NCBI GenBank assembly: GCA_032622095.1
Contig: CP136066.1
Location: 169,642,664-169,706,663, forward strand
DNA length: 64,000 nucleotides
DNA from: Siphonodentalium dalli
Taxonomy: Eukaryota; Mollusca; Scaphopoda; Gadilida; Siphonodentaliidae
Direction: 5' to 3'
Part shown: in pieces, positions 1-64,000 of the stretch
How positions within the stretch are numbered: the first letter of the stretch is position 1
Layout of the letters: every line of letters starts with the position of its first letter
Notes under the pieces: generated by a model
Database searches by the model: none
What the model was told of the DNA's origin: nothing
What the model saw: only the letters and a program-made list of their open reading frames with translations
Made by a program: the position numbers and the translations under genes

Positions 1-1376
1 AAAGTTGTAAATGTTATGCCTCACACAACATTGTTGGACAGTTTACACAACATACTGGTTGAAATTGTTTTCACTGCTTGATTGTCCAACCAATTTTTTT
101 TCTAAATTTAGTCAAAATTGTTGTCTGAAATTGCTATCAGTTGGAAATGTGTGCAACCTTTGTGGGTGTGATGTTGGAAATTTCCAACAGCTGGAACATC
201 CCAATAGTGGGTGAAAATGGATTTGTGTGAACATTAGATTCAGATCGGGTTCAATGAGGGTTACATTTTGGAACTTTCGACTTTGACACTCCATCCATCG
301 GAGACCCTCTATAGTCGCGTACCTGATTACTTTCATTGACTTCTGCTTATAGGTACATGTATCCTTACTTGAGAAAGGCCGTGTATATTAGTTTCAGCAG
401 TCTTGTCGAGGGATCAACAGTATTGTTTATTGCGCCGTGCATACAAAACCCAGAGGCCGTCAAGTCAGAATTATTGTACACACGATGATAATACAATATT
501 GGTAATATCTTGCAATAGATGGCTTTGCAAATCGTCATAGATAAAAGGTTTAAGAATGCTTCGATTTGAAAACAAACAACTCCACTCGTCACTAAGCCCA
601 GATAATTCAAGTTTAAAATGTTGTCAACAAACGCACTGTGCTTTGTACACAACATTTACTGTTTCGCTTGTTCTTCGCAACTAACTAGTATCGATGCCTC
701 CTCGTGTTGGCACGGGGTAGGACACGTTCACCGCCCCATTGTGAGGGCTAAGAGTCCCAACATGTCGCACATTGTCTACCGTAAGTAGGATTCCTAGTGC
801 ATGGTACAAGGGCTGTCGTATAGCGCGAGGCATCAGCTGGACGACACTCGGGTACGACTTTGCTGACGGCCCACGTCGGCCCTCGATCGCTTTCAGACGG
901 TCGGTTGAGATGACCCGGTTGAATCGCAGTGTTTCATAATAAATTACTGTTAGCTGGTGTATGTTGTTCTGGTGTTTGCAGTTGTGTTTCTGTTTATTCA
1001 TGTTTATGCATACAAACAATATTTTGTGTCGTCTCATGATTCTTTCGAATTTCGTTTTAATGACGGTGATTGATCTAATATAGTTCTGTTCACGCTTGTC
1101 AAAATGTGAAGATGTACAGTTGGTCCGACCATAAGTAGAAGGGTAGCCTAAAGCGACTGTTGTGCTAGTTGCCGACTATGGGCTTGTCATACTTGGGCAA
1201 CTCAAATAATAAACACCATGATGATTAGCCAAGTTCCAGAGATGTATATCATCAGTACTTGGTCCTTAGCTTCGATTCAATAGTCCAGAAACCTTACCTT
1301 TGTTATTAACAAAACGCTGCAAAGTATAGCTGAACAGTCTAAATATGTCAAGCCAACCGAGAGTTTTTCAGTAATT

Positions 1377-1378
<2 letters not shown>
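1..1378. other. Unannotated stretch
   Basis: I see no supportable gene here. A 118-codon frame on the minus strand (681-1037) covers a locally GC-richer patch around 700-920. It has no domain I recognise and no clear splice context, so it is not called. The first 220 bases contain short direct repeats built on 'acaacat' and 'ttgttgg'. Confidence 0.5.
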
Positions 1379-1438
<60 letters not shown>

Positions 1439-1440
1439 CT
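1379..1440. repeat. (CT)n microsatellite
   Basis: A nearly pure CT dinucleotide tract of about 60 bp, degenerating at its 3' end (atctttctctct). Confidence 0.97.
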
Positions 1441-2457
1441 TGACTGTTCGAAGATAGTTCAATATGACGCTGTTCGCCAGTCAACAATCCCTTGCACAAA
1501 CACATGTGCTGGTTACCAATCACAATATCTTGACTAGTAGCAGGACTGTGTTGAGAACCTGCGATATCGTTTATTCGTCTGGGTCTGGGAAAGGCTGCAC
1601 TGGCTCCACTTGGAGATACACATATACACAGAATGTCCAGAACCAATTGATCGTACATGTAAATGGTGATATTATGAAGCTACGTTCTAGCCTTCAATCA
1701 GTCTCAAAACGCGCCGGAGTTTTTTTTTGAAGGTGGGATGCATGGAACTACAAATGATTACATTACTTGCTCACAACATAATAAGTGATCACACTGGCTT
1801 GTGAACACTTGGCAATGGATAATTCATGTCCCATTTGGGAGTATGAATTAAAGAAAATCACACTAAGGCCGAGAAACAACTTCGTATACACACGCTCGGA
1901 CAATTGCTGGACATTAATCGTCATCTGGACATCTCATATTGTCTGCGGTTGTATACAATGTATATCCACAAGTAAACGCGTTGATGCCAGCACTCAGGCG
2001 GAGAGTCAGATGTTTGTGGTCTTCGTATCATATGCGACTCAAATGATAGAGGGTTGACGAACCTAGATCACAGTAAATTGGCATGTCATGCTCAATAAGT
2101 TTGCAAGGCACCAAACAGTTTGTGCGGGTTGAAGCTTCCGGTTGGGCGAGAGACGACATTCATGGTGAACACCTGACTGTCAACTTGATGCATTGACAAA
2201 GGCCCACGGCGGATGTGTAAAAAATTATAGATATTGTGTCCATGCCAAATCAGACATAATCCAATTGTTATATTTTGAGTCTTGGTAAATTGAATTCAAT
2301 TATTTGCAATTAATTCCACATTTATTTCTATGCTAATGTTATGTGTTTTAGAGTATATGTTTGCATACCAGTCTGCTCTTGAATGCACATTCACGGTAAT
2401 ATATGAGGAACTGACTCAACACACGCAGTTTGATTGTTACGAGCATAATCTAGTTTA
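1441..2457. other. Unannotated stretch
   Basis: Only short frames are present (for example 1464-1730 and 1785-2057). They carry no recognisable domain and have low-complexity composition. I see nothing else in it. Confidence 0.45.
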
Positions 2458-2672
2458 TTTTTGAAACAAGTTGATACCTTATTTGTTCGGACATACATGT
2501 ACGTAGTGGTTTTCTATGACATTCTGACCAAAGTTGCCAGTCGGAGCTGCGTGGAATACACCAGTCCATACATCTTGGAGAATCCTTCGACTGACAACTT
2601 TGGTCGAATGTTAGAGCAAACAAATATAAATTTTGACATAAATGAGGTATCAGCTTGTTTGAAAAATAGTGT
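2458..2672. mobile_element. Short palindromic element (MITE-like)
   Basis: An inverted repeat of about 215 bp. The left end at 2458 (tttttgaaacaagttgatac) matches the reverse complement of the right end near 2645-2672. An inner pair, ctgaccaaagttg and caactttggtcg, is also inverted. This fits a non-autonomous terminal-inverted-repeat element. The overlapping 120-codon frame follows from the palindrome and is not a gene. Confidence 0.65.
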
Positions 2673-3627
2673 AGCATCTGCTCGTAGCTGTCAAAATAAT
2701 ATGGAAATGTCATATCTTAGTTTATTACCATTTTTCCTCGCGTCTGGTCGCGTTTTAGACAGCCTCGGCCATTTTGAATGCGGGATACTCATCAACTCGA
2801 AACCACGTGATTCCCCACAGTGATATTTCTGACTGAAGTGGACCCGTTTCCTACTTGGTGGTTTTAATGGTACACGTGGCATTGTTTTAATCTCACTCGC
2901 TGTCTACTTTATAAACCCAGTTGTTTCACTGCAATAGTCAGTGTAAACAATATTTTATTCTCAATAACAAGTTTGTACATACATATAAAAATTTACCTAA
3001 AACACATACATTACAAAATTTTAACATGTGTGTCCCAGCATATACGAGATGAGAAAGGGATGTGACTTTAAGCTGCGTAAGCTTATATTTGTAATTTTCC
3101 CATCGGATATCCACATGGGTGATCACGGATTTATCATTAATAGCTAATTGAGTTATGTTTTGACTGCCAATTATTAATTGACATAATAGCTTCCTGCCTA
3201 TCCACCTCCTCGGTGCCTATACAGCCACTACAATAGTTATTGACTACCTGGATCCCATTAAGCGCTCCCTGTTTCTGTTCTCATAGTGGTGCTATGTCAT
3301 TGTGGCTGAATCGACCTTAGACCCCCATTATCATCCACTATTATTGATATTCAACTTAATTATAGAGACCGAATAGGCTCCACGAATAGACCATTCTATA
3401 TAAAACAACACATTGTTGAGGCGTGTTTCTCTTGTAAGACATGGTAATGTTATTCTTTTTCACGCTAGGCTCATTTATAAAAAAGATAACTAATTATATT
3501 TCGTATCGAATGACCCAAACCCGAATGTATCCTTAAAATATGAGTCACATCAAGCAATAACAACCCGATTTCACCTCACAATTTCCCCATGAAGCTGTGA
3601 TAATTATGGAACCACAGTCGATATCAT
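2673..3627. other. Unannotated stretch
   Basis: AT-rich DNA without a recognisable exon or a strong repeat that I can see. Confidence 0.45.
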
Positions 3628-3879
3628 TTAACCCTTTCTATACAAAATACTCATTGACGAGTAGTTCCCAAAAGGAAATGTTAAGATAATAAGTTTAAGA
3701 ATCGTTTGTTGAACTTGTTATCCGAACATTTCCCTCCAATGCATACGAATCATTCTAATATTGTATTATTTGTTTTGTCTCGCTGTCGTCTGCTTTTGTT
3801 ATCTGAACACCCCTCTAAATGAAGAGGCCATTTTCTTTAACCCAAATGGGAGAATTCCGTTCAGTATAGAAAGGGTTAA
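3628..3879. mobile_element. piggyBac-like MITE, family B (copy 1)
   Basis: The element is bounded by TTAA at 3628-3631 and TTAA at 3876-3879. Between them are perfect 13-bp inverted ends, CCCTTTCTATAC(T/A). TTAA target duplication together with ends starting CCC is the signature of piggyBac-type transposition. At about 245 bp and with no transposase it must be non-autonomous. A second copy lies at 23801-24022. Confidence 0.75.
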
Positions 3880-4312
3880 GATGTTCCAGGGGTTGCGTAC
3901 ACTACAATCTTCAATCGAATGTCACCATAGATACGACTCTCGAAGTACAACTAGAAGTAAACAATCATTCCGCAGACATTCATACACACAACAATGCTGA
4001 CTGTGCATGTGCTCATTAAAACCCATGGAGCAATCCACACATACAAATCAATGGGATGCTCCTTAGCCATCTATAATAATACATTTACCTTTCTTAGTCT
4101 ACGTCTATTTATATGATACACAGTACTATGTGCTTATACACTATATACCATAACCATTATTATAATTATATAGCATTATTGGTGACGAAAGGCCGACGCG
4201 TGAATGTGTGCAGTTGTGTGTAGTTGCACGTGTCACCTAGACATGTGTGGCCAGTGCATGTGCTGTATCTTTGATTGCGGTGCGTAATCTATATATACAA
4301 AAGATCAGGATT
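3880..4312. other. Unannotated stretch
   Basis: AT-rich sequence. I see nothing recognisable. Confidence 0.4.
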
Positions 4313-4600
4313 TGTCTGTCTGTCTGTCCGGATTTTTCTCCCAGGCTGCTGCTCCGATTTCAACCAAAGTTGGTGTGGGGACTCGGGGTACCCTGACGGA
4401 GGTTGTAACGGTTATAAAATTTTGAAAAATTCCACACACCCGGACAAGTCCAATCCTGAGTTTAGTGTGCCTGTCGTTTGCAGAATGATGTCCCCAGATG
4501 GAGAATTTAGTGATGCTATCCCGCATCACCAAATTCACTCAATGAAGACCTCATTCTGCATGGCCTCATCTGCTATGGGAGACATAGACTCAGAATCCAA
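4313..4600. repeat. Dispersed repeat with CTGT tract and palindrome-family segment
   Basis: It opens with a short (CTGT)n tract. From about 4460 it contains the motif gtttgcagaatga, followed by a gtgatgctatcccgc segment that recurs at 25049-25476 and 42631-42884. It appears to be a decayed member of that palindromic family. The 120-codon frame across it is therefore repeat-derived. Confidence 0.6.
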
Positions 4601-4838
4601 AATGGTGAATATTGTGATGTACATTTACACCAATTGAGAACCACGATTATGTCTCTGCCAATTTGGGGATATAGAGAAACCAAACTAAAAAAGAACTAAA
4701 ATCTATGTGAAGAAGTTTCTATAGATGACAGGCTCACTAAAATCAGGCTTTGACAAGTCAGTAATAAGTATTTAATGAATGTATCGACGTACAGTATTTT
4801 TCTCCCCGGCAATGGACCGGGATTTAACCAAAAACGAC

Positions 4839-6384
4839 CAGACATTCATACTTCAAACCATCATGTGAATTAAAGCGACTCGCACGAGCATACCTTCATA
4901 CCTCAAACCATCATGTGAATTAAAGCTACTCACACGAGCATATCTTAAGACCTCAAACCATCATGTGAATTAAAGCGACTCACACGAGAAAACCTTCATA
5001 CTTCAAACCACCATGTGAATTAAAGCGACTCACAGGAGCATACCTTCAGACCTCAAACCATCATGTGAATTAAAGCGACTCGCACGAGCATACCATCAGA
5101 CCTCAAACCATCATGTGAATTAAAGCTGCTCGCACAAACATACCTTCAGACCTCAAACCATCATGTGAATTAAAGCTACTCGCACGAGCATAACCTTCAG
5201 ACCTCAAACCATCATGTGAATTAAAGCGACTCGCACGAGCATACCTTCAGACCTCAAACCACCATGTGAATTAAAGCGACTCGCACGAGCATACATTCAG
5301 ACCTCAAACCATCATGTGAATTAAAGCGACTCGCACATTCAGACCTCAAACCATCATGTGAATTAAAGCGACTCGCACGAGCATACATTGAGACCTCAAA
5401 CCATCATGTGAATTAAAGCGACTCGCACAAACATACCTTCAGACCTCAAACCATCATGTGAATTAAAGCGACTCGCACGAGCATACCTTCATACCTCAAA
5501 CCATCATGTGAATTAAAGCGACTCACACGAACATACCTTCAGACCTCAAACCATCATGTGAATTAAAGCGACTCACACGAACATACCTTCAGACCTCAAA
5601 CCATCATGTGAATTAAAGCGACTCGCACAAACATACCTTCAGACCTCAAACCATCATATGAATTAAGGCGACTCGCACAAACATACCTTCAGACCTCAAA
5701 CCATCATACGAATTAAAGCGACTGACACGAGCATACCTTCAGACCTCAAACCATCATGTGAATTAAAGCGACACGCACAAACATACCTTCATACTTCAAA
5801 CCACCATGTGAATTAAAGCGACTCGCACAAACATACATTCATACTTCAAACCACCATGTGAATTAAAGCGACTCGCACAAACATACCTTAAGACCTCAAA
5901 CCATCATGTGAATTAAAGCGACTCGCACAAACATACCTTAAGACCTCAAACCATCATGTGAATTAAAGCGACTCGCACAAACATACCTTAAGACCTCAAA
6001 CCATCATGTGAATTAAAGCGACTCACACGAGCATACCTTCAGACCCCAAACCACCATGTGAATTAAAGCGACTCGCACAGACATACCTTCAGGCATCAAA
6101 CCATCATGTGAATTAAAGCGACTCACACGAGCATACCTTCCGACCTCAAATCATCATGTGAATTAAAGCGACTCGCACGGACATACCTTCAGCCTCAAAT
6201 CACCATGTGAATTAAGCCGACTCGCACAATTTTAAACATACCTTAAGACCTCAAACCATCATGTGAATTAAAGCGACTCGCACCAACATACCTTCAGAGC
6301 TCAAACCATCATGTGAATTAAAGCGACTCTCACAAACATACCTTAAGACCTCAAACCATCATGTGAATTAAAGCGACTCGCACA
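4839..6384. repeat. 50-bp minisatellite, about 31 copies
   Basis: Tandem units of 50 bp built around ctcaaaccatcatgtgaat, taaagcgactcgcac and gagcataccttcag. For example, identical positions recur at 5101 and 5151. Units differ by a few substitutions (gagcat or aaacat, cgcac or cacac), and there is one shortened unit near 5336 and one disturbed unit near 6235. It lies upstream of the receptor gene. Confidence 0.97.
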
Positions 6385-6945
6385 CTTCAATCCTCAACAT
6401 AGACATATGCTAGCCACGATCCGGTTCCTAAAAGATGCGGGTATAGAAACACGAAATACTCATATCTATACTTCATAATCCCCTTGTTGAGTCCACTTAA
6501 TGTTGGATGATATAGAAACTGATAAATCTTATACCCTAAAGCTCTTTAAAATTACTTGTTCGAGAACAAAAACGCTCTTATTTCCTGAATGTCTCGTTAT
6601 ATAGTCAATATAAACAACGCACTTAATGTCACTTCTTCGGGGGGAAAACACTATTTAATATGTTTTTAATATCTGTTTAATTTCTGACCGTATCTGTTAT
6701 GTAGTCAATATAATCATCATGTTGTATCCGTGGTCAGTTTAGTATTCAGGTTCATATAACGTAATGGTGGGTTCGATGTGCGTATACGGCGCACAATTAA
6801 GTGTCTATCTATAAATATACAGTAAAACATAAACCGTCATTAAGTTTATAGATCTGATAATGATATGCGGATCGGGTGCGTAAGGAGATACAGGCGAGGT
6901 TATATATTCTTCCTGACTGCAAGAATATTTTTGGCAATTATTGTG
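6385..6945. other. Unannotated stretch
   Basis: AT-rich DNA with no supportable feature. Confidence 0.4.
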
Positions 6946-7140
6946 TTAAAGGTACTCAATCCGATTCGATGGTCCCCATATCATCAGATTACAACAACAA
7001 CAACGTTTTTTAAAATGCCGCTCCAGTTATCAAAATCGATTAATTGCCAAAAAAATTAATGCTAACCACAATCAATTATTGTATAAAATTGTCCAAAACA
7101 AGTTATTTATCAACATTTTGTTCAACGAAATATTGCCGGT
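6946..7140 (+). repeat. Dispersed (AAC)n-bearing repeat, copy 1
   Basis: Starts ggtactcaatccgattcgat, then tccccatatcatcagatt, a short (AAC)n tract, 'agttatcaaaatcgattaat' and ends with 'caacattttgttcaacg'. The same order of motifs recurs near 12500-12915, in inverted form at 20100-20285, and at 26035-26250, so it is an interspersed family. No coding capacity is seen and the class is unknown. Confidence 0.7.
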
Positions 7141-7795
7141 TTGTCAAATATCAGACAAATTAGAGTTATCCATCTTCGTCCGCAATTTGGTCCGAGACCG
7201 TCTTCTCGTCGACCTTTTACTGGGCCACTAAATGCTATCGGTGGGGAAAATAATATATTTAAAAAATCGATATCTGATCACTCTGAACTTTGATGGGTGT
7301 GTTCCTCGACCCGAATCAAATATTTTTTACCACCAAAGCCAAGAAAATAGTGATTTGCGAGCGTTAATTCGGATTATGCATCTTTAATTGTGAAAAATAA
7401 TTTTCAAAGTGTGTCAAGACTGTGTCTCACACAAAAGTATCGAGGTATCAGAATTGGGTTGCGTTATAGACAGTCTCCCCGTTGCTATAGATACTGAACA
7501 ATCGCACTGATTATTTGGGCACATGCTGCGATTTCTTTTGACGAATCTGTTTCGTTCCGGAAGAGCGAGTCCTGATTCATTGCTGGTTTTTATTTCAATT
7601 TATATCTTTAATTTGAAATAGTGCTAGCCTTTCGAATGGCGTATAATATTCACTGTGTCGCCCCGTAGAACACGATGACATCGTGTTTATATAACTACAT
7701 CTATTACTCGGGGAAGCCACGTGTTACCAGGAAGCTGTTCCGCGCAATTGTAAATCAGTTTGCTTTCTTAAATACCTCAACAAAGCAGATTTTTC
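7141..7795. other. Unannotated stretch
   Basis: I see nothing recognisable. Confidence 0.4.
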
Positions 7796-9470
7796 GCATT
7801 AAATTACACACAGCAATCCATGCGTATCAATAGGACACTCCTTGTCCCGACTCACTTCCTGGATGCTATTGAAAACTGAACACCCGCAACGAACCTTAAC
7901 TCTACATTATAGTCGTCAGTGAACATCCGCAACGAACCTTAACTATACATTATAGTCGTTGAGCCTCAAATTAAATCAGAGAATAGCACATATTTAAAAG
8001 CGTAGGTCGGTATTCCATGTACTCTTACACACAATAAAGCTGTTGGTGTTCATCAAATTCAACTTAGCAACCCAGGCATATCAAATCGATGGATGTTCCT
8101 TCTCCCGATCCACTTCCTGGATGCTATAGAAAACTGAGAACCTTTTACTCTACTTTTTAGTCGTCAGACCTCAATTATATTTGATAATTGATCGTGGGTG
8201 TCGTATTATGTGAGTCATATTAGGTCGATCAGTACATGCAACGTAATAAATGGATACCACATGTCTCGGGACGACTTATATAAGTAATGCACTTTGAAGC
8301 ACGTGTCGGTCAAACTAAAAGGCAGAGTTCAATCCCCTGGTACGCTGGACTGAACACTGCCGCAATGTACACATGATGTGAGGAAATCACTCATTTGTTA
8401 TTTTAGGTTTTTGTCCTTTACTTTATTCTGCGTTATTCCGAGAAACAGAACTGTTCATATTCATTTGAAAATTGGCCAGATCAAGCCAGACAAAACACTT
8501 AACTACAAAAATGCTATATTTAATTATGAAAATATACACGATGGCAGCGTAACGAGGGGACTCTGTATTACAGCTTGATGGACGCCATAATATAGAAACA
8601 CGAGTCTAAACTGTTCTTCTTCACGGAAGAATAAAGAGCGTTCATTGTTAGTTTATTTCTGATATAGTACAACCAAAGACGTTCTTATTGTATTCTTGAT
8701 ATGGTACAAATAAAGAGCGTTCCTTGTTAGTTTATTCCTGATATGGTACAAATAAAGAGCGCTTCTCTAACTTGCTCAGAGTATGTCAAGTCTGTAGATC
8801 GGTATTTCGTGTCTTCCTTCAAACAACAATGCTGGTTGTTCCCGATCAACTTCATGGATTCTGTTTTACAATTTTTATTTGGCTTTTTGTCTTTTGTCTG
8901 TTATTATACAATTAATTCTGCATTATTCTGAGAAACTGATCTGTCCGTATTCATAAATTCGTAAATTGGCCGGATAAAAAAAGAGATTACCTTACATTAT
9001 GCGTACGTGACGGCAGTAGTCAGGTCAGCGTTGCGAGTGAGCTGAACCCTGCCACGCAGATTGATCAAATCGATTGATGTTCCAGCTCCGAACACTTCCG
9101 GTATGCTATAGAAAACGTAGTGCCCGTAACGAATCTTAATTCATATCATAGTCGTTAGATATTAATTTAAGTCTTATAATTGCACATCTGTTTGTGTCGG
9201 TATTTAGTTTGTTACACACAACAAAGACGTTTATCAAATTCCACCTAGCATTCCATACAAGTATATCAAATCGATGGATGTTCCTTTTCTCGATCCACTT
9301 CCTGATTGAAAAAGATAAGTTGTCACCCGTAACGAACGGTAACTCGACATATAATCGGTAGACCTCATATTAAATCTGACCACTGCACGTATGTTTCGTG
9401 CTCTGGTTGTCAATACAACACATGCCTCGAAAACATTGACACAAGTAATATAGTGTAAAGGCATATTATG
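7796..9470. repeat. Cluster of degenerate repeats of about 250 bp
   Basis: A module containing 'cacttcctggatgctat', 'gaaaactg', 'cgcaacgaaccttaac' and 'acattatagtcgt' recurs near 7850, 8110, 9095 and 9295. Between them, 8640-8770 holds about three units of roughly 55 bp sharing 'ggtacaaataaagagcg', which also recurs near 23610-23655. A further segment (8445-8575) resembles 52615-52800. It looks like nested decayed elements and no gene is supported. Confidence 0.6.
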
Positions 9471-9497
9471 CGCTTATCTTGGTGAATTCGACTGTTT

Positions 9498-9902
9498 ACA
9501 GATGTTCTATATCTTCCTAAATACATTTTATATAGTTTCCGTGGTATAAACTAATAAATAATAGTAAAATACACCAGTCCGGAAACGCGTCTACTAATTA
9601 ATACTGATTGTTTATGTTATTTTATTACATATTTTCTTATATAATACGATAATAAATTGGGACATTTTTTTCGTTACAATTTTTATAATCGGGTAGAGAG
9701 TTATCTCGCATGCTACGATCCGAACGAACGCGATCCGTAAAATGTCAAAAACTGATTGTATGTATATTATACCAGAAAATTAAAAAAAAAAATCAATAAT
9801 AATTGATAGAGGCGTTTCCGGACCTTGTCTGCGATTCATATTTATTATTTTATACCAAAGAAACTATATACAACTTGTTATGGGAAGAGATAGACCATCA
9901 TT
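9498..9902. mobile_element. Palindromic element, family with 'tccggaaa' arms (copy 1)
   Basis: An inverted repeat of about 400 bp. Outer arms are gatgttctatatcttcc and its diverged complement near 9885-9902. The next pair is tatatagtttccgtggtata against tataccaaagaaactatata, and the inner pair is gtccggaaacgc against gcgtttccggac. A second member is at 20711-21230. It has the structure of a MITE, with no coding capacity. Confidence 0.7.
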
Positions 9903-10059
9903 AATATGCAGGTATCGGCCTCATTCAACACGATTATAGTACACTATATAAAGAGTGTGCGATAAGCAAAACACTCGCCGCCATGGTGGGGGCGGGGGGG
10001 GCTCTTTGCGCACCGTTCGTTTAGTGTGTCACTGGTGCACATGGACTTCATTTGGATAT

Positions 10060-10600
10060 CGAAAATAGCTGCCTCATGTACTGTTGGATATTTCCTTCCC
10101 ATGCATCACTAACTCAAGATACGTTCAGAAAACTTTATGCCACTATGGTCCGACCAGTTCTGGAATACTGCAATATTGCTTGGGACCCTATTTAAAATAG
10201 CAGTGTGTGAAGCTTAAATAGTTGCGGCACAGGACAACACAGATGATTTCACAAATAAACAAACTACGTTATCGTTAACGGATGATACAACTTAACTTGA
10301 TGTCTGTGAAGTATAGACGATTCAGATGGGACACCATACAAACTTCTCTGTGTGTTAACCATTGGTATAACTTGGACAGTTGCCAGCATTTTCAGAAGAC
10401 ACTTTACAACATAACAAGAGGTTGATCACAAACTGCAAATGCGCCTATCAGAGAAGAATGTGGGAAAATATTTGTTTTCAAGCAGCCGGTGATCAAGCAC
10501 TGGAATAATTTATCAGATTTCATTGTTCCAACCAAATCCCCAGAAGAGTTCAAAACATTAGCTGACTCATTATATCACGATTTGAGATACAACTTCAAAA
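10060..10600 (+). pseudogene. Decayed non-LTR retrotransposon, RT C-terminal region
   Basis: Conceptual translation near 10130-10190 gives L-Y-A-T-M-V-R-P-V-L-E-Y-C-N followed by A-W-D-P. This is the conserved segment after the RT domain of CR1/jockey-type elements. Further downstream, broken by stops and frameshifts, come segments resembling the usual 'WN.L...' and 'FK' region near 10500-10550. No intact frame remains. It is an old 5'-truncated insertion, and the family assignment within non-LTR elements is inference. Confidence 0.7.
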
Positions 10601-11880
10601 TAAAAACAAAAACAATTATCCATTATATGTGACATGTGAACATTGAAAGCATTGTAAAATTGTCGGAACTAAAAGTCAATGGACTTGTTCGGGAATAAAT
10701 AATATTGATATTGATAGAGTGGTATACGCTGCCTGCTTGTGTTTGATGTTAGAATGTAGAAGTTTATAAAGCTAAGCCTCCTAAATGACCCTATAGGCGA
10801 CGTGTTTGAACAATTATAGCACAGCCAATATCCAGATCAATTCTAGCGTTATCTATAATCCCCATACGATAGTACAATTGCAAGCAGACTGGAAACCAAT
10901 ACTATAACAATAGATTAACTGATTAGTGGGCATTGCATTATATTGAAGATCTACAATGCATAACGTTTTATATGTAAGTGCATGGGTGTCTGCCCAGGCT
11001 ACAAAATGACAGGTTTAACGAAAATGACACATGGCCCATCACAGGAAGGACAATAACAAGCCAGAATGAATGCTTTCTGTTTGTCAACTTAGGTTAATTA
11101 AGTAAACCATATCATTGATCTACACAATGAAGGTGGTACATATACATCTGTGGATTCCGTCAGAAAGGGGATTACATATATACGAGGGAGTACATACGAT
11201 GACAACATGTTATTTTTAGTGGACCCAGGACAATGAGGCACCCCCATATATGATAACTAATGTGGGCACAATAAAACAAGAGGCTAATGTTATACTGACC
11301 AAGGTCCAAATTTATCGCAGGCACGCTGAAATGTTACTCGTTCGCATGACATGCATTTCGAAGAGGTCAGCAAAATCTCGAAGCGGTTTAATTGAATTTT
11401 GATCATTGTTTTAGAACGTATCGTCCGAATAAATGAATGTATTTATGATAAAAGAAATTTTGACAAATTAAAAATTGATTGTCGAAGGAGTTGAAATTAA
11501 TGCTAAATTGCTCCAAATATATAGAATCATCAAGAGTTGCAGGTAGCATTCTCAACGGCTCGGCCAATTCCGCGAAATAGCCTACATGTGTATTTCATAA
11601 ATGAAACCATATTCGCGCAATACTGTAATGCACGGCTCTGGTAACAAGGTAATGACGTGCACTCGTTGATGCATATATGTCAACGGAGCATAATTTAATC
11701 ACTGCATGACAGTACCAATCTTCATCATACGTTACATAGTAATAAATAGTAATAAAAAGCAATACTCAGTTCAAGTTTAGCAGAGGAGTCCCCCAGTCAA
11801 CAGACGTATTCCCCGCTACTATGCACATGCTCAATTACAGGAGTGATATAGTCCAGTGAAAGAGGTTATTTCCGAGTACC
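10601..11880. other. Unannotated stretch
   Basis: AT-rich intergenic-type DNA. I see no exon, RNA gene or clear repeat. Confidence 0.4.
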
Positions 11881-11882
11881 TT

Positions 11883-11905
11883 CACACACACACACACACA
11901 CACCC
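11883..11905. repeat. (CA)n microsatellite
   Basis: A CA dinucleotide tract of about 20 bp. Related CA tracts follow at 12196-12280. Confidence 0.9.
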
Positions 11906-12195
11906 ATACCGGTGTACCCAACAAAGCGAGGTACTTTCTTTAGAAATTGAAACAATACCGTCATAGCGAGGTACCGCGTTATTTCGTAAAATATCCAAAT
12001 AAGGAGGGCACCTTTAACGAAATAACGGGAATTTTTGTAACGCATGCGCAGTAGCATTTCCGCCTAGTGCGGACGAAAAATTTTCAAACATTTCACAAAA
12101 TACAAATTTCCGTCCCCTTAAGAGAAAAAATTGTTAAAATAGTGAGGTACTTTTGGTTACTATATAAAGTACCTCGGTATGTAAGGTAAACCAAC

Positions 12196-12280
12196 GCACC
12201 CACACACACCCTCACACCCCCCCCCCCCCACACACACACCCCACACACACACACACACACCCCCCTCACACACACACTTT
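12196..12280. repeat. Interrupted (CA)n and poly-C microsatellite
   Basis: CACACA runs interspersed with C-rich runs, including a run of ten C. A GT tract at 12321-12338 is complementary to it, so the two can form an imperfect inverted pair. Confidence 0.9.
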
Positions 12281-12499
12281 TCTGGCTAATCTTCATGACG
12301 TTTGCTTTCTATATTCCACACGTGTGTGTGTGTGTGTGAATAATTCTGGAATGACAGAATATGTATATTTAATTTTGTTATTGCTTATTGTGGTAATGAA
12401 ATGCCACGAGTTGTTGCTCGATTGATTGTCGTATGTTTGCCGGATAATTTCGGCAGATTTCAGTTATATTATATTACACACTTCGTACATGTATTTAAA

Positions 12500-12915
12500 G
12501 GTACACCATCCGATTAGCATGTCACCTTATTATCAGCTCTCGGTGGCTTTCTTGGAAGGTGTTTCCAAATTAGGACAGATGTGTCCTATATCACGTGACT
12601 CATTTATCAGTGTAAATATGTTATTAATATATACAGTCTTATAAATGTACACATGTTAAAAGACTGAATAAAAAGTTGAAGTTGAAAGCATATACAGCCC
12701 TACACGACTGCAAAAACAGATTGGGATATAGAAAGTAAAACATACAGTACATATTCCAACAACGACAACAACAACAACATTTATCCAAAAGACACTTTAG
12801 TTATCAGAATCGATTAATTAAACGCTAACCACTGTCAACTCAAGTATAACATTTTCCATGACTTGTTATGTATCAATATATTATTCAACGCAATTTGTTA
12901 TCGAGAGTATAATTA
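12500..12915 (+). repeat. Dispersed (AAC)n-bearing repeat, copy 2
   Basis: Contains ggtacaccatccgatt, then an (AAC)n tract near 12755-12778, 'agttatcagaatcgattaat', and ends near 12900 with 'ttattcaacgcaatttg'. It is the same family as 6946-7140 with an inserted segment in the middle. The string aataaaaagttgaagttgaa near 12668 looks like a retroelement 3' end, but this is uncertain. Confidence 0.6.
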
Positions 12916-13189
12916 TGTCGGTCAGCTCCTCGAATATTTGCTAGCCCACCAAATATTCCAGGTGGTGAACAATAACAGATTTCAAAAATCGATATCCGAT
13001 AACTCTGAGCTTTGGTGAGTGGGTTCCTCGACTCCAATAAAATTTGTTTACCCCCCCCCCGAAGACAAATAAATAGTAACTCGGGAGAGTTAATTCGGAA
13101 TTTGGATCTTCAACGGTGAGGTATGTTCATTGTGTAAGTAGTTTATCGTATTACCAAATTACAGCACTATAAGACGAATGACCTGTTAA

Positions 13190-14001
13190 CATGCCAAGCA
13201 AAGTCTGAATGGTATGTTTTGTAGGCATCTTTTCATAGAAAAACATATTGTGCCAGAATATGCAACATGCATATCAAGTGCATATTTACCAAAGCTAACG
13301 AGATGAGAGGTAAAATTTAGTAGTTCCACACTCATGTAATGGTGCTTCTAAAATATACCTGTATGATTGATTCTTTCGAGATAAGTTCATGCTATCTACA
13401 AGCATAGCTGCTAGTGGAAATACATAATTTTTACTTCTCGCGTATTTAGTTAGAATACAGAAGCTACGGAAGCTTATTAGGGCCATTTAATTTTTGTTAT
13501 ATATTCATTAAAATATTTCCTTTTTTATTTAATTTTTTATATATATTCATTAAAATATTTCCTTTTTACTTTCTTTTTTTACTTTCCACCTGGGAGATAA
13601 CTTTTCTCCCGGGAATTAACTTTTCTCCCAGGGAGATAACTTATCTCACATGGAGAAAACTTTTCTCCCGGGAATTAACCTATCTCCCTGGGAGAAAACT
13701 TTTCTCCCGGGAATTAACTTTTCTCCCTGGGAGATAAATTATTTCCAGGGAGAAAAGTTATCTCCCAGGTGGAAAGTAAAAAAAGAAAGTAAAAAGGAAA
13801 TATTTTGATGAATATATATAAAAAATTAAATAAAAAAGGAAATATTTTAATGAATATATAAAAAAAATTAAATGGCCCTAATAGGCTTCCGTAAGAAGCT
13901 TTTTATAAGCATGTTTTTCCGTTTCTGTCACATTATACCTTTCTGTACGGAAATGCCTGCAAAAGAATGCATGGTTAATTTGTGAGTGTATGAACGTACC
14001 C
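13190..14001. mobile_element. Decayed Harbinger-like MITE, interrupted by another palindrome
   Basis: The left part (13190-13470) and right part (about 13890-14001) match the arms of the better preserved elements at 27425-27838 and 52840-53253. Motifs are 'tcatagaaaaacata', 'gccagaatatg', and at the right end 'gtgtatgaacgtaccc'. The two parts are separated by the palindrome at 13474-13886, which therefore inserted later. Confidence 0.6.
13474..13886. mobile_element. Long palindrome with internal 'tctccc' repeats
   Basis: The ends TTAGGGCCATTTAATTTTT and the reverse-complementary right end are flanked by TA. Both arms (about 130 bp) carry 'tatattcattaaaatatttcc', 'ctttttactttc' and 'ccacctgggagataactttt'. 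The centre is made of alternating ttttctcccgggaattaac and 'ccctgggagataa' units. The whole would fold into one long hairpin. TA flanks suggest Tc1/mariner-type mobilisation, but that is inference. Confidence 0.75.
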
Positions 14002-15118
<1,117 letters not shown>

Positions 15119-15519
15119 AAACGAAAATATTTCTATGCTAATTGTTCGGTGCTAGTGGTAACTCTTGTTTGTTGTGACCTGCAGCAGCACACCAGCCGCT
15201 TGTTTATGTGTTTGATTATTGTTTGACGTCGCTTTAGCCACCAAGCTATATCACGATGAGGAACCCCAGGTACACATGACTTGACATAAGTACTCACATA
15301 ACGACGTTGTGGGGTATACTGGAATCCGCTCCCAAAATAAAGTTTAATCAAAATGTGTGGGTTATCAAATGTTGGGTTAATGGTTGGGTAAAATTCCAGA
15401 AGTTGGGTTCAATTGTTGATTTAGATTGTACGGTTAGATTGGTTTAGTTACTAATCACTGGTTTTCTGTTGCGACCCTTGATAATTATTTGCTGGATGTG
15501 AGCTCTCTTTGTCATATTT

Positions 15520-15650
15520 TCTTCTTTTTTTAACACTTTTTACCATTTTTTCTTACATTCTTTAACAATTTTATAATTTTTTCTTACATTTTTTAACAAT
15601 TTTTATAATATTTTTCTACATTCTTTGACAATTTTATCATTTTTAATATG
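15520..15650. repeat. AT-rich tandem repeat ('ttcttacattctttaacaat')
   Basis: Three to four imperfect units of about 40 bp containing ttcttacattctttaacaat and 'tttataatttt'. The same motif recurs at 19120-19180, 20560-20710 and, inverted, 26340-26530. In most cases it lies beside the 67-bp hairpin described next, so the two probably belong to one larger element. Confidence 0.7.
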
Positions 15651-15657
15651 TGTTAAG

Positions 15658-15724
15658 CCAATGCATTCTCTTATATATGCGAGGCGACATATGGTCGACT
15701 CGCATAAATAAGAGAATGCATTGG
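15658..15724. repeat. 67-bp hairpin (CCAATGCATTCTC family), copy 1
   Basis: A near-perfect inverted repeat: ccaatgcattctcttatata then tgcgag, a short loop with 'catatggtcg', and the complementary arm ending gaatgcattgg. Further copies are at 19053, 19340, 21269 and 26280, and in pairs inside 36753-37015, 44110-44370 and 57139-57353. Confidence 0.9.
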
Positions 15725-15889
15725 CACAGGGCCGTTCTGTTGGGTAAAGGGTATCAAACTCAAACAAATACATTGCACGGTGAAGGCATATGTTAAGTCG
15801 GAATTATATAGTTGTATATTGCTTGTGTCTTTGGTACAAGTATTATTTTCTAGGTTGTTAATTTATTCTCGAAAAGGAAGTCAATAATC

Positions 15890-16180
15890 TCATCTGTTCA
15901 GACGCTAGGGTCCGAAATGAATCCATTGAATTGACTTCATTTTGGAAAATTTTAAGACATATTATGGACTTGCTCAAGTTCGTGAAACTGATAAGTTAGT
16001 ATTCAGGAGTTATGCCAACCTGGAGAATAGAGCATTCAACTAACATTGTCGAACATGTCAGAAATCGACCATGCCATTCAATAGAAAACATAGTCAAAAC
16101 TACGCTCATTTGTAAATATTTACATCTGGATTCGGGAAACAACTATCGGCGATAAACTCACACAAATGATTTCGCCATCC
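15890..16180 (+). repeat. Dispersed repeat, inverted copy at 19480-19745
   Basis: Motifs 'aagacatattatggactt', 'gataagttagtattcagg' and 'attcgggaaacaac' occur here in forward order and in reverse complement at 19480-19745. Exon 1 lies between the two copies. No coding capacity is seen. Confidence 0.7.
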
Positions 16181-18152
16181 AGAGTCTGTGCATTTAATTA
16201 ATATATCAGAATGACGGTGGGTGTTGGAAATTTGGATTAATATTCGTAAAAATAACAACTTTGAGCAAGATTACTCTCCATTTCTATTTGATCACCCTGC
16301 CGGAGTGTTTCACATCACTTTAAATAATGACCAGAATTTCATATTTTATGGTCAAATCTCATCCATTGAGATGAAATATAATTATATATTGACAAAGGTT
16401 TTCTCTACTCGTAACCCCACGTTTAGTTACATCAAACCCAATGTTTGGTTGATTAATTTACCATAACTCAATGTTGGGTTACTTTTTTCTAACCAAACTA
16501 GTTTAGATAACAGCTCCAACCCATTGTTTAGTCGGATCGGTTGACTAAACGTTGGGTTTAGAGTCTGACTAGTATATGGGAATGAGCGTTTGTTGAACTC
16601 GCCCGTGCTTATATAATTAAGAAATTGTTAATCTAAAATTCAAAAATAAACTGAAGCAATCTTAACGCCATCTTCACTAAATGAATTCATCCATTCAATT
16701 ATACGGTGTATACGTAGGAATTGTCTATTATGCAAAAGGCGGGTGTTCAGGAAATATCAGCAGACGACAGCCATGCGAACATATAAAACAAATGCAGAAT
16801 AAATGGTATGCATTGGTTGGAAATGTTCCCATAACAAATTCAACAAACGTTTGTTGAACTCAGATAAATTTCCTAATGGAGCTAATCGCCAATGAATATT
16901 TAGTAACTACAAGGGTTTAATGTCACTATTCAAAGCTAAGCAATATGACTCATCTGTATCGATATAGGAGAACTCCGTTTATCACGTGCGTCATATGGCC
17001 GTTTCTCGCTCAAGTCATCTGAAGTTTGAAGTAAGACTTTGTCTATCTAAAGCTAACTACTCTGCAATGCAACGACAACAGATTTTGCACGATAGCACAT
17101 TTGAACACTATCATGCAGACCGTCTTATATTTTAATAAACTTCAATCGAATTGAGCTCTGTAATTACATACTTATGAATTACGTGTGTATAATACTCTGA
17201 AATACAATATGGCATAACATCAAAGGCCCACTTAATGTTTGAATCCCTAGATTACATTATGTACAACATAATTTATATCATATATACCATTTGAAAGAGG
17301 AAGCTCTAAAACATGCCATGTGTATTATCAACCTATCCGGTCGAATACACTGTGAGCGCGTTATTTTAATCGACCTACCGACGTGTGTTCTGCGTGGTTT
17401 TGTGCTTAATTTTGATCTGGACTGCACTGCCAATATATTATTCTCTATATCATCGTTTTTAATTTTGATGCATTTTGGGTAAATAAATGTATATACATAA
17501 TCGAGGACTCAAATATTAAGCGAGCCTTCAAAGGCTAGTATATAATCTCAATTAGCATCCCGCTGTCTATCGGTAAGTTGTTAAAGTTCACGACGTAAAT
17601 GATCTTAGCCTCATTCATGAAACTATAAAACGAAAGTATCTTCAAGCCATGTATATGTGTTTAAATAAACTTTGTATTAGTTTGTAAGTCTGTTGTTTTT
17701 TAGTTCACGCGCGAGGGTTTAAGGACGGGTTGATGGCGCATAATAAACACAGAACGCCACGTGTGTTAACGGGTTTGTCGATACAGTACTTGCGCCATCG
17801 GAGAATAATATAACTCGATGTTGCATGTGCCGCTCGTTCTATCATTCCGCACTAGCAATCGTGTCTTATCAATAAACCTATTACTACACTCGTGTCTTTG
17901 TGTATATATATGCCCCGATGAAGACTGCACATGATTTTGACGTCACGTGAATGAATGGGTCTAGTGAACCAACGTGTTTGTAAATGTTACATGACATACA
18001 ACTCTCCAAATATGACAATACGTCGCTTTCTAACGAATAACGAAATGTACATCATCATTAATCCCGAAAATATATCAGATTTTCTATGAGTCTAAACATT
18101 TTGTTGGTATCCATGGCAACCAATTCATTGAAACCTTTCTGTTGTTTATTAG
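16181..18152. other. Upstream or intronic sequence before the first supported exon
   Basis: I could not find a convincing earlier exon. 16430-16570 has several 'atgttgggtta' / 'aacccaatgtt' inverted motifs, and 16700-16870 resembles the arms of the family B element at 23801 in the opposite orientation. If the gene starts within the exon at 18113, the promoter should lie here, but I see no diagnostic core element. Confidence 0.35.
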
Positions 18153-18287
18153 GGATAATATCAGATGCTTGGGCCGAACCATTCGCGTCTGGAGGGAAAC
18201 CAGAAATCTTCACCATCGACGACACTGACGTATCGGGCGTGGTTCAGTGGACGTACACTAAGAATCCGTATGAGACGGCCATGAAAG
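18153..18287 (+). CDS. iGluR/IR exon 1 (amino-terminal domain start)
   Basis: Acceptor tttattag ends at 18152 and donor gtaagt starts at 18288. The exon is phase 1 at both ends, about 45 codons, including P-E-I-F-T-I-D-D-T-D-V-S-G. The frame is also open upstream to ATG 18113. From there it reads M-A-T-N-S-L-K, a hydrophobic P-F-C-C-L-L-G-I-I, then A-W-A just before E-P-F, which would make a good signal peptide. So either this is the first coding exon beginning at 18113, or an earlier exon splices to 18153. The weak Kozak context (T at -3) and the short domain before exon 2 leave both options open. Confidence 0.7.
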
Positions 18288-19052
18288 GTAAGTGAACATT
18301 TAAGGGGTGTCAAAGACAAACTAGAATTGTGACTGTTCCAACGGGATTAAGGCTATATACCATCGCAGTGCAGACGGGCTACACAAAAGGTAGCATATTG
18401 CAAATAGATGGCTCTTTCGATCCTCAAATCATGTAAATGTATACGTAACAATCAATACAAAATAAATTGCCAAATCAAAAAGATTGATAACTCAATAACA
18501 TATATATACGTCAAACCAATCTCGTAATATCATGCCATAGTGATAATTATATATGCCAAGTTTCATAACAATTTAGCAGAAACCCCAATGCAAGTGCCTT
18601 TTGTCCCTTTAAAGAGTCATTCGCAGTGTGTAGATGTGCAAAAATATATAAGTCTGTAAAAAGTAAGCACTAAACAGAACATGGAGGACAATAGATAAAC
18701 GTTATTAATATATTCCTTATTGATGTTTCTCCAATACGAAATATCGAATGTTGTGTAAACAAAACTATTATTGTGATTTGTCACCAATTAAGCATCGCTT
18801 ATCTTGTAGTGAAATATTTAAAGTGATGTGAAACACTCCAGTAAGGTGATCAAAAGAAGTTGAGAATAATCTTGCTCAAAGTAGTTATTTTTTTACGATT
18901 ATTAATCCAAATTGACAACACCGTCATTCTTATATATGAATTAAATGCAATGACTCTCGATGGAGGGTTTTGTGGGTGTATTGAGATGACAGTTGATATA
19001 TGTGACCCGCCATATCAAATCCAGTCGTAAGTCGGGATTTGTTTACCCTGTG

Positions 19053-19119
19053 CCAATGCATTCTCTTATATATGCGAGTCGACCATAGGTCGCCTCGCAT
19101 ATATAAGAGAATGCATTGG
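19053..19119. repeat. 67-bp hairpin, copy 2
   Basis: Perfect arms CCAATGCATTCTCTTATATA then TGCGAG, and the complement. The loop has the opposite polarity (gaccataggtcg) to copy 1. It is followed by the AT-rich tandem repeat. Confidence 0.92.
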
Positions 19120-19339
19120 CCTAACAATTTTTTACAATTTTAATAATATTTTCTTGTATTCTTTAACAATTTTATAATTTCACCCATACAGAGCCCCAGA
19201 CATACATGAGTAGACGACAATCTTCTATATACTTCTATACATGTGTGGGGCTCCCTGCATGGTAATGGATGTTTTTTATGTTATGTCCTAAAAATTGTAA
19301 GAAACATTTATTTAAACAAAATGTTAAAAAATTGTTAGG

Positions 19340-19406
19340 CCAATGCATTCTCTTATATATGCGAGGCGACCTATGGTCGACTCGCATATATAAGAGAATG
19401 CATTGG
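19340..19406. repeat. 67-bp hairpin, copy 3
   Basis: Same arms as copy 2 in the other orientation (loop cgacctatggtcg). It is preceded by ttgttagg and followed by cgcagggta. Confidence 0.92.
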
Positions 19407-19479
19407 CGCAGGGTAAAAAAATTGACAACACCGTCATTCTTATATATATGAATTAAATTCAACGACTCTCGATTGCGAA

Positions 19480-19745
19480 ATCTCTTGAGTTAGTTTATCT
19501 CCGAGTGTTGTATCCCGAATCGGGATGTAAACATTTACAATTGAGAATAGTTCAGACGATACGGTCGATTTCTATGAATATTTCGGCGATGTTAGTAGAA
19601 TGCTACATTCCCCCAGTTGGGATAGCGCCTGAGTACTAACTTATCAATTCACGCATCCGAATAAGTCCATAATATGTCTTTAAGTCTTAATATGATTTTC
19701 AGAATAAGTTCAATTCTTTGATATTTTCCGATGTTACCTTCAAGT
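19480..19745 (-). repeat. Dispersed repeat, inverted relative to 15890-16180
   Basis: The reverse complement carries 'aagacatattatggactt' and 'gataagttagtactcagg', as in the upstream copy, at clearly lower than full identity. Confidence 0.7.
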
Positions 19746-20099
19746 TTTAATTGGACTTTGACCAGTATTAAAATGCCACTGCAACATCAATGCAACACCA
19801 AGGGTGCTGATGTGTGAAATCTCGTAATTGGAGAGTTATTAATAACTAAATTAAAACAAAATCAATCTATTTTCACATGTAATTGTTGATGATATCAGTA
19901 TCACATACATTCATAATATTTATTTTATTTCGCATGAACCCGCGTCCAAGGTATTGCGCAGTCCTTTCCTGTAGCAATACATAATTGGCAGCAATTTGAT
20001 GGTGGTATAGTGTACTTCAATTTGACGCTGAGCCCATATCCGTGGCATAATCCATATGAGTCGAAAGTAGTGATTGTCCTAAATACATGTCGTTGAACA

Positions 20100-20285
20100 A
20101 AATACTGATAAATAACAGGGTTTTGACCATGTTATACTATAGTTGACCTGTGGTTAGCATTATTTTTGGGTAATTACTCGATTCTGATAACTGAAGCGGG
20201 ATTGTTGTTGGAATCTGAGGATATGGAGACCATCGAATCGGATTGAGTACCTTTAACATAATATGGGTACTCAAATTTGAGTATT
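20100..20285 (-). repeat. Dispersed (AAC)n-bearing repeat, copy 3 (inverted)
   Basis: The reverse complement has the family's order of motifs: ggtactcaatccgattcgat, tccatatcctcagattcc, a reduced AAC tract, 'cagttatcagaatcgagtaa', and 'tttgttcaacg'. Confidence 0.75.
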
Positions 20286-20559
20286 CTCGCACGTTAGACA
20301 ACGTATGTAGTCAATATCATCAATATCAAAGTCGTGTCATCAACATTGATAGAAATATCGAAAATTTCGATCGACACTAACGACTAATACCCAACCAAAA
20401 ATTGCATACCAAAAAATGCTGCAATTCGATGTCTTTGAATGTTCTTGGTGATTTCACACTTCTACACAAATAAGGATTGAATCAAACTTTTCTCTATCAG
20501 AGTAGAATTACTACACTTTCTTTACTTTTTTTCGTACAACACTTCGAATCCTTCAATTT

Positions 20560-20710
20560 GATAATTTTTTTATAATTTTTTCTTACATTCTTTAAGAATT
20601 TTTATTATTTTCATAATTTGTTCTTACATTCTTTAATAATTTTACCATTTTTCGTACGTTCTTTAAGAATATTTTATCATTTTCATCATTATTTCTTACA
20701 CTCTTTAAAG
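20560..20710. repeat. AT-rich tandem repeat
   Basis: Three or four units built on 'ttcttacattctttaa(g/t)aat' and 'tttatcattttcat', the same family as 15520-15650. Confidence 0.65.
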
Positions 20711-21230
20711 ATGGATTATCTCTTTAAATAAACAAATTTTAAATAGTTGCGTGGGTATAAAATAATAGATATGAACTGAAGACCCCTGTCCGGAAAACCT
20801 TCTATCAATTAATATTGATTTTATTTCGAATATTAAATCGGGACCGTTTATGTGTCTATTTTTAGTACAGACCATTCGGATGATACTATATTGCGATATA
20901 GAGCACTGGGCTGTTCCTATGGCTACACACCGATAGTCAAATGTCCCAGATTGATTGTTTGTATTGTTTTGTTCCACAGATATAAGCGATAATGAGTATA
21001 ATTTACGTTTATTTGTGACAAAATTGTACAATAATATTTCTGGTCTCTGTTAACAGTAACCACTATTGTTCGTTAGCTGAAAAAACACACATTTTTAGAC
21101 CAGAATATATTCGAAATAAAATTAATATTAACCGATAGAAGAATTTCCGGACAGGAGTCTTCGATTCAAATATAATATTTTATACCCCGGTAACTATATA
21201 ATACATGTTTACAAAGAGATAATCCACCTT
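20711..21230. mobile_element. Palindromic element, family with 'tccggaaa' arms (copy 2)
   Basis: Outer arms: atggattatctctttaaata near 20711 against the complement of caaagagataatccacctt near 21228. Middle arms are gggtataaaataata against tattttataccccgg, and inner arms ctgtccggaaa against tttccggacag. The total is about 520 bp, in the intron between exons 1 and 2. It is non-coding. Confidence 0.75.
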
Positions 21231-21268
21231 TAACAATTATAAAAAATAATAATATAAAATTTGTTAGG

Positions 21269-21339
21269 CCAATGCATTGTCTTATATATGCGAGGCGACC
21301 TATGGTCGACTCGTATCTATATATAAGATAATGCATTGG
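21269..21339. repeat. Hairpin copy 4, just upstream of exon 2
   Basis: The right arm carries a small insertion (ctcgtatctatatataag). The following 'cacagggttttcgcaaaa' and 'gaagctcc' are the outer arm of the TTAA element family, so a MITE relic reaches to within about 30 bp of the exon 2 acceptor. Confidence 0.85.
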
Positions 21340-21402
21340 CACAGGGTTTTCGCAAAAATCATGAAGCTCCTAAAACGTCTGATTCGTCCTTTTTGTTTAC
21401 AG

Positions 21403-21729
21403 GGATAGAGACGTGTCATGATGATTATGACGTCGTGTTGATAGTCTCGTCCGTCGACGTTTGGGATTCTGTGAGGAAACTTTACTGCGCTGACTCGTCC
21501 AAAGTCATTATGTGGCATCCTGAATTGGCAATTGAAACGTCGCGCACGCAAGACCTGGCCTTCAGTAGATGCGCATGCTATAACGTTTCGCAAGTGGGTT
21601 CAAGTTGTCTCCCCCTGAATCCAGGTGTTTTCGCGGCGCAGAGGGTAGACGATTCTAATAAAATATTCGCGGAATTCTTGTCTGAGCTTCGCACAGAAAA
21701 TATGTTCATAATCTTCCAAAATCTGAAAG
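21403..21729 (+). CDS. iGluR/IR exon 2 (amino-terminal domain)
   Basis: Acceptor ttttgtttacag ends at 21402 and the donor is gttggt at 21730. The exon is 327 bp, phase 1 to 1. It includes D-D-Y-D-V-V-L-I-V-S-S-V-D-V-W, then L-Y-C-A-D-S-S-K-V-I-M-W-H-P, the strand-helix-strand pattern of a periplasmic-binding-protein-like domain. There is one N-glycosylation sequon (N-V-S). Several cysteines (C-A-C-Y-N, S-S-C-L) could form disulphides. The acceptor region is made of MITE-derived sequence. Confidence 0.88.
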
Positions 21730-22353
21730 GTTGGTATTATTCTGTCTGGTAATGCACATATATGTACCCAATGTCCACACTGTCATAGGCCAATCATCTG
21801 CTAATCGATTAGGTGATACAGCTTAATTGGAAACAAAAGGCACTCATGGCAGTGCATTGTCACTAAATGCATTAAAACAGTAATGAGGATTAACACTAAC
21901 CAATCCATTGTCTGCATGTCATAAGTCTGAATGGTAGATGGTGGGTAGTGGTATATTTTCAAATAACAATGCTGGGATTTACGAAGTCTAGACACGGTAT
22001 TTAAAGGTATAGACACTATTATACCGACTGTTAGATGTTAAATAAAACAAAAAGAGTCATTAATTGTGAGACCAGAAAATGAGGATTTAATTTGGCCAAA
22101 GTGTTTTTAATTTGGCCAACAGAAATCAGAATTGGCCAAATGATTTATCGGACCATGCAGCGTGAACACTGGCTCCATCTATTACCCAAATTACAAGGCA
22201 GAGTTTCAGCCCCTGTCTACGATGGTCTAACAACTGCCACAAAGTGCTGTTGTCTGTATTTAGAATAGAAAAGGCAATAAAACGAATCTCAATCAACACA
22301 TATCAGATCCTGTTAGTCCTGTCATGGCCTAAAGTTTTTAACGAGTTTCCCCT

Positions 22354-22830
22354 GGTAGTAAGGTTCGGCTGTGATAGTAAGGTTCGGTTGTGGTAGTAAT
22401 GTTCGGCTGTGATAGTAAGGTTCGGCTGTGGTAGTAATGTTCGGCTGTGGTAGTAATGTTCGGCTGTGGTAGTAAGGTTCGGCTGTGGTAGTAATGTTCG
22501 GCTGTGGTAGTAAGGTTCGGCTGTGGTAGTAAGGTTCGGCTGTGGTAGTAATGTTCGGCTGTGGTAGTAAGGTTCGGCTGTGGTAGTAAGGTTCGGCTGT
22601 GGTAGTAAGGTTCGGCTGTGGTAGTAATGTTCGGCTGTGGTAGTAAGGTTCGGCTGTGGTAGTAAGGTTCGGCTGTGGTAGTAAGGTTCGGCTGTGGTAG
22701 TAATGTTCGGCTGTGGTAGTAATGTTCGGCTGTGGTAGTAAGGTTCGGCTGTGGTAGTAAGGTTCGGCTGTGGTAGTAAGGTTCGCCTGTGGTAGAAAGG
22801 ATCGACTGCGGTAGTAAGGATCGGTGTTGG
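22354..22830. repeat. 19-bp minisatellite, about 25 copies
   Basis: The unit is ggttcggctgtggtagtaa, with a G/T alternation giving 'taaggttc' or 'taatgttc' units. Because 19 is not a multiple of 3 and the unit lacks stops on the minus strand, all three minus frames read through. The 177-codon frame (22303-22836, minus) is therefore a repeat artefact. Confidence 0.97.
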
Positions 22831-23800
22831 ATTCACGTTGTGAACTTTTGGCTGTTTATGCTAATTGGTGTTTGCTCGATCATTTGCTAGAGTGTTTCCA
22901 TTCAACCAAAATGGTTCCATTTGCAGCCCTAGATATATATGAGTACACAAATAAACTTCCATTGGCTGCTGAGCCTTTATTTATTAAATACCCTTATGAA
23001 GCCCCAGACAGAGAAGTCGTTGCATGGTGTCTGTCGTCTGCTTGAGTCCGTGTGATGTTCCATATGGGAGTGTTATATATACGAAGAAACCATTGCAATA
23101 CTAAATATATTATCCCAGTCAAAGAAAGGTTTAAATTGGAATGGTATATAGTTGATCTGGAGTGATCAACAGGTGATAATAACAGACGACAGAGAAATAA
23201 AAGTGCCGAAGGGAATTGTTTACATAACAAGTACAATAAATACTTTAATAATTTATGTTGAACTTATTATTTGAACATTTCCCATGGGATAACTACTCAA
23301 AAATGGTTCTTCCTATGTATAATGCGTATCATATTTCCTGTGGTCAAATCGTCTTACCTTGTTCTTTCTACAATTGCTAAAGTCACGTGGCGGTTTAATT
23401 GCGCTGCAAAATACACCTAATAATATTCGCTTTTGAATGTTGTCCGGTATCGAAATACATGTAGGTCAACTCAATACATACTTGAGCTACCCTTCTAGGA
23501 ACATTATATGTTGGCCAGAAAGACGCAATGAAGTCATAAAAATACATCTTTGAACACAAGGATTGTGTGGTCCCAAACAAAAACTGCAATTTGCCCGGCA
23601 TGGAACAGAAAAGAGCGTTCCGTGTTAGTCTATTCCTGGTATGGTAGAAATAAAGAGCTAGAAATTTCCTGTGACCATGAAAATTATTCTTCAGAGCATG
23701 TGAAGCCGTTATTTCAATATTTGTGTATTTGTCAACTTATCTTATACCTCTTTCCAAATTAGGTCGATAAAATTTGGAAGCTCGCATGAGCCATGTCCGT
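22831..23800. other. Intron 2, unannotated part
   Basis: Short repeats shared with other parts of the window occur here, such as 'aaagagcgttccgtgttagt' near 23610. I see no exon. Confidence 0.4.
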
Positions 23801-24022
23801 TTAACCCTTTATATACTAAAGCATAATTGATATAATCAGATAATAAGTAATTTTATTGAACTTATTATATAAACATTTCCCCCAATAAATATGGCTTCTT
23901 ATGCTCTTTAATTTAGCTGTCGTTTGCTTTTATCACTGTAACATCTCTCCAAATAAATAATAAACTTTTCCGATGTACACTTTTAACTGACTGGGATAAT
24001 CCATTAGTATAGAAAGGGTGAA
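23801..24022. mobile_element. piggyBac-like MITE, family B (copy 2)
   Basis: Left boundary is TTAA at 23801 then CCCTTTATATACTAA. The right end tagtatagaaaggg is followed by TGAA (24019-24022), a one-base-decayed TTAA. It is the same family as 3628-3879. Its right boundary is 38 bp before exon 3, so it supplies part of the 3' splice region. Confidence 0.7.
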
Positions 24023-24060
24023 GTAATCGTCTTACTCTACATGTTTGTTTTTTGTTCCAG

Positions 24061-24260
24061 AATATGGTATTTCTTTCCAAACTTACGAGCTAGACAATGT
24101 GTTATTGAAACCAGTAATCTATACAGTGGATGAAATCAATAACAACACATTCAAGCAGATCCATATGGACTTGAAAACACTACGGACTTCAAGTACAACA
24201 AATAAAATCCAGCTTATCGTGATATGTAACGTCAAATGCGTCATTGATATGCTTGAACAG
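24061..24260 (+). CDS. iGluR/IR exon 3 (amino-terminal domain)
   Basis: A strong polypyrimidine tract (gtttgttttttgttccag) ends at 24060 and the donor is gtacgc at 24261. The exon is 200 bp, phase 1 in and phase 0 out. The peptide E-Y-G-I-S-F-Q-T-Y-E-L-D-N continues to I-Q-L-I-V-I-C-N-V-K-C-V-I-D-M-L-E-Q, a beta strand and helix typical of the second lobe. It carries an N-N-T sequon. Confidence 0.88.
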
Positions 24261-25048
24261 GTACGCATTTACAGGACCAAGTGCCTACGTCACTAATGTA
24301 ACCTCTAAACCGTCGCTTCAGACGCACGGATAGCTGCTTCCTGGAACTCATGCATGCTGTTTTTGAGCTATATATTTTGATATTTGTTTTTGTGCTAGGC
24401 CAAGTCTAAAAAAGAGCTTTAGTATACAAGATACCACTACCCACGGTAGAACAATTTGAAATATATAAAATGATAGTGAAAAATAACTGAATAATTGGTG
24501 ACTAGAGTTACTGTCAAAATAGACGATGAATGGTATTCAGTACTATTCACCAGTGAGTTTTCCAAGAAAGTTGCGATGTTGGTAAAGCGATCCCTGTCAT
24601 AACTTTTTTTCTATACAGTGTTGGTGTTAAAAACAACTAATATTTATTTGGATTGTCCTGGCATTTGGATCCGCAAAATGTATTTTTTTTTGCTGAAAAA
24701 AGATAGCTCTTTTTCACGGAATTTGTTTTCTTCAAATATTATCATTCAAATGAATACCGCAATAATGCCATACTATTTAATCCATATGGTATAGTTGGTA
24801 TAATAATTATCTGACAAGCATATGTAGAAAGACGTCGACATGAATTTAAAATGGTACTACTGACATTTTCCTTTATTCTTGCGGTTTAATTGCATGCTTG
24901 ATATTATACTTATCTCGTAGTTACATATGTAGCTGTGATAACGATGCGTTTTATGTGCATGTTTTCGTTCATATTCTGGCACCATACGGTTTTCGCAGAC
25001 GAAATGCCTGTAAAACACTATCGAGTGTGTGAACGTATACCCTAAATA
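24261..25048. other. Intron 3 with a Harbinger-like MITE end
   Basis: 24930-25043 matches the right arm of the TAA-flanked palindromic family (cgttcatattctggcacc, then gaacgtataccc followed by TAA). The left arm is too decayed to place. Otherwise I see nothing. Confidence 0.5.
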
Positions 25049-25476
25049 GGGTGTCTGTCGTTTGCAGAATGAGGTCCACAGAGGGTGAATTTAGTGATGC
25101 TATCCCGTACAGCGGGCTAACATAACCAAAATACCCACTGGGGACCCCATTCTGCTTAGGCCTCATCTTCTGTGAAGTATTTATAGTCTCAAATTAACAT
25201 TGCTTTTAGTAACTTTTTGCCTTCTGGGAAGTTTCTATATCCCCTAATTTGCAGAAGATAAAATGCATAATCGAGGTGACTAATGGGTCAACATCACCAA
25301 CTTCAATTGGGGAAATTAAAGCTGATCCTAGGTCTCCCATAGCAGTTGAGGCCTAATCAGAACGAGGTTCCCAAAGGGTGAATGTTCTGATGCTAGTCCT
25401 CCGTGTATGATAGCGTCACTAAATCACCCCTGGGGACCTCATTCTGCAAATAACAAACACACCATTTGCAGACTCG
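25049..25476. mobile_element. Palindromic element, 'tttgcagaatgagg' family (copy 2)
   Basis: The left end ggtgtctgtcgtttgcagaa and the right end ctgcaaataacaaacacacc are inverted repeats. Internal segments 'gtgaatttagtgatgct' and 'ctggggacctcattctg' are shared with 42631-42884. The element ends about 50 bp before exon 4. Confidence 0.7.
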
Positions 25477-25527
25477 TGAGCATGACTGACTACGCTTGAT
25501 CGTGCTTGTATTTATTTCATCAAACAG

Positions 25528-25704
25528 GCAGATGCGTATTTTGCTAAACGTGGTGAGCAATCCGAGGATAGGCAGACGTTCAGATGGCTCATCTTTGCCG
25601 AGAAGACTATCCAACCTAAAGTCCTCCAGCATTCCCCTGAAACAGACAATCTAGCCTTCATTTCACTAACCAATGGACATGGAGACCGCATCAACCGAAC
25701 GGAG
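25528..25704 (+). CDS. iGluR/IR exon 4 (amino-terminal domain)
   Basis: Acceptor tttatttcatcaaacag ends at 25527 and donor gtgagg starts at 25705. It has 59 codons, phase 0 to 0, with no ATG, so a start-codon-based search misses it. It reads A-D-A-Y-F-A-K-R-G, then T-F-R-W-L-I-F-A-E-K, and ends N-R-T-E (a glycosylation sequon). Length, phase and splice sites fit exactly between exons 3 and 5. The minus-strand frames here are shadows. Confidence 0.85.
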
Positions 25705-26034
25705 GTGAGGATGCCAGCTTTTATCATGTTGGCCTATTAGATTGACCAATGATAATGGAGATCTACCGACAGTAAATGAGGGCATATTAGGTTTACCTTG
25801 ATTTATCCCGACCCATATTGAAAGCCCCATGGGGTATACAGATTCATATGATGTCGATAGACACCATCTTGTTTTTCTGGGAACTCTAGCTGTCGCCTCG
25901 GGGATATTTTCGGTGTATTTTGGTGCGACAAGAAAAGGGATATCTTTCGGAAATCATGTTCTGCGAATTTAAAGACATATTACCACGTACCAAAACCTGA
26001 TATATTTGAGTAATTATAAAACTGAAAAACGTCC

Positions 26035-26250
26035 ACAGTGACTTAAATGTACACAATCCAATTCGGTGTTCGATAGTCCCCGTATCATCAGATTCCAACA
26101 ACAACAACAACAACAACAACTCCAACAACAACAACGACAACAACAACAACAGCATTTCTTCACCGGTCGCTACAGTTATCAGAATCGACTAATTACCGAA
26201 CAATAATGCTAACCCCTGTCAACTATAGTATACAACTTCCCAACACTTTT
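26035..26250 (+). repeat. Dispersed (AAC)n-bearing repeat, copy 4
   Basis: Has 'caatccaattcggtgttcga', 'ccccgtatcatcagattcc', an (AAC)n tract at about 26098-26150, then 'cagttatcagaatcgactaa' and 'gctaacccctgtcaac'. Confidence 0.8.
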
Positions 26251-26279
26251 TTTTTGGGTCTCGTTCTGTTAACCATGTG

Positions 26280-26333
26280 CCAATGCATTCTCTTTATAGA
26301 TGCGAGTCGACCATATATAAGAGAATGCATTGG
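26280..26333. repeat. 67-bp hairpin family, shortened copy 5
   Basis: The left arm ccaatgcattctctttatag and right arm atataagagaatgcattgg are present, but the loop side of the right arm is deleted. It is followed by the AT-rich tandem repeat in inverted orientation. Confidence 0.85.
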
Positions 26334-26339
26334 CCTAAT

Positions 26340-26530
26340 CAATTTTATATTATTTGTTATAATTGTTAAAGAATGTAAGAATAATGATAAAAAAGTTATA
26401 AAAAACTGTTAAAGAATGTAAGAAATAATGATAGCAATTTATAAAGAATGTAAGAACATATTATAAAAAATGATAATTTTTTTTAAAGAATGAATGAAAA
26501 AATGATAAAATATTATAAAATTGTTTAAGA
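26340..26530. repeat. AT-rich tandem repeat (inverted)
   Basis: Four to five units built on 'ttaaagaatgtaagaa' and 'aatgataa', the reverse complement of the repeat at 15520-15650. Confidence 0.7.
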
Positions 26531-26588
26531 ACGATATATAGAGGATATACAACGAATCCCCAGTTTATAGCGGAATTTACAAAACGAG

Positions 26589-26647
26589 TCCAGTAAATTA
26601 GGTCTGGACCGAGCCATTGGCGAGATCCAGACCTTATTTACTGGACT
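26589..26647. repeat. Hairpin 'gtccagtaaat'
   Basis: Arms gtccagtaaattaggtctgg and ccagaccttatttactggac around a loop of about 18 bp. Outer flanks ccccagtttatag and ctataaaatgggg are also complementary, giving about 110 bp of palindrome. Confidence 0.75.
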
Positions 26648-27424
26648 AGCTATAAAATGGGGACGAGTTGTAGATTCTTTTTATTATATGATCCAAAACA
26701 TCGACAATACATATCTAAATTAATAAATGGGACGCGAAACTTACATCGGCTTATATAAAGCATGCGATGACGTTTCACGTAACTATGCGTTGTTTGCCCG
26801 CGTAAAGAAATAGTCCCAGACGAATAAATACTCTTTGGCGTAATTTAATGGCGTATATTTAATAACATAACTTTGCAAACTGTTCATTGAGTACTGTTTG
26901 TTGGAAAAACGTTGGAACCCATACCATAGTATATTGAGACGCAGCGTACGGAATGTAAACAGACGACAAACAATAAGTCAAAGGACACCGGGCACTATTT
27001 CCTGTTATTAAACGAACGTTTAATATCACAATTTATAGAATGGGTTTATTGAATGGAGTAAGGTTAAGATCGTGAACATAAATCAACATTTTGTTCAACG
27101 CAATTTGCCATATTGAAAAAATGCATTGGCTCAGGGTTTTCGCAAAATTTCAGGAAGCTCCTGTCATGGAAGGGTTACACCACTCCAGGATCGAGCTTCC
27201 ACCTCAAAATTCATGTCATGAGAACGAGCAATTTGTCTGCGACCATGGTCATTATTATATTTAGCCTCGAATCTTCTTTAATATGCCTATCAGACATCCT
27301 CCCTTTCCTTTTGACATCCATACATTTATGTGCCACCTTCATTATGTGGGGATGTTATATGACGGATAGTGTATACGCAATAATTTCTTTCACTGCACTT
27401 ATGTTGACAAACGGAAAGAATTAA

Positions 27425-27838
27425 GGGTACGTTCATATGCTGGCAAGTTTGCACGGTATGTTTTTGCGGGCATTTAGTCATAGAAAACCACATGGTGGCA
27501 GTATATGAACGGAAACGTGCACATAACATGCATCTTTACCAAAGCGAAAGACACGAGAAATAAAATTTATGTAGTTCCACATGTCACAGTCCTACTGGAC
27601 TTTGCCTGCAAATACCTGCATTATTTATTCTTGCGAGATAATTGCATGATGTTTACAGGCAAATTACGGTAGCATCGTTACTAGTTGAACTACAGAGATG
27701 TTACTTCGCACGTAGTTAGCTGTGGCACATATGTACTTTATGTGCTTGTTTTCGTTCATATTGTGGCAACATATGGTTTTCTACGTCAAAATGCCTGCAA
27801 ACCATACCGTGCAAACTTGCCAGCGTCTGAACGTACCC
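27425..27838. mobile_element. Harbinger-like MITE, 414 bp (copy H1)
   Basis: Flanked by TAA at 27422-27424 and TAA at 27839-27841. Inverted ends are GGGTACGTTCATATGCTGGC and the reverse complement of gccagcgtctgaacgtaccc. Three-base TAA/TTA duplication with ends starting GGG fits the PIF/Harbinger superfamily. There is no transposase. It has the same length as the element at 52840-53253. The 63-bp array begins only a few bases after it. Confidence 0.75.
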
Positions 27839-27844
27839 TAATTA

Positions 27845-30800
27845 TAGTCCGCCAGCCAGTCCTCCATTCGGCCTTGTCATTCCGGAGGGCTAGGTGTGAC
27901 TTGATCCGTCAGCCAGTCCTCCATTCGGCCTTGTTATTGTCATTCCGGAGGGCTAGGTGTGACTTGATCCGTCAGCCAGTCCTCCATTCGGCCTTGTTGC
28001 TGTCATTCCGGAGAGCTAGGTGTGACTTGATCCGTCAGCCAGTCCTCCATTCGGCCTTGTTGTTGTCATTCCGGAGGGCTAGGTGTGACTTGATCCGTCA
28101 GCCAGTATCCATTCGGCCTTGTTATTGTCATTCCGGAGGGCTATGTGTGACTTGATCCGTCAGCCAGTCCTCCATTCTGCCTTGTTATTGTCATTCCGGA
28201 GGTCTAGGTGTGACTCGATCCGTCAGCCAGTCCTCCATTCGGCCTTGTTATTGTCATTCCGGAGGGATAGGTGTGACTTGATCCGTCAGCAGTCCTCCAT
28301 TCGGCCTTGTTGCTGTCATTCCGGAGGGCTAGGTGTGACTTGATCCGTCAGCAGTCCTCCATTCGGCCTTGTTATTGTCATTCCGGAGGGCTATGTGTGA
28401 CTTGATCCGTCAGCCAGTCCTCCATTCGGCCTTGTTGTTGTCATTCCGGAGGGCTAGGTGTGACTTGATCCGTCAGCCAGTATCCATTCGGCCTTGTTAT
28501 CGTCATTCCGGAGGGCTATGTGTGACTTGATCCGTCAGCCAGTCCTCCATTCTGCCTTGTTATTGTCATTCCGGAGTTCTAGGTGTGACTCGATCCGTCA
28601 GCCAGTCCTCCATTCGGCCTTGTTATTGTCATTCCGGAGGGATAGGTGTGACTTGATCCGTCAGCAGTCCTCCATTCGGCCTTCTTGCTGTCATTCCGGA
28701 GGGCTAGGTGTGACTTGATCCGTCAGCCTGTCCTCCATTCGGCATTGTTATTGTCATTCCGGAGGGCTATGTGTGAATTGATCCGTCAGCCTGTCCTCCA
28801 TTCGGCATTGTTATTGTCATTCCGGAGGGCTAGGTGTGACTCGATCCGTCAGCAGTCCTCCATTCGGCCTTGTTATTGTCATTCCGGAGGGCTATGTGTG
28901 ACTTGATCCGTCAGCCTGTCCTCCATTCGGCATTGTTATTGTCATTCCGGAGGGCTAGGTGTGACTCGATCCGTCAACCAGTCCTCCATTCGGCCTTGTT
29001 ATTGTCATTCCGGAGGGCTAGGTGTGACTTGATCGTCAGCAGTCCTCCATTGGGCCTTGTTGCTGTCATTCCGAAGGGCTAGGTGTGACTTGATCCGTCA
29101 GCCAGTCATCCATTCGGCCTTGTTATTGTCATTCCGGAGGGCTAGGTGTGACTTGATCCGTCAGCAGTCCTCCATTCGGCCTTGATGCTGTCATTCCAGA
29201 GGGCTAGGTGTGACTTGATCCGTCAGCCAGTCCTCCATTCGGCCTTGTTGTTGTCATTCCGGAGGGCTAGGTGTGACTTGATCCGTCGGCCAGTATCCAT
29301 TCGGCCTTGTTATTGTCATTCCGGAGGGCTATGTGTGACTTGATCCGTCAGCCAGTCCTCCATTCTGCCTTGTTATTGTCATTCCGGAGTTCTAGGTGTG
29401 ACTCGATCCGTCAGCCAGTCCTCCATTCGGCCTTGTTATTGTCATTCCGGAGGGATAGGTGTGACTTGATCCGTCAGCAGTCCTCCATTCGGCCTTCTTG
29501 CTGCCATTCCGGAGGGCTAGGTGTGACTTGATCCGTCAGCCTGTCCTCCATTCGGCATTGTTATTGTCATTCCGGAGGGCTATGTGTGAATTGATCCGTC
29601 AGCCTGTCCTCCATTCGGCATTGTTATTGTCATTCCGGAGGGCTAGGTGTGACTCGATCCGTCAGCAGTCCTCCATTCGGCCTTGTTATTGTCATTCCGG
29701 AGGGCTATGTGTGACTTGATCCGTCAGCCAGTCCTCCATTCGGCCTTGTTATTGTCATTCCGGAGGGCTATGTGTGAATTGGTCCGTCAGCCTGTCCTCC
29801 ATTCGGCATTGTTATTGTCATTCCGGAGGGCTAGGTGTGACTCGATCCGTCAGCCAGTCCTCCATTCGGCCTTGTTATTGTCATTCCGGAGGGATAGGTG
29901 TGACTTGATCGTCAGAAGTCCTCCATTCGGCCTTGTTGCTGTCATTCCGGAGGGCTAGGTGTGACTTGATCCGTCAGCAGTCCTCCATTCGGCCTTGATG
30001 CTGTCATTCCAGAGTGCTAGGTGTGACTCGATCCGTCAGCCAGTCCTCCATCGGCCTTGTTATTGTTATTTCAGAGGGCTAGGTGTGACTCGATCCGTCA
30101 GCCAGTCCCCCATTCGGCCTTGTTATTGTCATTCCGGAGGGCTATGTGTGACTTGATCCGTCAGCAGTCCTCCATTCGGCCTTGCTATTGTCATTCCGGA
30201 GGTCTAGGTGTGACTCGATCCGTCAGCCAGTCCTCCATTCGGCCTTGTTATTGTCATTCCGGAGGGATAGGTGTGACTTGATCCGTCAGCAGTCCTCCAT
30301 TCGGCCTTGTTATTGTCATTCCTGAGTTCTAGGTGTGACTCGATCCGTCAGCCAGTCCTCCATTCGGCCTTGTTATTGTCATTCCGGAGGGATAGGTGTG
30401 ACTTGATCCGTCAGCAGTCCTCCATTCGGCCTTCTTGCTGTCATTCCGGAGGGCTAGGTGTGACTTGATCCGTCAGCCTGTCCTCCATTCGGCATTGTTA
30501 TTGTCATTCCGGAGGGCTATGTGTGAATTGATCCGTCAGCCTGTCCTCCATTCGGCATTGTTATTGTCATTCCGGAGGGCTAGGTGTGACTCGATCCGTC
30601 AGCAGTCCTCCATTCGGCCTTGTTATTGTCATTCCGGAGGGCTATGTGTGACTTGATCCGTCAGCCAGTCCTCCATTCGGCCTTGTTATTGTCATTCCGG
30701 AGGGCTATGTGTGAATTGATCCGTCAGCCTGTCCTCCATTCGGCATTGTTATTGTCATTCCGGAGGGCTAGGTGTGACTCGATCCGTCAGCCAGTCCTCC

Positions 30801-33800
30801 ATTCGGCCTTGTTATTGTCATTCCGGAGGGCTAGGTGTGACTTGATCGTCAGCAGTCCTCCATTCGGCCTTGTTGCTGTCATTCCGAAGGGCTAGGTGTG
30901 ACTCGATCCGTCAGCCAGTCATCCATTCGGCCTTGTTATTGTCATTCCGGAGGGCTAGGTGTGACTTGATCCGTCAGCAGTCCTCCATTCGGCCTTGATG
31001 CTGTCATTCCAGAGGGCTAGGTGTGACTCGATCCGTCAGCCAGTCCTCCATCGGCCTTGTTATTGTTATTTCAGAGGGCTAGGTGTGACTCGATCCGTCA
31101 GCCAGTCCCCCATTCGGCCTTGTTATTGTCATTCCGGAGGGCTATGTGTGACTTGATCCGTCAGCAGTCCTCTATTCGGCCTTGCTATTGTCATTCCGGA
31201 GGTCTAGGTGTGACTCGATCCGTCAGCCAGTCCTCCATTCGGCCGTGTTATTGTCATTCCGGAGGGATAGGTGTGACTTGATCCGTCAGCAGTCCTCCAT
31301 TCGGAGGGCTATGTGTGAATTGATCCGTCAGCCTGTCCTCCATTCGGCATTGTTATTGTCATTCCGGAGGGCTAGGTGTGACTCGATCCGTCAGCAGTCC
31401 TCCATTCGGCCTTGTTATTGTCATTCCGGAGGGCTATGTGTGACTTGATCCGTCAGCCTGTCCTCCATTCGGCATTGTTATTGTCATTCCGGAGGGCTAG
31501 GTGTGACTCGATCCGTCAACCAGTCCTCCATTCGGCCTTGTTATTGTCATTCCGGAGGGCTAGGTGTGACTTGATCTTCAGCAGTCCTCCATTGGGCCTT
31601 GTTGCTGTCATTCCGAAGGGCTAGGTGTGACTTGATCCGTCAGCCAGTCATCCATTCGGCCTTGTTATTGTCATTCCGGAGGGCTAGGTGTGACTTGATC
31701 CGTCAGCAGTCCTCCATTCGGCCTTGATGCTGTCATTCCAGAGGGCTAGGTGTGACTTGATCCGTCAGCCAGTCCTCCATTCGGCCTTGTTATTGTCATT
31801 CCGGAGGGCTATGTGTGACTTGATCCGTCAGCCAGTCCTCCATTCTGCCTTGTTATTGTCATTCCGGAGTTCTAGGTGTGACTCGATCCGTCAGCCAGTC
31901 CTCCATTCGGCCTTGTTATTGTCATTCCGGAGGGATAGGTGTGACTTGATCCGTCAGCAGTCCTCCATTCGGCCTTCTTGCTGCCATTCCGGAGGGCTAG
32001 GTGTGACTTGATCCGTCAGTCTGTCCTCCATTCGGCATTGTTATTGTCATTCCGGAGGGCTAGGTGTGACTCGATCCGTCAGCAGTCCTCCATTCGGCCT
32101 TGTTATTGTCATTCCGGAGGGCTATGTGTGACTTGATCCGTCAGCCAGTCCTCCATTCGGCCTTGTTATTGTCATTCCGGAGGGCTATGTGTGAATTGGT
32201 CCGTCAGCCTGTCCTCCATTCGGCATTGTTATTGTCATTCCGGAGGGCTAGGTGTGACTCGATCCGTCAGCCAGTCCTCCATTCGGCCTTGTTATTGTCA
32301 TTCCGGAGGGATAGGTGTGACTTGATCGTCAGAAGTCCTCCATTCGGCCTTGTTGCTGTCATTCCGGAGGGCTAGGTGTGACTTGATCCGTCAGCAGTCC
32401 TCCATTCGGCCTTGATGCTGTCATTCCAGAGTGCTAGGTGTGACTCGATCCGTCAGCCAGTCCTCCATCGGCCTTGTTATTGTTATTTCAGAGGGCTAGG
32501 TGTGACTCGATCCGTCAGCCAGTCCCCCATTCGGCCTTGTTATTGTCATTCCGGAGGGCTATGTGTGACTTGATCCGTCAGCAGTCCTCCATTCGGCCTT
32601 GCTATTGTCATTCCGGAGGTCTAGGTGTGAGTCGATCCGTCAGCCAGTCCTCCATTCGGCCTTGTTATTGTCATTCCGGAGGGATAGGTGTGACTTGATC
32701 CGTCAGCAGTCCTCCATTCGGCCTTGTTATTGTCATTCCTGAGTTCTAGGTGTGACTCGATCCGTCAGCCAGTCCTCCATTCGGCCTTGTTATTGTCATT
32801 CCGGAGGGATAGGTGTGACTTGATCCGTCAGCAGTCCTCCATTCGGCCTTCTTGCTGTCATTCCGGAGGGCTAGGTGTGACTTGATCCGTCAGCCTGTCC
32901 TCCATTCGGCATTGTTATTGTCATTCCGGAGGGCTATGTGTGAATTGATCCGTCAGCCTGTCCTCCATTCGGCATTGTTATTGTCATTCCGGAGGGCTAG
33001 GTGTGACTCGATCCGTCAGCAGTCCTCCATTCGGCCTTGTTATTGTCATTCCGGAGGGCTATGTGTGACTTGATCCGTCAGCCAGTCCTCCATTCGGCCT
33101 TGTTATTGTCATTCCGGAGGGCTATGTGTGAATTGATCCGTCAGCCTGTCCTCCATTCGGCATTGTTATTGTCATTCCGGAGGGCTAGGTGTGACTCGAT
33201 CCGTCAGCCAGTCCTCCATTCGGCCTTGTTATTGTCATTCCGGAGGGCTAGGTGTGACTTGATCGTCAGCAGTCCTCCATTCGGCCTTGTTGCTGTCATT
33301 CCGAAGGGCTAGGTGTGACTCGATCCGTCAGCCAGTCATCCATTCGGCCTTGTTATTGTCATTCCGGAGGGCTAGGTGTGACTTGATCCGTCAGCAGTCC
33401 TCCATTCGGCCTTGATGCTGTCATTCCAGAGGGCTAGGTGTGACTCGATCCGTCAGCCAGTCCTCCATCGGCCTTGTTATTGTTATTTCAGAGGGCTAGG
33501 TGTGACTCGATCCGTCAGCCAGTCCCCCATTCGGCCTTGTTATTGTCATTCCGGAGCGCTATGTGTGACTTGATCCGTCAGCAGTCCTCTATTCGGCCTT
33601 GCTATTGTCATTCCGGAGGTCTAGGTGTGACTCGATCCGTCAGCCAGTCCTCCATTCGGCCGTGTTATTGTCATTCCGGAGGGATAGGTGTGACTTGATC
33701 CGTCAGCAGTCCTCCATTCGGCCTTGTTGCTGTCATTCAGGAGGGCTAGGTGTGACTTGATCCGTCAGCAGTCCTCCATTCTGCCTTGATGCTGTCATTC

Positions 33801-35185
33801 CAGAGGGCTAGGTGTGACTCGATCCGTCAGCCAGTCCTCCATCGGCCTTGTTATTGTTATTTCAGAGGGCTAGGTGTGACTCGATCCGTCAGCCAGTCCC
33901 CCATTCGGCCTTGTTATTGTCATTCCGGAGGGCTATGTGTGACTTGATCCGTCAGCAGTCCTCCATTCGGCCTTGCTATTGTCATTCCGGAGGTCTAGGT
34001 GTGACTCGATCCGCCAGCCAGTCCTCCATTCGGCCTTGTTATTGTCATTCCGGAGGGATAGGTGTGACTTGATCCGTCAGCAGTCCTCCATTCGGCCTTG
34101 TTGCTGTCATTCCGGAGGGCTAGGTGTGACTTGATCCGTCAGCAGTCCTCCATTCTGCCTTGTTATTGTCATTCCGGAGTTCTAGGTGTGACTCGATCCG
34201 TCAGCCAGTCCTCCATTCGGCTTGTTATTGTCATTCCGGAGGGATAGGTGTGACTTGATCCGTCAGCAGTCCTCCATTCGGCCTTCTTGCTGTCATTCCG
34301 GAGGGCTAGATGTGACTTGGTCCGTCAGCCTGTCCTCCATTCGGCATTGTTATTGTCATTCCGGAGGGCTATGTGTGAATTGATCCGTCAGCCTGTCCTC
34401 CATTCGGCATTGTTATTGTCATTCCGGAGGGCTAGGTGTGACTCGATCCGTCAGCAGTCCTCCATTCTGCCTTGTTATTGTCATTCCGGAGGGCTATGTG
34501 TGACTTGATCCGTCAGCCAGTCCTCCATTCGGCCTTGTTATTGTCATTCCGGAGGGCTATGTGTGAATTGATCCGTCAGCCTGTCCTCCATTCGGCATTG
34601 TTATTGTCATTCCGGAGGGCTAGGTGTGACTCGATCCGTCAGCCAGTCCTCCATTCGGCCTTGTTATTGTCATTCCGGAGGGCTAGGTGTGACTTGATCG
34701 TCAGCAGTCCCCCATTCGGCCTTGTTGCTGTCATTCCGAAGGGCTAGGTGTGACTCGATCCGTCAGCCAGTCATCCATTCGGCCTTGTTATTGTCATTCC
34801 GGAGGGCTAGGTGTGACTTGATCCGTCAGCAGTCCTCCATTCGGCCTTGATGCTGTCATTCCAGAGGGCTAGGTGTGACTCGATCCGTCAGCCAGTCCTC
34901 CATCGGCCTTGTTATTGTTATTTCAGAGGGCTAGGTGTGACTCGATCCGTCAGCCAGTCCCCCATTCGGCCTTGTTATTGTCATTCCGGAGGGCAATGTG
35001 TGACTTGATCCGTCAGCAGTCCTCCATTCGGCCTTGCTATTGTCATTCCTGAGGGCTATGTGTGACTTGATCCGTCAGCAGTCCTCCATTCGGCATTGTC
35101 ATTCCGGAGGGCTATGTGTGACTCGATCCGTCAGCCAGTCCTCCTTTCGGCCTTGTTATTGTCATTCCGGAGGGCAATGTGTGAT
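27845..35185. repeat. 63-bp minisatellite, about 115-120 copies, with higher-order structure
   Basis: The unit is gtcagccagtcctccattcg, then gccttgttattgtcattccg, then gagggctaggtgtgacttga, then tcc (63 bp, or 62 or 61 bp when cagccag is cagcag or when gatccgtc is gatcgtc). Because 63 is a multiple of 3, runs of full units stay open and give many short spurious frames, and each 62-bp unit shifts the frame. Blocks recur: starts at 30057 and 32474, 31057 and 33474, 29683 and 32100 are each 2417 bp apart, so about 2.4 kb has been duplicated as one higher-order unit. The array lies in intron 4. Confidence 0.97.
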
Positions 35186-35342
35186 TGTCGCTGACCCTGA
35201 TTGATTGATGATTGTTTCTTTAACTCAACGCCACAATTAATTGGCGAATACAGAGTATACTAATTAACATATATACATATATTTACAAAAGGGGGCCAGT
35301 GTTGTCTGGCTTGCCATTTTCATATGGCAGAAGTGTATAGTT

Positions 35343-35660
35343 GTACTATCATCATCAACATCATCATCATCACCATTATCGTCATCGTCATCATCGTCGT
35401 CGTCATTGTCGTCGTTATCATCGTCCGTCTTCGTCATCGTCGTCGTCGTCGCCACAACCGCCACCATCATCACCATCATCATAATCGTAATCATCATCGT
35501 AATCATGATCACAGTTATAATCATCGTCATGATCATCGTTAGCAAGATCATCAAAATCATCATCATCATGATCATCATCATCATCATCGTTATTGTCATC
35601 GTCGTCGTCATCGTCGTCGTAATCGTTATCACCATCGCCATCATGAAAATCATCGTAGAT
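35343..35660. repeat. (ATC)n-type trinucleotide tract upstream of exon 5
   Basis: About 320 bp of imperfect ATC/GTC triplets (catcatcatcatcaccatta, tcgtcgtcgtc). It is the reverse complement in type of the GAT tract at 36064-36605 on the other side of exon 5. Confidence 0.93.
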
Positions 35661-35755
35661 GAGTCACCTTGTCAGACAACCACTTTCTGTAATGGTTAAA
35701 CTATAAAATAAATTATTTGTTTTGCCTTGAGTCTCTTTAAACTGAATACGGTTTG

Positions 35756-35873
35756 CAGTATATGTATATATAGTTTTACAGTATATGTATATATGGTTTT
35801 ACAGTATATGCATATATAGTTTTACAGTATATGTATATATAGTTTTACAGTATAGGTATATATAGCTTGTATA
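35756..35873. repeat. 23-bp minisatellite, about 5 copies
   Basis: Units of 23 bp built on gtatatgtatatat and agttttaca. Confidence 0.9.
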
Positions 35874-35952
35874 ACCTTATAACGTTACTAAATATTTCCA
35901 TCCACACTGTTACACGTTTTCTTACGCTGTCTTCTTTATTTCCTTGGAACAG

Positions 35953-36051
35953 ATATTGCGGCTTGTGTTAAAATGTGCCGCGTATCATACCACGTGCGTG
36001 CATCAGGCTTCGGACGCCGAACGGCAACAAATTCTGAGAAACTACATCACG
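35953..36051 (+). CDS. iGluR/IR exon 5 (amino-terminal domain)
   Basis: Acceptor tttccttggaacag ends at 35952 and donor gtaaga starts at 36052. It is 33 codons, phase 0 to 0. It reads I-L-R-L-V-L-K-C-A-A-Y-H-T-T-C-V-H, then A-E-R-Q-Q-I-L-R-N-Y-I-T. It has no ATG near its start, so it is supported by splice sites and by exact phase fit with exons 4 and 6. A GAT-triplet tract starts about 12 bp after the donor and the complementary ATC tract lies about 290 bp upstream. As a 99-bp symmetrical exon it could be skipped without a frameshift. Confidence 0.8.
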
Positions 36052-36063
36052 GTAAGAATGCAT

Positions 36064-36127
36064 GAATGATGATGATGATGATGATGATGACAAGGGCAAT
36101 GATGATATTGTTGTTGTTGATTATAAC

Positions 36128-36158
<31 letters not shown>

Positions 36159-36605
36159 GTGATTACGAGGACAATGATAACATTGTTGTTGTTATTGTTG
36201 TTGTTGATGACGACGATGATGATGATGGTGATGTTTATCATTATTGTGATGACGAGGACAATGATGGGGATGATGATGGTGATGATGATGATTGTGATGG
36301 CAATTGTGATGACAATGACATTGTTGTTGTTACTGTTGTTGCTGTCGATGACGATGATGATGATGGTGATGATGGTAATGATTATCATTATTGTGATGAC
36401 GAGGACAATGATGATGATGATTATGATAATTGTGATGACGAGGACAATGATGATGATGATGATGATGTTGTTGTTGATAATGATGGTGATAGTGATAATA
36501 CCGATGATGTTCACCATCATTATTGTGTTGATGATGACAATAATAATGATGAAAATTGTGATGACAAGGGTAATGATGATGATGTTGTGTGTTGTTGTTG
36601 TTGTG
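36064..36605. repeat. (GAT)n/(TTG)n trinucleotide tract downstream of exon 5
   Basis: About 540 bp of imperfect GAT, GAC and TTG triplets. Long poly-Asp, poly-Met and poly-Ile frames across it on both strands are artefacts of composition. Confidence 0.93.
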
Positions 36606-36752
36606 GATTTTGATGATGACGTGGTTTATGTACAATAAACTTGTCGCTGCATTTTGTTGACGGCGATAATGCAGCTACTGATAACTATATTGTAAACAGT
36701 GTACACAATATGTTCGTGAACTCATGCTTCATGTGAATTCGCGACTGAGCCG

Positions 36753-37015
36753 TTAACCCTTCCATGGCTGGAGCTTCCTGAAATTTTGCGAAAACCCTGT
36801 GCCAATACATTCTCTTATATATGCGAGTCTCCCATAGGGAGCCTAGCATATACAAGATAATGCATTGGCCTAACAATATTTACCTTGACCATGTCAGCCA
36901 GTGCATTCTCTTATATATGCGAGGCTTCCTGTGGGAGACTCGCGTATATAAGGGAATGCTCTCACACAGGATATTTAATGCTGTGACAGCACAACTCCCA
37001 TCACGAAAGTGTTAA
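36753..37015. mobile_element. piggyBac-like MITE, family A (copy 1), with two nested hairpins
   Basis: Bounded by TTAA at 36753-36756 and 37012-37015. The left end is CCCTTCCATGGCTGGAGC, and the diverged right end is caactcccatcacgaaagtg. Inside are two consecutive copies of the 67-bp hairpin with loop 'cccatagggagc' or 'ctgtgggag', separated by 'caatatttaccttgacc'. Confidence 0.75.
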
Positions 37016-37274
37016 AGCATTTATAATCAGGGACGTGGCGCCAGGAGAACACCCACATTTTGCCACAAATGTTCATCAGTGTTGGCAATTTCATTCCTGA
37101 CAAAGCATTAGAAAGGATAAATTTCAAATCAAATCATTTGTCGCCGTGACAAACGAGAATCTTCCGAAACACAAAGCGCTAAGCTATATATGACCTGATA
37201 ACAACATAATTATAGCGTGCAGTGTTTGGGACGCGTAACAATTATCAAAACAGCCATGAATATTTCTCTGCGGA

Positions 37275-38170
37275 GTAGTCCAAGTCTGCTCGTATGTACA
37301 CCAGCTAGGGTATTGAAATAACGAGATGCTAGTATACGTCCGAGAACGCCTCCATAATGCATCCTATAACGGCCTTTATGCCCATAACTGGTGGCGGGAT
37401 TTGTCGTCTATTTTACTCGTCTTTACCCAACTAATACATGATGCTATAAATATTGGAAAGAGTGACATCTTATGGTGATCATAATGATGTATAATAATCT
37501 AACTTTCATGGTAAATTACGCATAGAATATTCCTGGTTATATTTAAACTGAGAGCCGAAGTGTTCCGAAGACATTCGGCATAGTTCGAGTTTGTTTCGGC
37601 AGATAAGAATTTCGGCCCGATGACAACAAATAATATGACGGCGCCCATGTACAATCGAATGTTGGTTGTGTTTGTAATGTTTTAAACTGTCAGAGCATTG
37701 AGATTTTCCGAATGTATTTAAGTTTTTAGATTTAGATGGTTACTATTTACTATACTTATTTATTGGCAACATATGATACGCGAAATTACGTTTGTATAGA
37801 ATGGGAAATTCTTCGTCCTGTGCGTGGTGCGAATATTTTCACCGGAGACTGCCGATGTGACTTGTTGATTGTCAATACAAATTCGCATACTTTTTAAAAA
37901 TAAGTAAACATGGTGGTAAACGTCTTCTTTCACATTAAATGACCGCTTTCAATTGGCTACTAATGTGGTGTTCATAAAACACTATCATGTCTTCGTAACC
38001 TGTTATTGTCGCAAATGTGATATTTGATTACATTTACTGGTCGTTGTATGTGAGCTGGTCACTACCGCGTACAGCTCGTTATAATATGCCTATTGCGGCG
38101 TTCTCGGACGTAAACTAGCATCTCGATATCGCAATATCACAGCTGGTTTATGTACGAGCGGACCTGGACT
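37275..38170. mobile_element. Element of about 900 bp with long terminal inverted repeats
   Basis: The left arm 37279-37349 (including cgagatgctagtatacgtcc and gagaacgcc) matches the reverse complement of 38096-38168 (ggcgttctcggacgtaaact, agcatctcg) over about 70 bp at high identity, with weaker complementarity further in. The interior has no open frame of note, so it is non-autonomous. Confidence 0.75.
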
Positions 38171-38524
38171 ACGTTGTATATGCGGTATTGACTGAGATCC
38201 TCAAGATCGGCCTTTGTAAATCGTGGGTGTATAGTTAACCTAATATCGACTCGGTCACGTCCTTATTTCACGCTTATATAGCATAGCCGATATCGACATG
38301 GACACCGAGTTCTTCATACTATATATTATGTGAATACAATTCTGTTGTATCAGTTATTTATAATCTTTACCTGCAATACATTGCAATAATTGGGAAATGG
38401 CTGCTTACCCGCGACATCAATATCTTCCCTGGTTAACGCATAGCGAGCACCGCAGAGCAGTTATCAGACAGCAGTCACCAGTATATTATTATGTTTGTTT
38501 GGGATCCCTATGGGATATAAATAT

Positions 38525-38959
38525 ATAACACCCCTGGTTAAGTGGTCCTGCTAGTCTGATATGATGTCGTTGGTTCTTGTGAATTGAAATGCTATGATGT
38601 TGGTAGGACAAACAGATGGCGTTACAAAAAAAAGTACCGTTATATTTTCTAAAGTTGTAATTTTCGCGGTGTTTGGCTTATCCGAGCGATTTTAGAAGAA
38701 AAAAACAGTGTCTGTATGAATCATTCAAGAATAATAATAATATATTTTCGAAAAGAATTATAATGGATGCGCTATTGTTTGCAATACGACGCCAATAGCC
38801 ATATTGATTATAGTCATACATGGATGTTCCTTGATAATCACAAAAAAATAACGGTACTTTTTCTTAACAGCATCAGTTTGCCATAGCAGCTCAATATATA
38901 TTCAGCAGGACCAACCACCATCATAGCTCATCAGCAGGACCACATGACCAGGGGTGTCT
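38525..38959. mobile_element. Palindromic element, 'cacccctgg' family
   Basis: The ends acacccctggttaagtggtc, ctgct and the complement agcaggaccacatgaccagg, ggtgt are inverted repeats. Inside, aaaagtaccgttat and ataacggtacttttt are also inverted. Related single arms occur at 45566-45760 and near 46960-47015. Confidence 0.75.
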
Positions 38960-39217
38960 CTGTTCGGCTCAAGATCAATTCAATGTTGCCCTTCGCCGCC
39001 CCATTTCCGCAACATGTGCATTAAAATTGTCAGAGAATTTCTCGATGACGAGCATTCTAATAAATGCATTCTGGTTTTGCTGCCATCCGTAAAATATTTG
39101 TATTCCCCATCGGGTCGTACTCAGTAGACAGTGAAAGTTGGCAGACCTCAGTCGACTAACATGATTTATTCCAGAGCTGCAGCAATGTCCCAAATAATCG
39201 ACCCCCTAAACCATAGC

Positions 39218-39346
39218 AGAATTATGGGAAATGTTTTCAGGATTTAGTCGTAAATATGGCTTGCTGCCATTCATCGGAAAGATGAAAGGCAACAAGCCAT
39301 ATTTCCGACTAAATCCTGTAAAAATTTCCATAATTCTGCTGTTGTT
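39218..39346. repeat. Hairpin upstream of exon 6
   Basis: Arms of about 48 bp: cagaattatgggaaatgttt then tcaggatttagtcgtaaata then tggcttg, against the complementary strand 39290-39346, with a loop of about 35 bp. It folds as one long stem about 165 bp before exon 6. Whether it is a MITE or a transcribed hairpin is not decidable here. Confidence 0.85.
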
Positions 39347-39510
39347 AAAGGGTCATATATTTCGGGCATTATACTTTATGTCCATTTCCATTGGTTCTCA
39401 CACTTATCAATTGCAAAGGTTCTTGTTATTATGTACTTCAGATAAAACAAATCTCTCAATTACTGGACATTTGAGTACAGGCCCCAATTTAAACATTAAT
39501 TTTGTTTCAG

Positions 39511-39711
39511 ATTTTCAGAGATCATTTATCGACCACACGCAAAGACTACACAGTGGATACACTCCTGTACAAAGAGAAGGGAATACGACAATTCAATACA
39601 GTCGGGGCGCTCAGCAAAAATGGGAAGAATGTCGCCCTGACACCAACGGAAATCTTCCCGAATGTTTTAAATGGATTTAACAACAAAGCATTTAAAGTCG
39701 GCACAATCCAT
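39511..39711 (+). CDS. iGluR/IR exon 6 (end of amino-terminal domain, linker to S1)
   Basis: Acceptor attttgtttcag ends at 39510 and donor gttagt starts at 39712. It is 67 codons, phase 0 to 0. The peptide has Y-T-V-D-T-L-L-Y-K-E-K-G, then T-V-G-A-L-S-K-N-G-K, and ends F-K-V-G-T-I-H. The last segment is the beta strand that opens the ligand-binding domain (compare the usual 'l.V.t...PPFV'), continued by exon 7's W-E-P-F-V. Confidence 0.9.
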
Positions 39712-41049
39712 GTTAGTATGAGAATTTATTATATGCATGTATAACATAGCGGGAAATTACCGAAACGTATAGATCCTCGTATATATCCCTTTGAAGCCAC
39801 AGTGAAATACGATTTCGTTATTTCACTCTCGATTTCGTTATATTTCACTTTAGCCTGCCGGTGGTTTACGCGAGCGAAAAGTTTGAAGACAAATTATATA
39901 ACCACGCGAAGAGATATGGTCAATTCAATTTGTTTGAAAAATGTTCGGTTGTTACTCATAAACTTAAACAAGAGCCATTTCTTATAATTGAATGGTTAGT
40001 TTTTGTTATGTCGATCATGTCATATTCTCACTTATCCCATCTACCCGGATAAGAAACGTACGCAGTCGTGATGAAACTCTGCACAATTCCGATGCGAATA
40101 TATATAGTACAGTAGCTCAAGTGAGTGACTTGAATGGAATGGAAGTTGCTTGAAGACTGCATTGATTGTTGTCATGAGATTAGTTCCGAAGATTGTCATA
40201 GCCGAGAATCGAGTGCACCAATTCATTTCTGGCGTTGTTTGTTTGTTTGTGACGTCGATCAGTTATATTCCCAACTCCACCTACCTGGATAAGAAAGACC
40301 AGAAAGTTATAATAGTAAGACTGAATCCAGAACATACGCAGTCATGATGTAAACTTGCACGCTGGTACATCTATTGCAACCATGAATCCGTGATTGATTG
40401 AATTATACATACCGGTATTAAAGAGGTATCAACACTGACGACAATATAATACAACCTAGTTCAGTCCGAGTCATGAACGTAGTGTGGATCCATCTAGTTT
40501 ACATGACGCAGAAATCTGCGATAGCGATCGTGTTGACCTAAATACAACCCTCTGTGTTATTCTACACGAATTTGGGTATATGAGTGTATGTGTAAAAATA
40601 GTAAATATGTTTTTGTATTTGTTTCGCTATATTTAGTGACTTTGTGTTTCCATCTTGTTTTTCTATTTTTCTTCTACGTGTTATAAGTTTTCGGATTAGA
40701 TATATTATTATCCATCCCTTAACTAACACTCTTTCTGATTGGGCAAAAGCCGTCACGTGATAAGCCGGGGAAAAGTCATATTGGACTCAATCGAGTCCTA
40801 TATAACTTTTTTTAAATTATCGGGAATCCGTGACGTCACGGCGTAACACTACTGCCAAATTAATCGGTGAAATAGTGAGTTTTTTATTTCCGTGTTTACT
40901 GTTCGAAATCATGCTTTATGATGATCAAATACAGAGTTTTATAGAGAATCAAGTGCCGACAAATACCAAAAATATCCACAAAAGTTTTATTCCCAAAATT
41001 TGGATAAACATACAGATGGATAATAAAAATGTCATTATACAATGTTGTG
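39712..41049. other. Intron 6
   Basis: Contains a partly duplicated segment: 'tacccggataagaaacgtac' and 'cgcagtcgtgatg' near 40035-40080, related to 40280-40350. An open stretch of about 100 bp near 39850-39960 is preceded by tttag, but it has no domain I recognise. Confidence 0.45.
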
Positions 41050-41186
41050 TGTACAGTATGTGTTTTTCTTGTACTCGTCCAGGTTGTGGTGAAAAGTCAT
41101 ATTGGACTCGATACTGCGTGTCTCGTCCAATATGACTTTTCACCACAACCTATAGACTCGTACAAGAAAAATGCATACTGTACACA
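41050..41186. repeat. Hairpin 'gtgaaaagtcatattggac'
   Basis: Arms of about 60 bp at 41050-41110 and 41124-41186. They include aggttgtggtgaaaagtcat and its exact complement, with a loop of about 13 bp. The sequence aaaagtcatattggactc also occurs at 40772-40789. Confidence 0.9.
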
Positions 41187-41318
41187 ACTTTATGTTATAA
41201 TTCGGAAAATGAGAACATGGTCAATTTATTACATGCCTAACCGTCTAAAATGCCTTAACACTTTAAAAATATTTCAATATTATCTTGTCTGGATGAGAGT
41301 TATAATTACATATAATTT

Positions 41319-41446
41319 ACTGTACCGGGATGTTCTCTGTACATACATGTATAGTATATAGTGTATACGTTTTCTCATGTTCCATGCACATGTACTGGCT
41401 GAGAATAAACCATTACTTACTTACTTTACTTACTTACAAATATCTA
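41319..41446 (+). mobile_element. Probable non-LTR retrotransposon 3' end
   Basis: Ends gagaataaaccattacttac followed by further ACTT units, the form of a CR1-like 3' end with a simple-repeat tail. It stops just before the exon 7 acceptor at 41453, so the tail lies inside the 3' splice region. No coding part is left. The family is inferred. Confidence 0.5.
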
Positions 41447-41453
41447 TTTTCAG

Positions 41454-41560
41454 TGGGAACCTTTTGTAAACGTAACAACGAATAACATAACAGGAAATGT
41501 GACGTTTGAGGGATACTGTATCGAATGGCTCAAAGAGCTATCAAGGACGCTGAACTTCAG
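41454..41560 (+). CDS. iGluR/IR exon 7 (ligand-binding S1, first part)
   Basis: Acceptor tctattttcag ends at 41453 and donor gtgtgt starts at 41561. The exon is 107 bp, phase 0 in and phase 2 out. The peptide W-E-P-F-V-N-V-T-T then F-E-G-Y-C-I-E-W-L-K-E-L-S-R matches the classical iGluR pattern PPFV, then FEGYC(I/V)DLL, although the first proline is Trp-Glu here. Three sequons (N-V-T, N-I-T, N-V-T) lie close together. Confidence 0.95.
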
Positions 41561-41589
41561 GTGTGTATCTACCTACATAGATTTAATTA

Positions 41590-41656
41590 AAACAGGAAAG
41601 CTGGATTTTGAGGGAAACTGTATCGAATGGCTCAGCGATCAACCAAGGACAGAGGT
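41590..41656 (+). pseudogene. Decayed partial copy of exon 7
   Basis: Only 30 bp after exon 7, a segment reads T-G-K-L-D-F-E-G-N-C-I-E-W-L-S and then P-R-T-E before gtaaca. At DNA level ttttgagggaaactgtatcg and aatggctca nearly match exon 7. There is no acceptor in front of it, so it is a duplicated fragment. Confidence 0.75.
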
Positions 41657-41849
41657 AACATGACACGGGGTATGTCACTGGATAGGTGTCGTTGACATCA
41701 AATGACTCAAAGAGGCACTAATAATTAGCAATGAAGAGTTTAGTATCAATAATTATTTATTAATTCTTCACACGATTTCCCTGCATGTCATGTTTGTCAT
41801 CCGTAATTTTTGACGGGCAATCCCCTAGTTTATCAATTTTAGTGTTAAA

Positions 41850-41925
41850 TGCATGTATATATAGTATTAAATTAATGTATATATAGTATTAAATTCATGT
41901 ATATATAGTATTAAATTCATGTATT
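41850..41925. repeat. 22-bp minisatellite, about 3.5 copies
   Basis: The unit is tgtatatatagtattaaatt followed by ca or aa. Confidence 0.9.
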
Positions 41926-42630
41926 ACAAACATAAATCGAAATGGCATAAACTATTCTAAGTAGTTGTCGGTGATTTGGGGTAAATATCAGTGGTATGCA
42001 GGGAGGGGGGGTCGGAAAAAAAATTGAGGCACATATGCTGATTTTAACCTTTCGACCCTTGTTGGGACCCACCCAACCCCACATCCAAATTTGTGTCCGT
42101 TTTCGATAGTTTTTCCGACCATTTTTGGACACCCACCCCCCTTTTAACACTAAAACAGAGATTTTCTGTGCATACTATTTGTCATGGATGTTAACATTGA
42201 CATGTAAATAGGAACGAGTCATTTTGGAGTCATTCGGTCCAAAAAACATGGCTGCCAGCGGCCATCTTTGATTTCAAAATTTGCAACAAAATACAACACG
42301 GTAACTGCCTGCAGTCAGTTTAGCAGTTAGAATTACATTATTTCTCTTATTCTAAGGTGTTTAAAGCCAAACTCATTGCAAAAACAGTCAAAAAACCTGC
42401 AGGAAAATCTTTTTTGAGTTGCAGAAAAAATCGTTTGTTGGTCCCATCGACCACCCACCCACCCCGGCATACGTGCCCGGAAAAAAATCCCCACCCCCCA
42501 CCCACTGTGATATGTGGTGATTTTTATTGAGCCGTGGTCAGTCTCCATGATTTATTGTGATTCATTTTAATCCGCTCAGCGGTGTTGACTGGTTTGCTTA
42601 CTGAACACGCTTTACGACTGTACCGAGATC
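41926..42630. other. Intron 7, C-rich stretch
   Basis: C-rich runs (ccccacccccc) near 42060-42140 and 42450-42500. I see no exon. Confidence 0.4.
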
Positions 42631-42884
42631 CAAGCCTTGAAATAGTGTGTCTGTCATTTGCAGAATGAGGTCCCCAGAGGGTGAATTTAGTGATGCTACC
42701 CCGCATAGCGGGCTAGCATCACCAAATTCACCCTCTGGGGACCTCGTTCTGCTTACACCTCAGCAGAATGAGGTTCCCTGAGGGTGAATTTGGTGATGCT
42801 AGCCCGCTATGCGGGGTAGCATAACTAAATTCACCCTCTGGGGACCTCATTCTGTAAATGACAGACACCCTATTTCAAGGCTTG
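42631..42884. mobile_element. Palindromic element, 'tttgcagaatgagg' family (copy 1, best preserved)
   Basis: The ends caagccttgaaatag and ctatttcaaggcttg are perfect inverted repeats. Inside are two long nested palindromes centred on 'gcatagcgggctagcatc' and 'gctagcccgctatgcggg'. In all about 254 bp is self-complementary across nearly its whole length. Related copies are at 4460-4600 and 25049-25476. Confidence 0.85.
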
Positions 42885-43784
42885 CCTAGATTTCATTTGA
42901 AGGACCCAATTACTCTTAGTGGGTAAATGTGCAAAATATATAGAAGAAGACCAAAACAGGATGAAAACAAAACAAACAGCACGTCTGCAAGGAGGGGGTC
43001 CCATATTTACTGTTTACGTATTGTATATAAAGTATTGTATAACGTGTTATGCATGTTACATAATAAGTTGTGTCTTTTGTAATAAGGCAATAAACAAGAA
43101 AGGACATCAAATATATCAGCTAGTGCTAAATAAAGTATGTGCGTATGTACATCAGACCTGTATAACATCTAGTGAATACAGAGTGGAAACAGTTATTGTC
43201 AATATAAATTGTGCTAGGTATTTTTGTGAGGAACGAGGAACTTTACATAGGATATTTCTCAGTGTTTGGCTCCATTATCAGCCAACAAACTGGTGTATCT
43301 ATGCCATGAAAATCAATCAGGTGTAGTTTGATTGGATAGAACTGAAGTCAAATCAGCTGCAATAGAGACGACAGCGAACAGGATACTTTAATTAAACTGG
43401 CTCAGTTTTCTGATAATGATATCTGAATTGCAACAGGATCAATAAATATTGAGGTTGTTTAGTATGCCAGGATTGAGATTGTCGTTATTCCATGTCCAAC
43501 CAAATGATTAAAGAACTTCCATATGACCTAGTTTTATTGAAGATTTAACATCAACTCGAAAAAATATTTATATTGTATTTGTAAAAATCAAAATGGAAAG
43601 TATTTGTATTGTAATCGCCCCACCCCAGTTAGCTAAACAGAGCATGCTGTGAAATCATGGTTCTCAGTTGTGCAGTTTATTGACAATTGGTCATCATCAT
43701 TGTGTTACTGTTAAATGCGTCCCTCGCCACTGTACTCGCCCTATAAAACGTTCTTGAGCATTAGTGTTATTGTTTCTTTCGCAG
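42885..43784. other. Intron 7, remainder
   Basis: AT-rich. A 135-codon frame at 42919-43326 shows no domain and no splice context, so it is not called. Confidence 0.4.
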
Positions 43785-43878
43785 CTATACTCTTGTTAAG
43801 TCGGTTGACGACCAATGGGGGATGCATGATAATAGTACCGGCAGATGGACTGGTATGGTGGGCATGCTGCAGAGAAGG
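43785..43878 (+). CDS. iGluR/IR exon 8 (ligand-binding S1)
   Basis: Acceptor tgtttctttcgcag ends at 43784 and donor gtaagt starts at 43879. The exon is 94 bp, phase 2 in and phase 0 out. The peptide Y-T-L-V-K-S-V-D-D-Q-W-G then G-R-W-T-G-M-V-G-M-L-Q-R-R is the iGluR S1 stretch 'Y.i.lv.D..yG....G.W.GMVGeL'. Confidence 0.94.
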
Positions 43879-43992
43879 GTAAGTTAAATATTTACCTTCT
43901 GCTTCTTTGCTCTAACCATTTGATGACGGGAGCTGCGCTGGTGCAGCATTAAAACGCTGTGCCAGTGCGTTCTCTTTCCAATGCGAGTGATT

Positions 43993-44490
43993 CCATTGTA
44001 AAGTGGTTTGGATATCATTTGAAATATCCCATGTTTACGTACAACCAAGGGAATGGGGCTTTTTATTTATGTACATTTTATACATATGTATACTCTAGGG
44101 TTCAGATTGTTAAGCCTGTCATGACTGGAACTTCCTGAAATATTGCGAAAACCCTGTGCCAATGCATTCTCTTTATACATGCGAGTCGACCATAGGGAGC
44201 CTCGCATATATAAGCGAATGCACTCGATACAAGATCAAGGTAAATATTATTAGGCCAATGCATACTCTTATATATGCGAGGCGCCCTACGGGTGACTCGC
44301 ATATATAAGAGAATACATTGGCACAGGGTTTTCGCAAAATTTCAGGAAGCTCCAGTCATGAAAGGGTTAACCATTTGAAACCTAGAGTATACATGTTCAT
44401 ATGTATAAAATGTACATAAAACGCCCCATTCCCTTTGTTGTACGTAAACATGGGATATTTCATATGATATCCAAACCACCTTACAATAAT
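43993..44490. mobile_element. Large palindrome of about 500 bp with a family A element at its centre
   Basis: The outer left arm 43993-44105 (ggtttggatatcatttgaaa, tatcccatgtttacgtacaa) is the reverse complement of 44372-44490. Between the arms sits the TTAA-bounded family A MITE (44110-44370), itself a palindrome. Confidence 0.85.
44110..44370. mobile_element. piggyBac-like MITE, family A (copy 2)
   Basis: TTAA at 44110-44113 and 44367-44370. The left end gcctgtcatgactggaac and right end ctccagtcatgaaaggg are inverted. It carries two nested 67-bp hairpins (first arms at 44159 and 44252) and the arms 'cctgaaatattgcgaaaacc' and 'ggttttcgcaaaatttcagg'. Confidence 0.85.
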
Positions 44491-44616
44491 AGAATCATTA
44501 TAGATTTCAATTGTATATTTCAATTGTGATGCGCTGTATTAGAACACTAATATTTATCATGGTATACACGAGGCTATGTGTACTTGAGCGTGCTATGTCG
44601 TGCCCACCAACAGTAA

Positions 44617-45407
44617 GGGTTCGTTCATACACTCGCAAATTTTCCAGGCATTCTTTTGCAAGAATGTCGGTATAGAAAGCTACAATGTGACATAAACCGA
44701 ATGTTAAAATGCTTATAAAATGGATCTGTATCACAGCTAACTACATAACTTCATAAGAAGTAAAAGAGCATGAAACCATAGAAACCACAACATTTAGATA
44801 AACTCATATGATATCGACCTGTTTTTGGAAATATCCAAAACGGAATATAAATGCTGGTTGCCCCTATCATTATAAGAACATCGGGAATAGCCGGATCGCA
44901 TGACTGGACAAATACTAACTCAACATTAAAGTGGGACTCTCCATTAAATCCGGCCACCTTTTTTAACTTTTCATCTCCTTTTGTACTTATTAGTGTATAT
45001 GCAACAAATGATTGAAAATTATAATGAAATTTAATTTTGTGAATCTAGTAATAAACTCATTTTCATTATAGTTACCATGTTGTTTGAATTGTTGATGGAG
45101 CACACAAGTGTATTTTGCACTAATCCATGGCTCAAATTCATGTAGCGATGCTATCGAAATGTGAATGTAAATAGTATGTATATGCAATTATCGTGCAATA
45201 ATTAATCATACACAGCAGGCAATGAATGGCAATGTGTCAGTAGCATGCACCGCTACATATGGAACTACCGAAATGCTACTTCTCATGTAGTTAGCTTTGG
45301 CAAATATGCATTGTATATAAGTATGGTGCCATCCATATATATTCTGACACCATATTGTTTTCTATGTAAAATATGCCGTGCAAACTTGCCAGTGTATGAA
45401 CGTACCC
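44617..45407. mobile_element. Harbinger-like MITE (copy H3, 791 bp)
   Basis: Left flank TAA (44614-44616), end gggttcgttcatacactcgc; right end gccagtgtatgaacgtaccc, flanked by TAC. The arms match H1 and H2, but about 375 bp of extra sequence lies inside. Confidence 0.65.
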
Positions 45408-45565
45408 TACTGTTATCACCATTCAGGTCTAATTTTATTGACGTCATTCTTGTGGCGATTACGTCAGATGTTTCAGACGGTACCAGCTGTTCGATTTTCC
45501 GATTTTTAATTTAAAATGGCACTTTGTATCGTATATAAACGAGGATATACTCAGTAGTAATATAC

Positions 45566-45760
45566 CCACCCCTGGTCAAGTGGTCCTGCTAATTTGCTAT
45601 TTTCGCGATGTTTGGCTAACCCGAGCGATTTGTGAAAATGCCAGTGTTCACATGTATGAAACATTCAAGAACATATATATTTTGGAAAACAATGAATAAT
45701 GGCTGCGCTCATGCTCGCAAAGCGACGTTAATAGCTGCCATGATTATAATCAATTTGTAA
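45566..45760 (+). repeat. Partial 'cacccctgg'-family element
   Basis: Shares acccctggtcaagtggtcct, 'cgcgatgtttggct' and 'aacattcaagaa' with the left half of 38525-38959. The right half is missing. Confidence 0.6.
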
Positions 45761-46605
45761 CAACTAGTACAACCGGTATTACAATATTTCGCAATCGATA
45801 TGTTTTTGAATGTTTGATACAGATAATGACTTTTCCTGCAATTGTTCAGATTGTGCAACCACCGCATGTCCGTCTGTTTGTCCGGCTAGCCGTCAATTTG
45901 GCACCGTGGATGTATGCTAACACTCGAGGCTGATGATGATTTCTCGAATTCATATGAATATGTAGAGAATTACAAAGATTTATTTACAGAAGATAATACA
46001 ATAGTATGGTATGGTATATACATATTATAGGGAAATATTTCACCCGTCATGGGTTGATCGTTTTTTTCTTGGGGCACGAAGATGTCAGGTACGTTTTTTA
46101 TCTAACCTATATATGAAAACAGAAGCACGTGTAAGCGGAATATCGCCGATTGTTGGGAAAGTAAACAGGTAATCTAATTACAAAGATTGTCAATGAGCGT
46201 AGCGGTTGATAAATATTACTATCAGTATCACTAACCTGAACTGTGAACTGCTGAAGTTCGATTTACACTAGGAATGTTCGGATAATGATCTTAACAAACA
46301 ACCGATATAATAGGTTCTCTTATAGAGTTCATCACTGAACATGCCGCCCCTAATTACTGAGTTGGAATCTCACGTGCAACTTGTATCAGAATGGCCTTCA
46401 ATTTCAGCGATGTAATTGTAAATTTAAATTATTGATTATATCGCCGTATAAATCTACATTGTATATATATACTAATTAACGGTTACATATTAATAGTGGG
46501 GCGGGTGCTGGTTTGGTCTGACCAATTTGCGGGTTTGTTCTGCGCAGATTTGAGTTATATCCTCTCACTTCGAAATTATACGTAAAGGTTCTTCTTGTTT
46601 TTCAG
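45761..46605. other. Intron 8, remainder
   Basis: No exon or clear repeat seen. Confidence 0.4.
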
Positions 46606-46918
46606 GAAGTTGATTTGGTCGTTGCATCACTCACGATCGACGCCGGCAGAGAGGATGTGATGGACTTCACATATCCATTCTTCTATGAAGATTACGGCGC
46701 CATTATTGCGAGGGTGGACCCCGAATCCCGAAAATGGCGCTCGCTTATCGCCCCATTTAGCTGGCAAGTGATACTCACTACCATCGCTATTGTTCCTGTG
46801 ACGTCAGCACTTCTCTTCCTGTTTGAGAAGTACAGCTATCTCCGTGTTATTCCGAACCAATCTGTGATGACGTATACGGAGTGTTTGTGGTATGTGTATG
46901 GAGCGCAATTAATGCAAG
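46606..46918 (+). CDS. iGluR/IR exon 9 (end of S1, M1, start of pore loop)
   Basis: Acceptor ttcttgtttttcag ends at 46605 and donor gtgaga starts at 46919. The exon is 313 bp, phase 0 in and phase 1 out. It starts E-V-D-L-V-V-A-S-L-T-I-D-A-G-R-E, where T and R occupy the positions of the conserved ligand-binding Thr and Arg. Next is D-F-T-Y-P-F-F, then M1 (about V-I-L-T-T-I-A-I-V-P-V-T-S-A-L-L-F-L-F), and W-Y-V-Y-G-A-Q-L-M-Q, the pore helix. By alignment on the Q-G pair, the Q/R-site position is Met. Confidence 0.96.
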
Positions 46919-47761
46919 GTGAGATGCGTCGTCGTTAGAAAACTACTGATGCTGGTGGGGCAAAGTGATGCTATTTAGAAAAATGTACCGTTATTTTGTT
47001 CTAAAGTTGTCATTGCTGAATTAGCTATGGTCTTGGTGGTATACAGGCCGAGGTTATTGAGCAAATTTTTTTTTTAAATCGTCGATGCATTTTTGGCAAA
47101 TCCAAATGGAGATATCTGGGTTATATGATTGCGAAAGTTGTAAATTCTTAAATCATAATTATTTAATCATGGAGAAATTATAATTTTGCTTTTCTGGTTG
47201 TATTGTGTAAAATGACAGTGCTAATTTCAAGATATGTCATTTGGTGGTTGTGCGGAATATTGCACTAATGTCTCCAGGTTCCCTTGCCAGAGACGTGTTG
47301 TGTTTTTCTTCGTTAAACTGTCTAAACTATGTGGACACATAATTACTTATTATGAAAAGTCAATTAGTTTGATTAGCATTATATTTGAGTCTAAACAATA
47401 CAATTTTTTAGTATCTAATTTTTTGTACTAAAATCGGGTGCATGTCACAAAAAAGTTTAGTTTTTATTCAGTGCGTGTGTTTATTCTGATCCATTTTGGC
47501 ACACGTCATCGTGTATGACGTCATTCTAGATTGCGATTCACCACAACGTTTACTGTGATATGCGTTATCTAATTTCGCTGAAATTATATTCGCTATCATA
47601 TTCCCATCTTTGTAGATATCCTAATTCCGGAAAAGAAATCTCAACAGAAACCGTTTACTAGGCGTGTATTTAACTACGATGAAGCAAATTTCACAGATCT
47701 AGATAAGTCAATCTTAGAACAAGACTGGAAACAAACCTTTTCAAATACCCCCATCAGTGAA

Positions 47762-50113
47762 ATGACCAACGTACTAACAACTTTCTTACAAGATCAGATC
47801 AATATTTTTGTCCCAAGTAAAATTGTGCGTTGTATGAAAGATGAACCAGCATGGTTAAATTCTGGAATAAAAAAACATATCAAACAACGAAAGCGCTTGT
47901 ATGAAAAAGCTAAAGTTCGTAATACCATCAACGCATGGACAAACTATAGGAAAAAACGAAACGAAGTAATCTCCCTTATAAGAAAATCAAAATCTGACCA
48001 CATAGTGCACATGCAAGACATCCTGAATAATCCAGAAACACCCTCATCTGCCTGGTGGAAAACCTTTAATAAACTCTCAGAAAAAAACAGCAATAGAGCT
48101 ATTCCGTACTTGTCGTGGAATAACAGCACACATACATCCAACTATGACAAAGCAGAAGCTTTTAATGACTATTTCTGTAGTGTTTCATCTATAGATGACT
48201 CAAATGCCACAATACCAGAATACACCCCATTGCAATCTATTCCAGAACTAAATGAAATATTAATCTCTGAATCGGATATAATAGAAACCTTGAAAAATCT
48301 TGTTCCTGATAAATCTTCCGGTTACGATGAGATAAGTCCGCGCATACTAAAAAAATGTCCTAGCCTGCATCATCCATTGAAAATAATGTTTAAAACATTC
48401 ATGGAAAACTCTTTCTTCCCCGATGAATGGAAACGTGCAAACGTTGTTCCAATGTTTAAAAAAGGAGACCCAACAGACCCAGGAAACTACAGACCCATAT
48501 CCCTATTAAGTTGTATTGGTAAAGTATACGAGAAATGCATAGCCAAACATCTACTCACATTTCTTACCAAAAATAGTTTACTGTGCAAACACCAAGCTGG
48601 ATTCCTCCCCGGGCAGTCAACATCACACCAATTATGCGAAATTTATCACGAAATTAGTAAAAGTTTGGATGAAGGCCAGGATGTCAGAGTCTTATTCTTC
48701 GATATAAGCAAAGCATTCGACAAAGTTTGGCACCGTGGTTTAGTTTATAAATTAAAAAGAATGGGTATCACAGGTAATCTTCTCAGATGGATTGAATCAT
48801 ATCTAACAAACCGCGAGCAAAGAGTAGTTTTAGGCTCAGAATCTTCTTCCTGTGGAGGGGTTAAAGCTGGTGTGCCCCAAGGATCCGTCCTTGGGCCGAT
48901 TTTATTTTTAACCTACATTAACGACATTGTTAAAGGAATTAAAAGTGACATTAGACTATTTGCTGACGATACGTCCATATTTCTGCCTATTAAAGACCCG
49001 ATACAAAGTGCCAAAATATTGCAAAAAGACATAAACACACTGGAAGCATGGTCGAAGAGATGGCTAGTAAAATTCAATGCCAGTAAATCAGAATCTATGT
49101 GCATATCACGTAAACAAAACCCTTTGAATCATCCAAACTTATATATGAACAATGTCCCATTGAACACAGTATCAAACCACAAACACATTGGTGTCGTTTT
49201 TGAAAACAATTGCTCATGGAAGGCCCATATTGCGTCTATATCTAAACTTGCATGGTATCGAATATCTATGTTACAAAAACAAAAATACGTTCTAAATAGA
49301 GAAACCCTAGAAAAATGTTATTTCACTCTTGTAAGACCAATCATAGAATACGCAAACGTTATCTGGGACAATTGCACAATAGCAGAATCTGACAAGTTGG
49401 AAGATATACAACTAGAAGCTGCGCGTATTGTAACAGGATGTACCAGATCCACGAGTAATAATAACCTTATAATTGAAGCAGGTTGGGAGACTCTAAAAAA
49501 GAGACGTGAAAATTCAAAACTTTATTTATATCACAAAATGATCTATAATTCGGCCCCGGAGTATCTACAAAACTTAGTGCCCCCACTTGTATCCGAGGTA
49601 TCGAAAATTAATACCCGTAACTCAAAAAACTTTCGGCTACCCCAATTTAACGCCAATTCACACGACCGGTCATTCATATTAAATACAGCAGCCCTCTGGA
49701 ATTCACTGCCGATGAGCACACGCGACATAGTGAATTACGACGAATTTAGAACAACAATAAACACTAGTCATAAAAAGAAGAATTCACGCTTCAAATATTG
49801 TTACACAAGAAAAGCACAAGTAATCCACACACGTCTTAGAAACTATTGTAGTGACCTAAACGCGCATAAATACCAAAATTATATCTCTGTCACTGATCGC
49901 TGTGTTTGTGGCCAAATAGAAGATAGCTACCACTACATATTCCAATGTCGGCGTTACCGTCCACATAGGCAAATTCTTCTTGGAAAGATCCCAGACGCAA
50001 TAGTTCCCTCAGTTTATACTTTCCTCAATGGCGATGATACAATGAGTCTACAAACGAATCTAACTATTTTTGAAGAATTCCAAAAATTTATTATCCACAC
50101 ACAACGATTTTAG
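47762..50113 (+). CDS. Reverse transcriptase ORF2 (EN-less, C-terminal part)
   Basis: A 783-codon intact frame from ATG 47762, which continues open upstream to 47582. It encodes the RNA-directed DNA polymerase of a non-LTR element, which copies element RNA at a nicked target. RT motifs include F-K-K-G-D near residue 238, N-Y-R-P-I-S-L-L-S, catalytic D in F-D-I-S-K-A-F-D-K-V-W at residue 314, G-V-P-Q-G-S-V-L-G-P, and F-A-D-D at 400-403 (the usual Y/F-A-D-D). A C-terminal cysteine/histidine cluster begins C-V-C-G at residue 714 and continues H-Y-I-F-Q-C, a probable zinc-binding tail. No frameshift or stop interrupts it, so the insertion is recent. Without an endonuclease it is unlikely to be autonomous. 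Confidence 0.92.
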   Translation: MTNVLTTFLQDQINIFVPSKIVRCMKDEPAWLNSGIKKHIKQRKRLYEKAKVRNTINAWTNYRKKRNEVISLIRKSKSDHIVHMQDILNNPETPSSAWWKTFNKLSEKNSNRAIPYLSWNNSTHTSNYDKAEAFNDYFCSVSSIDDSNATIPEYTPLQSIPELNEILISESDIIETLKNLVPDKSSGYDEISPRILKKCPSLHHPLKIMFKTFMENSFFPDEWKRANVVPMFKKGDPTDPGNYRPISLLSCIGKVYEKCIAKHLLTFLTKNSLLCKHQAGFLPGQSTSHQLCEIYHEISKSLDEGQDVRVLFFDISKAFDKVWHRGLVYKLKRMGITGNLLRWIESYLTNREQRVVLGSESSSCGGVKAGVPQGSVLGPILFLTYINDIVKGIKSDIRLFADDTSIFLPIKDPIQSAKILQKDINTLEAWSKRWLVKFNASKSESMCISRKQNPLNHPNLYMNNVPLNTVSNHKHIGVVFENNCSWKAHIASISKLAWYRISMLQKQKYVLNRETLEKCYFTLVRPIIEYANVIWDNCTIAESDKLEDIQLEAARIVTGCTRSTSNNNLIIEAGWETLKKRRENSKLYLYHKMIYNSAPEYLQNLVPPLVSEVSKINTRNSKNFRLPQFNANSHDRSFILNTAALWNSLPMSTRDIVNYDEFRTTINTSHKKKNSRFKYCYTRKAQVIHTRLRNYCSDLNAHKYQNYISVTDRCVCGQIEDSYHYIFQCRRYRPHRQILLGKIPDAIVPSVYTFLNGDDTMSLQTNLTIFEEFQKFIIHTQRF

Positions 50114-50378
50114 TTGCTTAATTATAAATCGGTCAGCAGCATCTTAAGCATCATACGTAACATGTAATAAAATGAATAATCCGTTCCATTCTACTCTCCT
50201 CGCCACTCCCCTCCATCTTTGTCTTCTTATCTTAAATTCTCCTCTTATTCTTTATACCCAAAAATCATAGGACCAATGTAATATCCGAATTATCTATCTA
50301 CTGTCCGGTCCCGACACTAACGTCAATTTCCATGATGATTTATATAGTATATTATACAGGGGCCCTAGATGATACATG

Positions 50379-50423
50379 GGGAGAACGACACCTGAAAAGC
50401 CATGTGCTTACTGTCGTTCTCCC
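50379..50423 (+). repeat. Stem-loop in retrotransposon 3' UTR
   Basis: A perfect 12-bp stem with a 21-base loop in the element's 3' UTR. Such stems can serve as the RT's template-recognition structure, but that role is inference here. Confidence 0.6.
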
Positions 50424-50749
50424 TTTCTACCAGATATATCACATATTACCATTATACATTATATTAATTCCTTGTGTATTCCCTCGTTCAATTTATATTA
50501 TGTATATTATATATTTGGTGGATAAATAAACTATGCTTAAACCAATTTCGCTGAACGACATATTTATCATAAGATACTACCTGTTAGACGAGAATCTGTT
50601 GTGTGAATTAGTTTATCTTGGTTATAACCACTTTGTGTGTTCCCGAGATAGATATTCAACCCTTTCAGTGCCAAGTCAGATTTGTGTATCAACCTATACT
50701 TCCTTGATCATTTTTCAAATTTATTGACATATCGTCTCGCCCTGACGTA

Positions 50750-51412
50750 CTCGACGGTAGACAGCACAGAGAAGACTACGTGACTGTTACCTTCAAAGTT
50801 GGTGGTAAAAAATATCCACATCGAGTAAATATGCATTTTATAGAATTACTAAAACACACCTCGAACGTGAACAATTTCTCTCTATATGTGATAATAGAAC
50901 TGTCAATAATATCATTCGATTTCGGACAAGAAGTCACAAACTACCAATTGAACAAGGTGATTGGATAAATACTGACTATTCAACCAGAGTATGTACACTT
51001 TGTACCAAAGAACTAGGCGATGAGTATAACGTTATCCTGAAGTGTACAGAATTAAATGAACTCAGATCGACCTATTTGAATCCATATTTCTATAGAAGAC
51101 CGAATGCACACAAACTCTCATAACTCTTTAATACTAGAAATAGAAAGACAATTAGGAATCTGTCAACTTTCATAAGGAAGGTCCAGGATATTTTCGGTAA
51201 GTCCACTTGAGGCTATAACACTGATATTCCATGAACCCACCCATATTTTCTAAAAGACCTATATACATCCCTGACTCGTACCTGAAATCATCACCCAAAC
51301 GGAAACTTACCAAATATATAATAATGCACTCTTTGAATATCTTGATGTCATAAATAATGTTTCTGTAATATGCACATATCGATTAACAGAATAAACTGAA
51401 TCTGAATCTACT
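50750..51412 (+). pseudogene. Second non-LTR retrotransposon remnant (C-terminal end and 3' tail)
   Basis: Near 50915-51120 the translation reads R-F-R-T-R-S-H-K-L-P-I-E, then C-T-L-C, G-D-E-Y-N, and L-K-C-T-E-L then R-R-P-N-A-H-K. This is the cysteine-rich end of a different non-LTR family, one common in marine invertebrates. A stop follows near 51121. The 3' end is aataaactgaatctgaatct, a short-repeat tail. Only the extreme C-terminus survives. Confidence 0.75.
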
Positions 51413-51504
51413 TGAATACGGATCTCGGAAACACACATGGTAAGTCTTTACACATCTTTACATCATATAGCTGACAAAAGTGTTTTCTCTAATTCTCTCC
51501 TTAG

Positions 51505-51722
51505 GTGGTAATAAGGAACCAGTCTCGCAAAGTGGGAGAACAATGCTAACGTTCATATGGATTTACTGCATTATAATGACGGCGCTATATAGCGGTAGCT
51601 TGGTGGCTAGTCTAACGGTGCCGAAAGTTGAAACACCAATAGATTTACTCCAAGATTTAATCAAACAAGACGAGTACAAGTGGGGGACACTCAACGGCAC
51701 GATATACGTGGATATGTTGAAG
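51505..51722 (+). CDS. iGluR/IR exon 10 (pore loop end, M3, start of S2)
   Basis: Acceptor ctaattctctccttag ends at 51504 and donor gtgagc starts at 51723. The exon is 218 bp, phase 1 in and phase 0 out. It reads G-N-K-E-P then S-G-R, then M3 with I-M-T-A-L-Y-S-G-S-L-V-A-S-L-T-V-P-K. The usual gate motif SYTANLAAFLT is altered to L-Y-S-G-S-L-V-A-S-L-T. S2 starts with K-W-G-T-L-N-G-T-I-Y, the phosphate-loop-like site contacting the ligand. The string up to V-D-M-L-K joins exon 11. Confidence 0.95.
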
Positions 51723-51770
51723 GTGAGCTGTGTACATGGGTGTTGTGGGCGTACGACACGATGCGTATAC

Positions 51771-52490
51771 GTTATTGTGGTGGTGGACGGTAACATGTTG
51801 TGACATCTATTGACGGCTTGGAGTTTATGTTATTTGCGTATCGGTTGAACAAAGGCTACAAGCCTTCAATGTCACACCACCTTACCGTCAATCCACCAGA
51901 ATAACATATATGTTCTGTCGACAGTTCTTGTCATTCACAGCAATTTGACTGTTATTCCGAAGAATGATCAACACAAACTGTCAAAATATCCTATTGCTCC
52001 CTCCATAACGTTGTTCAACGTAAATGACGTCATGAAAAAATCAGGCCAGTGAGAGAAGATGAAACGACCGGTTGTCTCGGCTCCAGATGTAAACATCGGA
52101 TATGTTGAGCCGCTATCTGACCTATCACAGACGATGTTTCGTACTTGATGTGGAAGATCATAAGTTATTGTGGTGGAATGATGGTAACATGGAGTGACAT
52201 TTACGGCTTTGAGTTCATGTTCAATGAGTCACGAATCGTCGATGTTGAACATAGGCTCAAAGCCGTCAATGTCACATCGTGTTACCATCAATCCACCACC
52301 ATAACATATATGTTCTGCCGACAGTCCTGGTCATTCATAGCAATTTGACATTTATTCGGAATGAATGATCAGCACAGAATGTCAAAATCTCCTATTGCTC
52401 TCTCCATAACGTTGTTCAACGTAAATGACGTCATAAAAACAGGCCATTGACAGACAATGAGAAACGGTTGTCTCGGTTCCAGACGTAACC
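51771..52490. repeat. Direct duplication of about 340 bp, each copy with a hairpin
   Basis: 51771-52112 and 52161-52490 are copies of one another (shared strings: ttattgtggtgg, acatatatgttctg, ctccataacgttgttcaacg, taaatgacgtcat). Each begins with a self-complementary stretch of about 135 bp (gttattgtggtgg against ccaccaccataac in copy 2). The first copy starts about 50 bp after exon 10. Confidence 0.85.
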
Positions 52491-52839
52491 AGGCTCATGC
52501 AGAGTTCAGTCCCCTACACAGGACTTACAGCTGCCCGCACCTACACGCGTAATGTGAAGGAATGTCACATTAATTAATTAATTTATTTGAAACATTTGTA
52601 AGTTGCAATTCACTCAGCATTATTCTGAGAAACTGAAGTGTCCATATTCATTTGAAATTTGTCGAGATCAAGACAGAATGAATTGTAACTGACAAAACAC
52701 TTCAATAAAAAATGTTAGATTTAATTCGAAAATACACATGCCGGCAGCGGTCAGATATAGCGTAGCGATGGGACTGAACTCTGTTTTGCAGCTTGGACGT
52801 AAACATTGGATATATTGCGCGGCTTTCTGGCCTATATAA

Positions 52840-53253
52840 GGGTACGTTCATACACTGGCAAGTTTGCACGGCATTGTTTGCAAGCATTTTCTCATAGAAA
52901 ACCCTGTAGCGCCAGAATATAAACGGAAACATGCATATGAAATGCATCTCTACCACACCTAACTACATGAGAAGAAAAAAATGTGTTGTTCCACTAGTAG
53001 CGACGCTATCGATATTTGTCTGTAAATATCAAGCAATTATCTCGCACGAATCAATCATAAAGGTATTTTAATGCAATGTGTTAGTAGCACCGTTACATGT
53101 GGAACTTCCGAAGTTTTACTCCTTACGCCGTTGGCTTTGGTAAATATGCATCTTATATGAACGTGTCCGTTCATATTCTGGCACCAAAGTGTTTTCTATG
53201 AGACAATGGCTGCAAAACATGCCGTGCAAACTTGCCAGTGTATGAACGTGCCC
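52840..53253. mobile_element. Harbinger-like MITE, 414 bp (copy H2)
   Basis: Flanked by TAA at 52837-52839 and 53254-53256. The ends gggtacgttcatacactggc and gccagtgtatgaacgtgccc are near-perfect inverted repeats, and the next arms (aagtttgcacggcat and 'tctcatagaaaac') are also paired. Confidence 0.82.
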
Positions 53254-54370
53254 TAACAGATGCTTACTTAAGGATGAGCACACGTCGATATGATGAAGGT
53301 AAGCTGTCGCCCAGTACTTCATTGCTATTTGACTGTGCTTACGATCACAACAATAACCTGAATTGCTGATTTCGGGTATCGTTACCTCATGATCTGCTCT
53401 ATACCCACAATTAAATGGTCAGTTAAGGTTAATTTGCACAGTTATACCCGATTGTGTGATTTTCAGATGTTATGATACCCCGAAATCGCCATGGCCAAAG
53501 TACCCGACTTAGAGAGTATTTGCTAGACAGGCTCTTGCCTGCAAACAATCACACTGACAAAGGCAATCTGGACTTCTCGACCTATGACCTCTGCGGACAA
53601 GCTCTTTGGTGCAATTAGAACTCATTTTTCGCGGATGATTATTTCCTGATCTGGAAGAACTGTGTCACCACTCTATAGCCGACCTTCCGCATAAATAGTC
53701 CGATTACGTGCAGTTTTATTTGACGAGTTATTTCGATACAATAATTATGTATGGCTCGTTTTCTTTGATCACCAAATACCCGGAAACAGGGGCCAACCAT
53801 CCTATTTTAATGCCATTGATAGCAGCCATTTACGGTGTATGTTATGACTCAACAAGTGCATATCCGCCTGATATCGTACCAATTGTGTCACCTCGCAAAA
53901 TTGTACTATTGGACGTGTCTACAATGATAAATTTAGGTCATGCTGTAATTTCATATAGATATTTTATGGACTATTCTATATCAGTGTTGTAAAACAACAT
54001 TTTTATATTGCTTAATTCGATGTTAAATGTAAATGTTTTCGTACCCACGAACCGACGGAATATAACTAATTCAAATTGGCGCGCCTGTACTTGACCCAGT
54101 CACCAAGCTAAAAATAACGTGATATAGTTCGAACCAATCATGGCGTTGTATTAAAGCCGAGTCTGAAACGTTGACGGAATCTGACGAGGTTTGTCGAATG
54201 TGAAAAAGAGTCAAAAGACAGTCCCGGAAATTGTCGAACACCTTTCCGGAAGTCTATATTTGACAATGTTGGTTTGCCATTCGCACTCCGAATTGTTTGC
54301 GTTCGGCAGGGAAATAAAAAAACAATTGCTGCCAAAGTTACTTTTTCGCCGTGTTATGGCTATTTCTCAC
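53254..54370. other. Intron 10, unannotated part
   Basis: A 94-codon frame at 53708-53992 has no ATG context, splice sites or domain that I recognise. I see nothing firm. Confidence 0.4.
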
Positions 54371-54463
54371 TTTAAAATATATATATGAAGATATGATTCA
54401 TGTAAATTATGTTATTCCAATCGGAAATAAATGTAGGATCCAATCAGGAAATGTTTCTTACAG

Positions 54464-54584
54464 AATTCTGAGGCGTCAGATGACGGCAGCCTATTTAATA
54501 AAGTATTGCAGGGCATTGATATATTTAAAGAAAGTAACAGTGGCTTTCTTAGCGGCGAAGAGGCACACATGCGTAAAGTGGCAG
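54464..54584 (+). pseudogene. Exon 11 copy A (most diverged, acceptor kept)
   Basis: It keeps the acceptor ttcttacag and an open frame for N-S-E-A-S-D-D, V-L-Q-G-I-D-I-F-K-E-S-N and H-M-R-K-V-A-D. It then runs into non-exon sequence and a stop, having lost the second half of the exon and any clear donor. Confidence 0.8.
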
Positions 54585-55048
54585 ACAGATATTCTCGTAC
54601 AATTTTTAGGAAAATGTACCAAATAAAATGCTACATTATATGCATACTTGTCCAAGAAATTTACTAATTTGATAGTCAGCGGGTGTCTTTAGTTGTCGAC
54701 CTGTATTGACATATTTTTTACCCGATGTGCGCCAAATGTTATTAAATCCACTATCTATGCAATTAATTTGATTACGTCGTTCCACGGAAATTCGTTACCT
54801 AATTTTTGGCATAATTCATAAACTAAATTTATATTAAATTATTAAAATTGATTTTATGATTACCTGTGACCGGTTTGCAGAAAATATCTTCTACTCAAAT
54901 AAATAATTTTTCTATTTATTATCGATACTAGATCGTTGTTGTTACCGGGAATTTATTGAAATTGGCGTGCATATTCCCTTTAATATATATGATTTATATT
55001 ATTCCATTCGGAAATAATTCAGCATCAATAAGGAAATGTTTCTTACAA

Positions 55049-55181
55049 TATTCTGAGGCGTCAGGTGTCAGCCTATTTCATAAAGTATGGCAGGGCATTG
55101 ATCAATTTAAAGAAAGTGACAGTGACATTCTTAGCGGCGACAACGACGCACACATTCATGCTGTGTAAAGTGGCAAGCGAG
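55049..55181 (+). pseudogene. Exon 11 copy B (acceptor lost, truncated)
   Basis: The acceptor is changed from acag to acaa. The frame S-E-A-S-G-V-S-L-F-H-K-V-W-Q-G-I-D ends at a TAA after an insertion (cattcatgctgtgtaaag). The second half of the exon is absent. Confidence 0.85.
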
Positions 55182-55652
55182 ATGTTCTTGTACAGTTTTC
55201 AGGAAAATGTGTACCAAATAAAATGTTACATTATATGCTTACTTATATAGTCCCAGAAATTGATTTGTTTTATTTTATAGTCAGCGGTTGTCTTGTGTTG
55301 ACGACCTGTATCGACATATTTTTTACCCGATGTGCGCCAATTGTTCTTCAATCCAATATCAATTTAATTAATTTGATTACGTCGTTCACGGAAATTCGTA
55401 ACTTAGTTTCTGGTATAATTCATAAACTAAATTTATGTTAAATTGTTAAAATTCATTTTATGATAACTTGTAACCAGTTTACAGAAAATATCTTCAACTC
55501 AAATTTATTATTTTTCTATTTATTATCGATATTATATCGTTGATGTTACCGGGAATTTATTGAAATTGGCGTGCAGATTCCCTTTAATATATATGATTTA
55601 TATTATTCCATTCGGAAATAATTCAGCATCAATAAGGAAATGTTTCTTACAT

Positions 55653-55782
55653 AATTCTGAGGCGTCAGGTGTCAGCCTATTTCATAAAGTATGGCAGGGC
55701 ATTGACCAATTTAAAGAAAGTGACAGTGACATTCTTAGCGGCGACATCGACGCACACATGCATGCGTAAAGTGGCAAGCGAG
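55653..55782 (+). pseudogene. Exon 11 copy C (acceptor lost, truncated)
   Basis: The acceptor is changed to acat. The frame reads as in copy B and stops at TAA after D-A-H-M-H-A. Confidence 0.85.
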
Positions 55783-56253
55783 ATGTTCTTGTACAGTTTT
55801 CAGGAAAATGTGTACCAAATAAAATGTTACATTATATGCTTACTTATATAGTCCCAGAAATTGATTTGTTTTATTTTATAGTCAGCGGTTGTCTTGTGTT
55901 GACGACCTGTATAGACATAGTTATTACCCGATGTGCGCCAATTGTTGTTCAATCCACTATCAATTTAATTAATTTGATTACGTCGTTCACGGAAATACGT
56001 AACTTAGTTTCTGGCATAATTCATAAACTAAATTTATGTTAAATTATTAAAATTGATTTTATGATAACTTGTAACCAGTTTACAGAAAATATCTTCAACT
56101 CCAATTTATTATTTTTCTATTTATTATCGATATTATATCGTTGTTGTTACCGGGAATTTATTGAAATTGGCGTGCAGATTCCCTTTAATATATATGATTT
56201 ATATTATTCCATTCGGAAATAATTCAGCATCAATAAGGAAATGTTTCTTACAT

Positions 56254-56383
56254 AATTCTGAGGCGTCAGGTGTCAGCCTATTTCATAAAGTATGGCAGGG
56301 CATTGATCAATTTAAAGAAAGTGACAGTGAAATTCTTAGCGGCGACATCGACGCACACATGCATGCGTAAAGTGGCAAGCGAG
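56254..56383 (+). pseudogene. Exon 11 copy D (acceptor lost, truncated)
   Basis: Nearly identical to copy C, with the same acat acceptor loss and the same stop. It stands about 600 bp before the functional exon. Confidence 0.85.
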
Positions 56384-56852
56384 ATGTTCTTGTACAGTTT
56401 TCAGGAAAATGTGTACCAAATAAAATGTTACATTATATGCTTGCTTATATAGTCCCAGAAATTGATTTGTTTTATTTTATAGTCAGCGGTTGTCTTGTGT
56501 TGACGATCCGTATCGACATATTTTTTACCCGATGTGCGCCAATTGTTGTTCAATCCACTATGTAATTAATTTGATTACGTCGTTCACGGAAATTCGTAAC
56601 TTAGTTTCTGGCATAATTCATAAACTAAATTTATATTAAATTATTAAAATTGATTTTGTGATAACTTGTAACCAGTTTACAGACAATATTTTCAACTCAA
56701 ATTTATTATTTTTCTATTTATTATCGATATTATATCGTTGTTGTTACCGGGAATTTATTGAAATTGGCGTGCAGTGTCCCTTTATTATATATGATTTATG
56801 TCGTTCCATTCGGAAATAAATTCAGCATCTAATCTGGAAATGTCTCTTACAG

Positions 56853-57127
56853 AATTCCGAGGCGTCAGGCGACAACCTATTTTATAAAGTTTGGCAGGGC
56901 ATTGATAAATTTAAAGAAAGTGACAGTAGCATTCTTAGCGGCGACAACGACGCGCACATGCGTAAGGTGGCAAGCGAGAAATACGCATACCTGATCGAGT
57001 ATACAGCCTACGACATGATCAAAACATCGGAATGTGATATAGTCAAATTCCATGATAAACTGAGCAATCACCCCTATGGAGTTGGACTTCAGAACCAGTC
57101 AGCTTATCTGGACAAATTTTCCGACAG
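56853..57127 (+). CDS. iGluR/IR exon 11 (ligand-binding S2)
   Basis: Acceptor tgtctcttacag ends at 56852 and donor gtatgt starts at 57128. The exon is 275 bp, phase 0 in and phase 2 out. It contains V-W-Q-G-I-D-K-F, R-K-V-A-S-E-K-Y-A-Y-L-I-E-Y-T (E aligns with the conserved glutamate that contacts the ligand amino group), S-E-C-D (cysteine of the S2 disulphide) and H-P-Y-G-V-G-L-Q-N-Q-S-A-Y. It is the only complete copy in the tandem array upstream. A family A MITE begins 11 bp after the exon. Confidence 0.95.
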
Positions 57128-57138
57128 GTATGTATCAG

Positions 57139-57353
57139 TTAACCAATCCATGACTGGAACTTCCTGAAACAGGGAGCCTCGCATATATTAGAGAATACAT
57201 TGGCCTAACAGTATTTACATTGACCCGGTAAGCCAATGCAGTCCCTTATATATGCGAGGCTCCCTATGGAGACTGAAAGAGACTCGCATATATAAAAGTA
57301 TGCACACGCCATGTAATGCTGTATCAGCGCAGTTCCCGACATGGAAAGGTTAA
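57139..57353. mobile_element. piggyBac-like MITE, family A (copy 3), at exon 11 donor
   Basis: TTAA at 57139-57142 and at 57350-57353. The left end is CCAATCCATGACTGGAAC and the right end is gttcccgacatggaaagg. The left arm of the first inner hairpin is deleted and the second hairpin (57232-57303) is kept. The element starts at base 12 of intron 11. Confidence 0.8.
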
Positions 57354-58595
57354 ATGGCCTTCGTTAGAGGTTATCATTTAGAAATAACAGTTACCACATT
57401 ATGAAAATGTCCCCAAGAATATACTAATAGTATAGTATAATGACAGAATGAATTCGATAGTATCTACAAAACACACTTTGTGTGAGCCGAGCGTTTGTTT
57501 ATATACAGCGCGTAAATAGTGAGCGATAAGCAAAACAATTAACACCGTGGTGATTGTTTAGGAGAGTGGTTCACCAACAATCAGTTTATTTCTCATAAAC
57601 CTATACATACATAGGTATGGAGATAATAACAATTTAAATATATACAATATGTACATAAACATGTGAGCTTCCGGTTGACAAAAGTTGTATACATGGATTA
57701 TATTACATAACCTTCATCGTTACATAGATGTATAATACTATAACATGTATATGCATATTGTAAATATATATAAACATATACAACTAAATATATTTATTGT
57801 ATATGCCTACATATACATATTTATAATTATTTATCAATAACTATGTGTATGCGTATATCGGTACTGTTCTTGCATAAATTTTGACATTGCTTGTTCGACT
57901 TATTGTCTAGCTGATTTATTCGGTCATTTCTCGATTTACAATCTTAATAAATTCGCACAACTTGCGGAGATGTGTTACATTGTCGTCGTTGAGTAAATCA
58001 CTCATCAATATTGTATTAGGGCGTCGGCCAGTTAACATTGGTAACAATCTGCGCCGGACGTTACTCATTCAACGCCGAAATTATGAGAGGCGAAGATAAG
58101 CGAGCGCTATACCGATATATTGTAAACAAATTTGTGGCATTTCTAACCAAAGTTCATTTGTGGGGTCTCCCCGGTGTTGTGTGCTTTGCGTTATCGTATG
58201 CACGTTACGTACTGTTTGTTTACATAACATGACCTTTATTTACATAACACAGAGTACTAACATGACAATAACATGCAATTTACGCGATATATTTATGATT
58301 GTTATAAGAACAAGGTTTGTCTATATATAGTACATTATTGTTTCTGTTTATGGCGGTTTTAACGGATGTGACTATTTTAACAGCAATACCCACCGCCGAC
58401 GTTTATCGTGTCTGTAAAGACATAGGCTGGAGATCAAGGGCCGTCAATATATATATAAGACTTTCTACTAATACTATTCGTCAGGATATAGCGGAGGATC
58501 GTGGCCAATCGTAGATCAAATATAGTTTTGTTGATAAACACCGCATAACACCAAATGGCTACGACATGAGTAACGGGCCTCATTTAATGCTGACT
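57354..58595. other. Intron 11, AT-rich part
   Basis: Contains many 'tatatacat' strings around 57590-57850 and no recognised exon. Confidence 0.4.
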
Positions 58596-58599
58596 TTAG

Positions 58600-61500
58600 T
58601 ATGGCACGCGTTTTGTGTCTCGTCGACAAGATACATTCACATAGCAAATTTCAAGTCGATAGCTGCACCCGTTTCCGAGATCTCGTCTGCGCATGCGCGA
58701 AGCGGGCGCCGCACGGGCTCGCCAATACGACAACGTCGACCGCCTGGTCAAACTACAAACAAGTACCAAGTTTCGTCCCGATCGGTCGAGAATCGTAGAT
58801 TTGTATAAATGACAGACAAACAGACAAACAAACAGACAGACAGAGGTCTTCAAAATATATATGAGACTAGCCGATGAGCCCGACGTTGTCCGGGCTATTC
58901 AAAAACCAAATTTCAAGTCGATATCTCTACCCAGCCCGACGTTGTCCGGGCTATTCAAAAACCAAATTTCAAGTCGATAGCTCTACCCGTTTCCGAGATC
59001 TGGTCTGCGCATGCGCGAAGCTGGCGTCGCACGGGCTCGGGACCCGACAAAATTCGTATCCGTGGCAAGATACATTCACATACCAAATTTCAAGTCGATA
59101 GCTCCACCCGTTTCCGAGATCTCGTCTGCGCATGCGCGAAGTTGGCGTCGCACGGGCTCGGCGACCCGATAAAATTCGTATCCGGGGCAAGATACATTCA
59201 CATAGCAAATTTCAAGGGCAAGATACATTCACATACCAAATTTCAAGTCGATAGCTCCACCCGTTTCCGAGATCTCGTCTGCGCATGCGCGAAGCTGGCG
59301 TCGCACGGGCTCGGCGACCCGATAAAATTCGTATCCGGTGCAAGATACATTCACATAGCAAATTTCAAGTCGATAGCTCTACCAGTTTCCGAGAGCTGGC
59401 ATCGCACGGACTCGGCGACCCGATAAAATTCGTATCCGGGGCAAGATACATTCACATACCAAATTTCAAGTCGATAACTCCACCCGTTTCCGAGATCTCG
59501 TCTGCGCATGAGCGAAGCTGGCGTCGCACTGGCTCGGCCACCCGATAAAATTCGTATCCGGGGCAAGGTACATTCACATAGCAAATTTCAAGTCGATAGC
59601 TCTACCCGTTTCCGAGAGCTGGCATCGCACGGACTCGGCGATCCGATAAAATTCGTATCCGGGGCAAGATACATTCACATACCAAATTTCAAGTCGATAG
59701 CTCCACCCGTTTCCGAGATCTCGTTTGCGCATGCGCGAAGCTGGCGTCGCACGGGCTCGGCGACCCGATAAAATTCGTATCCGGGGCAAGATACATTCAC
59801 ATAGCAAATATCAAGGGCAGGATACATTCACATACCAAATTTCAAGTCGATAGCTCCACCCGTTTCCGAGATCTCGTCTGCGCATGCGCGAAGCTGGCGC
59901 CGCACGGGCTCGGCGATCCGATAAAATTCGTATCCGGGGCAAGATACATTCACACAGCAAATTTCAAGTCGATAGCTCCACACGTTTCCGAGATCTCGTC
60001 TGCGCATGCGCGAAGCGGGCGCCGCACGGGCTCACCAATGCGACAACGTCGACCGCCTGGTCAAATTACACACACGTACCAAGTTTCGTCCCGATCGGTC
60101 GAGAATCGTAGATTTGTATAAATGACAGACAAACAGACAAACAAACAGACAAACAGACAGACAGAGGTCTTCAAAATATATATGAGACTCGCCGATGAGC
60201 CCGACTTTGTCCGGGCTATTCAAAAACCAAATGTCAAGTCGATAGCTCTACCCAGCCCGACGTTGTCCGGGCTATTCAAAAACCAAATTTCAAGTCGATA
60301 GCTCTACCCGTTTCCGAGATCTGGTCTGCGCATGCGCGAAGCTGGCGTCGCACGGGCTCGGCGACCCGATAAAATTCGTATCCGTGGCAAGATACATTCA
60401 CATACCAAATTTCAAGTCGATAGCTCCACCCGTTTCCGAGATCTCGTCTGCGCATGCGCGAAGCTGGCGTCGCACGGGCTCGGCGACCCGATAAAATTCG
60501 TATCCGGGGCAAGGTACATTCACATAGCAAATTTCAAGTCGATAGCTCTACCCGTTTCCGAGAGCTGGCATCGCACGGACTCGGCGACCCGATAAAATTC
60601 GTATCCGGGGCAAGATACATTCACATACCAAATTTCAAGTCGATAGCTCCACCCGTTTCCGAGATCTCGTTTGCGCATGCGCGAAGCTGGCGTCGCACGG
60701 GCTCGGCGACTTGATAAAATTCGTATCCGGGGCAAGATACATTCACATAGCAAATTTCAAGGGCAAGATACATTCACATACCAAATTTCAAGTCGATAGC
60801 TCCACCCGTTTCCGAGATCTCGTCTGCGCATGCGCGAAGCTGGCGTCGCACGGGCTCGGCGACCCGATAAAATTCGTATCCGGGGCAAGATACATTCACA
60901 TACCAAATTTCAAGTCGATAGCTCCACACGTTTCCGAGATCTCGTCTGCGCATGCGCGAAGCTGGCGTCGCACGGGCTCGGCGACCCGATAAAATTCGTA
61001 TCCGGGGCAAGGTATATTCACGTAGCAAATTTCAAGTCGATAGCTCCACCCGTTTCCGAGATCTCGTCTGCGCATGCGCGAAGCGGGCGCCGCACGGGCT
61101 CGACAATACGACAACGTCGACCGCCTGGTCAAACTACACACACGTACCAAGTTTCGTCCCGATCGGTCGAGAATCGTAGATTTGTATAAATGACAGACAA
61201 ACAGACAAACAAACAGACAGACAGAGGTCTTCAAAATATATATGAGACTAGCCGATGAGCCCGACGTTGTCCGGGCTATTCAAAAACCAAATGTCATGTC
61301 GATAGCTTTACCCAGCCCGACGTTGTCCGGGCTATTTAAAAACCAAATTTCAAGTCGATAGCTCTACCCGTTTCCGAGATCTGGTCTGCGCATGCGCGAA
61401 GCTAGCGTCGCACGGACTCGGGACCCGATAAAATTCGTATCCGTGGCAAGATACATTCACATACCAAATTTCAAGTCGATAGCTCCACCCGTTTCCGATA

Positions 61501-61770
61501 TCTCGTATGCGCATGCGCGAAGCTGGCGTCGCACGGGCTCGGCGACCCGATAAAATTCGTATCCCGGGCAAGATACATTCAAATACCAAATTTCAAGTCG
61601 ATAGCTCCACCGGTTTCCGAGATCTGGTCTGCGCATGCGCGAAGCTGGCGTCGCACGGGCTCGGCGACCCGATAAAATTCGTATCCGGGGCAAGATACAT
61701 TCACATAGCAAATTTCATGTCGATAGCTCCACCCGTTTCCGAGATCTCGTATGCGCATGCGCAAATTTGG
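58600..61770. repeat. 122-bp minisatellite with a higher-order unit of about 1.1-1.3 kb
   Basis: The basic unit of 122 bp contains aaattcgtatccggggcaag, 'atacattcacat', 'aaatttcaagtcgatagctc', 'cacccgtttccgagatctcg' and 'tctgcgcatgcgcgaagctg'. A distinct segment (gacaacgtcgaccgcctggt, 'cgtcccgatcggtcgagaat', a CAGA tract, 'gtcttcaaaatatatatgag', 'cccgacgttgtccgggctat') closes each block at about 58720-58950, 60040-60270 and 61100-61330. Frames of 75-119 codons on both strands come from the repeat and are not genes. It lies in intron 11. Confidence 0.95.
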
Positions 61771-61818
61771 TATGTATGCCTACTTTATCCCGGGAACAAT
61801 ATGGGCGGGTCCAATTTC

Positions 61819-61888
61819 ACAGAAATAACAGAATGATGGAAATAATAAAATCAGGATTTAGGATTACCTATTATATGAAAGGGCGAAA
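61819..61888 (+). pseudogene. Decayed partial copy of the start of exon 12
   Basis: 'gatggaaataataaaatcag' and 'ggattacctattatatgaaa' match the first 50 bp of exon 12, with a small insertion. It lies about 120 bp upstream of the true exon. There is no usable acceptor and the frame is disturbed. Confidence 0.75.
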
Positions 61889-61950
61889 CAAAAAATTAAT
61901 CAAATATTTGACATACTTAATTGAAATATATATATATATATCTCCTTCAG

Positions 61951-62263
61951 GATCATGGAAATAACAGAATCAGGATTACCTATTATATGGAAGCGTGAAT
62001 GGTGGCCGAAAGAGATATTCTGCGACGATATGGCAAAATCAGAAGTTAAAATCGGGCTCCCCGATGTGCAAAGCGCGTTCTATACAGCCATCATAGGGAT
62101 TTTCCTCGGATGTATCTGTTTACTTATAGAAAGAGTCTGGTATAAATTTCGACGAAAAGACGATTCGAAAACCAGGTCGGTTGGGCACAGTCAACAGTTT
62201 CCCGCGGAACACAGCGAACAGTTTGACACCACAAACAGCCGACAGTTACCAGACTATATGTAG
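61951..62263 (+). CDS. iGluR/IR exon 12 (end of S2, M4, C-terminal tail, stop)
   Basis: Acceptor atatctccttcag ends at 61950, phase 2 in. It reads I-M-E-I-T-E-S-G then K-R-E-W-W-P-K, the usual 'G....W.' helix end of S2. Next is the linker and M4 (about A-F-Y-T-A-I-I-G-I-F-L-G-C-I-C-L-L-I), followed by basic residues K-F-R-R-K. The tail (H-S-Q-Q-F-P-A-E-H-S-E-Q-F) ends at TAG 62261-62263. From about 62185 the DNA behind the tail has the 24-bp periodicity of the minisatellite that follows. Confidence 0.93.
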
Positions 62264-63085
62264 CATATAAACGCGGTGCCTCTCGGACTATGTTCTCCTG
62301 TTTAATACAGACAATCGTTTCCCGTCGAACAATTACAACAGTTTCCTACTGAGCCCAATAGTTCACCACCGAAGACAATCAACAATTTTGTGCCTATATG
62401 TAACACATGTACGCCTTGCCTGGTAGACCACGTTTCCTGCTGAATATCGACAATCGTTTCCTGCTGAATACCGAAAATCGTTTCCTGTCGAACAATAACA
62501 GCCGTTTCCTGCTGAGCCGATCGGAGCCAATAGTTTCCCACTGAAGACAGTCAACAATTTCCTGCCTATATGTGTCACATAACGTCGGTGCCTAGTAGAC
62601 AAACTTTTCCTCAGACTGAACACCGACAACCATTTCCTACTAAACACATACAACCGTTTCCCATTTAACACATGCAACCATTTCCCATTTAACACATATA
62701 ACCGTTTCCCATTTAACACATGCAACCATTTCCCATTTAACACACACCAACCATTTCCCATTTAACACATATAACCATTTCCCATTTAACACATGCAACC
62801 ATTTCCCATTTAGCACATGCAACCGTTTCCCATTTAACACATACAACCATTTCACATTTAACACATGCAACCGTTTCCCATTTAACACATGCAACCATTT
62901 CCCATTTAACTCATGCAACCGTTTCCCATTTAACACATGCAACCATTTCCCATTTAACACAGCCTATGTATAACACATGTAAACCGTACGTGGTAGATGA
63001 CGCTTTCTATTCTGCACACCAGCAACTGTTTCCGACTGAACACAGCCCAGAGTCTCCTACTGAAGCCAGTCAATATCTTCCTGTC
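62185..63085. repeat. 24-bp minisatellite and its decayed flanks, starting inside the last exon
   Basis: Core at 62640-62960: about 13 units of 24 bp (aacacatgcaaccatttccc then attt). Either side, less regular units share 'caacagtttcc' or 'caatcgtttcctgctgaa'. A larger module (cagtcaacaatttcctg, then tatatgt and 'cggtgcc') recurs at 62190-62285, 62376-62422 and 62548-62593. It forms the 3' UTR and the end of the coding region. I saw no AATAAA nearby. Minus-strand frames here are artefacts. Confidence 0.85.
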
Positions 63086-63148
63086 ACATAATACGCAGTG
63101 CATGATATATGTAGACCAAAATCGCCTCTCCCTCGAGCTTCTTACCAG

Positions 63149-63949
63149 TTAGGGTGGATACACACATGCATGTAATCTCTGTAATTATCGTGTATTTGAC
63201 GTTTTACATGGATCATACAGACAATGTAATATGTGTCCACTGACAGCCCAATCATTGCCGACGTGTTGACCGCACTGAATTCTAGTTCCAATTAAGTCGG
63301 AATGTAGAGAACCCGCTATATTGGACCGAGTCGCCAGGCCACTTAAAATAATTGTTCGTGGGATAACCCATATATTTATATATTTAAATGATTACCAGTC
63401 CTCTCTTGATATTTATAGCAGTGGTGGATCAGGATTTCCCAGACGCAGGGGCTATATATCATCCCCGACTTGGGGCTATATATGATCCCGAAAGCTACCA
63501 GGCGGGGGTGGCTAACTGTGAGCTAGTTAAGTAAAACATATTATATTGTACCTTCTTGTCCAGATTATTCCGACCGATACATTCAACTATCCCATAGCGA
63601 TTTGAAGCTTTCGAGACCCCACGCCAAACAAGCATCATGGTCGAACATGTTATATATCAAGCCTGTATATGCCAGACGTGTCGCTTCTGGTGTTCGTGCA
63701 TTAATACCATGACTGATATCACACAGACTTGACTAATTTCCGCATCCGTAAGAGAAGACATGTTTTGGACTGGCCTTAAATGTCCTGATAGCAGACAGTT
63801 TGACTTCGCTTATCACTGCTCACTTGTCTGGCCTGTTAACAATGAACCGCTCGCGCGCAGGTGATTAATGTTGTCAATTATTGGTGTGGCCATGTAAAAT
63901 ACATATATTTTACATACAGAAATTACATGCATGTGTGCATCCACCCTTA
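63149..63949. mobile_element. Element with TTA duplication and GGGTGG ends (Harbinger-like)
   Basis: TTA at 63149-63151 and 63947-63949. Inverted ends are GGGTGGATACACACATGCAT, then 'gtaat', and the reverse complement at 63922-63946. The interior (795 bp total) has no notable frame. Three-base TTA flanks and a GGG start fit the same superfamily as the 414-bp elements, but the end sequence differs. Confidence 0.75.
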
Positions 63950-64000
63950 ATGACGCTGATGCGTATATTTTAAGTTCAATTGCGTCAGGAATAACCAGGG

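Follow-up and report, generated by a model that had tools for sequence, protein, structure and literature searches.

A tandem array of truncated exon copies upstream of the S2 exon of a glutamate receptor gene in Siphonodentalium dalli

The 64,000-nucleotide stretch of Siphonodentalium dalli DNA analysed here (the window) contains an ionotropic glutamate receptor gene, identified by S1 and S2 ligand-binding domains and channel domains in one open frame (Table 1). Six exons, from S1 to the stop, join into a single frame of 439 codons, with AG at all six acceptors and GT at all five donors. The 439-residue product matches Pfam families PF10613 (97 bits) and PF00060 (80.1 bits), and the best PDB matches of its residues 2-403 are delta-1 receptors (E = 3e-54). 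Given the open frame and the match to solved receptors, the exon copies described below are not needed for the gene to encode this part of the receptor. A search with the S2 exon alone gave weak similarity to delta and kainate receptors (best E = 6e-5), and at E = 0.1 no Pfam family was hit. The Glu in its YAYLIE motif is, we assume, a ligand-contacting residue. Exon numbers 10, 11 and 12, and the intron numbers that go with them, are those of an earlier note on this DNA.

Table 1. Receptor exons, array units and other partial exon copies, in window coordinates.
Feature	Position	Strand	Remarks
S1 exon	41454..41560	+	in joined open frame
60-bp partial copy of S1 exon (41489-41548)	41591..41650	+	82% identical; 30 bp after S1 exon donor
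Second S1 exon	43785..43878	+	in joined open frame
Exon: end of S1, M1, part of pore region	46606..46918	+	in joined open frame
Exon: M3, start of S2	51505..51722	+	donor AAG/gtgagc
Unit A	54407..54993 (587 bp)	+	acceptor flank, then partial exon copy and spacer; acceptor AG intact; the most divergent of units A-D
Copy A in unit A	54464..54667	+	partial exon; frame open into spacer to TAA 54665-54667; no donor-like site on a par with the three scored real donors
Unit B	54994..55597 (604 bp)	+	partial exon copy without acceptor AG; frame shifted to TAA
Unit C	55598..56198 (601 bp)	+	like B: without acceptor AG; 4-bp insertion; TAA
Unit D	56199..56795 (597 bp)	+	like C; spacer is the present intron directly 5' of the functional exon
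Partial fifth copy	56796..56979	+	acceptor flank and first 127 bp of functional exon
Functional S2 exon	56853..57127	+	91 codons + 2 nt; acceptor cag 56850-56852; donor CAG/gtatgt
Unduplicated 3' part of S2 exon	56980..57127	+	with donor and Glu of YAYLIE
Decayed partial copy of last exon's 5' part (61948-61999)	61829..61887	+	first ~50 bp; ~119 bp upstream
Last exon found: end of S2, M4, C-terminal tail, stop	61951..62263	+	in joined open frame

Self-BLAST of positions 53501-58000 revealed a five-member tandem array with shifts of 587, 1191, 1792 and 2389 bp, and E-values from 0.0 to 1.85e-45 exclude chance as its source. Four upstream units, spanning 54407-56795, precede the functional S2 exon; in each, the final part of the intron and roughly 127 bp from the start of the exon are followed by a spacer of about 400 bp. 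If X denotes the intron end, the acceptor region and the ~127 bp of exon, and S the spacer, the order of blocks is X-S-X-S-X-S-X-S-X, the last X continuing into the intact exon. The self-alignment and the unit boundaries bear out the earlier note, which had described a five-copy array with four units of about 600 bp ahead of the S2 exon. The match is not confined to intron sequence, since the 5' part of the exon lies inside the repeat. The earlier note had let the array begin at 54371; clear homology begins at 54407, with a weak, AT-rich alignment reaching back to about 54391.

Similarity to the exon breaks off at nearly the same point in all four copies. The last 148 bp of the exon, including the donor, have no copy within the 64-kb window (next best match 15 bp, E = 0.84), and exon sequence is repeated nearby, in the same gene and orientation, as in a tandem exon duplication, for the first 127 bp only. 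Truncation had been thought peculiar to copies B-D but is common to all four, copy A included. Because the copies end at about the same place, truncation would be a property of the original event and not of later decay; the copies were probably truncated from the start.

The acceptor AG is kept in one of the four copies, A, where the sequence reads tttcttacag against tctcttacag at the real exon; by eye, this T-rich acceptor looks equally good. As the earlier note had it, the frame of copy A is open: counted from 54467 it has 66 codons before the TAA at 54665, or 67 if the AAT at 54464 is included. The acceptor said to have been lost in the same way from B-D is indeed without AG in all three, but the letters differ: C and D carry one change and B a neighbouring two-base variant. 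The stop in B-D is likewise real, a TAA reached after a 4-bp insertion in the copied exon. We scored all 145 GT sites in 54470-56850 as donors, using an approximate matrix of donor frequencies. The best scored 5.71, whereas three of the gene's five internal donors scored 9.3, 10.3 and 10.1 on the same matrix. With no GT site in the array above 5.7 and real donors at 9.3-10.3, it is unlikely that the copies serve as internal cassettes.

B-D are 96.3-97.3% identical to one another and 88.0-88.5% identical to A (gaps not counted), and the difference between A and the functional exon is about 15%. Between A and B-D, the exon part differs by 11.4% and the spacer by 10.7-11.3% (A-B, 14/123 and 44/403; A-C, 14/123 and 43/403; A-D, 14/123 and 45/399). 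This about equal divergence is as expected if neither part is constrained between A and B-D. The A-B differences fall 6, 6 and 2 on the three codon positions, with no excess at the third.

We also assigned changes in the exon part to lineages in an unrooted comparison of the copies, covering 16 sites. Silent changes made up 5 of 7 in the functional exon vs. 0 of 9 in copy A (Fisher p = 0.0048). This comparison leaves out seven variable exon-part sites (two three-way, two on the B-D branch and three within B-D), gapped columns and 11 variable flank sites. Each of the nine changes in copy A is a replacement; this is in keeping with neutrality, and diversifying selection would also be compatible with so few sites. 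One of them removes a Trp that aligns with Trp in the delta and kainate receptors shown. Of three indels between copy A and the functional exon in the exon part, two are multiples of three, which is a point against a neutral reading. On balance, the pattern of substitutions makes the copies look neutral rather than like working spare parts.

Copy A deserves separate consideration, since it keeps both an open frame and a T-rich acceptor resembling the real one, and its spacer contains an AATAAA. Copy A could act as an alternative last exon or as a decoy acceptor, some transcripts joining 51722 to 54464 and terminating in the spacer. The outcome would be a receptor that stops short of M4 and of the Glu presumed to contact the ligand, or slower removal of the intron. 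We consider this unlikely: the AATAAA, at about 54622, precedes the stop at 54665; coding constraint is not seen in copy A; and the open frame is unremarkable, because in simulations with substitutions only, over the first 42 codons, 57-72% of 20,000 neutral copies stayed open at each of three divergences. A more elaborate version, in which copy A tunes the amount of full-length receptor in either of these roles and the rest of the array represents its expanded, disabled neighbours, strikes us as very unlikely.

The copies might otherwise be decayed remnants of S2 exons that were once mutually exclusive and worked, comparable in principle to the flip/flop cassettes of AMPA receptors. Those cassettes are likewise tandem exon copies in the S2 part of an ionotropic glutamate receptor, at a position which we take to lie just after the stretch encoded by this S2 exon. 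Both of them, flip and flop, are functional exons of full length, whereas the copies here are truncated. Mutually exclusive exons are similar in length and phase and have both acceptor and donor; all four copies in this array end inside the exon and are without its 3' half or its donor. Nor was purifying selection on each copy, a further mark of such clusters, seen when copy A and the B-D group were compared at few sites, and the exon part is conserved no more than the spacer between them. A reverse-complement partner of unit D, which also bears on this reading, was found nowhere above the highest of 60 shuffles: the best scores were 27 in intron 10 (51723-54406; highest shuffle 34), 22 in the first 1.5 kb of intron 11 (57128-58600; highest shuffle 33) and 31 within the unit itself, where the highest shuffle was also 31. 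A past as working exons is thus highly improbable. Truncation, the want of a comparable donor and the absence of coding constraint also speak against the earlier suggestion that the copies are raw material for alternative cassettes, in a process failed or under way.

The relationships among the copies agree with another part of the earlier note, that an already broken copy spread recently. The missing AG, the 4-bp insertion and the stop are common to B-D, which are only ~3-4% apart vs. ~12% from A, from which many indels also separate them. The shared AG loss and insertion indicate that a unit would have been broken once and then multiplied; B-D look like a recent expansion of that unit. In the last 62 positions of unit A, from 54932, there is a single difference from the B-D consensus, as if the recent expansion had included the tail of the unit A spacer. 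Divergence as low as that among B-D could be allelic in a highly heterozygous animal, and the array might then be an assembly artefact in which allelic copies of one unit were strung together. This is hardly probable, as the distance of A from B-D, with its indels, and from the functional exon would be too great for alleles, and the units differ in length. Under such an artefact, only the number of B-type units would be in doubt.

Judged from sequence comparison, the array is very probably a neutral intronic repeat that arose by incomplete duplication of an exon, followed by unequal exchange. The process would have begun with an early rearrangement that placed a truncated X ahead of the real exon, through a tandem duplication whose outermost S was lost later or through insertion of X alone. 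The array starts and ends with an exon-bearing block, and in the region left of A no spacer rises above shuffles: this region scored 24 against the D spacer (shuffle mean 22.9, reached by 69 of 200 shuffles) and 22 against the A spacer (mean 22.7, reached by 122 of 200). Both routes fit this arrangement. Once in place, the X blocks could have provided the homology for unequal exchange, by which units were added. Unit A would have aged, and another unit, its acceptor and frame already lost, would later have multiplied to give B-D. The receptor transcript would still be spliced from the donor at 51722 to the acceptor at 56850-56852, the array being removed with the intron.

Tandem exon duplication is common, and unannotated intronic exon copies are numerous in human genes (PMC9013439). 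The present case is similar in that a neighbouring intron in the gene holds copies of one of its exons; it differs in that the copies, four units with a spacer, cover the 5' part of the exon only and have no comparable donor. In Drosophila Gr39a, as far as the available text of PMC2204066 goes, degenerate copies in a tandem exon array, pseudo-exons and exon loss have been described. Both are receptor genes with tandem exon copies, some of them degenerate, but in Gr39a, by the same partial text, each of the large exons is a whole one that is spliced to small exons used in common, whereas the copies here are truncated and give no sign of use. The available portion of PMC9741552 makes no mention of degenerate, pseudo or partial copies, of a glutamate receptor or of GRIA, and the word 'lost' occurs there twice, neither time for decayed copies of this kind. 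A small literature search, mostly of titles, gave no description of a truncated, array-forming exon duplication, and no match on tandem mutually exclusive exons and ionotropic glutamate receptors, on truncated exons and unequal crossing, or on invertebrate flip/flop; for partial exon duplication the matches were clinical papers. Partial-exon duplication is a known kind of event, of which the array is a new instance. It offers a worked example of failure in tandem exon duplication: where the breakpoint falls within the exon, the copies come without a donor and turn into part of an intronic repeat. It also calls for caution in annotation, since similarity alone could lead to copy A being called an alternative exon. 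Unless copy A turns out to be spliced, the wider importance is small.

Partial copies are not confined to the S2 exon: two further exons of the gene have a short one nearby. We compared each of the six exons with 3 kb on either side (less at the window end), giving 12 tests with 200 shuffles each. Three of the six had a local partial copy scoring above all 200 shuffles. Upstream of the S2 exon the match scored 178 (highest shuffle 30), downstream of the S1 exon 65 (highest shuffle 30) and upstream of the last exon 49 (highest shuffle 32). The last of these matches covers 61833-61887, and 61829-61887 with a score of 52 when the acceptor bases are included. The S1 copy lies in an open frame running through the donor. 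Scores for the last exon downstream (32) and the S1 exon upstream (24) were reached by 1 and 10 of 200 shuffles, and those of the remaining seven tests by 38 to 198. An enrichment of partial copies at this gene's exons was considered and dropped, because short local repeats are common in the window. Among 752 windows of 110 bp, taken after removal of satellite blocks, 108 had a near match, 48 of them in the array, leaving 60 of 704 outside it.

Repeats of other kinds are present as well. Intron sequence is duplicated in tandem at 51767-52092 and 52160-52488 (81% identical, shift 393 bp), beginning 45 bp after the donor at 51722. A 63-bp satellite occupies more than 7 kb (27848-35184), and further long tandem arrays lie at 4834-6383 and at about 58.6-61.8 kb; the presence of several such arrays in the window suggests a genome prone to tandem amplification. 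Within an intron, a stop-to-stop open frame of 843 codons (47582-50110) matches the reverse transcriptase family PF00078 (123.5 bits), as in a LINE-like element. A MITE-like element, about 100 bp long and self-similar in inverted orientation, occurs in both orientations at 57171-57274, 36836-36940 and 44190-44287, with shorter matches near 15.7, 19.1, 19.3 and 21.3 kb.
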